DNA from: Henricia sp. BOLD:AAB3569
Taxonomy: Eukaryota > Echinodermata > Asteroidea > Spinulosida > Echinasteridae
Assembly: GCA_037783545.1 (NCBI GenBank)
Contig: JBBELK010000450.1
Coordinates: forward strand, 62,001 to 126,000
DNA: 64,000 bases
Direction of reading: 5' to 3'
Under the pieces are notes generated by a model. The model did not search any database, was not told where the DNA came from, and saw only the letters and a list, made by a program, of their open reading frames with translations. The position numbers were made by a program, and so were the translations under genes. Below, one piece after another: positions 1 to 64,000 of this stretch; the stretch's first letter is position 1, and each line of letters starts with the position of its first letter.

Positions 1-804
1 AAGCATTAAGTTATGAGTGCATGTGCGAATCTTTCAGTGAAAATCTATCCGGGCCACGCCCACTCACCACTGGCCCCATATTAAACTGTTACCACACTGA
101 AAGTTCCCAAATACACCCAAAATTACAAGCCATCCATATCCAATCTACCTCAATCCCATGTCAAAGGGTTTTACATTTGCCTTTTAGAAAGTAATAATTT
201 ATGTTGCAAAGCTACAAGTACCTAAAATGCAATGAATCCACTTGATCATAAAAATATATGAGTGAACAACCATTTGGCAAAAATACATGTCAATAAAATC
301 ACTCAAAATTCCCTTGAAAAGTCCCCCAAATTACTTTATTATAGGGAAATGCAGGCCCCCTTTAACGGACACTCCATGGGATTGAGCCAAATATAGGAAA
401 GAACAAGGCTACTCAAGCAAACAAGGAAACCAAATTTCCCCAACTTAACACATGATGTTTCTTCAAAGAAGGCAAGGCAGCAACTGACAAACCCCAAAAA
501 ATTACACACATTCCTAGCCTTAACAATTTTAGTCAAATGAGGGCAGCATTTCCATATGAACAGTGCCCTCACCTGACCAATTTTTTAAAAAGTACACTAC
601 AGTAGAATGCAAGACCCAACACATTTATAAGTTGTATTGAAAAATGAAACTCAATTTATTGAGAATCACGAAAGTTCAAAATTAATCAAAATTAACACCA
701 CCATTAACTTACACGATGTGTAACATGAGGTGTTCAACTAACATGAGATGTAACACTAACACGTCTTAAACATCATGTTAACATCGAGTTAATGCGGTGT
801 TTGT
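1..804. other. AT-rich non-coding stretch
   Basis: I see no gene, RNA or repeat here that I can support. Reading frames are short and have no family resemblance. The sequence is AT-rich and looks like ordinary intergenic or intronic DNA. Confidence 0.5.
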
Positions 805-1058
805 TTTGAGGTCACAATTCTGATTAAGTTAACAGATCTGTTACATTAACACTAACACGCAACCCAGAGTTGTGACTTCGCCCTATGTACAGTGCAGAGA
901 ATTAACATGGTGCTAACACCGTGTTAACAGATCTGTTAACACGGTGTTAACCTGGAAGTGCAGTTAGAGGCCGAGATTAATGCTGTGTTTACAGATCTGT
1001 TAACAGATCTGTTAAACTAACACTAACACGTAACACACACAGAATTGTGACCTCACCC
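805..1058. repeat. Inverted-repeat element with TTAACAGATCTGTTAA palindromes
   Basis: The ends are inverted copies: GAGGTCACAATTCTG near 813 and its complement CAGAATTGTGACCTC near 1041. Between them the palindrome TTAACAGATCTGTTAA and close variants occur several times, alternating with AACACGGTGTTAAC. The whole can fold into a multi-stem structure. It is probably a small non-autonomous DNA transposon (MITE). No coding capacity is visible. Confidence 0.55.
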
Positions 1059-2199
1059 ATTGCCTTGCCTTGACTGGTCATACTGTCTTCACTAGTCTAC
1101 ATCATGGTCTACATGTGTTAAGTGGAATGCAAGCGATCGCATGGACCGGGGAGCAGTCTAGGCCACGCATTGTTCTTGGGGTACAACGGCGGCCGGCGCA
1201 TGGTTTCAATTATCGTATAGCCAACTGCTATTGCATACTTCATCTAGCGTATATATCGATGGCTGGGACGGGCTAATTTGTTGGCGCCCTCATTTGTTGG
1301 CGCCAAAATTGTATACGACACGTGACCACGAGGTCAAGTATTTTTCTTGTAAGCAGACGTAAATACAATTTTTCAGCAGACAAGGTAGGTCTCGCACAAA
1401 GTACACTCATTTTATTCGTAATTGTTTTGCAATGGATATATAAGCGTTAACATACTACTATTCATTAATCATTCGTCTGGCAGCAAGCAACCCACAATGA
1501 TTTGCGGGGCTGTGACCTTTGCGTGACGTGTTTCCGTCACAGAATTCTGTGCAGGCACATTAACCTGTTCCAGCGCCCTAAAGGCGCGCTTGGATTGGCC
1601 ACAGAAACTTTTAACGAATAGAATTATAGATAACTATTCACTAAGCACTTTTGGGGTATTTGGGCTTTTGACATACTTTTCACAGTAAATACATTCTTAT
1701 CGTGTATATTCTTATCGTACCAGTCTGGGAAACTTATTATACCAGTCTGGAAAACATAATATATACCCTATTTCAATTTATTGGTATTAAAAATTAATAT
1801 ATATAACATATACTTGTATCAAGCAGCCACAGGTAAAGGGAGAGGAAACAGTTGTTTGTAACTATCGAATTTTTAATAGAAAAGAATGTTACCTACGCAT
1901 CGCCCGATGCATAATCTTTGATGGAAATCTGGGGCACTTGTTTTCAACGTCGACAACAAAGTAATCTTGATAATAAACTTTCCAAATCGCCTATGTGACG
2001 ATTCAGTCAATGCGTATCAATACGATGTCAGATTTGTGTGGGCAGCCACTGTCTCAGATAATCTCAACAAATACGTAATCGTGGGAATTCCGGAGCAAAA
2101 ATCGCACGATGGGAGGCCGATATAAAACCACTTTATAATACACAAATTAACGAAGCCCCAAAGAGTACAGTCTAGTGCACGCATTGAAAAACGTAGTTT
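1059..2199. other. Non-coding stretch with one TATA-like site
   Basis: No gene is supported. A TATATAAG sequence lies near 1437, about 30 bases before TCATTAATCATTCG, a spacing that fits a core promoter, but no coding exon follows. A fragment near 2083-2125 resembles part of the inverted-repeat family at 6714-6921. Confidence 0.4.
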
Positions 2200-2882
2200 C
2201 ATTCGGTTGAATGATCGTATAACGGCTTTACGGTCCTTTGTATTGTGTATCGGTATGTGTTCACAATGTGCTATGCATGACTGGTCATTATTGGCATTCT
2301 AGGTACAACGTATATAAAGGTACACTTGAGGTCCGTTTCTTCATTCAGGTCGCGTCTATTCTCCGTCGAGCATTACCATACCCAACTTATTCCGATAGTT
2401 TTTTCGCCCTTAAGCTGAACTCAGTATTGTAGCAATTTTCTCGACTGTCCTCTTATGCCTATGAACTAGCATCGCCAATTGTTGCACTTTTCAATTATAA
2501 AACCCGCTCTTCAGCACTACGACAGAATCCCGGTGAAGGTCACAAACAGGACTCGCACCCGCACTGGGCAACACAACAAAAGCCTACACGTAGTTCGATT
2601 GCACGGAATTAAGACGGCAGTCGGCAGACGCCGTGAGCATGGATGAATGCCGTGAGTGACCACTAACGGAGGTGTGGAACATCGACTTTGGGCAACTATA
2701 GCCGAGAGCGAGCTCTTTACTGCTCCGTCCTTTTAGAGTCTCCTCTCTCTCTTTCTCAAGGTACAAGTATTTCCCCAAGCCCTATTCTTTGTAATTGTTA
2801 GAGTTCCCGGCCACTATCCCATGATGTAATCAATAAAACCCTTTTTAATCCATATGTTCCTTTGTTATTCGACTCATTCATT
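2200..2882 (+). mobile_element. Possible solo LTR or retroelement end
   Basis: A TATATAAAG box near 2310 is followed by a pyrimidine-rich tract (about 2740-2760) and by AATAAAA near 2831. This order of promoter, then polyadenylation signal, without an open reading frame is what a solo LTR would look like. I could not find target-site duplications or a second copy in the window, so the call is weak. A non-coding first exon of an unrelated gene is an alternative. Confidence 0.22.
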
Positions 2883-4180
2883 AGAATCAAACTGTTTTTC
2901 ATTCGTATGAGCGAAGCGAAGGAGAATGAAAGCGGGATTATAGTGAAAACACGCTGTGAGCATTTGGAGGAGTGGATGCGAACGTAATTCGTCCAATATG
3001 ATATTTTCGTATTTAAACAGCTAGTATCCCCCCGTCCATATCTTGAAAGTTTTCCTGTTTATCATGGAGGTGTATGTGTCTAAAACACCATCACAGCTTG
3101 TTTTCCACCAATAATCAAAAGCCTTTTGCTTAAAACGCAAAGCATTTCCGACCCTCTTCACCCGAAATTCTGAAACGTTCGAGGTCACTTGGTTTGTTGA
3201 TAAACAGGGTTTTGACGTCATCCTGAGAAGAACACAAAACGGCCTGTGCAGTATTGAATGAAAAATATACGGAGTGAATGTTCATCATGGCTGTTTTGTC
3301 CTTGTAATTCAAAATACAAACGTGTAAAACACTTGATGTAATATGACAATAATCTACTATTACCTTTGTTTGTAAAAAAAGGTGAAATTGTGGCTCACAA
3401 TGAAGTAAATACTGGTGCATTGCGACCGGTAGTTTTGTCGCGGAACGAACGGCATTCACAGCGGTCTGTGTACAGCAGTGGGAAAGGTCTGTGTACAGCA
3501 GTGGGAACGGTCCCTGCGGGCCGTAGTTCCCATTTGTTTGAAATCGGCCGGTACAAGTTAGAACGAGCGACACATTTTTCTCTCTCTCTTGGTAATAAAA
3601 AAGAAAATCTTTCTGCTTTTTTTTCATGGTGTCTGCGGGTAAAGCATACAGCCACACAACTACCGGGCACATCTCTGGCTTTTTGCACTAGAAAAAATCT
3701 TTACAAAACAACATTGAACAGAGACGGTTTTCGGAGTTTTTTGCGTGTAAACGTATGGAACTGCCGACCGTGTTTACTCGTGTTTCTCAGGATTGCGTCA
3801 CGGGGTCATGCGCATATCATTAATACTTAATGAGCGTTTCAGAAATCGCGAAAATTTCATTCTCGAGAACCGCACTGAGGGATATATGGACTATCGAACC
3901 GCTGGAGGGATATGTGGACTATCGAAAAAGGTGCAAATGCTGGATGTTTCGTCAAGGGGGATTCTAGCTCTTTAAACAGATTGTCATAATACTGTACACT
4001 TTCACAGTAAGCTGCCATCAAAATTACGATAATATGTTAGTGCGGAGTGGAAGGTATGAAACAGGACGATATACTTTTGAAGCTTTTCTGGATTTAGAGA
4101 TGGTTTCTCGAAGTGGATAAACAATTAACGCTCAGCGTCTACAGAGCGAGCACCATTAACTTCAGCATCGTGCCAACCTC
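2883..4180. other. Non-coding stretch with overlapping chance reading frames
   Basis: Frames of 97 to 180 codons overlap on both strands between about 3130 and 3830. None has recognisable domains or splice context, so I do not call a gene. GGTCTGTGTACAGCAGTGGG occurs twice in tandem (3463 and 3486, period 23). Confidence 0.45.
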
Positions 4181-4191
4181 AGCTCAACCAT

Positions 4192-4245
4192 GGTAAGCAC
4201 AGTTTGTAAGCACAGTCTGTAAGCACAGTCTGAAAGCACAGTTTA
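4192..4245. repeat. 13-bp tandem repeat, four copies
   Basis: The unit GTAAGCACAGTCT, with small variations, is repeated head to tail four times. Confidence 0.75.
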
Positions 4246-4489
4246 CAGAGTATGGATGAGATATTCAATCGTATCTACCATTAAAATGTTAATCTTTAGA
4301 GTAGCTGCGAGACAACGGATTAAAGCTTTTACAAAATTTAATTGATTCTCGACTAAACAGGCTTTGCCAAAACGTTTCTATTAAGACGCCAGATACAAAC
4401 ACCGTCGGAAAGACTTCCACAGTCAATTGTAGAGACTGAAATTTAATATAATGTTAATGAATGCAATAAAAAAAATCGCTTGCCCTGGA

Positions 4490-4683
4490 CAGAGCTGCCA
4501 ACCCTCCCGGATTTTGCAACAGATTCTTCAGAAAATGACTAATTTTGCGAGTCGTGACATAGAAAAAAAACCTCCTGGATTGTCAATTAACAACCTTGGG
4601 GATTTTTAGATGTGTTTGGAGTCACGGAATGAACCCGTATTCCCAGAGGTCTTCCTCAAAATCCGGGAGGGTTGGCAGCTCTG
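4490..4683. mobile_element. MITE, CAGAGCTGCCAACC termini (hAT-like)
   Basis: The termini are near-perfect inverted repeats of about 26 bp: CAGAGCTGCCAACCCTCCCG at the left and its complement at the right. CCTGGA flanks both ends directly (4484-4489 and 4684-4689), consistent with a target-site duplication, though hAT elements usually duplicate 8 bp. The 194-bp body has no coding capacity. The CAG...CTG termini resemble hAT non-autonomous elements. Confidence 0.75.
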
Positions 4684-5202
4684 CCTGGAAAATCAGAACA
4701 CTGCTTGCAGGCACCAGTACATTTCGCGATATGCTTGTAATTTGATGACAACTGGAAAATATGAATCTACTGTCGGACGAAAAAAGACACAGCACGTTTT
4801 ATGACATTTCTTTTTCTATTGAAAACCCCATGTAAAGTTTCGTCAATATTATAACGCTCTAAAATTAAACACTAGTCGTTTATTATAGATTTATCCTACA
4901 TTTTTGTTTTGGAAATCACGAATTAAATCAACTACGATTCGGCATGCATGCCTTTGTATAATTTGTTTCGAACTTCCATAAAGGCATTCAGATTGCTGTA
5001 GCTCAGAACCACTAGGTGCATGCTTCATGCGTACATACAAAACGTATCCTTGAACGTCTCGGAACTTAGCATAAAATTCAACACATTTTAACGACAAAGG
5101 AGAGACGCAAAGGTTTAACAAAAGCAATTGAACCAATATTTGTGCCTTTATATATAATGGTTTTAAAAACTTGCATTTTCCTATCAAGGTACGAACTATC
5201 AT

Positions 5203-5454
5203 GGGGCCAATTTCATAAAGCTGTTTAGCCAAAAAAAATTGCTTAATCCAACATTTGTTTGCTTAATAAAAAAATGGTTAATAGTCAAAATTGTAAATCA
5301 ACTTGTGTTTTTATCAAGAATAGCAGAACACCCTGCAGTCAATTATAATACACATCACATAAGATTTTGCAATGCTAAAAACCCATTTTTATGAAGCAAA
5401 CAAATTTTGGATTAAGCAAATTTGTTTGCTAAAAATCTTTATGAAATTGGCCCC
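5203..5454. mobile_element. MITE, GGGGCCAATTTCAT termini
   Basis: The left end GGGGCCAATTTCATAAAG is repeated inverted at the right end. Internal stretches such as TTGTTTGCTTAAT are also inverted copies. The element at 12904-13122 has the same termini, so this is a dispersed family. It is about 250 bp and non-coding. Confidence 0.8.
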
Positions 5455-5731
5455 TGTTCACTTAGGTGAAAAGCGTACATGTAACAAATGGTGACGTCAT
5501 TGGTGTGAATTGGGCTTACGTCTGTTCGACAGAAAACAGTTTCATTAAAGTAAATAATTCCTGTATGGATGCAATCATAAGAAAGATCGATGCAGGGCCT
5601 TACACAAAGAAATAGAGACACGTTTAATGTCTTATACTGGATGGCCCGTATATAATTGCAGCATATCAGTTTTCAAGTTTCCTTCAAACAAAAAATTTGA
5701 ACTATGAACATTTGCCTACGAGTGTGGAGTT

Positions 5732-5749
5732 CACACACACACACACACA
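5732..5749. repeat. (CA)9 microsatellite
   Basis: A simple dinucleotide run is directly visible. Confidence 0.9.
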
Positions 5750-5790
5750 AGAGGAACTTAATTCATTCCTTTAAACGTCAGATAGCATTT

Positions 5791-6058
5791 GTATATGGGT
5801 CATTCTATAAATTTGGGGTCCAACGTGTGACATTTTTCTGTCCCTGTTACACCTGACATACTGCTATTTGCCAAACAAGCATCATTAAAAATGCCTTCAA
5901 ACCATATTTTTATGAATTGTATTTTACCTAATCACTCTTTGAAATAGAAGGCATTTAAAGAATATGTCCTGAATTGACAAAATACAACATTTTACAAGAT
6001 GTCAGATGTAACGGGGACAGAAAAAGTGGACCCCAAATTTATAGAATGACCCATATAC
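5791..6058. mobile_element. MITE, hairpin with about 35-bp TIRs
   Basis: GTATATGGGTCATTCTATAA at the left end is matched by its complement at the right end; the inverted arms continue through AATTTGGGGTCCA and a CTGTCCC block. The body is non-coding and AT-rich. Confidence 0.8.
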
Positions 6059-6319
6059 ATGCATAAAACAACGGATGAGGGAAAAACCCAGGAAATACAA
6101 ACATTATGTAATAGTTTACGGCGGCCTTAAAGGCATTTCGCTATTCGAGTTACACCGCAATACATTTTGGACAAGTACACTCAACATTATGCAGATTATG
6201 GTTGCAATTATTTGTCAACTGAATCTCACATTTCTGCCTTGTCTCTCGTGCATGTGACACGCCTCCATTAAGTCTGAGCAGTAATTAAGGATACTGGAAT
6301 CTATACCAGACGAGTCGAG

Positions 6320-6347
6320 CCCCCCCCCCCCCCCCCCCCCCCCCCCC
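6320..6347. repeat. Poly-C tract, about 28 bases
   Basis: An uninterrupted C run is visible. The exact length is unreliable in any assembly. Confidence 0.85.
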
Positions 6348-6560
6348 GACCAAATGGGAATACACGGCAGGATCCATTAGCTTCTGTAATAGTTATTGGC
6401 CTTGACCAAAATATTGTTTTAATATTAAGGCAGTCGCTTTATTAAATGCGACACCGTTCGAATGATTCGCTTGATTAGTTTGAGAGGACCGTAATTACAT
6501 ATAACTTTGGCAGCTGGGTATATGAATTCTCTAGTGGCAGTTTCCAGTGGTTTGTGCTTA

Positions 6561-6588
6561 CGGTGTTTTTGTATGTACAAAAACACCG
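6561..6588. repeat. 28-bp near-perfect palindrome
   Basis: CGGTGTTTTTGTA is followed by its complement. It sits alone in intergenic DNA upstream of the ASIC gene. Confidence 0.7.
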
Positions 6589-6713
6589 TATCTTGAAAAG
6601 AAAGAATTGTTATTATAATAAACGTAAATTGAGATGGGCTGGTAATTTGAAAATGACAAAAACCAGCTGAGCAAGTCTACGAAAAGGACGTATGGGCTGT
6701 GTAAATGACAATT

Positions 6714-6921
6714 AGTGGGAAATTCGTAGCCAAAATTGCAAAGTGAGAGGCCGGCTTTTTAAGCGGGCCTTCCGCTGTGCGATTTTTGCCACGAATTTCT
6801 AACGATAGGTATACGATTTCGTGAGATTATTACCAGAGACTGTCTATAGACTCTATACAAAATCGTAGCTAATCGTTGGAAATTCGTGGCGAAAATCGCA
6901 CAGTGGGAGGCCGGATACGCC
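6714..6921. repeat. Inverted-repeat element, AAATTCGTGGC motif
   Basis: GAAATTCGTGGCGAAAATCGCACAGTGGGAGG (split here for reading: GAAATTCGTGGC, then GAAAATCGCACAGTGGGAGG) at about 6880-6912 is inverted at 6765-6812 and has a direct degenerate copy at 6719-6753. A fragment of the same family lies at 2083-2125. It looks like a compact MITE with an additional partial copy. No coding capacity. Confidence 0.6.
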
Positions 6922-7335
6922 AGCTATACTCACACGAGAAGACTTCCAAGCTCGCTTTGAGGTTTTGGCCACGATGGCGCTTCCACCATGTGCCCACGGT
7001 CCACCTCGCAGTACAAAGGTAAAAATTAGTGACCGAAGGGCCCATGTGGGGGTTACTTTGTTACAATTCTTATAGAGTATAGATAGAAAAAGAGCATTAC
7101 ACAACATACTGGACCCAATATAATTATGCGATTGTGACACGGGCATGCTGTTCGAGCATGCTGTTCGAAACGTCTAGATACCAATTAAACGCTCTTCTCG
7201 GTGCCAAAAGTTCTGAAACACAGTGCAACTGCATGTAAACCTGTTACTTTATGTTTCAATCACCATACAAGCTTTTAAACCTTACTAGTACAATGTTCTA
7301 ATTTTCCGTTAACTTAGATAATCCCATCACAAGAC

Positions 7336-7622
7336 ATGTCCACGGGAGACAAGGATGAAGACCACCCTTCTAAGCCTTACAGCCTGGAACGCGAGTTTGC
7401 CGAATCCACGAGCCTCCACGGTATCGGCCGGGTGTTTCACGCCAGTAAACTCGTAATCAAATTGATCTGGATCGCCATAATGATAACGTGTCTATGCGTC
7501 TGCATCTGGCAGGTATCGGATCGAATCCACCGATTTCTGCAATACGAAGCCACCACCGATGTGTCTGTAGAGTACGTCAAGAATCTCGACTTTCCAGCAG
7601 TCACAGTCTGCAACTTTAACAG
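7336..7622 (+). CDS. ASIC-like exon 1 (N-terminus, TM1)
   Basis: It encodes residues 1-95 plus two bases of codon 96. The HGIGRVF segment (28-34) carries the DEG/ENaC gating motif. Residues about 38-58 are hydrophobic (TM1), and the exon ends in FPAVTVCNFN, the conserved post-TM1 segment. The exon closes at AG|GTATAA, phase 2. The stretch between TM1 and FPAV lacks the histidine pair found there in vertebrate proton-gated ASICs. ASIC genes can have alternative first exons; none is visible here. Confidence 0.92.
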
Positions 7623-10600
7623 GTATAAAGCGACCACATTGATAGTGATGCAATAAATCAAAGGGCCGGAATTCAAATCCATATATCACATTGTGTTTGT
7701 TGGTTTTGACTTCGTTGCCAATTATGTCTATATGCCCGGTACATTTTTCGTGCTGTTCGGAGCTCTCTGCTTTTGAATAATGTACGAACAAAGACACAGT
7801 TAATGATTCAGTTGGGGATGCCATCTTATATGAGCAATACTGTACTTGATGTGGTTCCGACTGTTTGTGTGATATAACATGATATAACATGATGACGGCA
7901 AAAAGACATCCCTCTGAAATGGTTTTGTCAGAAGTGCTATAGTCTTTGAGAAACAATTATTTTTCGTCTCGCGAGACGTAAATTCAATTCGCCCCAAAAC
8001 CATTTCGCCCAAGTGCCATTTCGCCCCCAAAACACTTCGCCCAAGTGCCATTTCACTCCAAATCACTTCGTCCAAACACTACCTCGCCCAAATACCACTT
8101 CGCCCCAAAATCACTTCGTGCACAGGCCGTGGTTCAGGGCAAAGTGGTTCAGGGCGAAGTGGTTTTGGGGCGAAATAAATGCAAACCCGGTTTTTTCTGT
8201 TTTCTCAAAAGTTAGACGAAGTAGGGCCTACGGAGCTGGTTTTTGCTCAGGTTGGTTTTAATCATGCATATCTTCAATCACACAGGGGAATAAAACTATT
8301 TGTAATATAGGTTTTCTCGGTCAATTTCGGCAAATGAGCAGCCAATTTAACAACTACGCTATTCTATTTCGCGCGAAATCGAATGCTACTGAAAAGGGTC
8401 ATTTGATTTCGTTTTATGACCAGTCAAATGTACGTCATTCGATTTAACAAAATAATCATTCAATTTAACAATTCAAAAAAGCAGCATTCAAATTCGCGTG
8501 TTTTTGAGGCGTGTGTTGAGTCATTCAGATTCATTTTTGGGCAGTCATTTCTGGAATTTGTGCAATCTAAAATACGCTTTGTTAAACTTTTGTTTCCTTA
8601 AGAATGTTAAAGGCATAAATACGGTTCACTTATTGGCACTTGAGTCACTTTGCCGATGTACTTCGAAGACGAGCTTTCGCTACAGTTTTACACGCATATT
8701 TCTAGAAATGGCAGCTCGTGGTCGCTACGCTATAGAGTGGACCAGGTAGATCGAGAAAGGTTGATTGAGGCCTTCGAGGGAAACGAGCAAGACTACCTTG
8801 AACTTGCGGTCAATTTGAACATCAACAAGTCCACAGCAAGATCAATTGTTGCAACATATTTGAGGACTGGAAGGCGAGAGACGCTGGCAAGAGGAGGAGC
8901 AACCCACAGCAAGATGGATGATGACATGCGAAACCATCTGCAAGGCATCCTTGACGCTAAACCCGTTTTGACCCCACAAATGAAGGCTAGTTTGAGTGAG
9001 CATCTGCCAGAGAAGCCCCAGGTTTCTACTGCCACCATAGCCAGGGCCTTGGATGGGATGATGATTACACTGAAACTAGTGGAGGACGTCCCTGATGCAA
9101 GAAATTCACCTGAAGTTCTTGATCAACGCGTCCAATATGGTGAATGGTTCCTGCAGCATGGTGTTCTGGCGCATCTAGTCTTCATTGACGAGACAGGTTA
9201 CAACGTCTGGACTCCGCGAGTGATGGCTGCAAGACGAGTCGTCGACAGACAACGAGGGAGAAATTGCAATGTCACCTTCGCTGTTTCTAGTGAAGTAGGC
9301 TTGGTGCACCACCGAATCGCATTCGAAACTGTGACGCGAGAGAGATTTGAGGAGTTTTTTTTGCGGACACAATTCAAGAGTGTGATGCAGTTTTCCCAGA
9401 AGACGAACCCATTTACCTCATATACGACAATGCAATGCGTCACGTGCGAGCCCAACTCCCTGAAGGTGCCAACCCAATGATCCAGCTGAAGCGCCTCCCT
9501 CCCTACTCCCCATTCCTGAACAGCACGGAGATGGCACACTCTGCATTCAAGGCAGCAGTTAAACGCATCCTTGGGTTACCTGAGTGGCAACAACGTGTCG
9601 GAGACAGAACATGCAGCAGTGGAGGTGCGATCTCCTTCAACAAGCAGCCATTCAGAGCGTTGATGCCATCACCCAAGTGAAGTGCCTGCAGTGGTACAAC
9701 CATACCCAAACAAATATGCCAAGATGTCTGGCACGCCAACATATTGATGGTTGAGGAAGAAACAACATAAACAATAAAAAAAAAAAAAAACGGGAAAAAC
9801 ATAAAGAAACACCCCATTCAAACACAATACAAAATTAGGTCTTGGTCAGTTAACCAATAAAGATCCCCCCCCCCAAAAAAAAAGAATAACGAAGAAAACA
9901 AAGAAGAAGAGAAAACCTCCAGGGCCCCATGTAAAGTCTACTGGAAACATAATTAAAGAAAATAAGGTTTGCCTTAATTAAAGTGAAGGTACAAAACAGT
10001 TGCCTAGTACAGTTTATCTGTTTATTTGTATTTCTTTAGTCGTACTTATTTGAATTCTCATTTAGCGAAATTGATTGTCTCTTTACGAAATTGAAAAAAA
10101 TTAAATCAGTAAAATCTCCATTCGAACCAGCTTTGCTAAATTGAATGCTGATTTAGTGTCACGAAAAAGAATGACGATATGCTAAATTGAACACAGTGCT
10201 AAAGGAATTTGAATGCCTCAAAACGGAATTTAATGGCCGAATTCTGAATTTGAAACAACTGGAGAGGCAAAATAGCTTTAATTCGAACGCACGAAAATTA
10301 AATCGGCTGCTCATTTGCCGAAATTGACCGAGAAAACCTATAGTTTACCAATCATGTATACTATATTTAACAATTGACGAGATTTATGCCCATAATCCCT
10401 CCTTTGCAGTTTGTTTTTGACAGTTACAACTAATTGATAACTTGCTTTTTGATTATACCATTGGCACATGTAACTATACTTTTTTCTTATACAGATATCG
10501 TCACTCGGCATTAGAAGGCGACGACTACCAAGTTTTAAAGTATTTGTGGTCTCTGGGGGAGAATCTTTTTGATTTGGGCAGTGACTACGAGAGTGTGGAC

Positions 10601-13600
10601 TACCCGTCGGTGTGGGACGACAGGTCGGCCGATTTCAACTACACCGAATTCACTTTAAGAACGGGCTTTATGTTGGACAGCAGTACATTGCTCGACTGCA
10701 AATGGCGAAACGTCAACAAAAGCTGCTCCTCCGCAGTAAGTCTATAGAACCTATCAAATAGCTGCCATCTTGGGTCAACTTTTGTTTTAGAAGGACAGTT
10801 TGAAAGAGAGTTGTATCACCATGGTTACATCTTTGACCCAATTAGCCAGGCGCATGGCTCAAGGTAGAAGGATGTGGAGAGCCCTCATTCGTAGCTGCCA
10901 TCTCCACAGTCCCCCATATAGGCCTTAGCCTTTGTTAAGACCTCACAGCTGGGTGAGTCGCTCACCAGAAGGAAAGCGCCACCATGCGACGAGGACAGGA
11001 CGAGCAGCGCCAGCTGTGAGGCCTTTGCTGTCCCGGAATTTTGCTACCTGAGAGGTAGCAAAATGTTAATGATCGTATTACACAGTGTGCGTGTTGCATT
11101 GAATAGCTAACAATGCGAGCCAATCAGGTTCGCGCGCACCGGTTTGTAATCACGCGCGCGCGCTTCACATACAACGCGCACGCGCCCGCGCTTCACATAC
11201 AACGCGCACGCGCCAACACAAACATACATTCGTAGCACAACAACGAATAATAATGTAACAGGGGCTGTAATACATTAATAAATAATTATACCGGGACGGC
11301 AAAGGCCTCACAGCTGGCGCTGCTCGTCCCGTCCTCGTCGCGTGGTGGCGCTCTCGCTCTAGCGCGCGACTCACCCAGCTGTGAGGCCTTAACAAAGGCT
11401 AGGTAGGCCTGTGCGAGGACGGCGTTAAGTCAAGTCCAGTATTCAAGCAAGCACAAAATGTGCAACCTCAATATGCGGTGTCCGCCTCAAGAAACAAAGA
11501 AGCTGTCCCACAAGCTGGCAGCTGTCGGGCGGGTCTACTGCTGCGTCCTGAAATGGGAAACCTCTGAAACACGTGGTGGCAGCAAACAAACCGGTCATTT
11601 TCCGTTTACGTCACGTTTGAGCTTAAGTGCGCATGCACAATATGGCGTAGACAATGGAAAAGGACCGGTTTGTTTGCTGCCACCAAGCGTCTCAATAGTC
11701 TCCAATACACATAAGTATATCAATCCGTCTACATAGCGTCTTACATATAGACTCGTGTGTAATTTCAAGCCATAGCCAATCAATTCGGACATGGTCTATG
11801 ATTTAAGAAAAACGTAACTGGCCCTAACGACAGTTAGACATTTGCCGGCTATTTATCTTAAAGATAGTATACATGATTGATAAAGTGTTACAAATAGTTT
11901 TATCCCCTGTGTGATTAAATATATGCATGATTAAAACCAACCTGAGTGAAAACCAGCTCCGTACTGGTTTTTGGGCCAAAGTGGCATTTGGGCGATGTAG
12001 TGTTTGGACGAAGTGATTTAGGGCGAAATTTTCGTCTCATGAGACGAAAAATAATTGTTTTACTCATTTCTCAAAGATAGCACTTCAGACAAAACCATTT
12101 CTGTGGAAGTTTTCTACGGTCATCATGTTTATATTGTGTAAGCTAGGCGTAAGGCATCCTGAGATCTCAGGGAATTTCCACTCTGCAAAGCGACGTGACA
12201 ATACCCTGAGGAAATACACGCAAATATGTGGAGCGTGCCGGCTGTTGTCTTGAGCCAACTCACGCCCGAGTCATTTTGATGTAATTTAATCAATTCGGTC
12301 ATGCCGAAAAGAAACAATTTCTATACTTTCCAGAAATTCTATTGGGTTCCGTTCCTTATGACTGTCCCATTCCTACCAAACTTTCAAACGACGAACCTTA
12401 TTTACTCCGCAGTTTTCCAAATTAATAACAGGGATGCATGCTGACGAATGTAATGGAACGGATTCCCCAGTATGCTTTAAATAGCAGCCAATCGCCGACG
12501 CGGACAAAGGCCAGCATTACCGAGTACATGTATCACATGCATGCACGGTGTTTACAATCTGCGCGCGTTACATTTGAATGCCTGCAATCGTGCTGCATGT
12601 GCACTGCAAGCGTCCTGATTGGTCCAGCAGAGGCGACAAGATTTATGTCGCTAGTCCCACCGCCAAATGGGGCCTTTTTCAACAGGGCCACTGTTGAAGG
12701 AAACAATTGATAGGCGCATAATACTGTTCATTGTGCATGCATTGGTTATTGCGCTCTCTGGATATAAGGCTCGAATTAGTTTGGTGACTTTGGTCCCTTG
12801 AAGAGGGCTATTAGTCGATTGTATTTTTCAACGTCAATAGCCTACTTTGCTGTTTTATATTACATGAGCGCCGTTGCTGAGTACGATTAATAACTTTTCA
12901 TCTGGGGCCAATTTCATGGCGCAGTTTAGCACAAAAATTTGGTTAGCGCAGAATTTGTTTGCTTTATTTTGTATTTGATGTGTATTGACTGGTATTCAGA
13001 ATACCAGTCAATACACACCAAATACGATTTTGGCTGCCATCCTATTTTTGCAAAATAAAGCAAACAAATTATGTGCTAACCAAATATTAATTTGTGCTAA
13101 ACAGCGCCATGAAATTGGGCCATGAGCACGTGGGTAGTCGCCATGTAAACAAACTTGAGACATGTTGGTCCAGTCTTATCTTAATATCGAAGCAACGTTT
13201 GAGATTTTTGCGTGAGGCTGCTTCCAAGTCATGTCCAAGCAACTACCCCACCCCTTCACCAAAATAATCACGACAAAATTAAATAAAAGCGAAGAAGAAA
13301 CAGATTTATAATGAAGTAGTTTGTGGATTGTGTTATGCAAAGCCGTTATGAATGCCCCTAGCTCCCCAACCAGGACCCTGCCGTCACACTGGGAAAATCG
13401 TAGTTCATTTCGCTTTCTGTGACCATTTTATGTGATATTTTTATCGATGCTGATTTCGACAAAAAAATCTTCACAATGTTTTATGCCACTTTATCTGACT
13501 TTTCAATGAACAAAACGAAACTAGACCTGTGTTCGTTCTTGACAACGAACACATGGCTGTTCCCCTCCTTTTTATAAACATATATGGTGTTCGGGATGAC

Positions 13601-16600
13601 CTTTGTTAGTGATCGTATATGAAGAAATCACGATCGTAGGTCAAACGGTTGAGTTTTTATCGAGGGTTAAATATTGAATATTATTACATGCTCCTTTAAT
13701 CTGACATGTAGGGAAGGTCAAAGGTCACGACCATATTTTTTGGATACACCACCCTAGGTCCAAGTGTAATACAGTTGACCACATGCAGATATCTTGTACC
13801 ACTTTCAAATGGCAAGGCAAAATCTGTTAGACCAATAGGAAACGAGGTCAAAGGTCACGACCATATTTTTTGGATACACCACCCTAGGTCCAAGTGTAAT
13901 ACAGTTGACCACATGCAGATATCTTGTACCACTTTCAAATGGCAAGGCAAAATCTGTTAGACCAATAGGAAACGAGGTCAAAGGTCACGACCATATTTTT
14001 TGGATACACCACCCTAGGTCCAAGTGTAATACAGTTGACCACATGCAGATATCTTGTACCACTTTCAAATGGCAAGGCAAAATCTGTTAGACCAATAGGA
14101 AACGAGGTCAAAGGTCACGACCATATTTTTTGGATACACCACCCTAGGTCTAAGTGTAATACAGTTGACCACATGCAGATATCTTGTACCACTTTCAAAT
14201 GGCAAGGCAAAATGTGTTAGACCAATAGGAAACGAGGTCAAAGGTCACGACCATATTTTTGGATACACCACCCTAGGTCTAAGTGTAATACAGTTGACCA
14301 CATGCAGATATCTTGTACCACTTTCAAATGGCAAGGCAAAATCTGTTAGACCAATAGGAAACGAGGTCAAAGGTCAAGCCATGTGCGCATCTTAAAGACA
14401 TTTGTTAGTGATCGTATATGCAGAAGGAATCAATTTCGTAGGTCAAACGGTAGATTTTGTATTGATTTTTAAATATTTAATTACGTAATCATCTTGTCGC
14501 TAGAGGGCGCTATTTCGTACGATGACGTCATCTCTTATATTTTTGGAAAGCTTAAGGGCCTCTGATAATAACACCATTGACCCTATCTCAATACCTCCTA
14601 CCACTTTCAAACTAAGGGCCACTTCCGGTTTCGACCGGAAATGAGCAGGTCAAAGGTCACGACCATATTTTTTGGATACACCACCCTAGGTCTAAGTGTA
14701 ATACAGTTGACCACATCCAGATATCTTGTACCATTTTCAAATGGCAAGGCAAAATCTGTTTGACCAATAGGAAACGAGGTCCAAGGTCAAGGGGTGTGCG
14801 CATCTCAAAGACCCTTGTTAATCATCGTAGATGGCGAAGTAATCAAGATCGTAGGTCAAACGGTTGATTTTGTATTGATTTTCCAATATTTCATTACGTA
14901 ATCATCTTGTCGCTAGAGGGCGCTATTTCGTACGATGACGTCATCTCTTATATTTTTGGAAAGCTTAAGGGCCTCTGATAATAACACCATTGACCCTATC
15001 TCAATACCTCCTACCACTTTCAAACTAAGGGCCACTTCCGGTTTCGACCGGAAATGAGCAAGGTCAAAGGTCACGACCATATTTTTTGGATACACCACCC
15101 TAGGTCCAAGTGTAATACAGTTGACCACATGCAGATATATTGTACCACTTTCAAATGGCAAGGCAAAATCTGTTTGACCAATAGGAAACGAGGTCCAAGG
15201 TCAAGGGGTGTGCGCATCTCAAAGACCCTTGTTAATCATCGTATATGGCGAAGTAATCAAGATCGTAGGTCAAACGGTTGATTTTGTATTGATTTTCCAA
15301 TATTTCATTACGTAATCATCTTGTCGCTAGAGGGCGCTATTTCGTACGATGACGTCATCTCTTATATTTTTGGAAAGCTTAAGGGCCTCTGATAATAACA
15401 CCATTGACCCTATCTCAATACCTCCTACCACTTTCAAACTAAGGGCCACTTCCGGTTTCGACCGGAAGTGAGCAAGGTCAAAGGTCACCAACATATTTTT
15501 TACATACCCCACCCTAGTCGAAGTGTAACACAAGTGACTTTGTCCAAATATCTTGCACCACTTTCAAATGGCAAGGCAAAATCTGTTTGACCAATAGGAA
15601 ACGAGGTCAAAGGTCAAGCCCTGTGCGCATCTTAAAGACATTTGTTAGTGATCGTATATGCCACAGGAATCAAGATCGTAGGTCAAACAGTTGATTTTTT
15701 ATTGATTTTTGAATATTTAATTACGTAATCATCTTGTCGGTAGAGGGCGCTATTTCGTACGATGACGTCATCACTTATATTTTTGGAAAGCTTAAGGGCC
15801 TCTGGTAATAACACCATTGACCCCATCTCAATACCTCCTTTCACTTTCAAACTAAGGGCCACTTCCGGTTTCGACCGGAAGTGAGCAAGGTCAAAGGTCA
15901 CAAAAATATTTTTTAGATACCCCACCCTAGTCGAAGTGTAACACAAGTGACTTTGTCCAAATATCTTGCACCACTTTCAAATGGCAAGGCAAAATCTGTT
16001 AGACCAATAGGAAACGAGGTCAAAGGTCAAGGGGTGTGCGCATCTCAAAGACCTTTGTTAGTCATCGTATATGCCGAAGGAATCAAGATCGTAGGTCAAA
16101 CGGTTGATTTTTTATTGATTTTTGAATATTTAATTTATTAAATTTCATGCCCCTTTAATCTGACACGTGATGACGTCATCATGACGTCATTAGTACTGTG
16201 CACAACTTCACATAGTGACCAATGTCCATGTGAAGTTTGAAGTCAATCATGAATGTGCAAGTGTCCGAAATAGCGTCTGAAAAAAGTGGAAGAAGGAAAA
16301 GAAAAATAACTAGAAATGTGTTCGTTGAAAACGAACACATGGCTGTTCACCTCCTTTTTATAAACATATGTGGTGTTCGGGATGACCTTTGTTAGTGATT
16401 GTTTATGAAGAAATCACGATCGTAGGTCAAACGGTTGAGTTTTTATCTATTTTTAAATATTGAATATTATTACATGCCCCTTTAATCTGACATGTAGGGA
16501 AAGTCAAAGGTGTTGCTATATGTTTGGATACCCCACCCTAGTCGAAGTGTAACACAGTTGACCCCATCGTGGTATATTGTACCCCTTTCAAATGGCAAGG

Positions 16601-19600
16601 CAAAATCTGTTAGACCAATAGGAAACGAGGTCAAAGGTCAAGGGGTGTGCGCATCTCAAAGACCTTTGTTAGTCATCGTATATGCCGAAGGAATCAAGAT
16701 CGTAGGTCAAACGGTTGATTTTTTATTGATTTTCCAATATTTCATTACGTAATCATCTTGTCGCTAGAGGGCGCTATTTCGTACGATGACGTCATCACTT
16801 ATATTTTTGGAAAGCTTAAGGGCCTCTGATAATAACACCATTGAGCCCATCTCAATACCTCCTACCACTTTCAAACTAAGGGCCACTTCCGGTTTCGACC
16901 GGAAGTGAGCAAGGTCAAAGGTCACAAAAATATTTTTTAGATACCCCACCCTAGTCGAAGTGTAACACAATTGACTTTGTCCAAATATCTTGCACCACTT
17001 TCAAATGGCAAGGCAAAATCTGTTTGACCAATAGGAAACGAGGTCAAAGGTCAAGGGGTGTGCGCATCTCAAAGACCTTTGTTAGTCATCGTATATGCCG
17101 AAGGAATCAAGATCGTAGGTCAAACGGTTGATTTTTTATTGATTTTTGAATATTTAATTTATTAAACTTCATACCCCTTTAATCTGACACGTGATGACGT
17201 CATCATGACGTCATTAGTACTGTGCACAACTTCACATAGTGACCAATGTCCATGTGAAGTTTGAAGTCAATCATCAATGTGCAAGTGTCCGAAATAGCGT
17301 CTGAAAAAAATGGAAGAAGGAAAAGAATAAAAAAAAAAATAACTAGAAATGTGTTCGTTGTAAACGAACACATGGCTGTTCCCCTCCTTTTTATAAACAT
17401 ATATGGTGTTCGGGATGACCTTTGTTAGTGATCGTATATGAAGAAATCACGATCGTACGTCAAACGGTTGAGTTTTTATCGATTTTTAAATATTGAATAT
17501 TATTACATGCCCCTTTAATCTGACATGTAGGGAAGGTCAAAGGTGTTGCTATATGTTTGGATACCCCACCCTAGTCGAAGTGTAACACAGTTGACCCCAT
17601 CGTGATATATTGTACCCCTTTCAAATGGCAAGGCAAAATCTGTTTGACCAATAGGAAACGAGGTCAAAGGTCAAGCCATGTGCGCATCTTAAAGACATTT
17701 GTTAGTGATCGTATATGCAGAAGGAATCAAATTTGTAGGTCAAACGGTTGATTTTTTATTGATTTTTGAATATTTAATTACGTAATCATCTTGTCGCTAG
17801 AGGGCGCTATTTCGTACGATGACGTCATCACTTATATTTTTGGAAAGCTTAAGGGCCTCTGGTAATAACACCATTGACCCCATCTCAATACCTCCTACCA
17901 CTTTCAAACTAAGGGCCACTTCCGGTTTCGACCGGAAGTGAGCAAGGTCAAAGGTCACGGCCATATTTTTTGGATACACCACCCTAGGTCCAAGTGTAAT
18001 ACAGTTGACCACATCCAGATATCTTGTACCACTTTCAAATGGCAAGGCAAAATCTGTTAGACCAATAGGAAACGAGGTCAAAGGTCAAGCCCTGTGCGGA
18101 TCTTAAAGACATTTGTTAGTGATCGTATATGCCACAGGAATCAAGATCGTAGGTCAAACAGTTGATTTTTTATTGATTTTTGAATATTTAATTACGTAAT
18201 AATCTTGTCGGTAGAGGGCGCTATTTCGTACGATGACGTCATCACTTATATTTTTGGAAAGCTTAAGGGCCTCTGGTAATAACACCATTGACCCCATCTC
18301 AATACCTCCTACCACTTTCAAACTAAGGGCCACTTCCGGTTTCGACCGGAAGTGAGCAAGGTCAAAGGTCACAAAAATATTTTTTAGATACCCCACCCTA
18401 GTCGAAGTGTAACACAAGTGACTTTGTCCAAATATCTTGCACCACTTTCAAATGGCAAGGCAAAATCTGTTTGACCAATAGGAAACGAGGTCAAAGGTCA
18501 AGGGGTGTGCGCATCTCAAAGACCTTTGTTAGTCATCGTATATGCCGAAGGAATCAAGATCGTAGGTCAAACGGTTGATTTTTTATTGATTTTTGAATAT
18601 TTAATTTATTAAACTTCATACCCCTTTAATCTGACACGTGATGACGTCATCATGACGTCATTAGTACTGTGCACAACTTCACATAGTGACCAATGTCCAT
18701 GTGAAGTTTGAAGTCAATCATGAATGTGCAAGTGCCCGAAATAGCATCTGAAAAAAGTGGAAGAAGGAAAAGAAAAAATAAAATAAAAATAAAAAAAATA
18801 TATATGGTGTTCGGGATGACCTTTGTTAGTGATCGTATATGAATAAATCACGATCGTAGGTCAAACGGTTGAGTTTTTATCTATTTTTAAATATTGAATA
18901 TTATTACATGCCCCTTTAATCTGACATGTAGGGAAAGTCAAAGGTGTTGCTATATGTTTGGATACCCCACCCTAGTCGAAGTGTAACACAGTTGACCCCA
19001 TCGTGGTATATTGTACCCCTTTCAAATGGCAAGGCAAAATCTGTTTGACCAATAGGAAACGAGGTCAAAGGTCAAGCCATGTGCGCATCTTAAAGACATT
19101 TGTTAATGATCGTATATGCAGAAGGAATCAAATTCGTAGGTCAAACGGTAGATTTTATATTGATTTTTGAATATTTAATTACGTAATCATCTTGTCGCTA
19201 GAGGGCGCTATTTCGTACGATGACGTCATTACTTATATTTAATAAAAAAAACCAGACCTGTGTTCGTTCTTGACAACGAACACATGGCTGTTCCCCTCCT
19301 TTTTATAAACATATATGGTGTTCGGGATGACCTTTGTTAGTGATCGTATATGAAGAAATCACGATCGTAGGTCAAACGGTTGAGTTTTTATCGATTGTTA
19401 AATATTGAATATTATTACATGCCCCTTTAATCTGACATGTAGGGAAGGTCAAAGGTCACGGCCATATTTTTTGGATACACCACCCTAGGTCGAAGTGTAA
19501 TACAGTTGACCACATGCAGATATCTTGTACCACTTTCAAATGGAAAGGCAAAATCTGTTATACCAATAGGAAACGAGGTCAAAGGTCACGACCATATTTT

Positions 19601-22600
19601 TTGGATACACCACCCTAGGTCCAAGTGTAATACAGTTGACCACATGCAGATATCTTGTACCACTTTCAAATGGCAAGGCAAAATCTGTTAGACCAATAGG
19701 AAACGAGGTCAAAGGACACGACCATATTTTTTGGATACACCACCCTAGGTCCAAGTGTAATACAGTTGACCACATGCAGATATCTTGTACCACTTTCAAA
19801 TGGCAAGGCAAAATGTGTTAGACCAATAGGAAACGAGGTCAAAGGTCACGACCATATTTTTGGATACACCACCCTAGGTCTAAGTGTAATACAGTTGACC
19901 CCATCGTGGTATATTGTACCCCTTTCAAATGGCAAGGCAAAATCTGTTTGACCAATAGGAAACGAGGTCAAAGGTCAAGCCATGTGCGCATCTTAAAGAC
20001 ATTTGTTAGTGATCGTATATGCAGAAGGAATCAAATTTGTAGGTCAAACGGTAGATTTTTTATTGTTTTTTGAATATTTAATTACGTAATCATCTTGTCG
20101 CTAGAGGGCGCTATTTCCTACGATGACGTCATCACTTATATTTTTGGAAAGCTTAAGGGCCTCTGGTAATAACACCATTGACCCCATCTCAATACCTCCT
20201 TTCACTTTCAAACTAAGGGCCACTTCCGGTTTCGACCGGAAGTGAGCAAGGTCAAAGGTCACGGCCATATTTTTTGGATACACCACCCTAGGTCCAAGTG
20301 TAATACAGTTGACCACATCCAGATATCTTGTACCACTTTCAAATGGCAAGGCAAAATCTGTTAGACCAATAGGAAACGAGGTCAAAGGTCAAGCCCTGTG
20401 CGCATCTTAAAGACATTTGTTAGTGATCGTATATGCCACAGGAATCAAGATCGTAGGTCAAACAGTTGATTTTTTATTGATTTTTGAATATTTAATTACG
20501 TAATCATCTTGTCGGTAGAGGGCGCTATTTCGTACGATGACGTCATCACTTATATTTTTGGAAAGCTTAAGGGCCTCTGGTAATAACACCATTGACCCCA
20601 TCTCAATACCTCCTTTCACTTTCAAACTAAGGGCCACTTCCGGTTTCGACCGGAAGTGAGCAAGGTCAAAGGTCACAAAAATATTTTTTAGATACCCCAC
20701 CCTAGTCGAAGTGTAACACAAGTGACTTTGTCCAAATATCTTGCACCACTTTCAAATGGCAAGGCAAAATCTGTTAGACCAATAGGAAACGAGGTCAAAG
20801 GTCAAGGGGTGTGCGCATCTCAAAGACCTTTGTTAGTCATCGTATATGCCGAAGGAATCAAGATCGTAGGTCAAACGGTTGATTTTTTATTGATTTTTGA
20901 ATATTTAATTTATTAAACTTCATGCCCCTTTAATCTGACACGTGATGACGTCATCATGACGTAATTAGTACTGTGCACTACTTCACATAGTGACCAATGT
21001 CCATGTGAAGTTTGAAGTCAATCATCAATGTGCAAGTGCCCGAAATAGCGTCTGAAAAAAATGGAAGAAGGAAAAGAATAAACTAGAAATGTGTTCGTTG
21101 AAAACGAACACATGGCTGTTCCCCTCCTTTTTATAAACATATGTGGTGTTCGGGATGACCTTTGTTAGTGATTGTTTATGAAGAAATCACGATCGTAGGT
21201 CAAACGGTTGAGTTTTTATCTATTTTTAAATATTGAATATTATTACATGCCCCTTTAATCTGACATGTAGGGAAAGTCAAAGGTGTTGCTATATGTTTGG
21301 ATACCCCACCCTAGTCGAAGTGTAACACAGTTGACCCCATCGTGGTATATTGTACCCCTTTCAAATGGCAAGGCAAAATCTGTTAGACCAATAGGAAACG
21401 AGGTCAAAGGTCAAGGGGTGTGCGCATCTCAAAGACCTTTGTTAGTCATCGTATATGCCGAAGGAATCAAGATCGTAGGTCAAACGGTTGATTTTTTATT
21501 GATTTTCCAATATTTCATTACGTAATCATCTTGTCGCTAGAGGGCGCTATTTCGTACGATGACGTCATCACTTATATTTTTGGAAAGCTTAAGGGCCTCT
21601 GATAATAACACCATTGAGCCCATCTCAATACCTCCTACCACTTTCAAACTAAGGGCCACTTCCGGTTTCGACCGGAAGTGAGCAAGGTCAAAGGTCACAA
21701 AAATATTTTTTAGATACCCCACCCTAGTCGAAGTGTAACACAAGTGACTTTGTCCAAATATCTTGCACCACTTTCAAATGGCAAGGCAAAATCTGTTTGA
21801 CCAATAGGAAACGAGGTCAAAGGTCAAGGGGTGTGCGCATCTCAAAGACCTTTGTTAGTCATCGTATATGCCGAAGGAATCAAGATCGTAGGTCAAACGG
21901 TTGATTTTTTATTGATTTTTGAATATTTAATTTATTAAACTTCATACCCCTTTAATCTGACACGTGATGACGTCATCATGACGTCATTAGTACTGTGCAC
22001 AACTTCACATAGTGACCAATGTCCATGTGAAGTTTGAAGTCAATCATGAATGTGCAAGTGCCCGAAAAAGCGTCTGAAAAAAGTGGAAGAAGGAAAAGAA
22101 AAAAAAAAGAAAAAAAAAAAAAAAAAAAAAAATCTTAACGAAAACAAAGGCTGTTCCCAACCGTATGGGAACAGCCAAAAAAAAATAAAAAAAAAAATAA
22201 AAAAAAAAAAAATCTTAACGAAAACAAAGGCTGTTCCAACTCGAGTCGGAACAGCCAACTAGACCTGTGTTCGTTCTTGACAACGAACACATGGCTGTTC
22301 CCCTCCTTTTTATAAACATATATGGTGTTCGGGATGACCTTTGTTAGTGATCGTATATGAAGAAATCACGATCGTATGTCAAACGGTCGAGTTTTTATCG
22401 ATTTTTAAATATCGAATTTTATTACATGCCCCTTTAATCTGACATGTAGGGAAGGTCAAAGGTGTTGATATATGTTTGGATACCCCACCCTAGTCGAAGT
22501 GTAACACAGTTGACCCCATCGTGATATATTGTACCCCTTTCAAATGGCAAGGCAAAATCTGTTTGACCAATAGGAAACGAGGTCAAAGGTCAAGCCATGT

Positions 22601-25600
22601 GCGCATCTTAAAGACATTTGTTAGTGATCGTATATGCAGAAGGAATCATATTTGTAGGTCAAACGGTAGATTTTTTATTGATTTTTAAATATTTAATTAC
22701 GTAATCATCTTGTCGGTAGAGGGCGCTATTTCGTACGATGACGTCATCACTTATATTTTTGGAAAGCTTAAGGGCCTCTGGTAATAACACCATTGACCCC
22801 ATCTCAATACCTCCTTTCACTTTCAAACTAAGGGCCATTTCCGGTTTCGACCGGAAGTGAGCAAGGTCAAAGGTCACGACCATATTTTTTAGATACCCCA
22901 CCCTAGTCGAAGTGTAACACAAGTGACTTTGTCCAAATATCTTGCACCACTTTCAAATGGCAAGGCAAAATCTGTTTGACCAATAGGAAACGAGGTCAAA
23001 GGTCAAGGGGTGTGCGCATCTCAAAGACCTTTGTTAGTCATCGTATATGCCGAAGGAATCAAGATCGTAGGTCAAACGGTTGATTTGTTATTGATTTTTG
23101 AATATTTAATTTATTAAACTTCATGCCCCTTTAATCTGACACGTGATGACGTCATCATGACGTCATTAGTACTGTGCACAACTTCACATAGTGACCAATG
23201 TCCATGTGAAGTTTGAAGTCAATCATCAATGTGCAAGTGTCCGAAATAGCGTCTGAAAAAAGTGGAAGAAGTAAAAGAATTAAAAAAAAAAACACATGGC
23301 TGTTCCCCTCCTTTTTATAAACATATATTGTGTTCAGGATGACCTTTGTTAGTGATCGTATATGAAGAAATCACGATCGTAGGTCAAACGGTTGAGTTTT
23401 TATCGATTTTTAAATATTGAATATTATTACATGCCCCTTTAATCTGACATGTACATGTCAAAGGTGTTGCTATATGTTTGGATACCCCACCCTAGTCGAA
23501 GTGTAACACAGTTGACCCCATCGTGATATATTGTACCCCTTTCAAATGGCAAGGCAAAATCTGTTAGACCAATAGGAAACGAGGTCAAAGGTCACGACCA
23601 TATTTTTTGGATACACCACCCTAGGTCCAAGTGTAATACAGTTGACCACATGCAGATATATTGTACCACTTTCAAATGGCAAGGCAAAATCTGTTAGACC
23701 AATAGGAAACGAGGTCAAAGGTCACGACCATATTTTTTGGATACACCACCCTAGGTCCAAGTGTAATACAGTTGACCACATGCAGATATATTGTACCACT
23801 TTCAAATGGAAAGGCAAAATCTGTTAGACCAATAGGAAACGAGGTCAAAGGTCACGACCATATTTTTTGGATACACCACCCTAGGTCCAAGTGTAATACA
23901 GTTGACCACATCCAGATATCTTGTACCACTTTCAAATGGCAAGGCAAAATCTGTTTGACTAATAGGAAACGAGGTCCAAGGTCAAGGGGTGTGCGCATCT
24001 CAAAGACCCTTGTTAGTCTTCGTATATGGCGAAAGAATCAAGATCGTAGGTCAAACGGTTGATTTTTTTAAGGTTTTTGGATATTTAATTGATTAAACTT
24101 CATGCCCCTTTAATCTGACACGTGATGACGTCATCATGACGTCATTAGTACTGTGCACAACTTAACATAGTGATCAATGTCCATGTGAAGTTTGAAGTCA
24201 ACTATCAATGTGCAATGTTCCTGTTTCCTTGGAGTGCACAGTCAATAATACGCCTGTGTATACGCGAAATAATCATTCTCCAGTTTCCTCGCAGTGCACA
24301 TTCAATAGGCCATTGCCTGTGTACAAACAAAAGACGTATTATCCCGTTTCCTCAAAGTACACAGTCAATGGGCCATTGCCTGTGTACAACCAAAATACGT
24401 ATTTTCATGTTTCCTCGCAGTGCACAGTCAATAGGCCATTGCCTGTGTACAAACAAAATACGTATTATCCCGTTTCCTCGAAGTACACAGTCAATGGGCC
24501 ATTGCCTGTGTACAACCAAAATACGTATTTTCATGTTTCCTCGAAGTGCACAGTCAATAGGCCATTGCCTGTGTACAAGTGAAATACTCAATTTCGCGTT
24601 TCCCTATTAGTAGTGCACAGTCTATATAGCCCAATGCCGGTTTCAACCGGAAGTGAGCAAGGTCAAAGGTCACGGCCATATTTTTTGGATACACCACCCT
24701 AGGTCCAAGTGTAATACAGTTGACCACATCCAGATATCTTGTACCACTTTCAAATGGCAAGGCAAAATATGTTAGACCAATAGGAAACGAGGTCAAAGGT
24801 CAAGCCCTGTGCGCATCTTAAAGACATTTGTTAGTGATCGTATATGCCACAGGAATCAAGATCGTAGGTCAAACAGTTGATTTTTTATTGATTTTTGAAT
24901 ATTTAATTACGTAATCATCTTGTCGGTAGAGGGCGCTATTTCGTACGATGACGTCATCACTTATATTTTTGGAAAGCTTAAGGGCCTCTGGTAATAACAC
25001 CATTGACCCCATCTCAATACCTCCTTTCACTTTCAAACTAAGGGCCACTTCCCGTTTCGACCGGAAGTGAGCAAGGTCAAAGGTCACCAACATATTTTTT
25101 AGATACCCCACCCTAGTCGAAGTGTAACACAAGTGACTTTGTCCAAATATCTTGCACCACTTTCAAATGGCAAGGCAAAATCTGTTTGACCAATAGGAAA
25201 CGAGGTCAAAGGTCAAGGGGTGTGCGCATCTCAAAGACCTTTGTTAGTCATCGTATATGCCGAAGGAATCAAGATCGTAGGTCAAACGGTTGATTTGTTA
25301 TTGATTTTTGAATATTTAATTTATTAAACTTCATGCCCCTTTAATCTGACACGTGATGACGTCATCATGACGTCATTAGTACTGTGCACAACTTCACATA
25401 GTGACCAATGTCCATGTGAAGTTTGAAGTCAATCATCAATGTGCAAGTGTCCGAAATAGCGTCTGAAAAAAGTGGAAGAAGTAAAAGAATAAAAAAAAAA
25501 AAAATAAAAAAAACCGTAACGAAAACTAGAAATGTGTTCGTTGAAAACGAACACATGGCTGTTCCCCTCCTTTTTATAAACATATGTGGTGTTCGGGATG

Positions 25601-28600
25601 ACCTTTGTTAGTGATTGTATATGAATAAATCACGATCGTATGTCAAACGGTTGAGTTTTTATCGATTTTTAAATATTGAATGTTATTACATGCCACTTTA
25701 ATCTGACATGTAGGGAAGGTCAAAGGTGTTGCTATATGTTTGGATACCCCACCCTAGTCGAAGTGTAACACAGTTGACCCCATCGTGATATATTGTACCC
25801 CTTTCAAATGGCAAGGCAAAATCTGTTTGACCAATAGGAAACGAGGTCAAAGGTCAAGCCATGTGCGCATCTTAAAGACATTTGTTGGTGATCGTATATG
25901 CAGAAGGAATCAAATTCGTAGGTTAAACGGTAGATTTTTTATTGATTTTTGAATATTTAATTACGTAATCATCTTGTCGCTAGAGGGCGCTATTTCGTAC
26001 GATGACGTCATCACTTATATTTTTGGAAAGCTTAAGGGCCTCTGATAATAACACCATTGACCCCATCTCAATACCTCCTACCACTTTCAAACTAAGGGCC
26101 ACTTCCGGTTTCGACCGGAAGTGAGCAAGATCAAAGGTCACGACCATATTTTTTGGATACACCACCCTAGGTCCAAGTGTAATACAGTTGACCACATCCA
26201 GATATCTTGTACCACTTTCAAATGGCAAGGCAAAATCTGTTTGACCAATAGGAAACGAGGTCAAAGGTCAAGGGGTGTGCGCATCTCAAAGACCCTTGTT
26301 AATCATCGTATATGGCAAATGAATCAAGATCGTAGGTCAAACGGTTGATTTGTTATTGATTTTCCAATATTTCATTACGTAATCATCTTGTCGCTAGAGG
26401 GCGCTATTTCGTACGATGACGTCATCACTTATATTTTTTGAAAGCTTGAGGGCCTCTGGTAATAACACCATTGACCCCATCTCAATACCTCCTTTCACTT
26501 TCAAACTAAGGGCCACTTCCGGTTTCGACCGGAAGTGAGCAAGGTCAAAGGTCACAAAAATATTTTTTAGATACCCCACCCTAGTCGAAGTGTAACACAA
26601 GTGACTTTGTCCAAATATCTTGCACCACTTTCAAATGGCAAGGCAAAATCTGTTTGACCAATAGGAAACGAGGTCAAAGGTCAAGGGGTGTGCGCATCTC
26701 AAAGACCTTTGTTAGTCATCGTATATGCCGAAGGAATCAAGATCGTAGGTCAAACGGTTGATTTTTTATTGATTTTTGAATATTTAATTTATTAAACTTC
26801 ATACCCCTTTAATCTGACACGTGATGACGTCATCATGACGTCATTAGTACTGTGCACAACTTCACATAGTGACCAATGTCCATGTCAAGTTTGAAGTCAA
26901 TCATCAATGTGCAAGTGTCCGAAATAGCGTCTGGAAAAAATGGAAGAAGGAAAAGAAAAAAAAACTAGAAATGTGTTCGTTGAAAACGAACACATGGCTG
27001 TTCCCCTCCTTTTTATAAACATATGTGGTCTTCGGGATGACCTTTGTTAGTGATTGTATATGAAGAAATCACGATCGTATGTCAAACGGTTGAGTTTTTA
27101 TCGATTTTTAAATATTGAATATTATTACATGCCCCTTTAATCTGACATGTAGGGAAGGTCAAAGGTGTTGCTATATGTTTGGATACCCCACCCTAGTCGA
27201 AGTGTAACACAGTTGACCCCATCGTGATATATTGTACCCCTTTCAAATGGCAAGGCAAAATCTGTTTGACCAATAGGAAACGAGGTCAAAGGTCAAGCCA
27301 TGTGCGCATCTTAAAGACATTTGTTAGTGATCGTATATGCAGAAGGAATCAAATTTGTAGGTCAAACGGTAGATTTTTTATTGATTTTTGAATATTTAAT
27401 TACGTAATCATCTTGTCGCTAGAGGGCGCTATTTCGTACGATGACGTCATCACTTATATTTTTGGAAAGCTTAAGGGCCTCTGGTAATAACACCATTGAC
27501 CCTATCTCAATACCTCCTACCACTTTCAAACTAAGGGCAACTTCCGGTTTCGACCGGAAGTGAGCAAGGTCAAAGGTCACGGCCATATTTTTTGGATACA
27601 CCACCCTAGGTCCAAGTGTAATACAGTTGACCACATCCAGATATCTTGTACCACTTTCAAATGGCAAGGCAAAATCTGTTAGACCAATAGGAAACGAGGT
27701 CAAAGGTCAAGCCCTGTGCGCATCTTAAAGACATTTGTTAGTGATCGTATATGCCACAGGAATCAAGATCGTAGGTCAAACAGTTGATTTTTTATTGATT
27801 TTTGAATATTTAATTACGTAATCATCTTGTCGGTAGAGGGCGCTATTTCGTAAGATGACGTCATCACTTATATTTTCGGAAAGCTTAAGGGCCTCTGGTA
27901 ATAACACCATTGACCCTATCTCAATACCTCCTACCACTTTCAAACTAAGGGCCACTTCCGGTTTCGACCGGAAGTGAGCAAGGTCAAAGGTCACGACCAT
28001 ATTTTTTGGATACACCACCCTAGGTCCAAGTGTAATACAGTTGACCACATCCAGATATCTTGTACCACTTTTAAATGTCAAGGCAAAATCTGTTTGACCA
28101 ATAGGAAACGAGGTACAATGTCAAGGGGTGTGCGCATCTCAAAGACCCTTGTTAGTCATCGTATATGGCGAAGGAATCAAGATCGTAGGTCAAACGGTTG
28201 ATTTTGTATTGATTTTTTAAGGTCTAATTTATTAAACTTCATACCCCTTTAATCTGACACGTGATGACGTCACCATAACGTAATCAGTTAAATACCTTTG
28301 TTAGTTATTGTATATGGCGCAGGAATCAAGATAGTAGCTAAAATGGTTGATTTCTTACGGATTTTTTATATCCCATTTATTTTATTTGATGCCCCTTTAA
28401 TCTGACACGTGATGTCGTCATTATGACGTCATTAGTGAAAGACCTTTGTTAGTGATCATATTTGGCGCAGGAATCAAGATCGTAGCTCAAACGGTTGATT
28501 TTTTATTGATTTTTTATATTTCATTTATCTGTTTTCATGCCCCTTTAATCTGACATGTGATGACGTCGTCCTGACGTCATCATTTAAAGACATTTATTAG

Positions 28601-31600
28601 TGATCGTATATGGCGCAGGAATGAAGATCATAGCTCAAACGGTTGATTTGTTATTGATTTTTGAACATTTAATTTTATCAAATACCCCTTTAATCTAACA
28701 CATTGAGCAAGGTCAAAGGTCGCCACCATATTTTTTGGATACCCCACCCTAGTCGAAGTGTAACACAATTGACCCCGTCCAAATATCTTGTACCACTTTC
28801 AAATGACAAGGCAAAATCTGTTTGACCAATAGGAAACAAGGTCAAAGGTCAAGGCGTGTGCGCATCTTAAAGACATTTGTTAGTCATCCTATATGGCGAA
28901 GGAATCAAGTTCGTATGTCAAACGGTTGAATTTTTATTGATTTTTGAATATTTAATTTATTAAACTTCATACCCCTTTAATCTGACACGTGATGACGTCA
29001 TCATGACGTCATTAGTACTGTGCACAACTTCACATAGTGACCAATGTCCATGTGAAGTTTGAAGTAAATCATCAATGTGCAAGTGTCCGAAAAGCGTCTG
29101 AAAAAAGTGGAAGAAGTAAAAGAATAAAAATAAAAAAAAACTAGAAATGTGTTCGTTGAAAACGAACACATGGCTGTTCCCCTCCTTTTTATAAACATAT
29201 GTGGTGTTCGGGATGACCTTTGTTAGTGATTGTTTATGAAGAAATCACGATCGTAGGTCAAACGGTTGAGTTTTTATCTATTTTTAAATATTGAATATTA
29301 TTACATGCCCCTTTAATCTGACATGTAGGGAAAGTCAAAGGTGTTGCTATATGTTTGGATACCCCACCCTAGTCGAAGTGTAACACAGTTGACCCCATCG
29401 TGGTATATTGTACCCCTTTCAAATGGCAAGGCAAAATCTGTTAGACCAATAGGAAACGAGGTCAAAGGTCAAGGGGTGTGCGCATCTCAAAGACCTTTGT
29501 TAGTCATCGTATATGCCGAAGGAATCAAGATCGTAGGTCAAACGGTTGATTTTTTATTGATTTTCCAATATTTCATTACGTAATCATCTTGTCGCTAGAG
29601 GGCGCTATTTCGTACGATGACGTCATCACTTATATTTTTGGAAAGCTTAAGGGCCTCTGATAATAACACCATTGAGCCCATCTCAATACCTCCTACCACT
29701 TTCAAACTAAGGGCCACTTCCGGTTTCGACCGGAAGTGAGCAAGGTCAAAGGTCACAAAAATATTTTTTAGATACCCCACCCTAGTCGAAGTGTAACACA
29801 AGTGACTTTGTCCAAATATCTTGCACCACTTTCAAATGGCAAGGCAAAATCTGTTTGACCAATAGGAAACGAGGTCAAAGGTCAAGGGGTGTGCGCATCT
29901 CAAAGACCTTTGTTAGTCATCGTATATGCCGAAGGAATCAAGATCGTAGGTCAAACGGTTGATTTTTTATTGATTTTTGAATATTTAATTTATTAAACTT
30001 CATACCCCTTTAATCTGACACGTGATGACGTCATCATGACGTCATTAGTACTGTGCACAACTTCACATAGTGACCAATGTCCATGTGAAGTTTGAAGTCA
30101 ATCATGAATGTGCAAGTGCCCGAAAAAGCGTCTGAAAAAAGTGGAAGAAGGAAAAGAAAAAAAAAAATAAAAAAAAAAAAAAAAAAAAAAATCTTAACGA
30201 AAACAAAGGCTGTTCCCAACCGTATGGGAACAGCCAAAAAAAAAAAAAAAAAAGGAATAAAAATCGTAACGAAAACAAAGGCTGTTCCGACCCGAATCGG
30301 AACAGCCAAAAAAATAAAAAATAAAAAAATCTTAACGAAAACAAAGGCTGTTCCGACCGTATCGGAACAGCCAAAAAGGCTGTTCCGACCCGAATCGGAA
30401 CAGCCAAAAAAAAAAAAATCTTAACGAAAACAAAGGCTGTTCCCAACCGTGTTGGAACAGCCAACAAAGGCTGTTCCGACCCGAATCGGAACAGCCAATA
30501 AAACTGCAGTTACTGGAGTTGCTGAGCTCAACGTGTACATGTACATACATGCACACGTACGTACGTACACATGTACGTCTACGCACATAAACATTCCTGC
30601 AGGCCTAGCCTGCAGAATGCATATTGTACATGCGAGGCAAAGGGCGCACGCGCGGTCGGCCAGGTCAAGAGTTCAGTTGCTGCTAAAATAGGAATGGAGA
30701 ATTGAGAATCAGCAAGAGGGCTCACTTCAAAAACCTAATCCTTGTACTGACGAGCCAGCCCCTTTAATGTCCAATTGGTGCGAAAATTTGACCGATATTT
30801 CGTTCTGAAGCCAATAAACATAACTATTCTGTTTTGTTTTCTTCTTTTCAATCTTCGACTCAGGATTTTTCTCACGTCTTTACTTCCTACGGCAATTGTT
30901 GGACGTTTAACTCAGGGAAGACGGGGCCGATCTTGAAGCAGGGCCGTCCGGGTAGCAATAATGGCGTTCATCTACTTATCGATATTCAACAGGTATATAT
31001 ACACTATTATGCAGATTATACGGACTTCGTCAATAAAAGGTCCTTTGGACTTTGCAGAGTTTAACACAATTGTCAAGAATGGAGACAACAAAGTTATGAC
31101 GTCATTTTGATGAGGTCACATGGGCCGCATCTGATCGATTTTTATCAGTTATTATACACATGCAGATACGAACTTAATTCCTCAATAAAAGGTAATGTGT
31201 TGTCATGAATGGAAACAACAAAACACCAAGGATTCGCCGACAAAGTAATGACATCATTTTAATGTAATTTTCATATCTTATATCAGTTTGGGATGAATTG
31301 TTATCGTCCAATTTTCCCTCATCGCGGCCATAATACACCAATCCGCCAACTAAGGTCTCCTCCCTGCATATCCGCCATAGCTGGGGCGTCCAGTGCATGG
31401 GCTGTGCGTTTTGTGTTGCTGTTAGAACGAAAAGCGCTCATCCATTATATGCACGAACGAGCCTCCTTCGCGTATACGCGACGCGCCCGCCTTTGCGTAC
31501 ACGCGACGCGCCCGCCTTCGCGCGCACACAACCCTACAAAGATGCGCAACTTGTTCGAAGTAAACAAATGCAGCTTCAGCAACAACAAAAACACACAGTT

Positions 31601-34600
31601 CATTCAGTGGAAGCCCCCCAGCTATGGCGGATGTACAGGGAAGAAGACCTTATTACCGGATTGGTGTATAGCTTTTATACCAAATTCAGATCAAACTTGG
31701 TTGGAAAAGCTTGGGAGGCCTCTGACATGGCCGTCTTTGCATGAACTAACCAGGGGCGGATCCAGGGGGCGTGGGGGCGCACGCCCCCCCCCCCCCCCCT
31801 TTTTCAAAAAAAATAAATTAAGAATCCATCTAGAATCCATCTAGAAGCCGTTAGGACTTCGCGCTCGCTATTTCATTGTCATCAGCATTTCATGCTTAAC
31901 AATTTCACGCCCGCCCCCCCCCCCCCCCCCCCCCCCCCCCTTTTCAAAATCCTGGATCCGCCCCTGCTAACAACAATCTACATGTAGTACTACATCTTTT
32001 TCTATGTCATGATTTTGCCAGAGTGAATACACAGAAACAACAAACCTGGAAGCTGGCTTAAGAGTGTTAATTCATGACCAAGCAACGCCGCCCATGGTCG
32101 CCTCATATGGACTGGCAATCTCGCCTGGAGTACACGCCTTCATGGGAGTTCAGAAACACCAGGTGCACATGGTCATTGTACTTGTTTTCATATGAAACAT
32201 CTAAACTCATCCCTTAACCACAAACTGACCAATGGAAGTCATTCAAGTAGAATAACCAAGACTTAAAAAGTCAAGCCACATACTGTTGGAATCGAACCCC
32301 AATCACAGTTTCTAAGGCAATGAAAGTACCACTTTTGATTATCGATAAACGGCTATTTTGTTGTACTAAAAACTGAACGATGACATAGCTTAGTAGTATA
32401 ATAACAACACATAGGCATATTTGCAAAGTTTCTTGCTTGTTTTATATAATTGCAAATTTCAGTATATTACCAACGTATTGCCGTCTGTGCATGTATCTTG
32501 CTCCGTTTATGTTGCTAAACAAAACTTCAGCGCTTCGTTTAAAAATGTATTTCTCCACAAACCAATTTTTACATTTTTAGTACCTGAATTTGGAGCCACC
32601 GTACGGAAAATGTGATGCCTCAAAGAAACTAGAGAGATACGATAAGTACACATTGGAGGGATGCAACATGGAATGCAGTGTAGAACGGGTAGTAGAAAGG
32701 TGTCAGTGCCGGATCGTTGGGTAAGAGGTTCTTCTTTCGTATGATCCCGTCAAGGAATCTGGTTGGTGAGAAATAAGTCGTTGCCCTGTAGTACCCAGGA
32801 GGTTAGTTTTAGAGATGGGAGGAAACCTTCACACACAGACATGTGGAGAAACTCAAGAATTCAAGCAGGGACAGAGAGTACAATATGTAAACGACCGCGT
32901 CTCTTAATTCGCTGTCTTGACTGACAGTTTTCTCTTGTAAACGTGCATGGCTTTTGTGATTCTTTCTCATTTTCATTTTGTATCATTATTTCATTTTTCA
33001 GACAACCAGGGGACGAAGTTGAATGCTCACCCCGCGAAACGTTTGAGTGTGCGAACGAGGTGCTAGGTAAAACAAGTTTAAAATGGGAGACCCCCACCAT
33101 TGGCGTATAGCAAAGGGACCTTAGTATGGGGCCAGCTAGGGGCGGGTGGGGAGCTCGGAGGTGCATGGAAGTCATTTTGTCGATTTTACTGTGTCGATCA
33201 TGACGTCAACCTATTAATTCCTTTAAGGCATGCATGGGAGCACATTTTGTGGTTATTATATGACTAATTTATTTTAATAACAAATTTTCCCAACAAGACG
33301 GCAGATATGGCGCTCTATACGTTGGCCTCATACAGTTTTCGTGGCCCATAGTCCATATTTTTTTTTAGGTACATGTATCAGTGGAAGTCACATGCTAACA
33401 TAAGCAGATCTCTTCTTGCAGCTTTAGTGAATAGATATTACAGTATTTTTTTTGTACATTTCGATATGTTTTGTCCAGACGGCCTAGTGACAGGCACCGT
33501 CGAACCCTGCAACTGCCCCGTGCCCTGTAACTACAGCACTTTCATCGCCACTCTCTCTACTGCGAGTATACCAAATGCGAAAATCGTTCCTCTACTGCAA
33601 GAATTGGTAACGATTGAAGAAGCGGCTAGAGGGCACAATGTTAGCTACAATGAGTCTGAAGAAGAGGAATCTGTCCGACACATAAAGCAAGTTAATATAC
33701 CCTGTTCACGAGTTTGAACGGTTTAATCGGACCTCCTGAATCACTTCGATTGAACGCAAACTGCTGATTGGCTACTTATGCGCTACTTAAACTCCCGGCT
33801 ACTTATGCGTTACAAGCATTGTCTGCGGCTCGAGGCTTGGAACGCATACGTAAACTGGCCCTTTTCCAATCAGCCGTTTGCATTATAAAAACATTGTAAC
33901 CCACGCCCGCCGCATTGGGGGGTTGGTGGACGAATTAAAATCTGTAACGAATAAGCAGATAGGTACAAACTTGGTGAGTTTCACATGCACATTTACTTGT
34001 CTGCTGCTCAATAAGGAATGATACAAACTCATATCATTAATGCTACTAATACTGGTACTAAGCAAAGAAATCAATAAACTATCATGTAAAAGGAAAATAA
34101 ACACATCGTTCTTTCACATACATGTCAATCATGATTAACTAAATCTATGTCAAGACAGTGGAATTTACCCTAAAACCCATTAACAAAGTCCACAGTCTTA
34201 AATCATTTAACTTCAAATGATTTAACTCTCAGTTTGGTTTTCAGTAGTCGAAATTTAAAATGTAACATAGGAATTAACGAAGATAATAAAAGATAAAATA
34301 AGCAAAGTGATGAACACAAATTACAAGGAGCAATAAAATAAACAAGTCATGGTCATGGTAAAATAAACTCTTGTCAATCCTTATTCACAAAATCTGCACT
34401 TGTGGGAACACAACTTTGTATGTACCGAATCCATATGACCTTTTTTACTTCTCGCCTTTTCTGGAATTGACATGAACTTCAGTGTCAGCACATTGGAAAT
34501 TGTGCATAAAAGTTTGGCATAGCTGGGCATAATTAGGTGGCTAGAACAAAGGAGTGCCTGTACACTAGCTACTGCAGTAGCCAAGTTGGCTAAGCACACC

Positions 34601-37600
34601 CAAGAGACTTGGAGCTAAAACTAGTCTGCCAAAATTCCACAAGTATAAGGCTAGTTGCCTAGCAACACACAGAACAGGGGTTCTGAACTTTGGCATAAAC
34701 TTGGGCCAGGTAATGATTCATACCCAAGGCATGCTAGTGCCTATAAGTGCATGAGGACAATCTGTCCTTATTTTCTGGGCATTACCTCTATAATTCTGGA
34801 CTGACCAGAGACATTTACTCTAAGGTAACAAAATAGAAATAAATCTAAACTCTACAGAAACTTAAGGATTAATCGCATACATTATAGGTTAACTGTAAAT
34901 GTCAAACTCGTCACAGCTTACATTGCTGTAAGTTTTCTAACTTCTAAGGGAAATTTCCCTATCAATAACTTCCATCACTTTCTATCTCATTACTGGATCC
35001 AGTTTCTTCTAGTATAACATTTCATCTCAAAATCAATCTTGACTCATCAAACATTAGATTCCTTGTCCTAGAAGTTTCCTAAATTTAGGCACTTTTACCC
35101 ATTTAAGATCTGATTAATTACTTTTACCCAAACCAAAATAACATCTCATTTCTAGGTCTTTGAAATGTGGACAATGGTATTTTTATAAAGGAAAAAGGAA
35201 AATGTACATACCTGTAACGAATAAGCAGATAGGGAAAAACTTGGTGAGTTTCACATGCACATTTACTTGTCTGCTGCTCAATAAGGAATGAGGCCAGCAT
35301 GGTTGAAACAAAGAGCCTACACTGGGCCATGGCCCCAAGGGTGTCGTTCACTCAGGGTACATTGACCGTGGATCTGGGCTGGACAGTGTGGGCTGAATGC
35401 CATTTAGTAAAGCGCACGTGGGAAAACAATTTTTATAGGGGGGGGTGGGAAATATTTACTGGCAGGGGCCCTACAACATGATTCACAGGGGACACGATTG
35501 AACCGTTTAAACGCGTGAACAGTAATTAGCCCTTTGTCAGGGCGTCCGTACTCCCCAAACCCTCTGGTTTGTTTAGTCAGTTTCGAAAGTGCATGCTTAG
35601 TCACGTCTAGTCGAACTTACTTGCAAAAATACTATTATCTGATGCATCTAACACGATATTACATTAAAGGGACACACCCGCTTTGTTTGGGCTATTTTGG
35701 GCTCGAAATAGACCCATACATTATTCTGAAGCGCTTTTCAGAGTAAGTTATATATGTCTTGAAAAGACGCCGTCAAATTTGGCAGTTTTTGAGAATTTTT
35801 GTTAAAAATTCAAGGTCACGTGACTTTTCGGAACCATATTCTGGTTCCGAAAAGTCACGTGATCTTGTGAGTTAGTTTTGTGTCCAGCCGTATGAATGTT
35901 TTCTACTGCAGAACTGCACCAAATTTAACTCTGATTTACCCACAATATATATTTATAAGATATTCACAAAAGAGAGACTATTTATACAGGTATGAAACAA
36001 AGTTGAACATATGTATAAAAATTCGAACATAAATGTTTGTTTCGAGAGTCCAGAGAACGGGAGCGAGCGCGTACTACGGCAGGCTACCGTGGAGTGTAGG
36101 ATATTTGCCCGGCTAGTCTGGGAGCCCAGACCGATTTGTTCATCATCACGAGTACAAAAGGTCTGAGGCGTGGAATCAATAGGTGGGGCAAGTGTGACCT
36201 CCGAATGGCATTTCTTAAGTTGCAGATACTGTACCTAAGGGAGGGGGGAGGCCCCCTTTTGACCCCAAAATCACTTTTATTAACATTTTCGAGTACATCG
36301 ATCAAACCTTCACCAAACTATCCTCTGGTGAACCCTAATTAATGATCGGCATTTCTTAAGTTGCAAATCCTGTACTTAGTATGCTTAAGAAAGCCCTTAA
36401 TTAGCAGTAATTAGCGGTTTAATTATCATATCGAGTACATCGACCAAACCAACAAAAATAAATTCTCTGGGGTTTCCTGAGTAATGAATGACCTTTCTTA
36501 AGTGTCAAATCCTGTACCAAATCCCCTTAAGAAAAGGTCAAAGGTCATTCATTAGCAGTACACACAACAGCCGTCGGCAAAAGGCCCATTTGATTTGAAC
36601 GGCTAGCGCTTTTAGCAAACAACTGTTTTGTGTTTCATCCGCGGTTTAATCTCCCATCGTTTTATGCGGACTTAAGCGAAGTTCTCTGGCACTGGGGTGC
36701 TTGAAATAATTATGTGGAGTAAACTGGCCAAAGAAATACGTTCTTAGTTCAACTTCTGTAGCGAATTCAATCAAGAAAATGTCAGTACCAGGTAAGACTA
36801 TGTACAACGCAAGCAGTCAAAGCAAGTTTCCGCCACGGATTCTGTATATTATTGTCAAGTTATAGTTTGAGTGTATTCATAAGTGACCGTCCAGGTATTC
36901 TATCCAGCAGCGTAGCCAGTAGCCACGTGGTGGTGGTGGTGGTGGCGGGGTGCTTATTTTTTCGTTACCATTCTGAAATTTCGCGCTCTCAATCCGTATA
37001 TGTCGTCCAAAAAGCCAGATATTCGGTACATTATTATCTGGTTCCATAAACAATGATTACACCAAAAACTTGTTTGCTACCACATCCAAATTGGAGATTG
37101 GAATTTTTTTATTCCCATGGATAAAGTATTTTGGTGAAAATAGTATTTTGGGTAGTCCACACTGGGTATGGAACGGATCCGCACGGTACGCGCAGTATGT
37201 CAGGCGACGCATGGTCAATTTCAAGTCCATGTGCATTCATGATTAACGAAAAGCCGAATCCTTTTTTCGCTAGCGTTTTTGACGCATGTTCTGCATGGCT
37301 AAAAAAACTATTGACGTGTTCGTGACGCGAAACATACGGTTTTCAACGCGTCGTTTCACTCCAAATCGCCCCACCCAACAACCAGGAGGCGTTTTGTCAA
37401 AGCGACGCGCGTCGCATTTACGCGCGAAAAAGCTATTATAGGGAGGTCTTAAATCGCTAACGTGATTGCGAAGTGCTTTGTCGAACACTCCGTCGTTACT
37501 TTGAGGACATCAAAAACCGACGAAAAGAAACAATCTATAAATGTGACTTTCGTGGCATGATAACTCATTTGCCGTCACCAAAATTTGAGACTTGGTTCTG

Positions 37601-40600
37601 ACACCTCCTAAAGATAATGACCTGTGCTCAAGCCACTTCGCGTTGGCATTTTTCCCTGACAGTGTGAATCCACCCTTCATTGTGCAGAGTGTATACCCAC
37701 TAACCACCCACCATTGTGAATTACCCTATTGTCTCTTAAATATTCAAAGGAATTTAAGAACTCCTTTCATGTTTTAGGGGGTAGGGTTGCCGCGTTAACA
37801 AAAGGAAAGAGCGTGTTGAGATATAGACCGTATCGAATAGCCGACATTTCGTGGGCAACTTTCGTTACTTTAACCGTTCAACAATGGAAGCACAATATGT
37901 GCAACCATGCATGTCCTCAAGGAACAAAGAAACTGCCCCACGAAATTCGGCTATTCGATACGGTCTATAGGAGGACGAGGGGCAATCCCTTTGTCACATC
38001 GTGCTGGGTATATTTCCCCCGACCTTTTTTTCTTCTGAAAGCGACGCTTGTAAAATCTTTTTAAAAAAATTAGTGTTGACCTATAGTAACCTTGGCAACA
38101 AACAATGACGCGCGATATTACTTTAGTACTGTTTAGACCCAATTACCCTGACAACTGACGTAACAATGGTGGCCGGGTCCATAGTTAAAAAAAAAAATGA
38201 CCCATCACACAGCAGAACGTCATAACTCTTCATGCGGCGGGCGGGTTGGAAGTACGGTTTTCCCTTTCTTTTGGCTTTCCAGACGTGAACACAGGATTTT
38301 TTATCCCAAATTAATGGACCATGAAACATAATGACATCACCATTTGTTTACATACGTGCTTTCCTCCCTAGCTCTGTCGTTTGGTACCCCGAGACTCCCC
38401 AGTCCCCAATAATTCCATAATCAAATGAAATTCTTATCAAAATGACAACTGTCTTACTATCGACAATCAAACCGAAAAGACTTAAATGGTGTCCTGAATG
38501 ATGAATGACCTATTGAATAAATCAGACTGAGGTCATTATAGAATTATAAAGGGCATTATAATTCATTATAACTCAATATGTTATGACTTGCACGGTGCAC
38601 GGAGACAGCCATTTGGGGCATTTTTTTTGCAACTAAACTCGTTTTTAATGCATGCATGCATGCACGGCATGCATGTACAATATACAAGTTTCATAAAATG
38701 CATAAACCCGCACAGAGATTTAAAAAAATTTATCCATACTGTTACGAATTGACGGATGCCTATTTTAAATAGTGGAATGCAGAAAAAGAGTGAATGCTAA
38801 CTCTAATGTCTTGGATGTCTTGGTGTGCACATGTTCCGATGAGCACATGTGGTGATACACATCACGTCTTGTGCAGAACCCTACAGATTTCGCATGAGTG
38901 TCACCATAAAAGCATAAGCGGACATCGGAACGACTGAGGATGCACGGTGGGCATCTAATACCGTTTATGGGAATTAGCTTAGCTCTAATACAACGTATTT
39001 GGCCAAAAAAGGAAGAAAAATGCAGCTTTAGCCGTTGTTTGCTGACCTGTGATAAAGTCGGCTTTGCGATGAATTTGGGCTACCGAAGTAAATTCGTCAC
39101 TCTATTGTTAGGCAATGATATACGCTAAATATCACTGAACCGTTTCCCTGTGCTTTTGAATGGTGTTTTATCTGACAGCCATGATATTTGGAGACCATTA
39201 CCGTGGCAACACCTCACACTTCGGCACTCCATAATGTAATCCGCGGCTTTTGACGGTGACAAATATTGCAATGTCAATTTTGAATTTGATCACACGTGCA
39301 CTAAACAGAATCTGGTAAATTCTTCAAAGCGACATGTCTACGGAACCCGTAGCGGAGACTGCTTGCGTTGTACATATTCCACCTTGTACTGACATTCTCT
39401 CGAGTGAAGTCGCCACAGAAGCTGAACTAAGAACGTCTTTCTTTGGACAGTGTACTCTGCAGAATTATTTGAACCTCCCCAGTGCCAGATAACTTCGCCT
39501 AAGTCCGCATTAAACGAGCGGAGATTAAACCGCGGATGAAACACAAAACAGCCGTTTGCCCATAGCGCTAGCCATTCAAAACAAATGGGCTTTTTGCCGA
39601 CGGCTGTTGTGTGTACTGCTAATGAATGACCTTTGACCTTTTCTTAAGGGGATTTGGTACAGGATTTGACACTTAAGAAAGGTCATTCATTACTCAGGAA
39701 ACCCCAGAGAATTTATTACTGTTGGTTTTGTTGATGTACTCGATATGATAATTAAACCGCTAATTACTGCTAATTAAGGGCTTTCTTAAGCATATAAGTA
39801 CAGGATTTGCAACTTAAGAAATGCCGATCATTAATTAGGGTTTACCAGAGGATAGTTTGATGAAGGTTTGATCGATGTACTCGAAAATGTTAATAAAAGT
39901 GATTTTGGGGTCAAAAGGGGGCCTCCCCCCTCCCTTAGGTACAGGATCTGCAACTTAAGAAATGCCATTCGGAGGTCACACTTGCCCCACCTATTGATTC
40001 CACGCCTCAGACCTTTTGTACTCGTGATGATGAACAAATCTGTCTGGGCTCCCAGACTAGGCGCAGCACGGCAAATAGCCAGAGTCCACACACGGCCGGG
40101 TGTGTTGCTCCGGTGTACGTTTGTGAAGACAAAACATGATGCCAACTCCCGGCAAAAGAAAACGGAAATTCCTATTCGGTCGTCCGGGCTGTCCAGTGGA
40201 ATCGTGAGCAGAAAATTTGAGATATCCTGCAGTGGATAGGAGAAGAGCGAATCGTTTGTGACAAAGTCGTGAAGCTCGCGCTTATAGTTGCAACGGCTGG
40301 TATAGCGTATAACCCGTCTTTTGACCGTTTTTGTTAATTTTGCACTTCTTTAGTAGATTACGGGATATTTTTATGAAATTTTTTTCACAACAACCATCAA
40401 ACAAGTATTGTCAATGCTGCTACATCTCTAAATCATGTAAACAGTAGGCCGGTGTGTACCTTTAATTCTCTGTTAAATACAGAAAGAATTGGGTTTCCCT
40501 CGATGTGTTCTACGAAAGTATTAACTACCGGAGGTATTCACAACACGAAGCCATAACAGTGTCAGCTTTGATCAGTAAGACTTCGTTTTTTTTCAGACAT

Positions 40601-41700
40601 CTTTCATTCCAATAATGGACAAACTATAATAAAAGCCCAAGGAAACTATAAAAGCCCACGTAAGAGCGCGTGTGGTTGTTTATTATTGTTATTATTTCTT
40701 TCTGGTATTCGTACCAAGGATTCCTCAATAGTACTCATTGCACTGTCAATGGTAAGCGTGAGGAAACCCATGAAGAATTAGAATTAGAAATGGCCAGAGA
40801 CAACGGGGAATCCCCTTGCTCTTCACGAAAGAATGCTCTGGGATCTTTAGAGTGCGTTACTATTACCTAACACACTGTACCAACGGCTTTACATCCCTTC
40901 TGAAGGATGAAGCAATGTAGTTTAGTGCATGCCTTGCCCAAGGGCACAGGTACCGCAGCCGGATTCGAACCCGCAACCCCAAGTTTTCACCCATGATTGC
41001 GAGTCAGTGGCCCTAACCACTCGGCCACGGTACCCCATACAGCCGTGCTAATGATAGAAGGGTTATTGGTTCGGGCCCCACTTGTGCCAACGTGTCTGTG
41101 TCCATGGGCAAGATACTTAATCTGAATTGCCTCGTCAACCCATAGGAAGCTGTTAGGGAAAACGCCACAATCTAACTGCTGATAGGGTTGAGCACCTGGC
41201 CAGCAGCCACCTAGTTTAAGCAAAATGGTTCTGGTGATTTCCTGATGGCAGAGTTAATAATGGCAATAGCGCCAGGAGCACCCCCGCAAAGGCGGTATGT
41301 GCGCTATATAAGTATCCACCATTATTAATATTATTATTATAGTGAAACCCGTAAAAAACTGGCCACTATAAACAGGTGGCCTCTTTATAGAGGTTTCTTA
41401 AGCATTATACACATGGCATTTGGGACCAAAAGTGGGTGGCCACTATATGCAGGTGGCCTGTTTCACTGTATATTATTATTGAGGAAAACGCCCATCGACA
41501 GAATTTTGCAGAAGTCGTTAAGAAATGAAATGTGCTTTTTATTCACTTGCCCTTTTTCAGGCGACATTGGAGGACAGCTGGGTTTATTTCTTGGAGCAAG
41601 TTTCATCACTCTAGCAGAGGTTTTCTCTTATCTTGGTAAAAAGTTAGAACACTGGTTTTGCAAACCTGGACAGAGACGGAGAGCAGCCTGCATCACGTAA
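7336..41700 (+). CDS. Acid-sensing ion channel-like subunit (DEG/ENaC family), 9 coding exons
   Basis: This is the full span of a gene for a trimeric, amiloride-type sodium channel subunit of the plasma membrane. Nine exons join in frame (1443 nt, 480 aa plus stop) with splice phases 2,0,0,0,2,1,2,1. The protein has a short N-terminal tail, the HG gating motif (residues 28-29), TM1 (about 38-58), the post-TM1 motif FPAVTVCNFN (86-95), a cysteine-rich ectodomain with the finger, thumb and palm cysteines of ASICs in order, and DIGGQLGLFLGAS (436-448) before and at the start of TM2, with GAS as selectivity filter. Length is slightly under the usual 500-560. The initiator is the first ATG of the open frame, before the conserved FAESTSLHG segment. 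Intron 2 (20.1 kb) is filled by a tandem array and intron 7 uses a GC donor. Which ASIC subtype it is, and whether protons gate it, cannot be told from sequence alone. Confidence 0.93.
7872..8305. repeat. Left arm of a long inverted repeat around ASIC exon 2
   Basis: The stretch from CATGATGACGG, through the block TTTTCGTCTCGCGAGACG and a run of TTCGCCC/GCGAAGTGG motifs, to AATCACACAGGGG is matched inverted by 11880-12138. The arm itself also folds, because TCGCCCCAAAACCA and TGGTTTTGGGGCGA occur in opposite orientation at its two sides. Both copies are probably members of one non-coding transposon family inserted in opposite orientation. Confidence 0.75.
8306..10342 (+). mobile_element. Tc1/mariner-type (IS630 superfamily) DNA transposon, decayed
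   Basis: The termini are inverted repeats of about 35 bp, TATAGGTTTTCTCGG at the left and its complement at the right, next to TA dinucleotides as expected for TA-targeting elements. The interior holds a broken transposase (8708-9754). Between transposase and termini lie many imperfect copies of GCTAAATTGAA, in opposite orientation on the two sides, resembling subterminal transposase-binding repeats. It is inserted in ASIC intron 1, exactly at the inner edge of the left arm of another repeat (7872-8305), so it is the younger insertion. Confidence 0.85.
8708..9754 (+). pseudogene. Tc1/mariner-type DDE transposase, frameshifted
   Basis: The start MAARGRYAIEWTR (8708) runs to a stop at about 8747; loss of one base there puts the continuation VDRERLIEAFE in another frame. 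An N-terminal helix-turn-helix (LNINKSTARSIVATYLRTG) is followed by the catalytic core: FIDETGYNVW (first D), IYDNAMRH (second D) and LPPYSPFLN with E three residues on (third acidic residue, about 33 residues after the second). A second frameshift lies in the T8 run at about 9354-9361, and a third after 9610, before the C-terminal segment that ends at a TGA at 9752-9754. With at least three frame breaks it cannot encode an active enzyme. Confidence 0.85.
10495..10735 (+). CDS. ASIC-like exon 2 (finger/knuckle region)
   Basis: It follows a TTTTTTCTTATACAG acceptor and completes codon 96 (AG|A, Arg) to give CNFNRYRHSAL, exactly the family's post-TM1 continuation. It encodes residues 96-176 of the extracellular domain, with RTGFMLDSSTLLDC matching the palm strand that leads to the first finger cysteines, and ends in KSCSSA|GTAAGT, phase 0. 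Possible N-glycosylation sites are NYT and NKS. The exon lies between the arms of a long inverted repeat (7872-8305 and 11880-12138). Confidence 0.92.
10919..11410. mobile_element. Foldback/MITE with about 120-bp inverted arms
   Basis: AGCCTTTGTTAAGACCTCAC, then AGCTGGGTGAG and CGACGAGGACAGGACGAGC, in the left arm (10919-11037) are inverted in the right arm (11292-11410). The loop holds a GC-rich tandem repeat. It is non-coding and lies in ASIC intron 2, 180 bp past exon 2. Confidence 0.82.
11154..11214. repeat. GC-rich tandem repeat, alternating purine-pyrimidine
   Basis: GCGCTTCACATACAACGCGC is repeated in tandem and preceded by a CGCGCGCG run. Alternating CG and CA steps are a known Z-DNA-prone context. 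It forms the loop of the foldback at 10919-11410. Confidence 0.7.
11449..11545 (+). mobile_element. Fragment of the MITE family seen at 37822 and 47743
   Basis: The segment with AAAATGTGCAAC, CAAGAAACAAAGAA, CTGTCCCACAAG and TGGCAGCT matches the second half of the elements at 37822-37972 and 47743-47903, but its own left end is missing. Confidence 0.5.
11575..11684. mobile_element. Small hairpin MITE, GGTGGCAGCAAACAAACCGG termini
   Basis: The 22-bp inverted termini are perfect, with a 65-bp loop. Non-coding, in ASIC intron 2. Confidence 0.75.
11880..12138. repeat. Right arm of the inverted repeat around exon 2
   Basis: Inverted relative of 7872-8305. It contains GTCTCATGAGACGAAAAATA, ACAAAACCATTTCTG and CATCATG in reverse order relative to the left arm. 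It lacks part of the TTCGCCC motif cluster. Confidence 0.72.
12156..12559 (+). repeat. Dispersed repeat of about 405 bp (copy 1)
   Basis: The stretch CATCCTGAG to GTTTACAATC recurs at 60859-61267 in the same orientation with only scattered differences. It includes GTATGCTTTAAATAGCAGCC, an AT-rich TATA-like site. Sharp ends without flanking similarity suggest a transposed unit or solo LTR; no terminal inverted repeat is obvious. Confidence 0.72.
12560..12903. other. Intron 2, unannotated stretch
   Basis: I see no gene or repeat here beyond AT-rich intronic sequence. Confidence 0.4.
12904..13122. mobile_element. Hairpin MITE, GGGGCCAATTTCATGGCGC termini
   Basis: It folds almost end to end: GACTGGTATTC/GAATACCAGTC at the centre, and GGGGCCAATTTCATGG and its complement at the ends. 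Same terminal family as 5203-5454. Confidence 0.85.
13123..13520. other. Intron 2 sequence before the large array
   Basis: No gene is seen. A segment near 13385 (ACTGGGAAAATCGTAG) weakly resembles the 6714-6921 repeat family. The array begins at the CTAGACCTG head. Confidence 0.4.
13716..14363. repeat. 130-bp subrepeat, five tandem copies
   Basis: Each copy starts AGGTCAAAGGTCACGACC and runs through GGATACACCACCCTAGG, GTTGACCACATGCAGA and CCAATAGGAAACG. Copies differ by only a few bases (one lacks a T of the T-run), indicating recent amplification. Smaller clusters of the same unit lie at about 19446-19975 and 23583-23980. Confidence 0.85.
14500..15740. repeat. 414-bp repeat, tandem copies with ETS, CRE and CTCF-like motifs
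   Basis: Three consecutive copies show the internal period (corresponding points at 14913 and 15327). Each has TCTTGTCG-CTAGAGGGCGCTA, CGATGACGTCATC, the arm pair CACTTCCGG and CCGGAAGTG with a six-base loop, and one or two AGGTCAAAGGTCA. The same unit recurs throughout the array and in the smaller array. Confidence 0.8.
22100..22257. repeat. Internal poly-A-linked hairpin pair
   Basis: Two GGCTGTTCC-loop-GGAACAGCC hairpins are each preceded by an A-rich tract and CTTAACGAAAACAAA. It is the same module that ends both arrays, here inside the array, which suggests a former array end or a fusion of two array insertions. Confidence 0.75.
24218..24610. repeat. 63-bp minisatellite inside the array, A/B alternating units
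   Basis: About six units of 63 bp carry GTGCACAGTCAATAGGCCAT and TGCCTGTGTAC. Two types alternate, one ending ACGTATTATCCCG and the other ACGTATTTTCATG, so the real period of the inner copies is 126 bp. As 63 is a multiple of three, several frames stay open on both strands; this is not evidence of coding. It occurs once in the window and replaces part of a normal array unit. Confidence 0.8.
28200..28700. repeat. Diverged repeat block in the array, period about 147 bp
   Basis: About three and a half copies of the segment GACCTTTGTTAGTGATCATA ... TTTAATCTGACA ... GACGTC are visible, but with clearly more substitutions than elsewhere. This is the oldest-looking part of the array and may represent an ancestral simple unit. 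Confidence 0.6.
30145..30496. repeat. Terminal hairpin cluster of the large array
   Basis: Six GGCTGTTCC-loop-GGAACAGCC hairpins (at about 30207, 30278, 30346, 30375, 30435 and 30469) with stems of 10-12 bp are separated by poly-A linkers, most of which include CTTAACGAAAACAAA or CGTAACGAAAACAAA. Loops vary between ACCCGAAT, ACCGTA and similar. The last hairpin is the right boundary of the array. Confidence 0.82.
30535..30600. repeat. Alternating purine-pyrimidine tract
   Basis: TGTACATGTACATACATGCA and ACGTACGTACGTACACATGT form a simple-sequence-like stretch just past the array. Confidence 0.6.
30864..30992 (+). CDS. ASIC-like exon 3
   Basis: It encodes residues 177-219. The acceptor TTCGACTCAG is followed by DFSHVFTSYGNCWTFNSGK, a hallmark of the DEG/ENaC ectodomain (YGxCxTFNSG), and the exon ends at IDIQQ|GTATAT. 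Both boundaries are phase 0, so it joins directly to exon 2 and no exon is missing in the 20.1-kb intron between. Confidence 0.93.
31313..31692. mobile_element. Inverted-repeat element with GC-rich tandem core
   Basis: Arms of about 90 bp (31313-31400 and 31594-31692) share TATCCGCCATAGCTGGGG and TACACCAATCCG in opposite orientation. The loop contains three copies of a CGCGACGCGCCCGCCTT repeat (about 31467-31533). It lies in ASIC intron 3. Confidence 0.7.
31751..31966. mobile_element. hAT-type MITE, CAGGGGCGGATCCAGG termini
   Basis: The perfect inverted termini CAGGGGCGGATCCAGG are a widespread hAT-family end. Long poly-C tracts sit just inside both ends (about 31786-31799 and 31914-31940). 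CTAAC flanks the element on both sides (partial target duplication). Non-coding. Confidence 0.8.
32022..32162 (+). CDS. ASIC-like exon 4
   Basis: It encodes residues 220-266 in phase 0-0. NLEAGLRVLIHDQATPP matches the palm strand segment (EAGIKVQIHSQDEPP-like in ASICs) and GLAISPGVHAFMGVQKHQ matches the following APGFQTF-like strand. The acceptor is GATTTTGCCAG and the donor CAG|GTGCAC. Confidence 0.92.
32581..32720 (+). CDS. ASIC-like exon 5 (thumb cysteines)
   Basis: It encodes residues 267-312 plus two bases of codon 313. YLNLEPPYGKC matches the YLPPPWGTC segment of ASICs, and the cysteines of YTLEGCNMEC and ERCQCRIVG keep the family spacing. Acceptor ACATTTTTAG, donor GG|GTAAGA, phase 2. 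Confidence 0.93.
33002..33066 (+). CDS. ASIC-like exon 6
   Basis: A 65-bp exon completing Gly313 and encoding QPGDEVECSPRETFECANEV, the family's MPGDAPYCTPEQYKEC-like block with both cysteines conserved. Acceptor TCATTTTTCAG, donor CTA G|GTAAAA, phase 1. Confidence 0.9.
33479..33686 (+). CDS. ASIC-like exon 7, followed by a GC donor
   Basis: It encodes residues 335 (split) to 403 plus two bases. PCNCPVPCNYSTF is the conserved thumb-palm cysteine cluster. The exon must end in phase 2 to meet exon 8. The only donor that does this is AA|GCAAGT at 33687 (GC-AG intron); the nearby GTTAAT would leave exon 8 in the wrong frame. A TIR element starts only 15 bp past the donor. Confidence 0.85.
33943..34022. 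repeat. 80-bp direct repeat, copy 1
   Basis: TGTAACGAATAAGCAGATAG to CTCAATAAGGAATGA is repeated at 35213-35292 with about two differences. The pair, 1.27 kb apart with non-coding sequence between, resembles a miniature LTR element (TRIM), but the repeat is short and I see no clear primer-binding site. Confidence 0.65.
35213..35292. repeat. 80-bp direct repeat, copy 2
   Basis: Second copy of the repeat at 33943-34022, same orientation. Confidence 0.65.
35811..35868. repeat. Perfect hairpin, CAAGGTCACGTGACTTTTCG arms
   Basis: AGGTCACGTGACTTTTCGG and GGTTCC pair with the complement immediately following, with a loop of about eight bases. Each arm contains a CACGTG E-box. Confidence 0.75.
36099..36850. 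repeat. Left arm of the large inverted repeat
   Basis: It matches 39328-40078 inverted. It contains a tandem unit of about 142 bp (TTTCTTAAGTTGCAAATCCTG ... TATCGAGTACATCGACC) present about two and a half times. Confidence 0.78.
37822..37972. mobile_element. MITE, TAGACCGTATCGAATAGCC termini
   Basis: The inverted termini are near perfect over about 35 bp (TATCGAATAGCCGA at both ends, and CGTGGGCA/TGCCCCACG). Related copies lie at 47743-47903 and, partial, at 11449-11545. Confidence 0.8.
39328..40078. repeat. Right arm of the large inverted repeat
   Basis: Inverted counterpart of 36099-36850, with roughly 10 percent visible differences. Confidence 0.78.
40483..40574 (+). CDS. ASIC-like exon 8
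   Basis: It completes Lys404 and encodes KNWVSLDVFYESINYRRYSQ and HEAITVSALI, which matches the family's VLDIFFEALNYE...AYEIAGLL strand before TM2. Acceptor TGTTAAATACAG, donor ATC A|GTAAGA, phase 1. Confidence 0.9.
40672..41037 (-). mobile_element. tRNA-derived SINE
   Basis: Read on the minus strand it starts with a tRNA-like head: A box TGGCCGAGTGG (about 41030) and B box GGTTCGAATCC (about 40965), then a core with GTGCCCTTGGGCAAGGCA, ending in an (AAT)-rich tail at 40672. The 3' part recurs at 52815-52942, confirming a dispersed family. Confidence 0.75.
41040..41340 (+). mobile_element. Second SINE, ATT-tailed
   Basis: A B-box-like GGTTCGGGCCCC near 41070, TCCATGGGCAAGATACTTAA, and a 3' end GCGCTATATAAGTATCC followed by an (ATT)n tail are typical of tRNA-derived SINEs with LINE-like 3' ends. 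It lies head to head with the SINE at 40672-41037. Confidence 0.68.
41339..41472. mobile_element. MITE, AGTGAAAC termini
   Basis: TAGTGAAACCCG at the left and TGTTTCACTGTA at the right are inverted, and TGGCCACTATA-type motifs repeat inside. Non-coding. Confidence 0.6.
41561..41700 (+). CDS. ASIC-like exon 9 (pore, TM2, C-terminus)
   Basis: It completes Ser435 (A|GC) and encodes DIGGQLGLFLGASFITLAEV, i.e. the pre-TM2 segment, the GAS selectivity filter (446-448) and TM2, then a short basic tail KKLEHWFCKPGQRRRAACIT and TAA at 41698-41700. The tail aligns with the start of the ASIC cytoplasmic tail (H..C.. basic). A GTAAAA donor at 41634 could splice to a longer alternative tail, but no matching exon is obvious. 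Confidence 0.92.
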
Positions 41701-42165
41701 TGGTAAATTTGCAAAGGTACATTTGAAAAAAAGTCACATTTTGGACAACAGGGTAAATATCTGTTTTTAACTTCTTTATTAAATATTTGATTAATTTTGC
41801 AGATTTTAATAACCAAAATGTGCGCTTGTGCCATTTGTAAATATACAATAAGCTAGCCTTATGCGGTTACATTTCATATTTTGTTTAGTACAAACCGTAG
41901 TCAGTTTCGAAATGCGCGTTATTTGCGAAAATATACCAAATCAGGAAATTAAATATATATATAAGCAGGTAAAGCGCGCTTCATCTTGATTTGTGATTGG
42001 TCGTCTTTGCGCGTGCGCATTGTGTGTTTTATATTTTAAAATTGGCGAAGCCCTTTGCTTTAGTCAATGTACTTTATTCACCTTTGGATATGTTCGACAC
42101 GCACGGCCGGGTTGCAAATGTCAATGCAAAATATACGCACTTACTAAACAAAATAATAATGATAA
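41701..42165. other. ASIC 3' flank and left side of the array insertion site
   Basis: No further gene is seen. From about 41966 to 42165 the sequence (GGTAAAGCGCGCTTCATCTT ... CAATGCAAAATATACGCACT) is a paralogue of 46412-46570. No canonical AATAAA is evident close behind the stop; AATAAG near 41843 is a weak possibility. Confidence 0.5.
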
Positions 42166-45100
42166 CTAGAAATGTGTTCGTTGAAAACGAACACATGGCT
42201 GTTCCCCTCCTTTTTATAAACATATGTGGTGTTCGGGATGACCTTTGTTAGTGATTGTATATGAAGAAATCACGATCGTATGTCAAACGGTTGAGTTTTT
42301 ATCGATTTTTAAATATTGAATATTATTACATGCCACTTTAATCTGACATGTAGGGAAGGTCAAAGGTGTTGCTATATGTTTGGATACCCCACCCTAGTCG
42401 AAGTGTAACACAGTTGACCCCATCGTGATATATTGTACCCCTTTCAAATGGCAAGGCAAAATCTGTTTGACCAATAGGAAACGAGGTCAAAGGTCAAGCC
42501 ATGTGCGCATCTTAAAGACATTTGTTAGTGATCGTATATGCAGAAGGAATCAAATTTGTAGGTCAAACGGTAGATTTTTTATTGTTTTTTGAATATTTAA
42601 TTACGTAATCATCTTGTCGCTAGAGGGCGCTATTTCCTACGATGACGTCATCACTTATATTTTTGGAAAGCTTAAGGGCCTCTGGTAATAACACCATTGA
42701 CCCTATCTCAATACCTCCTTTCACTTTCAAACTAAGGGCCACTTCCGGTTTCGACCGGAAGTGAGCAAGGTCAAAGGTCACGGCCATATTTTTTGGATAC
42801 ACCACCCTAGGTCCAAGTGTAATACAGTTGACCACATCCAGATATCTTGTACCACTTTCAAATGGCAAGGCAAAATCTGTTAGACCAATAGGAAACGAGG
42901 TCAAAGGTCAAGCCCTGTGCGCATCTTAAAGACATTTGTTAGTGATCGTATATGCCACAGGAATCAAGATCGTAGGTCAAACAGTTGATTTTTTATTGAT
43001 TTTTGAATATTTAATTACGTAATCATCTTGTCGGTAGAGGGCGCTATTTCGTACGATGACGTCATCACTTATATTTTTGGAAAGCTTAAGGGCCTCTGGT
43101 AATAACACCATTGACCCCATCTCAATACCTCCTTTCACTTTCAAACTAAGGGCAACTTCCGGTTTCGACCGGAAGTGAGCAAGGTCAAAGGTCACAAAAA
43201 TATTTTTTAGATACCCCACCCTAGTCGAAGTGTAACACAAGTGACTTTGTCCAAATATCTTGCACCACTTTCAAATGGCAAGGCAAAATCTGTTTGACCA
43301 ATAGGAAACGAGGTCAAAGGTCAAGGGGTGTGCGCATCTCAAAGACCTTTGTTAGTCATCGTATATGCCGAAGGAATCAAGATCGTAGGTCAAACGGTTG
43401 ATTTTTTATTGATTTTTGAATATTTAATTTATTAAACTTCATACCCCTTTAATCTGACACGTGATGACGTCATCATGACGTCATTAGTACTGTGCACTAA
43501 TTCACATAGTGACCAATGTCCATGTAAAGTTTGAAGTCAATCATCAATGTGCAAGTGTCCGAAATAGCGTCTGAAAAAAGTGGAAGAAGTAAAAGAATAA
43601 AAAACTAGAAATGTGTTCGTTGAAAACGAACACATGGCTGTTCCCCTCCTTTTTATAAACATATATGGTGTTCGGGATGACCTTTGTTAGTGATCGTATA
43701 TGAATAAATCACGATCGTAGGTCAAACGGTTGAGTTTTTATCTATTTTTAAATATTGAATATTATTACATGCCCCTTTAATCTGACATGTAGGGAAAGTC
43801 AAAGGTGTTGCTATATGTTTGGATACCCCACCCTAGTCGAAGTGTAACACAGTTGACCCCATCGTGGTATATTGTACCCCTTTCAAATGGCAAGGCAAAA
43901 TCTGTTTGACCAATAGGAAACGAGGTCAAAGGTCAAGCCATGTGCGCATCTTAAAGACATTTGTTAATGATCGTATATGCAGAAGGAATCAAATTCGTAG
44001 GTCAAACGGTAGATTTTATATTGATTTTTGAATATTTAATTACGTAATCATCTTGTCGCTAGAGGGCGCTATTTCGTACGATGACGTTATTACTTATATT
44101 TTTGGAAAGCTTAAGGGCCTCTGATAATAACACCATTGACCCCATCTCAATACCTCCTACCACTTTCAAACTAAGGGCCACTTCCGGTTTCGACCGGAAG
44201 TGAGCAAGGTCAAAGGTCACGGCCATATTTTTTGGATACACCACCCTAGGTCGAAGTGTAATACAGTTGACCACATGCAGATATCTTGTACCACTTTCAA
44301 ATGGCAAGGCAAAATCTGTTAGACCAATAGGAAACGAGGTCAAAGGTCAAGGGGTGTGCGCATCTCAAAGACCTTTGTTAGTCATCGTATATGCCGAAGG
44401 AATCAAGATCGTAGGTCAAACGGTTGATTTTTTATTGATTTTCCAATATTTCATTACGTAATCATCTTGTCGCTAGAGGGCGCTATTTCGTACGATGACG
44501 TCATCACTTATATTTTTGGAAAGCTTAAGGGCCTCTGGTAATAACACCATTGACCCCATCTCAATACCTCCTTTCACTTTCAAACTAAGGGCCACTTCCG
44601 GTTTCGACCGGAAGTGAGCAAGGTCAAAGGTCACAAAAATATTTTTTAGATACCCCACCCTAGTCGAAGTGTAACACAAGTGACTTTGTCCAAATATCTT
44701 GCACCACTTTCAAATGGAAAGGCAAAATCTGTTTGACCAATAGGAAACGAGGTCAAAGGTCAAGGGGTGTGCGCATCTCAAAGACCTTTGTTAGTCATCG
44801 TATATGCCGAAGGAATCAAGATCGTAGGTCAAACGGTTGATTTTATATTGATTTTTGAATATTTAATTTATTAAACTTCATGCCCCTTTAATCTGACACG
44901 TGATTACGTCATCATGACGTCATTAGTACTGTGCACAACTTCACATAGTGACTAATGTCCATGTGAAGTTTGAAGTCAATCATGAATGTGCAAGTGCCCG
45001 AAATAGCGTCTGAAAAAAGTGGAAGAAGGAAAAGAAAAAAAAACTAGAAATGTGTTCGTTGAAAACGAACACATGGCTGTTCCCCTCCTTTTTATAAACA

Positions 45101-45242
45101 TATAAAAAAAATAAAAATAAAAATAAAAAAAATCTTAACGAAAACAAAGGCTGTTCCCAACCGTGTTGGAACAGCCAAAAAAAAAAAAAATAAAAAATCT
45201 TAACGAAAACAAAGGCTGTTCCGACCGTATCGGAACAGCCAA
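42166..45242. mobile_element. 3.08-kb copy of the tandem-array element
   Basis: Heads CTAGAAATGTGTTCGTTG lie at 42166, 43605 and 45044, so two complete units of exactly 1439 bp are followed by a truncated third and two poly-A-linked GGCTGTTCC/GGAACAGCC hairpins (about 45150 and 45214). The flanks join seamlessly in the paralogous site at 46412-46640, which lacks the array. The insertion is therefore precise, from the head to the last hairpin. About ten AGGTCAAAGGTCA sites and four TAGAGGGCGC cores are present. Confidence 0.88.
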
Positions 45243-45383
45243 TAACCACGTGACCGGGTAGAATTCTGGCCGTCGTGGCTGCCTTTTACCGATCCCCATA
45301 TTTTCGCAATAATTGATACCATATTGATACCAATTGATACATAAGCATGCAAATTTATGCCTAAGTATGCAAATAGATGCCTC
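45243..45383. other. Right side of the array insertion site
   Basis: ACCACGTGACCGGGTAGAAT and TTTTACCGATCCCCATATTT match 46570-46640. At 45345-45380 the sequence GCATGCAAATTTATGCCTAA matches 52005-52040 near the minisatellite in the SRA1 intron. Confidence 0.6.
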
Positions 45384-46293
45384 CGGGTCTACGTTCACGG
45401 GTCTAACCAACCCGACCGTACTGCGTTGCTCAAGTTTAGCGAGCAACACTGCCGGACGGCCGGGCGAGCCAGTGCAACAAGGAAGATAGCTTTGTCCGTG
45501 GACATTGTGTGTTTGCCTCACATTGTTTGTCTGCTGATCGATCGATCAGTGGGTAGGCTAAGTTGCATTGCCCGTGTTTCGGTGAAAGGATTTAAAAAAT
45601 TAATTTACACAAGCGAACGAATTTAGAAAGCTTACGTGTCCCTGTAACGAAAAATATCAAAAACTTAAATTTCCGACGTCGGGAATTGGAGATACAAGCC
45701 TTTTTCTTGAAACGTGCTTCACATGTTGTACATGTGCGCGTACGCTCATATGTACATAGTATGTGTACAGTGTACACATGTACGCGCACATGTAGATTTA
45801 CGTCATAACCCTGTCGATTAAATGACCTGCCAGCCATTTAATCATTTCTTGTTTTTAATCGACTGGCATTAATCCTTGACGGATTTTTACGTTCTTGGTA
45901 CCAATTGAAAGCTAATAACTTTTTCTATTCTAGAAAAATACCTATTTAACTTAAAAAAAAAAATTGTACGCCCAAATCGGCCTAAACACGGGCAGTGCAA
46001 CTTTAAGTGCTAGAAACGTTGCGACATGCACTGTCGGTCCAGTGTGCATGTACTCTGGGTACCAGACCGACACAGAGCTGCAGTGAATTATGGAAATTAG
46101 ATGACGTCACGCATTTCACCGTGTCGAAAAAAGGTGTGCCAGGAATTCGCTCGGTATTTTGCGAGCGATTTATACGGAATAGTAAAGACTGTCTTTTGGA
46201 CTGTATTTCAGGTGCGCCCTGGCGGCCAATGGTGAATAGTCTATGTACGTCGTGTATCGCGCGCCAAAAGGCAGTCTTGCCGAAAGACTAGGA
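45384..46293. repeat. Left arm of a 10.5-kb-spaced inverted duplication
   Basis: Two blocks, 45384-45470 and 46003-46293, occur inverted and in inverted order at 57663-57753 and 56773-57068. The second block contains GAATTCGCTCGGTATTTTGC and GGCGCGCGATAC-type sequence. The stretch between the blocks differs: a hairpin (45727-45793) here, a foldback (57068-57522) at the other arm. Confidence 0.7.
45727..45793. repeat. Hairpin of alternating purine-pyrimidine sequence
   Basis: ACATGTGCGCGTACGCTCAT and its near complement pair around a TACATAGTATGTGTA centre. Confidence 0.65.
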
Positions 46294-46411
46294 AAATAAC
46301 TGTCCCAGGATACAGTGAAAGTTACTTCACAATAGTTTTTGGGAGTGAGGTAATTTGAAAATATTTAGATTTTTCATAGACTAGCTAGCTGGTTCCCGTC
46401 CACATAAGGAC

Positions 46412-46640
46412 AGGTAAAGGGCGCTTCATCTTGATCTGTAATTGATCGTCTTTGCGCGTGCGCATTGTGTTTTTTTATATTTAATAATTGGATACGTCGA
46501 CACGCACGGCCGGGTTACAAATGTCAATGCAAAATCTGCGCACTTACTAAAACAAAAAAAATAATAATAACCACGTGACGGGCAGAATTCTGCCCGTCAT
46601 GGCTGCCCTCTACCGATCCCTATATTTTCGCAATAAGCGA
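46412..46640. other. Unfilled paralogue of the array insertion site
   Basis: The sequence continues from CACTTACTAAAACAAA through AATAATAATAACCACGTGAC without the array. The left half matches 41966-42165 and the right half matches 45243-45330. It carries a 22-bp palindrome (46577-46598, GACGGGCAGAATTCTGCCCG and on). The host sequence is thus itself a repeat, present at least twice. Confidence 0.82.
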
Positions 46641-47742
46641 ACCAATCTAGATTTTTCAAAGGGTATAAGCAATTTTGAGCACATCTTTACAAGTATTCGT
46701 GCTGCTATCCATTTTCGTGTTTTTTAACGGTACATTTTTTTATGTGAGTATGTTTTTATGCCAGTGGAAGTTTAATGTCTATGCTTTTTTGTGTCGACAA
46801 TAAAGTTGAATTTGAATTTATCGTCTGCTGCGTTGTGATTGGTACGAGTTTCTCACATGTGGTTCATTTCGGTCAAATTCATTGGCTCCGAGCATTGACT
46901 GCCGAAGTGTGGCGTCAGAACGGTCAGATATACTATGGTAACTGGGTCAAAACATTCGCTGGTAATCTGCAACGTCTATTGTTAACGCGGATGGGAAAGG
47001 TTCACTTATTTTAGTGTATGAATTCAACTGATCTCGTGGCGTAGTTGATACACCAACATTTGTGTGGATTTTTAAAAAAGAATCTTCTGCTGTTTTTTAG
47101 AGTCGCAAAAACCTTCTCAATTTTTATAGGAGTGGAACACACCGCAGGCATCCGTGATTTGGGCCATTTTCCAAACGCCATGCAGCTTTGTCTGTCTTTG
47201 TCACCGTCATTAGCTTCATGCTCACAAAGTTTCACAATATGGGTGAAACTGGAGCCTGGCAGCAGAGTCCAGAGTTGGGAAACTTCGTGGGCATGACAAA
47301 TAAAGTTTGTGTACATGCATGTGTTCTTGAAGTGGCGACAACGTATATGTACAATCGTTAATAGAACCTTTGCAATGGCGGCCATGACAGGGGGCATGTT
47401 TTTATATTTTAAATGCGACAATAGATCCAGTGCCTGCTCATGCATGACGCATGGTGACAATGTGACTGGCTGACCCTCTCATAGCCGTCCGTGCAAAGCG
47501 TCTCTACATGTATTCGACTTGCGGAGGAGCCTTGTATTATCAAGAAGAAACCAAAAACAAAGAATTTGAGATCTAAAATGATTCTTGTTACACCTGAATG
47601 AGCATTTTATTATTATATGTACAAATCTTAAGACTTATTTGTCCCTTATGTAAGAAAACAGATTACAAAACATCTCGCATAATTACCATCAATAAGATAA
47701 ATAAATATCAAGTTTAGCAGGTACTCCTTAGCAAATTGTTGG
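46641..47742. other. Non-coding stretch
   Basis: No gene is supported. ACAATAAAGTTGAATTTGAA near 46797 looks like the 3' end of a LINE or SINE. Frames of 83-149 codons at 47011-47460 overlap on both strands and have no family resemblance. Confidence 0.4.
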
Positions 47743-47903
47743 TATTATAGACCGTATAAAAATACAGGTTATCTTAATTTGTGGGCATCTTTTGTTGTTT
47801 AAATTGGTCAACAATGTAAACACAAAATGTGCAACCATGCATGTCATCAAGGAACAAAGAAATTGCCCCACAAGATGGCAGCTATTCGATACGGTCTATA
47901 TGC
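47743..47903. mobile_element. MITE, TATAGACCGTAT termini
   Basis: Same family as 37822-37972. Its left terminus is more diverged; AATGTGCAACCATGCATGTC and AAGGAACAAAGAAATTGCCC are shared. Confidence 0.72.
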
Positions 47904-48252
47904 TAAACCATAGTGACAAGAGGCATACAGTTTGCGACCAAAATCTGCCAATGTACATTAATATTGATACGGAAGCAATTCTATAAAAATATACATTTAC
48001 AATATATTATATTTGACAGCGATTATAAATACCACTTGTAGTCCGAATCACCATGTGTAAACTGGAAAACGTAATACTCGAAGTACCAAATACACTTACT
48101 CCATCAGGGGTCGATTTTACAAGAGTTAACTAAGACGAGTTTAATGAGTCGTAATTCCCATACCAACATCCCAAGATAAGAAGAGTGAAATCAGACCCTG
48201 GTCAGTAACCGGTCTCGCCAGTTAGTAAAAAAAGTCAACTAACCACTAAGAC

Positions 48253-48987
48253 CTGGGATCGATTTCACAAAAGTTAAGAAGAGTTCAATGTGTCCTATTA
48301 ATTCGCATTCCAACGTACCAGGTCTCGATGACTAGTTGATAACTGGCAAGACCTGTAACTTGATTTAAATACCTGGGGCGGATTGCAATATGCGGTCTAA
48401 GACCGGTTTATAGGCTTAGCCGGCTAACGCGGCATCCACTAAGACCGGTCTATAATTGCAATATCGTTGTCTTAAAGTTAGACCAGTCTTAAAATTTAAG
48501 CCCGCACTACATTTCGTAATTTTGCATGAAAACAGACGAACAAAACGCACATTGTGCCCATTAGAGCATTTTTAGTGCTATTTGATAACTTTCGCAGTCA
48601 GTTTCTCGGCAAAACATGCACTACACACGCGTCATCAAGTGACTTCGTGAGGACGTTTGTTTGGCTTGAAATCACGCAAGGATAGCCGGCTGCATCACTT
48701 TTCGTTAAGATGTGCGTGTTTTTCGGCTGGCGCAGCCGTACTTCAGTTAGACTGGTTTATTGCAATGGGCTAAACCAGCGACTAAGCCGCGACTTGCTAA
48801 GTTGGATAGCCGGCTATAAAAGACTGGTACGTCTTAGACCAGTGGCTAAGTCGATTTTATTGCATCCGCCCCTGACCAGTGGCAGATTTCACAAAGTGCT
48901 AAGGCGTGTCTTAGGAAGGGTCACTCTTCTTCTCCTGGGACTTAGGACGCATTGAACTTGTCTGAACTTTTGTGAAATCGATCCCAG
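48253..48987. mobile_element. Foldback element, CTGGGATCGATTTCACAAAA termini
   Basis: The terminus is inverted at 48967-48987. A partial related end lies at 48108-48180. Another TIR element (48374-48872) is nested inside. Confidence 0.75.
48374..48872. mobile_element. Nested TIR element, GGGGCGGATTGCAATA termini
   Basis: GGGGCGGATTGCAAT at the left and ATTGCATCCGCCCC at the right are inverted. Subterminal AAGACCGGT and AGCCGGCTA motifs occur in both orientations. Confidence 0.75.
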
Positions 48988-49329
48988 AACTCACACCACC
49001 CTGCTCGCTATACTTGTAGTTAAAGGACTCACAAATCGTTATTCAGACGCTTAACTTTCAACAACTTTATCGAATGGTTTAGTTCCTATTTCGGCAGATA
49101 CGTAAGATCCTTGCAGTAGTATAGTTTCCAGCTGTCAATTGCTTTGTTTCCTCTTCGCCACTTTCTAGTTCCATGCTTGTATTTCAATCACTTCATGCCA
49201 GAGGACGTGTAAACATGTTCTGGCAATATATATTAGTCACGGGACGGTTGACGAGTTTAAAACGTCAGCTTTGCCACTGTCTTTCACGGTTGACGTGTAA
49301 ACACCTCCATCTGGTTAAGGACTCACAAA
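48988..49329. other. Degenerate duplicate of the SRA1 downstream tail
   Basis: AAGGACTCACAAAT (49023 and 49317) and a GTTTTAGTTCCT-like block occur in both this stretch and 49316-49480, so part of the downstream tail appears to be duplicated again here, without an open frame. Confidence 0.4.
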
Positions 49330-49750
49330 TTAGGATTCTAATGCCCGACTTTCAACTTTATCGGATAGGTCGATTGCATTTTTCGCAGCCATCTTCTCGC
49401 TCTGGGAGGAATTTTCAGATGGTTTTAGTTCCTCTTGGCCAGTTTCTAGTTCTGTTGCTGACTGTTCAGGGTCCTCAGTCTTGCTTTCCTGAGATCCCAA
49501 GTTTGGTTCGTCTGCCGATTTTCCTTGCCAATCTTTGTCATTTGATTTCATCATTTTGTCATTGTCTTCACCATGTGGTTCACTTTGTTTGCAGTTTCCT
49601 GCAGCATGTTGTTCACTGGCGTCTTTGTTGATGGGTTCAGGGTCCTCAGTCTTGCCTTCCTGGGGTCCCAAGATTGGTTTGTCTGGCCATTGTCCTTGGT
49701 AATCTTTGTCATTTGGTTTCAGTTCTTTGCCATTGTCTATACCATGTGGT
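49330..49750 (-). pseudogene. Open, internally repeated tail downstream of the SRA1 stop
   Basis: The frame -1/+2 to the SRA1 end stays open for about 140 codons. It encodes a hydrophilic, acidic sequence with a 57-residue tandem duplication: NEPHGIDNGKELKPNDKDYQ in one copy and SEPHGEDNDKMMKSNDKDWQ in the next, then GKTEDPE and SKTEDPE. The second copy also has SEQHAAGNCKQ, matching SEQHAADNGKQ at the end of the SRA1 frame. Comparing the copies shows a 2-bp deletion at about 49752 (GGTTCATTG here, GGTTCACTTTG in the other copy), which creates the SRA1 stop. This could be a lost C-terminal extension, an alternative allele, or a sequencing error. No start codon context suggests an independent gene. 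Confidence 0.55.
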
Positions 49751-49879
49751 TCATTGTTTGCCATTATCTGCAGCATGTTGTTCACTGTCTACATCGCTGC
49801 TGGGTTCTGGAGGGCGATATGGCAGTACGGTCCGCGCCTCCATGATGAGTCGTTTGATACCAACCATCCACTGGCTCAC
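49751..49879 (-). CDS. SRA1 exon 6 (C-terminal helix, stop)
   Basis: It encodes residues 193-234. It starts VSQWMVGIKRLIMEARTVLP after the acceptor TTTATTAACAG and ends SEQHAADNGKQ with TGA at 49753-49751. The stop seems to be caused by a 2-bp deletion relative to the duplicated sequence downstream. Confidence 0.9.
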   Translation of the reverse strand: MSQWMVGIKRLIMEARTVLPYRPPEPSSDVDSEQHAADNGKQ

Positions 49880-52800
49880 CTGTTAATAAAAAGGGTTTGC
49901 CGATTCTTAGTTTGCAAACAAACTAAGAATCGCTGCAAGTACTTTCAAAGTACTTTCATCATTTGAAAGTCAAAAGTCATTATCTTCAAACAAGGTTTAA
50001 CTGTTGTACAATACTTAATCTACCGGTACAGAGAGTGTTTTGGATTATTTTTTTTAGTGGAAATATAACTGGAATCATTTCCAAAACTTTGAAATCTCCA
50101 GGGCCTAGTCAAGAACAGGGCCAAAACAAAAGAAGCCACATCTTTTGTGAATGTCCAGTCCTGCAGCCGATTTCACGAAACACTGCGCAACTTGCGCCAT
50201 GGCGTAAGACTTGCGCCATGACTTTATGGCGTAGCTGCGCAATAAACCCAAGATCGATTTCACGAAACTCTCCTTAGCTGCGCAACTTTATTTTCTCACT
50301 TTAGCACTTGTAACTTCTAGGACGAGGCTAATTTCTAGTTTATCAACGACTATTGGATGTTTGCGCTTGATAAAATAGTCATACATAAAACATACGTCGT
50401 TGTTTTTCACAAATGTTGCACTGTCATCATGGCTGCCGTCGCTCGGTCATCATGCGTCGCGTCGAAGATTTCACTGATAAAGGCCGTTTTCTACTAACGG
50501 AAGGCTGGTGGCGTAAGTTGGAAAAATGTGTCCTACGACACATTTTTCCAACTTACGCCACCAAAAACCATTGCGCAAGTTACGCCACATTTTATGGCGT
50601 AAGTGGGCGAGTTGCGCCATATCCAAACGTGGCGCAACTTTCGTGAAACGCGCCGCAACTTATTGCGCAAGTTGCGCAATAGTTTATGGCGTAAGTGGAC
50701 TTGCGCAATTGCGTAAAGTTTCGTGAAATCGGCTGCTGATAATTGAGGGTCATTTAGTTTGACAAAATGACACTAGTTTGACTGAGGTTTAGATAATACA
50801 ATACCTCTGAGACATAATCCACCATAAGTGACACGTGCAGATCATGTGCTGTATCATAATCTCTGTCTGCAAGTGCTGTATGAAGAAAACAAAAGGTTGC
50901 TTTGTAAAGAAACGTGTGGAGCAAGAGGGGGAGGGTTGATGAGGTGGAGGGTTGATGAGGGTTTTAAGATTTGCTCTGTCATAGAAACATTTCACCATAG
51001 AAACATTTTATATTTGCCAATTTCCAGTGGTCACTCCCTTGAAAACTTTGTTCCTTATAAACAAATATTCCTGATCTATGTGTCAGTTCCATTACTCTAT
51101 TATGTTAATGTACTGTTACACGCAAAAGTCACAACAGTGACAGATTCGAAAGTATGAATGCAGGAATAAAGCCCGGCGCAAACGGGAGGCAAAAACACAA
51201 AACACGAAACAAATTAGTTTACCCCCCTGTTTCGTGTTTCAGTGTATCCAGCCTGCAAACGGAAAACAGAAATGCCACACAACGAAACAAAAATGCCACC
51301 GAAACGGATACAGCGCCGCCAGCGGCGACAAAAAAGCACTACAGTCGCATGATATCTTGATACCACGTGATCCGGAAAACGATCGATGATTGGTCATCGA
51401 TAAGTCGTCGTTTCTCCAGTATCGAAACAAGTATCGCAAACGGTAGACCGAAACGTCCATTTCGATAAAAACGTGTTTCGCGGACAAGCACCGTTTGTTT
51501 TGCGAAACAACGTTTCGCGAAACGGTGTTTTCTGTTTTGGGGTAACGCAAACGAATGTCAAAGTCACGAGAAAAAAAATTTTGTTTCGTGCCTCGTGCCT
51601 CCCGTTTGCGCCGGGCTTAAAGGCACAGGCTCGTCAGCAATGCGCGTCCGCCAAATGTGTGCCACGCAATACGCAGCTCCATAGCAAAGGCATGGAGCTG
51701 CGTGTTTCGAGCACGAATTTGGCGGGCGCGCATTGCTGACGAGCCTGTGCCTTTAAGCAAACAAAACCTTAGTTCCTTTTTTCTCTAGTTAATTTATTGA
51801 CAATTTTGTTTGCTATGGACAAATTTGTTATACACACATACCTGCAGCTAGTCTTGTCATTCGCTGTTGCACAACGGCGGAAAGTTTACTGGAGTTCCAA
51901 GCATCCTCAAGTATTCCTAGTCTTTTCTTTATATCGTCTGCTACACGCGCCTGCATTAATTAAACCAAGATTGGAAGGATTGAAAAAACATTGATACCAT
52001 AAGCATGCAAATTTATGCCTAAGTATGCAAATAGATGCTGAGGGTCTGCAAATGAATGTCTCAGGTCTGCAAATGAATGTCTCAGGTCTGCATATGAGTA
52101 TCTCATGTTTGCAACTGAACACTTGATGCATAAAAAATGAATGCAACAAGTAAATGCAAATAAAAGCAACAAGTGTGGAAAATCTGCCTAGGGCATGCAA
52201 ATGAATACATCTGGTATGCAAATGAATACATCTGGTATGCAAATGAATGTCTTAGGTATGTAAATGATGCAACATGTATGTAAATTAATGTCTCAGGTAC
52301 GCAGCTAAGTACTTTTCCAGTCCTCCACAAATGAAAATCTTGATATGAGCACTAACATTTTTTTGGAAACCAAAGATGCATGAAAAACATTTGTACCTTC
52401 AATTCCGTCTTGCATTTTTGGAGCACTCCAGTCAGTTTTGCCATAGATGTATTACAGATGTCTTCTGGTAATGATACAGGCTCATTATTTGCTTCAACCT
52501 TGATCTCATTTGGCCTACAAGTAGCTGGAATGGTTGGAGGGCAGCTAGAACCCTGGGGAGGTTTTATGCAGCACGGCGGTGCTCCGAAAACTAGTGTGTT
52601 TCGCTGAGGCTGGCTTGGGCTAATTTCTGCATTATAGGAACAAATGTATGTGTGGGAAAGAACAAAAAAAAGGAAAATTTGTCCCTTTTACACTGGATAT
52701 CGTTCATCTGGAATAACAATTTTAAACAAACAATAACTGAGAAACTCGCACTGACACCTTCCCTATTCACTTATGCAAATGGCACCCATAAAATAACCCG

Positions 52801-54467
52801 TTATACTGAAAGTCACTTTATTATTATTATTATTATTATTTCTTTCTGGTATTCATACCAAGGATTCCTCAATAGTGCTCATTGCACTGTCACTCGCAAG
52901 CGTGAGGAAACCCATGAAGAATTAGAATTAGAAATGGCCACTTGAAATGCAACCACTTGCACATTTTTGCCATTTGAAAACAATTTTTTATAAAATGCTA
53001 TGCAAACATTTTCATTTTTAAATAGTCAAGTTCACAGGAATGTGGTTCAGGTTTTATTAGTAGCAAATTGTGTATGTCAAGTAAAATTTACTCGTTTTGG
53101 GACTGCTGTAATTCTGTGGCATAGCCACTCTCAGAGTTAACGGATTCTTTTTCAAAGCTCCTGATGACGACTGTACTTTCTGGCCATCAGCGTTGTACAT
53201 AAACATCGGTGGATCATTCCATCCACGGTCACGGTTACCTGAAAGAAAAATTGGTTTAGAATTTCGTACATGTTTGGCAGTTGAGACTCCATGCACTACA
53301 TGTATTAAAGTCTATTTAGCACAAATGTCAAGTATTTTCAAAGAAAAACTAAAAGCATGTTTATTCACCAAATTTACACCGGAAAAACTACTATACACAT
53401 TATTAGCCAGTTGAGACTCCATGTACTAAGTCCATGGAGCATGACATTAAAATCCAAAGTGTTTCCAAAGAAAAACTTGATATTTTCTCGTTGCTAAAAT
53501 CATGTTTCCTAACCAAATGTACACTTTCTGGGGCATTATCGGTATAAATTCCATACACTTTTGCCACTAATTCTTTCTAATGTGACATGATAATGCCCCA
53601 GAAAATGTAAATTTAGCAGTAACATGAATTTAGCAGTAAGAAAATTTCAAGTTTTCCTTCAAAACACTTAGAATTGTTGTCATGCTCCATAGTCTGAACT
53701 GGCAAAGGTGTAAGGTACTTTTTCCGCATTATCATGTCATATTGGGAAGAACTACTTGGCGAAGGTGTACGGTATTTATAGTACCTTTACACCTTCTATG
53801 GTATTATTATGTCATACTATAGAAAGAAGTAGTGGCTAATGCACATATCAGTTGTAATATGACGCACTATACAACCCCCAGGAATGGTGCGTCACTTTAC
53901 CGAGGTGCGTCACTTTCTCATGTACCATGACGCACCCCAGTCACAAAAGTGTCGGACCTTTGCCATACAATGAGTATGACGGTACCCTCAGTCAATTTTG
54001 TAACGCACCATCGATTGATTCTGACGGACCATGACTGTCTTAAATGACGCACCCCCATCGTCATACATCATCATTGACTGAACTGGTGGTAAATGACGCA
54101 CCCATGACGCACCTCTCCCGGGGGTCGTATAGTGCAGTGCATAAATACAAGTGATATATTCACATGTACATGTATACCTAAAACTTTTGGTTTTTGCCTT
54201 TGTCCCATTTCATGCTTGCGCAATAGCGCCCTCTTGTAAAATGTGTGTTATATACGCGTAACTAACACTATCGGTTAATAAATGTTCAATTTATTCTTTC
54301 CACGATAACAGGAAAAAGTTGAAACCAAACCAATTTAAATGAATTCCACGTTTATTGAAATTTGATCGGACATTTTCAGCTACTGATCACAACCGAAAAA
54401 AACCTGACACGTCACAACATAAAAATGCATATGCGTGTCTTTTTCTACCCGGCCTGGTCGACGCCAT
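49751..54467 (-). CDS. Steroid receptor RNA activator protein 1 (SRAP), 6 coding exons
   Basis: This is the full span of the gene. Six exons (19, 147, 230, 109, 71 and 129 nt) join in frame with phases 1,1,0,1,0 to give 234 aa, close to the 220-236 aa usual for the family. The N-terminus MASTRPGNRDRGWNDPP is the diagnostic SRA1 motif; the middle is proline-rich and variable (about 57-105); the C-terminal helical bundle runs from about 115 to 205, with VADDIKKRLGILEDAW, HDLHVSLMVDYVSE and VSQWMVGIKRLI. In vertebrates the gene yields both a nuclear-receptor co-regulatory RNA and this protein, which acts in the nucleus and cytoplasm. Whether the RNA function exists here is unknown. The start has a good context (CCAAGATGG) that also resembles a YY1 site. 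Confidence 0.93.
50163..50736. mobile_element. Foldback element, GCAGCCGATTTCACGAAAC termini
   Basis: The termini are inverted over about 19 bp, and TTGCGCAACTT/TTGCGCCATGGCGTAAG motifs fill both arms; a central palindrome GTGTCCTACGACACATTTTT-like is visible near 50530. It lies in SRA1 intron 5. Confidence 0.8.
50805..50875 (-). CDS. SRA1 exon 5
   Basis: A 71-bp exon. It completes Ala169 (G|CA) and encodes LADRDYDTAHDLHVSLMVDY and VSE, a conserved helix of the SRA1 C-terminal domain. Acceptor TTTTCTTCATACAG, donor GAG|GTATTG, phase 0. Confidence 0.92.
51169..51618. mobile_element. TIR element, AAGCCCGGCGCAAACGGGAG termini
   Basis: The inverted ends are about 28 bp. Internal GTTTCGTGTTTC and CGAAAC motifs occur in both orientations. 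SRA1 intron 4. Confidence 0.78.
51617..51756. mobile_element. Near-perfect hairpin MITE with TTAA ends
   Basis: TTAAAGGCACAGGCTCGTCA and its exact complement end the element, and the arms stay paired through GCAATGCGCG and CAGCTCCAT to a small centre. It abuts the element at 51169-51618. Confidence 0.82.
51842..51950 (-). CDS. SRA1 exon 4
   Basis: It encodes residues 133-168 plus one base: ARVADDIKKRLGILEDAWNS and SKLSAVVQQRMTRLAA, matching KQVCDDISRRLALLQEQW-like helices of the family. Acceptor TAATTAATGCAG, donor GCA G|GTATGT, phase 1. Confidence 0.93.
51995..52310. repeat. Minisatellite rich in ATGCAAAT octamers
   Basis: Units of about 21 bp, such as TCTCAGGTCTGCAAATGAAT and CATCTGGTATGCAAATGAAT, are repeated about a dozen times with variation. 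ATGCAAAT, the POU-domain octamer, appears five times on the plus strand. It lies in SRA1 intron 3, and its first part recurs at 45345-45380. Confidence 0.75.
52397..52626 (-). CDS. SRA1 exon 3 (proline-rich linker and first helix)
   Basis: It encodes residues 57-132: ISPSQPQRNTLVFGAPPCCI through a Pro/Cys-rich linker to DICNTSMAKLTGVLQKCKTE, which starts the C-terminal domain. Phase 1 at entry (A|AA) and 0 at exit (AAG|GTACAA). Confidence 0.9.
52815..52942 (-). mobile_element. 3' fragment of the tRNA-derived SINE
   Basis: TTATTATTATT tail and TTCCTCAATAGTGCTCATTG ... GAAGAATTAGAATTAGAAAT match 40672-40800. The tRNA-like head is missing. Confidence 0.75.
53092..53238 (-). CDS. SRA1 exon 2 (diagnostic N-terminal motif)
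   Basis: It completes Gly7 (G|GT) and encodes NRDRGWNDPPMFMYN, then a loop and PLTLRVAMPQNYSSPKT. The motif G-N-x-x-R-G-W-N-D-P-P is specific to SRA1. Acceptor TTTTTCTTTCAG, donor ACG A|GTAAAT, phase 1. Confidence 0.94.
53432..53690. mobile_element. TIR element, CCATGGAGCATGACA ends
   Basis: The end is inverted at 53676-53690; TTCTGGGGCATTATC/GATAATGCCCCAGAA form a second inverted pair inside. SRA1 intron 1. Confidence 0.65.
53865..54134. mobile_element. TIR element, CACTATACAACCCCC ends, with TGACGCACC clusters
   Basis: CACTATACAACCCCC at the left and GGGGGTCGTATAGTG at the right are inverted. GGTGCGTCA or its complement occurs at least six times, in both orientations, like transposase-binding subterminal repeats. 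Confidence 0.72.
54449..54467 (-). CDS. SRA1 exon 1 (start codon)
   Basis: The 19-base coding part ATGGCGTCGACCAGGCCGG gives MASTRP plus one base of Gly7, with donor G|GTAGAA in phase 1 that fits exon 2. CCAAGATGG is a good initiation context. TGACGTGA, a CRE-like sequence, lies about 30 bases upstream. Confidence 0.82.
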
Positions 54468-54904
54468 CTTGGTTTGTCTCGACCTCTTTCACGTCACAAA
54501 AAAAAAGATGACTAAGCTGCGTATTATTACAAAAAAATCAAGGAAAACAGTTTTGAAAAATATTTGTTAAATAAAATAAATACAACCAACTTTTATAGTT
54601 GGACTTAACAAAATTAAAAACGTAAATGGTCAAATTCTTGAATGAAAATCACATCCATACGTATGAAGCCAAATTTCACATCTTGTAACGGGACTCAATA
54701 TTTTAGACTCTTAGTCAGTCGCAGAAAAGAATATGCTCCTGCGCACGGCCAAACAATATATGCATGCTCCAGATCGTATTCACATACATGTAGAAGTATC
54801 CTTCAATCGTGTGCCATGTTCAATTAAACTTGCTTACTGGAAAGTAACAAGACTGCCTATGTCTTCCAAGCCTCGATCGTCTTTGCAACGACTCGGGGTT
54901 CTAT
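54468..54904. promoter_or_regulatory. Probable SRA1 5' UTR and promoter region
   Basis: This is the sequence immediately upstream of the SRA1 start on the minus strand. TGACGTGA lies at about 54490-54500. No TATA box is apparent at a sensible distance. The extent of the region is inferred from gene position only. Confidence 0.3.
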
Positions 54905-55345
54905 ATATATAACAGCTATATAGTCTGCCTGAAATCTTTCCCGGCAGAAAGATGAAGATCCTCGGATCAAAACGTTTGACCCCTACATTAACATTGTATA
55001 TGTATTTGTTATGTGCAACTTTATCTTATTAACGACACAACAACGAACCAACTTTATTCTTTTATCGAACGCTCGGAGCGAGCATTGGTAAGACTGGCTT
55101 ACAACTGAAGAACACCAATGAGAAGAAGTTTATTTGCACTGAGTTTATACTAGTCTGTCAGTATCTAGGTCAGACAGAACTCGTTCTTGTCGGTCACTGA
55201 TGAAGATCCTCGGATCGAAACGTTTGATCCCTACATTTTCTATGTATTTGTTGTGTGAAACTTAGCACAAAAATTATATCATTCATTATCATCTTATTAA
55301 CGACACATTAATAAACCAACTTTATTCTTTTACAGAATGGGATTT
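54905..55345 (+). mobile_element. Penelope-like element remnant, two tandem partial LTR-like copies
   Basis: GATGAAGATCCTCGGATC is followed by AAAACGTTTGA at 54951 and by GAAACGTTTGA at 55199 (248 bp apart), and the following CTTATTAACGACACA and CCAACTTTATTCTTTTA blocks are repeated too. CTGATGA-stem-GAAAC is the hammerhead-ribozyme core found in Penelope-like elements. The second copy keeps the core (CACTGATGAAG ... GAAAC); the first does not. No reverse transcriptase remains. Confidence 0.6.
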
Positions 55346-56240
55346 TATTTTGACGGCGTGCCGAAAAGAATTCAGGGAGGCAAGTATAGGCAACACCTAT
55401 AGGTGCTATGAATGTTGTCGGTCCTATAGTAGGTAAAAACAATGAAAGTCAGCTAGCCCAGTTCCTTTAAATGGCGCCAAAGCCCCCAGCGACATGATTT
55501 GCACTATTTTGCAGTGTCCCACGATTGTTATCAACCAATCCATTTGCAACTATCCAATGCAATGATTCCACCCGAGATAATACTTTTTATAAGAAAAAGA
55601 TAATTGGAGATGAATTTATATAAATGTGTGTTCACACACATATTTTTACAAGAGCGCTCTCATGCAGTCCCCTAGCTGACTACGGCTCTGTTTTCCGTGC
55701 AGTATACCCACGGAAACGGCCTAGGACGACGGATTTGCACAATTTCTTTAATATCATGTATTTTCATATTAATTTTGTATTTGTTTTCCCTTTTTCAGTT
55801 TTTAAAGAATTATGATTTGGATACAGTGTGCCAGCCTTTATTTTATTTACACGTATTGCAATTTTTAATTATATTTTGAATAACTGCTTAATTTTGTAAA
55901 TATTTCTATTAAATTTATTTATCCTTAAATGTATTATGCAATTAGTTTGGAGAGCCCCTCGACAGAAACTTGTTTCTTTTGGGTAATCCTGCGGGAGAGC
56001 TATTTGGGTATTGTTTTCTGTTATGTTTTCTGCATGCTCAATGTTTATTTGTAATTGTTTTATCTGTATAATTCAGTGATTTGTATATCCCTGAAAATGA
56101 AATAAATGTAAATGTTTTTTATTATACACATCCTTATTCACGCGTAGAGATAAATGCAATTTTTAAACAGTTTTTCAACGGTATACGGCCAAAAAGAAAA
56201 ATTCTCTGTCTCTGCATGGTCAGACCAAAGTTCCGGATTT
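55346..56240. other. Non-coding stretch
   Basis: I see no gene. ATGTGTGTTCACACACAT near 55625 is a short palindrome. AATAAATG near 56100 with the upstream AT-rich sequence could be a transcript or retroelement end, but nothing supports a coding exon. Confidence 0.35.
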
Positions 56241-56256
56241 GATGCGGCGACGCGGT

Positions 56257-56390
56257 TTTTTTGGGGAGGGGTGTGGGGGGAGGGGTGTGGGGGGGGGGGG
56301 GGGGGGGGTTGTGTGTGGGGGGGGGGGGGGGGTTGTGTGTGGGGGGAGGGGGGTGGGGGCGGGTGCGGGGTGGGGAGGAGGTGGCGTTCC
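56257..56390 (+). repeat. G-rich tract, quadruplex-prone
   Basis: Several runs of 4 to about 20 Gs, separated by T, GTGT or A, fill about 130 bases on the plus strand. The two longest lie at about 56287-56308 and 56317-56332. The exact lengths are unreliable. Confidence 0.85.
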
Positions 56391-56772
56391 CTCCCTCTTC
56401 CCCAAGCTTGGATTGTACAGACTAGGTGTTTTTACTATTTTGCTTTTTAGTAAACGTACAGAACCGTCACATGACACAACACCTAACCATGGCCTAACGG
56501 CCGGTCTGAGAGTTTTCACTCCACAAACAAAGGGGACGGAACTGGCATATTTCAGTGTTCAGCTCAGCTCAGATAGACACGCTCTAATTAGTAATTCACA
56601 ATCACAATTTCTTCATTGTCCTTGTTGTGTCGCGTGAGCAAGTTTGATCAAGGGACTGTAGTCGACCAGAGAACGAACATACAATGTATTATTTTTTAAG
56701 AGATCACTAATTGGAGACGAGGACCAACACAGACGTACGGGTTGGCATTAAAATCACAAATTTTACATTATA

Positions 56773-57068
56773 ACTAGTCTTTCGGCACGACTGCCTTTTG
56801 GCGCGCGATACATGACGTACATAGACTATTCACCATTGGCCGCGCCAGACGGCGCACCTGAAATACAGTCCAAAAGACAGTCTTTACTATTCCGTATAAA
56901 TCGCTCGCAAAATACCGAGCGAATTCCTGGCATACCTTTTTTCGACACGGTGAAATGCGTGACGTCATCTAATTTCCATAATTCACTGCAGCTCTAGCTG
57001 TGTCGGTCTGGTACCCAGATTACATACACACTGGACCGACAGTGCATGTCGCTGCGTTGCTAGCACTT
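56773..57068. repeat. Right arm (block 2) of the inverted duplication
   Basis: Inverted copy of 46003-46293, including CGAATTCCTGGCATACC and GGTACCAGACCGACAC-type sequence on the opposite strand. Confidence 0.75.
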
Positions 57069-57522
57069 AAAGGAGAAGGGTACCCAAGAAACAACGGACC
57101 TAATTAAGCTTGTGCTCAAGAAGTACAACTCGTAAATTATTTTAATGCAAAGAAAAAGAGATATTACCTACTGAAAAGCGCACAAGAACTTCACAAAGGA
57201 TCGAAATTTTAGCAATGCGTCGCACTATGGGCGCCGCCATTTTGTCCTAATACTGGTCAACGGATGCGTTTTTGCGGACAACGTTTTCGTGTATTGCCAT
57301 AGAAATGCACGAAGGACTTGTACGCGAAAACGTCATTCTTTGCCCAATAGTGGGACAAAATGGCGGCGCCCATAGCGCGACGCATCGCTAAATATTCGAT
57401 TCTTTGTGAAGTTCTTGTGCGCTTTTCTGTAGGTAATATTTATTTTTCCTTGCATTAAAATTATTCACGAGTTATACTTCTGGAGCACAAGGTCTTTTGT
57501 TTCTTGGGTACCCTTCTCCTTA
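57068..57522. mobile_element. Foldback element with about 200-bp arms
   Basis: TTAAAGGAGAAGGGTACCCA and its complement form the ends, and the arms also share AGCGCACAAGAACTTCACAA and GGCGCCGCCATTTTGTCC in opposite orientation. It interrupts the inverted duplication: the other arm has no insertion at the matching point (46003). Confidence 0.82.
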
Positions 57523-57545
57523 AAAACCCTAAATTCCTTTAAAAT

Positions 57546-57582
57546 AACCAACCCTAAACCCTAACCCTGAACCCTAACCTAT
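57546..57582. repeat. Short interstitial telomere-like repeat
   Basis: Four to five CCCTAA-like units (ACCCTAAACCCTAACCCTGAACCCTAACC, split: ACCCTAAACCCTAACCC and TGAACCCTAACC) match the animal telomere repeat with one error. Confidence 0.75.
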
Positions 57583-57662
57583 TATATAGTCTCCTCTCAA
57601 GACGCTAAAAAGGTACAAACCCCATTGTTCTCCCCTCGCAGTGGTGTAAACAAAAATTACGC

Positions 57663-57753
57663 CGCCCGGCGCGGCCTGCAGTGTTGCTCGCTAAACTTGA
57701 GTAACTCAGTACGATACGGTCGGGTTGGTTAGACCCGTGAACGGGTCTACATT
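57663..57753. repeat. Right arm (block 1) of the inverted duplication
   Basis: Inverted copy of 45384-45470, with GTTGCTCGCTAAACTTGAG and GGTCGGGTTGGTTAGACCCG. Confidence 0.75.
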
Positions 57754-59225
57754 CGGGTGTGACGATCGGGCAGCCAGTGAAGACGAAGCATTTCGTTCTA
57801 AATTGGGAATCGAAAAGTTCAAAGGCCATCAAAGACTGCGCCGCATTTAGAGATTTTCTTACGACATTTTCTGCATGCTGGTCACGATTTTTTTCATCGC
57901 TTTACGCATGCAAGGAGAAAGAAAACGACTGGGAAATTGTTTTTTTCCCTCTATATACTATGGCATGCTGTTCATATTTTCGGCTTCGGTTAAAAAAAGT
58001 GCAAAACGATTTCAGAGAAGTTGTCTACTACTATTTTTCCCTAAAATTACTTGCAAGCATCAGTAATTTCAGATATTATAGAAAAAACCCGACATTTAGG
58101 AGTGAATCTGAGTGAAGAACTACCCCTTCCTTAAAAACTACTAATTTCACTCAGTATCACATGCTTTGTACACAATGTTTGAAGTAATAAATTGTTGGGC
58201 AGATTCAAAAAAAATTCAAAATGCCCTTATTAAATATTTGTAAATTTCATGTTGAAAGGCCTACCGAGGAGTCTCTCAATGCCACATGGTTTTATACTAC
58301 TGTACATTTTCTTCAGCCTATTTGAAACAACACTTTTTTTCTGATTCTTCGTGCATGTTTTTGTTTTTACAACAATCAGAAAATTAATTTGAGCAACTTG
58401 CTTGCATAAGCCTCCGAAAATATACTGAAATAACGTTTAATGGAAAACATTTAAATTTGATGTTTATTAGTTTAAAATTTCACCCGGCCTTTTCAGTGCT
58501 TTGAGGAGAATGTTTTACGAATTTTAGGGAACAACAGCAAACTATATACCTTGTAGATAGGTTAGAAGCCCTTAAAGAATATTTGCACAATGTTCGTCAA
58601 CATTGTCTGATTTATTAGTCAATATTTGACTTGTGCAGAAATAATTTGAATTTTTAGGTTGAATTCCATATCCGACCACTATAAACGTATTTATTTTGTA
58701 TTAAATGAAAAATAAACAATGCATGTTAGAATAAGTTTGATGATAAAAATGAGAAATACAATTATGACATGTCTGATGTTGGGCCCTTAGCCTGGATTTC
58801 CATTGTTATAAAACCATGTAAAATGTTAGTTTGGTTGTAAAAAATATGGTGAAAAACTAAGAGAGAAATTTTCATGATTTTTATTTTGTTTGTTGTCCAA
58901 CATTGCCCAATGTTTTGGCCATGGCATTGGGTCTTAATCTACACGGACAGGCGCCCCAGGGACAGGAAGTCACCGGGCTGGGCTAGGCGCGCACTCGTGT
59001 GATTATCACATGCACCGTACCGAGAAATGCCGCTTCTTGGCAGGCCATGCACCACGGTCACTGCACTTTTATAGCTCCATGGTCTAAAAGTACGAAAACG
59101 GCCCGATATCATTTTCGCGCGGCACGGTGAATCACAGTGCACACGTACAAATGTACACGGCAAGTTACCATCCGGCAAGTGACCTATTTATGGAGGCACC
59201 GCTTTCTTTTCTACGCAGGCGCCCA
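57754..59225. other. AT-rich non-coding stretch
   Basis: No gene or repeat that I can support. The reading frames near 57759-58115 lack any domain and lie in AT-rich sequence. Confidence 0.4.
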
Positions 59226-59840
59226 TAAGGCATAACAAAATGTTATGTTGGCGTAACCCGACCGACCCTAAAAATACGGCCGACCCTGGATATTTTTATT
59301 TTTTTCAAGGGAAGAAATTTAATGATTAAAATCTATATAAATGAGTTATAAATACGTTCGAAACCATTTCTGACCGTTTCTCATTGTTGTATATATTGAC
59401 TTGTCTGACGCTGGCGCGCGTGGAACTTTGGAGTGCACATCATTGTTGCACCAACGATCGAACATGCAGCAGAAGATTGCGCAGGCTCTACAACAATGTA
59501 CATGTACATGTACAGGTGTGATATCGATACGGAGATAGATGCACCAAGTATACATTGTACATGTATAGTCGCGTCCCCGACTCCCACTCAGAGAGCAGCC
59601 TCACGCTCGCTGAACCGAAAGAGCTCTACATGAAAAATATGGTAGCCTCGTCCTAGACTGTTGCACGGCGCGGACAGCTACATACAATATTTAAAATATT
59701 TGGCTATTTATTTTGTGTTTAAAAAATACTTTGTTACAATATAAATTATTTTAATTATTTATTCAGCATTTTACACAATAAAAACTGATATATATACATT
59801 CTAAAAATTGTAAACTATTTTGTGACCCCGGCGACCCGGC

Positions 59841-60118
59841 CGCGATATTTTTTTCCGTACCACATATTCGCTATGGGGCTTCATCGAGGCGTTTGGTAGT
59901 CTAGTGGTTAAGACGTATCAATCGAGAGATTGCAGGTTCGAATCTCCTTTGAGTCGCATAAATTTTTTTCACTATTAATTGAGGAAAGAGTGTGGTATGG
60001 TGTGGGGTTATGTTGAGGTAGTTAATCGACAAAACACATCGGTATGCAACATATGCATGGGGGTTAAACCAATCAGAAGCAATGTTCGCTAAACTGCGGT
60101 ACGGAAAAAAATATCGCG
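59841..60118 (+). mobile_element. TIR element carrying a tRNA-like sequence (copy 1)
   Basis: CGCGATATTTTTTTCCGTAC at the left is inverted at the right. Inside lies a tRNA-like segment with intact A-box- and B-box-like motifs. The second copy is at 61991-62367. Confidence 0.75.
59888..59959 (+). ncRNA. tRNA-like segment with pol III A and B boxes
   Basis: TAGTCTAGTGG (A box) and GGTTCGAATCTC (B box) are spaced about as in a tRNA gene. Acceptor- and T-stem pairing look poor, so this is probably a tRNA-derived promoter rather than a functional tRNA. Confidence 0.5.
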
Positions 60119-60586
60119 ACCCGGCCCCGTGTTTTACACAGTCGCATCAACATGGCGCCCGGTTCCAAAGCGTACAGTGTTTCCATCAAGGGAAAATGTG
60201 GATCTGCGCCCATGATCTGCGGTCATTTTTGATCGCTTAAAACGGATAAATTTGAGTCAACAGCTTAGGTTAATCGCCCAGAGCTGCGCCGACGATGTCA
60301 AGGTGGGGTACACGGTGCTGAAAATACAATCGTCAAAGGAAGAAGCGGGTCCATACAAAGATATTGATGTTGGAAAATTACTACCGGCTTAAACAATTAG
60401 AAAACATGTCATTTTCGTTGCTGGGAAAAAAAGAAGAAAAAATTCCCTACCTATACCTACCCTATTTTTGGGGGCCCGTTACGCCAACATAACATTTTTT
60501 TTTGTTTTATGCCTAATTGTTGACCTTGCTTTTTAATTATTCATGTGCTTCCATAAAGGTTATCGAACATTTTCTTACGGAGTAAT

Positions 60587-60855
60587 CTAGACTGGTTCCC
60601 GCTCCACATAGTTCACATTCAACGACTGAATATGAGGACCGGCTACTGTCGTGTTTAAAATAGCACTTTAAGCATTACGCTTAATTTTTAAAGCGATATG
60701 GCATGAGTGTACAACAATTTGAAAGGGGTTATTCCATATTTGACCAATACAAATTTAATATATTAACCTTAAAATATTAAATATGCCCATTTTAATATAC
60801 ATGCATGATGTAGGCTATAGCATCAAAAAGAAAATTTAAACCTTGTCTGCATCAC
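60587..60855 (+). repeat. Tandem segmental duplication, copy 1
   Basis: GACTGGTTCCCGCTCCACAT to CAAACCTTGTCTGCATCAC-like sequence recurs in the same orientation at 61398-61693. Confidence 0.78.
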
Positions 60856-60858
60856 CCA

Positions 60859-61267
60859 CATCCTGAGATATCAGGGAATTTCCACTCTGCAAAGCGACGT
60901 AACAATACCCTGAGGAAACACACGCAAATCTGTGGAGTGAGCCGGCTGTTGTCTTGAGCCAACTCACGCCCGAGTCATTTTGATGTAATTTAATCAATTC
61001 GGTCATGTTATGCCGAAAAGAAACAATTTCTATACTTTCCAGAAATTGTATTGGGTTCCGTTCCTTATGACTGTCCCATTCCTACCAAACTTTCAAACGA
61101 CGATCTTAATTTACTCCACAGTTTTTCAAATTAATAACATCGATGCATGCTGACGAATGTAATGGAACGGATTCCCCAGTATGCTTTAAATAGCAGCCAA
61201 TCGCCGACGCGGACAACAGCCAGCATTACTGAGTACATGTATCACATGCATGCACGGTGTTTACAAT
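60859..61267 (+). repeat. Dispersed repeat of about 405 bp (copy 2)
   Basis: Same unit as 12156-12559, here between the two copies of the segmental duplication. Confidence 0.72.
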
Positions 61268-61397
61268 CATGTAGCCTTGTCCAAGGGCTATGATATTGTG
61301 TGAATCCGTGAAGAATTTGCATGTATGCTATGCAGCGAAAGTGCGCCATCGCGCGGTGAATTTGTAGCCAGCTGCAAAATAGTCTGGTTACCAAAAT

Positions 61398-61693
61398 ATC
61401 TAGACTGGTTCCCGCTAGCTCCACATAATCCACATACAACGACTGAATATGAGGACCGGCTACTGTCGTGTTTAAAATAGCACTTTAAGCATTACGTCAT
61501 GCATTTATTTTTAGGAGCACATAACCGTTAATTTTCAAAGCGCGCTGCGCGCTATATGGCATTAGTGTACAACCATTTGAAAGGGGTTATTCCTTATTTG
61601 ACCAATATAAATTTAATATATTAACCTTAAAATATTAAATATGCCCATTTTAGGCTAGCATCAAAAAGAAAATTCAAACCTTGTCTGCATCAC
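61398..61693 (+). repeat. Tandem segmental duplication, copy 2
   Basis: Second copy of 60587-60855 with an extra stretch (TTTATTTTTAGGAGCACATA and GCGCGCTGCGCGC) in the middle. Confidence 0.78.
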
Positions 61694-61990
61694 TCAGTGA
61701 GCTCCTACGGTTACCGTAACTATAGCCACTGCGTAGTTTTAAATCCATGGCATCACCATAAATACACACGCATCGGCACGCGTACGTGCACGCGACTTCA
61801 ATTCAAATTCTCGATTAAACAATGACGAATTGTACCCGACGATTAACGGTAACGTCCGGACGACCGGACGTGCATTTGGGTAACTTCGGGAACCTTCGGA
61901 AAAAGGAGGAATTCCTCCTGTTTCAAAATGGCGGAATTGGCGGCTGCCGGACCTTAAATTCAGTCTAGTCAAATAATTGTTGGTCCGGGT
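61694..61990. other. Short non-coding stretch
   Basis: No gene is seen. GTCCGGACGACCGGAC near 61855 is a small palindrome. Confidence 0.35.
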
Positions 61991-62367
61991 AGCGATATTT
62001 TTTTTCCGTACCACATATTCGCTATGGGGCTTCATCGAGGCGTTTGATTAGTGCATTGTAAATGGATATTCATATTTTCTATATAGCGCCTTCAAGAGTT
62101 ATTAAATAAAAGGATATAAGGAAGAAAATTTAAGGATTTGTCGAGTCGTTTGGTAGTCTAGTGCTATCAATGGAGAGATGGCAGGATCGAATCTCCTCAG
62201 AGTCGTATTAATTTTTTTTACTATTAATTGAGGAAAGAGTGTGGTATGGTGTGGGGTTATGTTGAAGTAGTTAATCAACGAAACACATCAGTATGCAACA
62301 TATGCATGGGGGTTAAACCAATCAGAAGCAATGTTCGCTAAACAGCGGTACGGAAAAAAATATCGCG
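61991..62367 (+). mobile_element. TIR element carrying a tRNA-like sequence (copy 2)
   Basis: The ends are the same as 59841-60118. About 100 bp of unrelated sequence (about 62045-62140) is inserted before the tRNA-like part, and that part has lost bases between the A and B boxes (TAGTCTAGTGCTATCAATGG, then GGATCGAATCTCC). Confidence 0.72.
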
Positions 62368-62428
62368 TCCGGGTACCAGACTAGGAGTAATCAAGACCGA
62401 GTTTTCGAGTTCACGTTGCGAGTGTAGG

Positions 62429-62444
62429 TACGCCCTCTGGCGGC
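62429..62444 (-). promoter_or_regulatory. CTCF-like motif
   Basis: On the minus strand the sequence reads CCGCCAGAGGGCGTAC, a good match to the animal CTCF core. It lies about 300 bases upstream of the candidate first exon. Binding is inferred from sequence only. Confidence 0.4.
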
Positions 62445-62737
62445 TAAAATGAACAATGTGGGGATCGCGAACTCTTAGAGTAAATTCGGTCTTGCATCAA
62501 GACTACATTACAACGTGCGTGGTTGTACGTTATATTTAAGCTACATACACCCTTTTAAGCACACGTATTGTACACACAATTTGTACGACACGGCCGCCGC
62601 AATCGACAATGACAGCTTGCTCGGTAATGTGGAAAAGCATTATAAATTAAGCCCGTGAACAGGGCGTCGTATATCAGAATGACATTGGGATACCGGAAAT
62701 ACTGTAGTATTTTCTTTTGGGTCATATCAGTTGGAAT

Positions 62738-62897
62738 ATGATGGCATCGTTTGTTTCAACAAGTGCAATTCTCAGCCATTTGTTGTTGTGCCTTTTCACG
62801 TGTGCTCTCGGCATGCTCGGCATCGCTTTCGCAATTGCGGAATCGTCAACGTCAAGATCGGAGGCAAACGCTGTACTGCGTTCTGCTGTGTTTTCAG
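62738..62897 (+). CDS. Candidate first coding exon with signal peptide
   Basis: ATG at 62738 (and again at 62741) opens MMASFVSTSAILSHLLLCLF followed by TCALGMLGIAFAIA, a hydrophobic stretch like a signal peptide or membrane anchor, then the polar ESSTSRSEANAVLRSAVFS, ending at a strong donor TTTTCAG|GTAGGA (phase 1). The family is not recognised. The next exon would lie beyond the window or has been missed. A chance open frame in front of a MITE (62990) is the alternative. Confidence 0.35.
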
Positions 62898-62989
62898 GTA
62901 GGAATACACTACACAATACAGCAACTTTTCATTATTAAAAACACACAATTAAATTTGCAAAAAATGTTCGACTGTCACTATGGCGGAAA

Positions 62990-63202
62990 GAATAAACCCT
63001 TTCACGGTTATCGATGCCATGTTGTTCACACGGGGCAGTTCGAACATGCATTGCTGTGTGCGTGTGCGGATCGCATACAAATGCATTGTTAGGTCACTGT
63101 GCATTAGCTACGATCCGCGCAGACATGGCAGACACACGGCAACGCGTGTTCGAACTGCCCCGTGAACAAGATGGCGTCGATAACCGTGAAAGGGTTTATT
63201 GA
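62990..63202. mobile_element. Hairpin MITE, AATAAACCCTTTCACGGTTA termini
   Basis: The end and its complement at 63183-63202 pair, as do CGGGGCAGTTCGAAC/GTTCGAACTGCCCCG and GCGGATCGCA/CGATCCGC. Non-coding. Confidence 0.82.
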
Positions 63203-63511
63203 GTAGGCCTAGTTGATCATAGCCTAGGCCAGGGGGACGTAACTTTATGGGAAGTTCTGTGACCTAGACCCGAGCGGGGTGAAAACAAATGCCCGCTTGC
63301 ATGTTGCTCTATCATGTCTACTTTTAGAAGGCTAAAAGTGTTGTTTTGGACGTTTATATTGGGACGTTATCATTTTCTGTATAACACTTTTAGCCCCTTA
63401 ACATTTTAACCCCCTTCGTCGTGTGGACCATTCTTACACGCCCTCAAGAGGCCAAATACTCAAGGCCAAATTCTTACCGTAAATTCCAAATCAGACATTT
63501 AAAAGCACACC
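63203..63511. other. Non-coding stretch
   Basis: No gene seen. CCTCAAGAGGCC and small inverted motifs are present, nothing supportable. Confidence 0.35.
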
Positions 63512-64000
63512 ATGAAGGTCCTTGTAATCTCAAGACTTCTGTACCCTTGTCGTTCATTGTCCATGATGACTTAAACATCAAAAAAGGATAAAAGGCAGCA
63601 AAATCTGGAGTAAAATCGAAAATTTTCAGCAAGCGTGGTACACAGACTTCATGCTAGGCCACGTCAAAAGGAAAGTAGTACCACCAACGCGGATGGATTT
63701 TGTTTAGCCTAGACTGGCCCCCTGTCCACATATTTACTTCCCCACGCATTGTATATGAGCGAGAGCAGCGTAGCGCACATAGACAGGGGGCCAGTCTAGG
63801 CTAAACAAAATCTATCCGCGTTGGTGGGACTACTTTCCTTTTGACGCGATATTAGTAGCGAAATCAACATGGGCAAGTCTCCCGTCTGTCCAGATTTGTC
63901 GATTTTACTCCAGATTTTGCTGCCTTTTATCCTTTTTTGATGTTTGAGTCATCATGGACAATGAACGACAAGGGTACAGAAGTCTTGAGATTACAAGGAC
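63512..64000. mobile_element. Large palindromic foldback, cut by the window end
   Basis: GAAGGTCCTTGTAATCTCAA at the left is inverted at the very end of the window; arms of about 220 bp stay paired through GATAAAAGGCAGCAAAATCT and TTTTGTTTAGCCTAGACTGG to a centre near 63745. The right terminus lies at or just beyond base 64000. Confidence 0.82.

Follow-up and report, generated by a model that had tools for sequence, protein, structure and literature searches.

It is an open question how satellite arrays come to spread through a genome as blocks, and suspicion has fallen on rolling-circle elements as their carriers. Among the closest described systems, HINEs carry palindromic subterminal inverted repeats (subTIRs) of 12–15 bp in mites, 13 bp in DINE-1 and 11–12 bp in the oyster, lying 2–4 nt from the 5′ end, according to the sections of the sources that treat these elements (PMC4067079, PMC7492417). 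Proto-Helentron-Pi of Phytophthora is autonomous, about 14 kb long and has several putative proteins; the part of its description available to us mentions no satellite (PMC4067079). In Crassostrea gigas, satellite arrays lie between Helitron boxes, and the longest element-associated array in the available account has 89 monomers (PMC8268682), which by arithmetic would come to about 15 kb on the assumption that CgiSat01, with monomers of 164–166 bp, is meant. Tandem arrays of Helitrons and circles of Helraiser have exact head-to-tail junctions ending in CTAG, and the sections concerned describe the 3′ hairpin as a leaky terminator, with flanking DNA captured in about 11.7% of events (PMC5876387, PMC4778049).

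The insertion of a ready-made array, if true, would show how long repeats spread in an animal genome. Literature searches on echinoderm satellites with Helitron, on nested insertion and on DR1 in Helitrons found no description of the arrays treated here; the one match for echinoderm satellites with Helitron was a worm genome.

The array at 42166–45242 and its insertion site

The window, by which we mean the whole stretch of 64,000 nucleotides analysed, holds at 42166–45242 an element of 3,077 bp that we take to be a complete non-autonomous rolling-circle element. The minus strand gives the best reading, with TTGGCTGTTCC as the 5′ end (45242) and CTAG as the 3′ end (42166). From the 5′ side it consists of TT (45241–45242), an outer terminal hairpin of loop type h2 (45214–45240), an inner one of loop type h1 (45149–45176), a 3′ terminus (45044–45104) whose unit is greatly shortened, and two body units of 1,439 bp (43605–45043 and 42166–43604; 96.6% identity), each with its own 3′ terminus, all on the minus strand and in the order 5-5-3-3-3. 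Inside the unit at 42166–43604 a 414-bp repeat occurs about 2.5 times. The outer 3′ terminus (42166–42205) is made up of a subterminal GGAACAGCC, an 11-bp hairpin and CTAG-3′, followed in minus sense by host TTATC, and folds as DNA at −10.7 kcal/mol (z −6.1). No open frame of at least 120 residues, stop to stop, lies wholly within the element, and a Pfam search with four ORFs of the window gave nothing at E 0.01.

The array interrupts a host repeat, whose left part lies at 41974–42165 and right part at 45243–45312 (both plus strand). With the array removed, the two parts align to an uninterrupted paralogous copy at 46412–46640 (plus strand), as an earlier sequence-only reading had proposed. 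The site is as sharp as that reading had stated (...GATAA|CTAGAAATGTG...GGAACAGCCAA|TAACCACG), although the right end it gave has been corrected to GGAACAGCCAA. In L054, another copy of the host repeat, the sequence around the site is that of the flanks when joined, but for one substitution, and the base-by-base reading of the junction that had been called for therefore gives no target duplication. A duplication of (A)TAA was rejected on the same ground, and the TAA on both sides of the array is a pre-existing microsatellite.

The copy at 46412–46640 is one member of an interspersed repeat family with 1,105 candidate places, 40 of which were scored, the query itself included; in each of the 40, a single piece of 222–275 bp covers 224 or more of the 229 query bases. 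Base alignments of 13 copies (12 fetched from the scored places, plus 46412–46640) run through the site uninterrupted, and 46412–46640 is for this reason ruled out as the deletion product of a filled site. The wider alternative, that the empty copy is such a product or that the array is an ordinary satellite between two unrelated repeats, can draw on a separate deletion in the 46412 copy, which is without about 40 bp of left flank, but this change lies away from the insertion site. Against the uninterrupted aligned and scored copies, and with the same ends found again at other loci, its probability is practically negligible.

A second family element, the ASIC-locus array (13521–30498, minus strand), spans 16,978 bp with eight 5′ hairpins and nine 3′ termini, and contains at 22254–22262 (minus strand) an exact 3′|5′ abutment, CTAG|TTGG in minus sense. 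Identical ends had been ascribed to both arrays; the 13521 end is in fact a variant, CTAGACCTGTG (as on the plus strand), and not CTAGAAATGTG. Once joined, its flanks are matched across the junction at 17 other places, counted as matches and not as base-by-base readings. This array lies near a probable channel-gene exon; the open frame at 33352–33717 has only a weak match to the amiloride-sensitive channel family PF00858 (E 7.5e-4; 19.1 bits, cut-off 23.6). The two arrays of the window together hold 64 perfect AGGTCAAAGGTCA motifs.

Termini and target of the family

In minus sense, the 5′ end of the family is TT plus a GGCTGTTCC/GGAACAGCC hairpin, and the 3′ end is an inverted GGAACAGCC, then a hairpin, then CTAG. 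The hairpin-forming 5′ subTIR, GGCTGTTCC(C), measures 9–10 bp and lies 2 nt from the 5′ end. Near the 3′ end, the GGAACAGCC repeat starts 40–43 nt and ends 31–34 nt from the terminus, and the stem of 11 bp (type A) or 10 bp (type B) is followed by 6–7 nt. DNA folds of four terminus stretches gave z values of −4.2 to −6.5. The genome search for the same ends that the earlier reading had suggested yielded 2,810 exact matches to the 3′ terminus in the 741-Mb assembly, and 0 to the reversed pattern used as a control.

A 3′ pattern that allowed any base but the array's own in front of GGAACAGCC matched 51 places, four of which were fetched (L031–L034). L031 and L034 carry a further 3′ terminus, type C; L032 and L033 proved to be ordinary array pieces. 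No 5′ end was found in the roughly 2.1 kb fetched at L031, and no array within the 2 kb of L034, which has a 168-aa open frame with a putative hydrolase-like domain, judged by eye.

Insertions occur at about TTW^TT. Among 21 5′ flanks, one of which (L025) sits within another array, position −3 is T in 21, −2 is T in 16 and −1 is A or T in all (A in 13, T in 8); among 19 3′ flanks, +1 is T in 19 and +2 in 18. Treating the 5′ TT as host sequence misfits the empty sites. Target duplication was also absent at L016 (159/160 identical, gap-free) and, in a by-eye comparison with the L039 flank, at L038. A TIR (DDE) transposon or MITE was rejected because the empty sites have no target duplication.

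Complete elements across the assembly

Sixteen complete elements were located via these ends, with an abrupt change of flank there as the evidence (for L037, judged by eye on 53 bases of 3′ flank). All are bounded by the same two modules with different host DNA adjoining, and the constant ends foreseen from the window are thereby supported. Their lengths run from 990 to 16,978 bp (0.99–16.98 kb), which extends downwards the range of at least 3 to 17 kb that had been proposed. Seven have a single end of each kind, and nine are compound, with 2–11 5′ and 2–9 3′ ends. Isolated 3′ termini, among the matches listed, have a 5′ end 0.99–1.68 kb upstream in seven of eight cases (L035–L041), the eighth being L031. 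Empty sites were found for 7 of the 10 elements examined and not for L012, L035 and L036; the ten were drawn from the 16, with L019, L022, L024, L037, L039 and L040 outside the count. A place suspected from a Rep hit on its contig (C8:835859) turned out to be an ordinary array unit.

Movement of arrays in one piece

The movement of several units in one piece is best shown by contigs C1018 and C521, and not by the window site. A 4,027-bp array of three units is present on C1018 (181477–185503) and absent from C521, and C1018 without the element differs from C521 by 6 mismatches over 5,220 bp. The alignment has one local-repeat gap of 291 bp and none at the junction, which, read base by base, has no target duplication. 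Units 1 and 2 differ by 2.5%, and each differs more from unit 3. Because the units are at least 2.5% apart while the flanks are 6 in 5,220 from the empty copy, the array appears to have been inserted ready-made, and the presence and absence of a diverged array at a near-identical site make such a transfer directly traceable. The contigs may represent two haplotypes or a young duplication: the first far probe was ambiguous (C521 matches at 91–94% on the same strand, about 17 kb out of step), and the second fell within a high-copy repeat.

The two-unit block of the window lends further support to movement in one piece. It is found at C70 with 99.1% identity over 2,876 bp and 0 gaps, against 96.9–97.1% out of register, and the C70 block stops at the same 3′ terminus, with different host DNA beyond. 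Of 1,592 candidates seven were scored, the query itself among them, and C70 was the closest of these. The corresponding block at C120 is non-discriminating (97.6% in register against 97.3 and 96.8% out of it). Within the sampled units block inheritance is not general: of 83 pairs of neighbouring units, only 2 had best matches that were also neighbours elsewhere, where shuffling gave a mean of 0.54 and a maximum of 4.

Proposed explanation and routes of array growth

The arrays are very probably non-autonomous rolling-circle transposons of the Helitron/Helentron group, with a HINE-like architecture and proto-Helentron-like extreme ends. The suggestion of a mobile element with a tandem-array body, constant ends and Helentron affinity is thus supported by the ends, the empty sites and the C1018/C521 pair. 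We infer that a trans-acting Rep-helicase would make a nick at the TT/hairpin of the 5′ end, that one strand would be peeled off up to a halt at the hairpin–CTAG 3′ end, and that the copy would enter a site of about TTW^TT, leaving no target duplication. In its basic form the element runs from a single 5′ module through a T-run and a body of about 0.6 kb plus n × 414 bp to a single 3′ module, in total 1.0–1.7 kb. The arrays are compound elements with both termini multiplied, and they can move whole, the copy starting at an outer 5′ end, passing the internal 3′ terminators and stopping at an outer one. They could grow or shrink where copies insert into the T-run or boundary of older copies, by 3′-end bypass or head-to-tail (circle) copying, or by unequal recombination between units, in a balance that we likewise infer. 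The order of the multiplied 5′ and 3′ ends is a readable history of this building.

It is very unlikely that slippage and unequal crossing-over built an array in place from a single unit that had inserted once, the array itself never moving. Arrays do also change in place: L028 alternates units of 1,025 and 1,448 bp, two units of the ASIC-locus array are identical over the compared columns with a third 0.7% from both, and for 19 of 114 units the closest relative is a unit of the same array (shuffles: mean 4.0, maximum 15). The median difference between units, however, is 3.2% within arrays against 3.5% between them, the dimer of the window recurs as a dimer at C70, and the divergence of units and flanks at C1018 contradicts in-place growth as the sole cause there. 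A stronger contender, falling a little short of probable, is that new copies enter the T-run inside an older 5′ end or a boundary and the ends stack like brackets, 5′ on one side and 3′ on the other. 5′ boundaries and T-runs restore a target resembling TTW^TT, 5′ hairpins of mixed types are stacked, and among the nine compound elements L016 (5-5-3-3) and L023 (5-5-3-5-3-3) are balanced and four are off by one; the 35 loci, most of them chosen by their ends, hold 137 5′ and 134 3′ ends. Such nesting would nonetheless require the loss of bodies at L012, L022 and L024, with 3, 4 and 8 surplus 5′ ends, and several hits at one spot within the small divergence of C1018, and in single-unit elements the type of hairpin does not go with the 3′ type.

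A rather unlikely source is the rolling circle: circles joined exactly at 3′|5′ would be copied repeatedly and then inserted as concatemers. The 35 loci contain 28 3′-to-5′ junctions of 40 nt or less, and 15 of these are at distance 0 (13 reading CTAG|TTGG to the letter), the junction of Helraiser circles in the relevant part of the published account (PMC4778049). Yet the 28 stand against 134 3′ ends, the other internal 3′ ends printed lead into a T-run and another body, and re-insertion at a regenerated target gives the same junction. Returning to compound elements that move whole, we tentatively consider an open-ended mobile satellite, somewhat further from probable than nesting: the 3′ terminator would be bypassed frequently, the family's own ends and T-runs would be good targets, whatever lies between an outer 5′ and an outer 3′ end, no longer just one element, would serve as the unit of transposition, and arrays of up to 17 kb would assemble and travel.

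PF14214 proteins are abundant in the assembly, with at least 150 matches (173 candidates, 150 scored). No autonomous partner was found among four long-ORF Rep copies (C921, C2094, C1052 and C1685): the ends of the family were absent from the 4–6 kb downstream of them, stretches that may stop short of the element ends, and from the examined part of the C921 ORF. In C1685 and C1052, the hairpins that precede CTAG, CTGG or CTGA are unrelated.

Comparison with known systems

An array of this size had been thought unusual. Element-borne arrays of similar length are, in the available part of the oyster study, already published, and size alone is therefore not new (PMC8268682). The oyster boxes flank one array, and multiplied termini are not described in that part; in the present family the termini are multiplied, so that the two are set apart by description (PMC8268682). 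Helraiser starts with TC in the sections concerned (PMC5876387, PMC4778049), whereas the family arrays are non-coding and mostly without a 5′ end between units. Canonical Helitrons (5′ TC, 3′ CTRR with hairpin, A^T target) share the 3′ CTAG and hairpin, but the family has 5′ TT and an A/T^T target. As described in part in PMC4067079, proto-Helentron-Pi has the same 5′ TT, 3′ CTAG and lack of target duplication. It inserts between A and T, and the family does so at 13 of 21 sites, with T^T at the other eight. The element at 42166–45242 has no Rep/helicase coding and is non-autonomous at best.

The family also resembles the HINEs (mite HINE-Mo, DINE-1 and oyster Cg_HINE), as the available sections present them (PMC4067079, PMC7492417). 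Both are gene-less, with a subterminal inverted repeat that lies 2 nt inside the 5′ end and has its own inverted partner, a matching inverted repeat and hairpin (palindrome) before the 3′ terminus, T-rich targets without duplication, an internal satellite and insertion into other repeats. The subTIR of the family is shorter than the published lengths, its 3′ repeat starts 40–43 nt and ends 31–34 nt from the terminus (38–60 in the published ones), and its 3′ palindrome is slightly nearer the end than the published 8–35. The strict T^T insertion of HINEs and Helentrons is not seen, given the A before the 5′ TT at most sites. Unlike HINEs as described in these sections, the family has sites of about TTW^TT, repeats both terminal modules in its compound elements and bears a full 3′ terminus on nearly every body unit. 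The family is thus a non-autonomous, HINE/proto-Helentron-like one with multiplied termini, a new variation on a known kind.

Insertion of the window element

The 3,077-bp tandem array at 42166-45242 (minus strand, 5' end at 45242) lies inside a repeat copy and splits it; in the flank alignment, a second copy of this repeat (46412-46640) is unbroken. Across the assembly (741 Mb, 2,104 contigs; the window is C450:62001-126000), this host repeat has 1,105 candidate places; 40 of them, counting the query itself, were scored, and every one matches at least 224 of the 229 query bases in a single piece of 222-275 bp. The site is crossed without a break by 12 fetched copies and by the copy at 46412, so the sequence-only reading was right that the array interrupts a sequence continuous at 46412-46640; the ancestral form of the site has no array. 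One fetched copy is identical to the joined flanks at the site save for one substitution, and therefore there is no target duplication.

Probable movement of whole arrays

Empty sites, host copies without the element, were found for 7 of the 10 elements examined, including the window element. Queries joined 80 + 80 bases of flank per element (80 + 60 for locus L036). With L017, five places matched across the junction, three at 100% over 161 bp; for L016, 23 places reached 98-99% and another four 85%; L023 had four (87-88%) and L041 one (89%). For the ASIC-locus element, 17 of 41 places among the matches listed span the junction (86-97%). For L038, the empty site was recognised visually within the sequence flanking L039, and the assembly search returned no place matched across the junction for L012, L035 or L036.

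The strongest case is a contig pair, C1018 and C521, differing at only 6 positions over 5,220 bp compared, with one 291-bp gap elsewhere and none at the junction; a three-unit, 4,027-bp element is present on one side only. Units 1 and 2 of this array differ by 2.5% and unit 3 by more, far above the divergence of the flanks, and the simplest reading is therefore that the array already had its three units when it arrived. The proposal that an array moved as one unit has its best support here, not at the window site. Both window units also occur together on C70 (99.1%), where the block is preceded by the 3' end of another subfamily; the same test on C120 did not discriminate between in- and out-of-register unit matches. 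The assembly may contain haplotype or duplicate contigs, as C898 and C1007 carry Rep matches in the same series and order, offset by 35-41 kb.

Termini and target preference

Read along the minus strand, the element opens with TT-GGCTGTTCC-loop-GGAACAGCC and closes with GGAACAGCC-hairpin-CTAG. Folded as single-stranded DNA, four stretches from the termini form strong structures (z -4.2 to -6.5). A genome-wide search for the same ends, suggested from the sequence alone, gave 2,810 exact matches to the 3' terminus with either loop, against 0 when it was read backwards. Generic hairpin-CTAG-T sites number 11 in the window's two arrays and 2 elsewhere in it, compared with 0-3 when the window was shuffled ten times by mononucleotide and each shuffle scanned on one strand. 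The 3' ends fall into types A (TTTCTAG) and B (GGTCTAG), which predominate, and a rarer type C, and the 5' loops into six types; the frequencies of these types carry a bias, because loci L009-L028 were picked by similarity to the window's tail. Locus L042 (C70:1250900-1250067) has a further pair of hairpin-CTCTAG ends, both divergent, and TGACCTTTGACCT occurs there once exactly and once in a near form; related subfamilies therefore exist.

In the 5' flanks, T occupies -3 in 21/21 and -2 in 16/21, with A (13/21) or T (8/21) at -1. Among 19 3' flanks, two of which (L020 and ASIC 12246) appear array-internal, T occupies +1 in all and +2 in 18. Unexpectedly, T also stands at +7 and at +8 in 17/19 each, against 34% T over +21 to +60; this TT is distinct from the TTW^TT core, and the positions in between are T-rich too.

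Element anatomy and other forces on the arrays

Complete elements (n=16) span 990-16,978 bp. Seven have a single end of each kind, 5' and 3'. The other nine are compound: a run of 5' hairpins (spacing mostly 50-80 bp) precedes body units that measure about 611 + n x 414 bp and that each carry a 3' terminus. The 17-kb element (13521-30498) has eight 5' and nine 3' ends; it also contains a 63/126-bp minisatellite (24218-24578), with similar repeat translations seen by eye in L024. Loose matching in 35 loci found 137 5' and 134 3' ends, and 28 3'-to-5' junctions at most 40 nt apart, 15 of which abut directly (distance 0), CTAG being altered in two of the 15. The first 88 termini among the matches listed (contigs C1-C17, C19 termini left out) form 25 clusters, 8 of them single; a 5' end lies within 1.7 kb of seven of the single termini, and none was found within the fetched ~2.1 kb for the eighth, L031.

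Copies landing nested in T-runs would produce stacked 5' ends, but this leaves a surplus of 5' ends in L012, L022 and L024. Median unit divergence within arrays, 3.2%, is almost as high as that between them, 3.5%. The nearest relative lies in the same array for 19/114 units (shuffle mean 4.0, maximum 15), and local duplication therefore also occurs. In a sample of ~4% of all termini, no conservation of unit order was seen: for 2/83 neighbouring unit pairs the best matches elsewhere were also neighbours, against a mean of 0.54 and at most 4 in shuffles.

Motifs and other features in the window

The 20,055 bp of arrays (13521-30498 and 42166-45242) contain 64 exact AGGTCAAAGGTCA motifs, all on the plus strand. 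The remaining 43,945 bp have 2, and none appeared when the array sequence was shuffled 20 times. We take AGGTCAAAGGTCA to be a DR1 nuclear-receptor site; the unit's three sites rank between the 82nd and 93rd percentiles for conservation. The unit majority sequence also contains TGACGTCA, CACGTG and CCGGAAGT, which resemble CRE, E-box and ETS sites. HNF4 sites within Alu are a published parallel to AGGTCAAAGGTCA in arrays (PMC3252374). Outside the arrays, a 278-aa open frame (8644-9480) resembles a Tc1/IS630-type transposase by eye; a Pfam search gave no match.

Autonomous partner and known relatives

Long-ORF Rep proteins are abundant in the assembly, with ~50 Helitron-type Rep matches in open frames of 3,000-4,100 residues (C921, C2094, C1685, C1052 and others); one N-terminal stretch of these matches DUF6570 and Herpes_teg_N. 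The family's 3' end was not found in stretches fetched downstream of the C921, C2094, C1052 and C1685 copies, and a 79-bp satellite lies downstream in both C921 and C2094. Oyster elements likewise have no settled autonomous partner.

As far as the available parts of the relevant papers go, neither multiplied 5' and 3' terminal modules nor the arrival of an array of several diverged units where the surrounding sequence is near-identical is described for the relatives that follow. The plan of the family is that of HINEs and Helentrons (PMC4067079; PMC7492417), the ends resemble those of proto-Helentron-Pi (5' TT, 3' CTAG, A^T; PMC4067079), oyster Helitron satellites reach 89 monomers per element (PMC8268682), and Helraiser forms circles and has a leaky 3' end (PMC5876387, PMC4778049). 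Given these parallels, the kind of element is already known.
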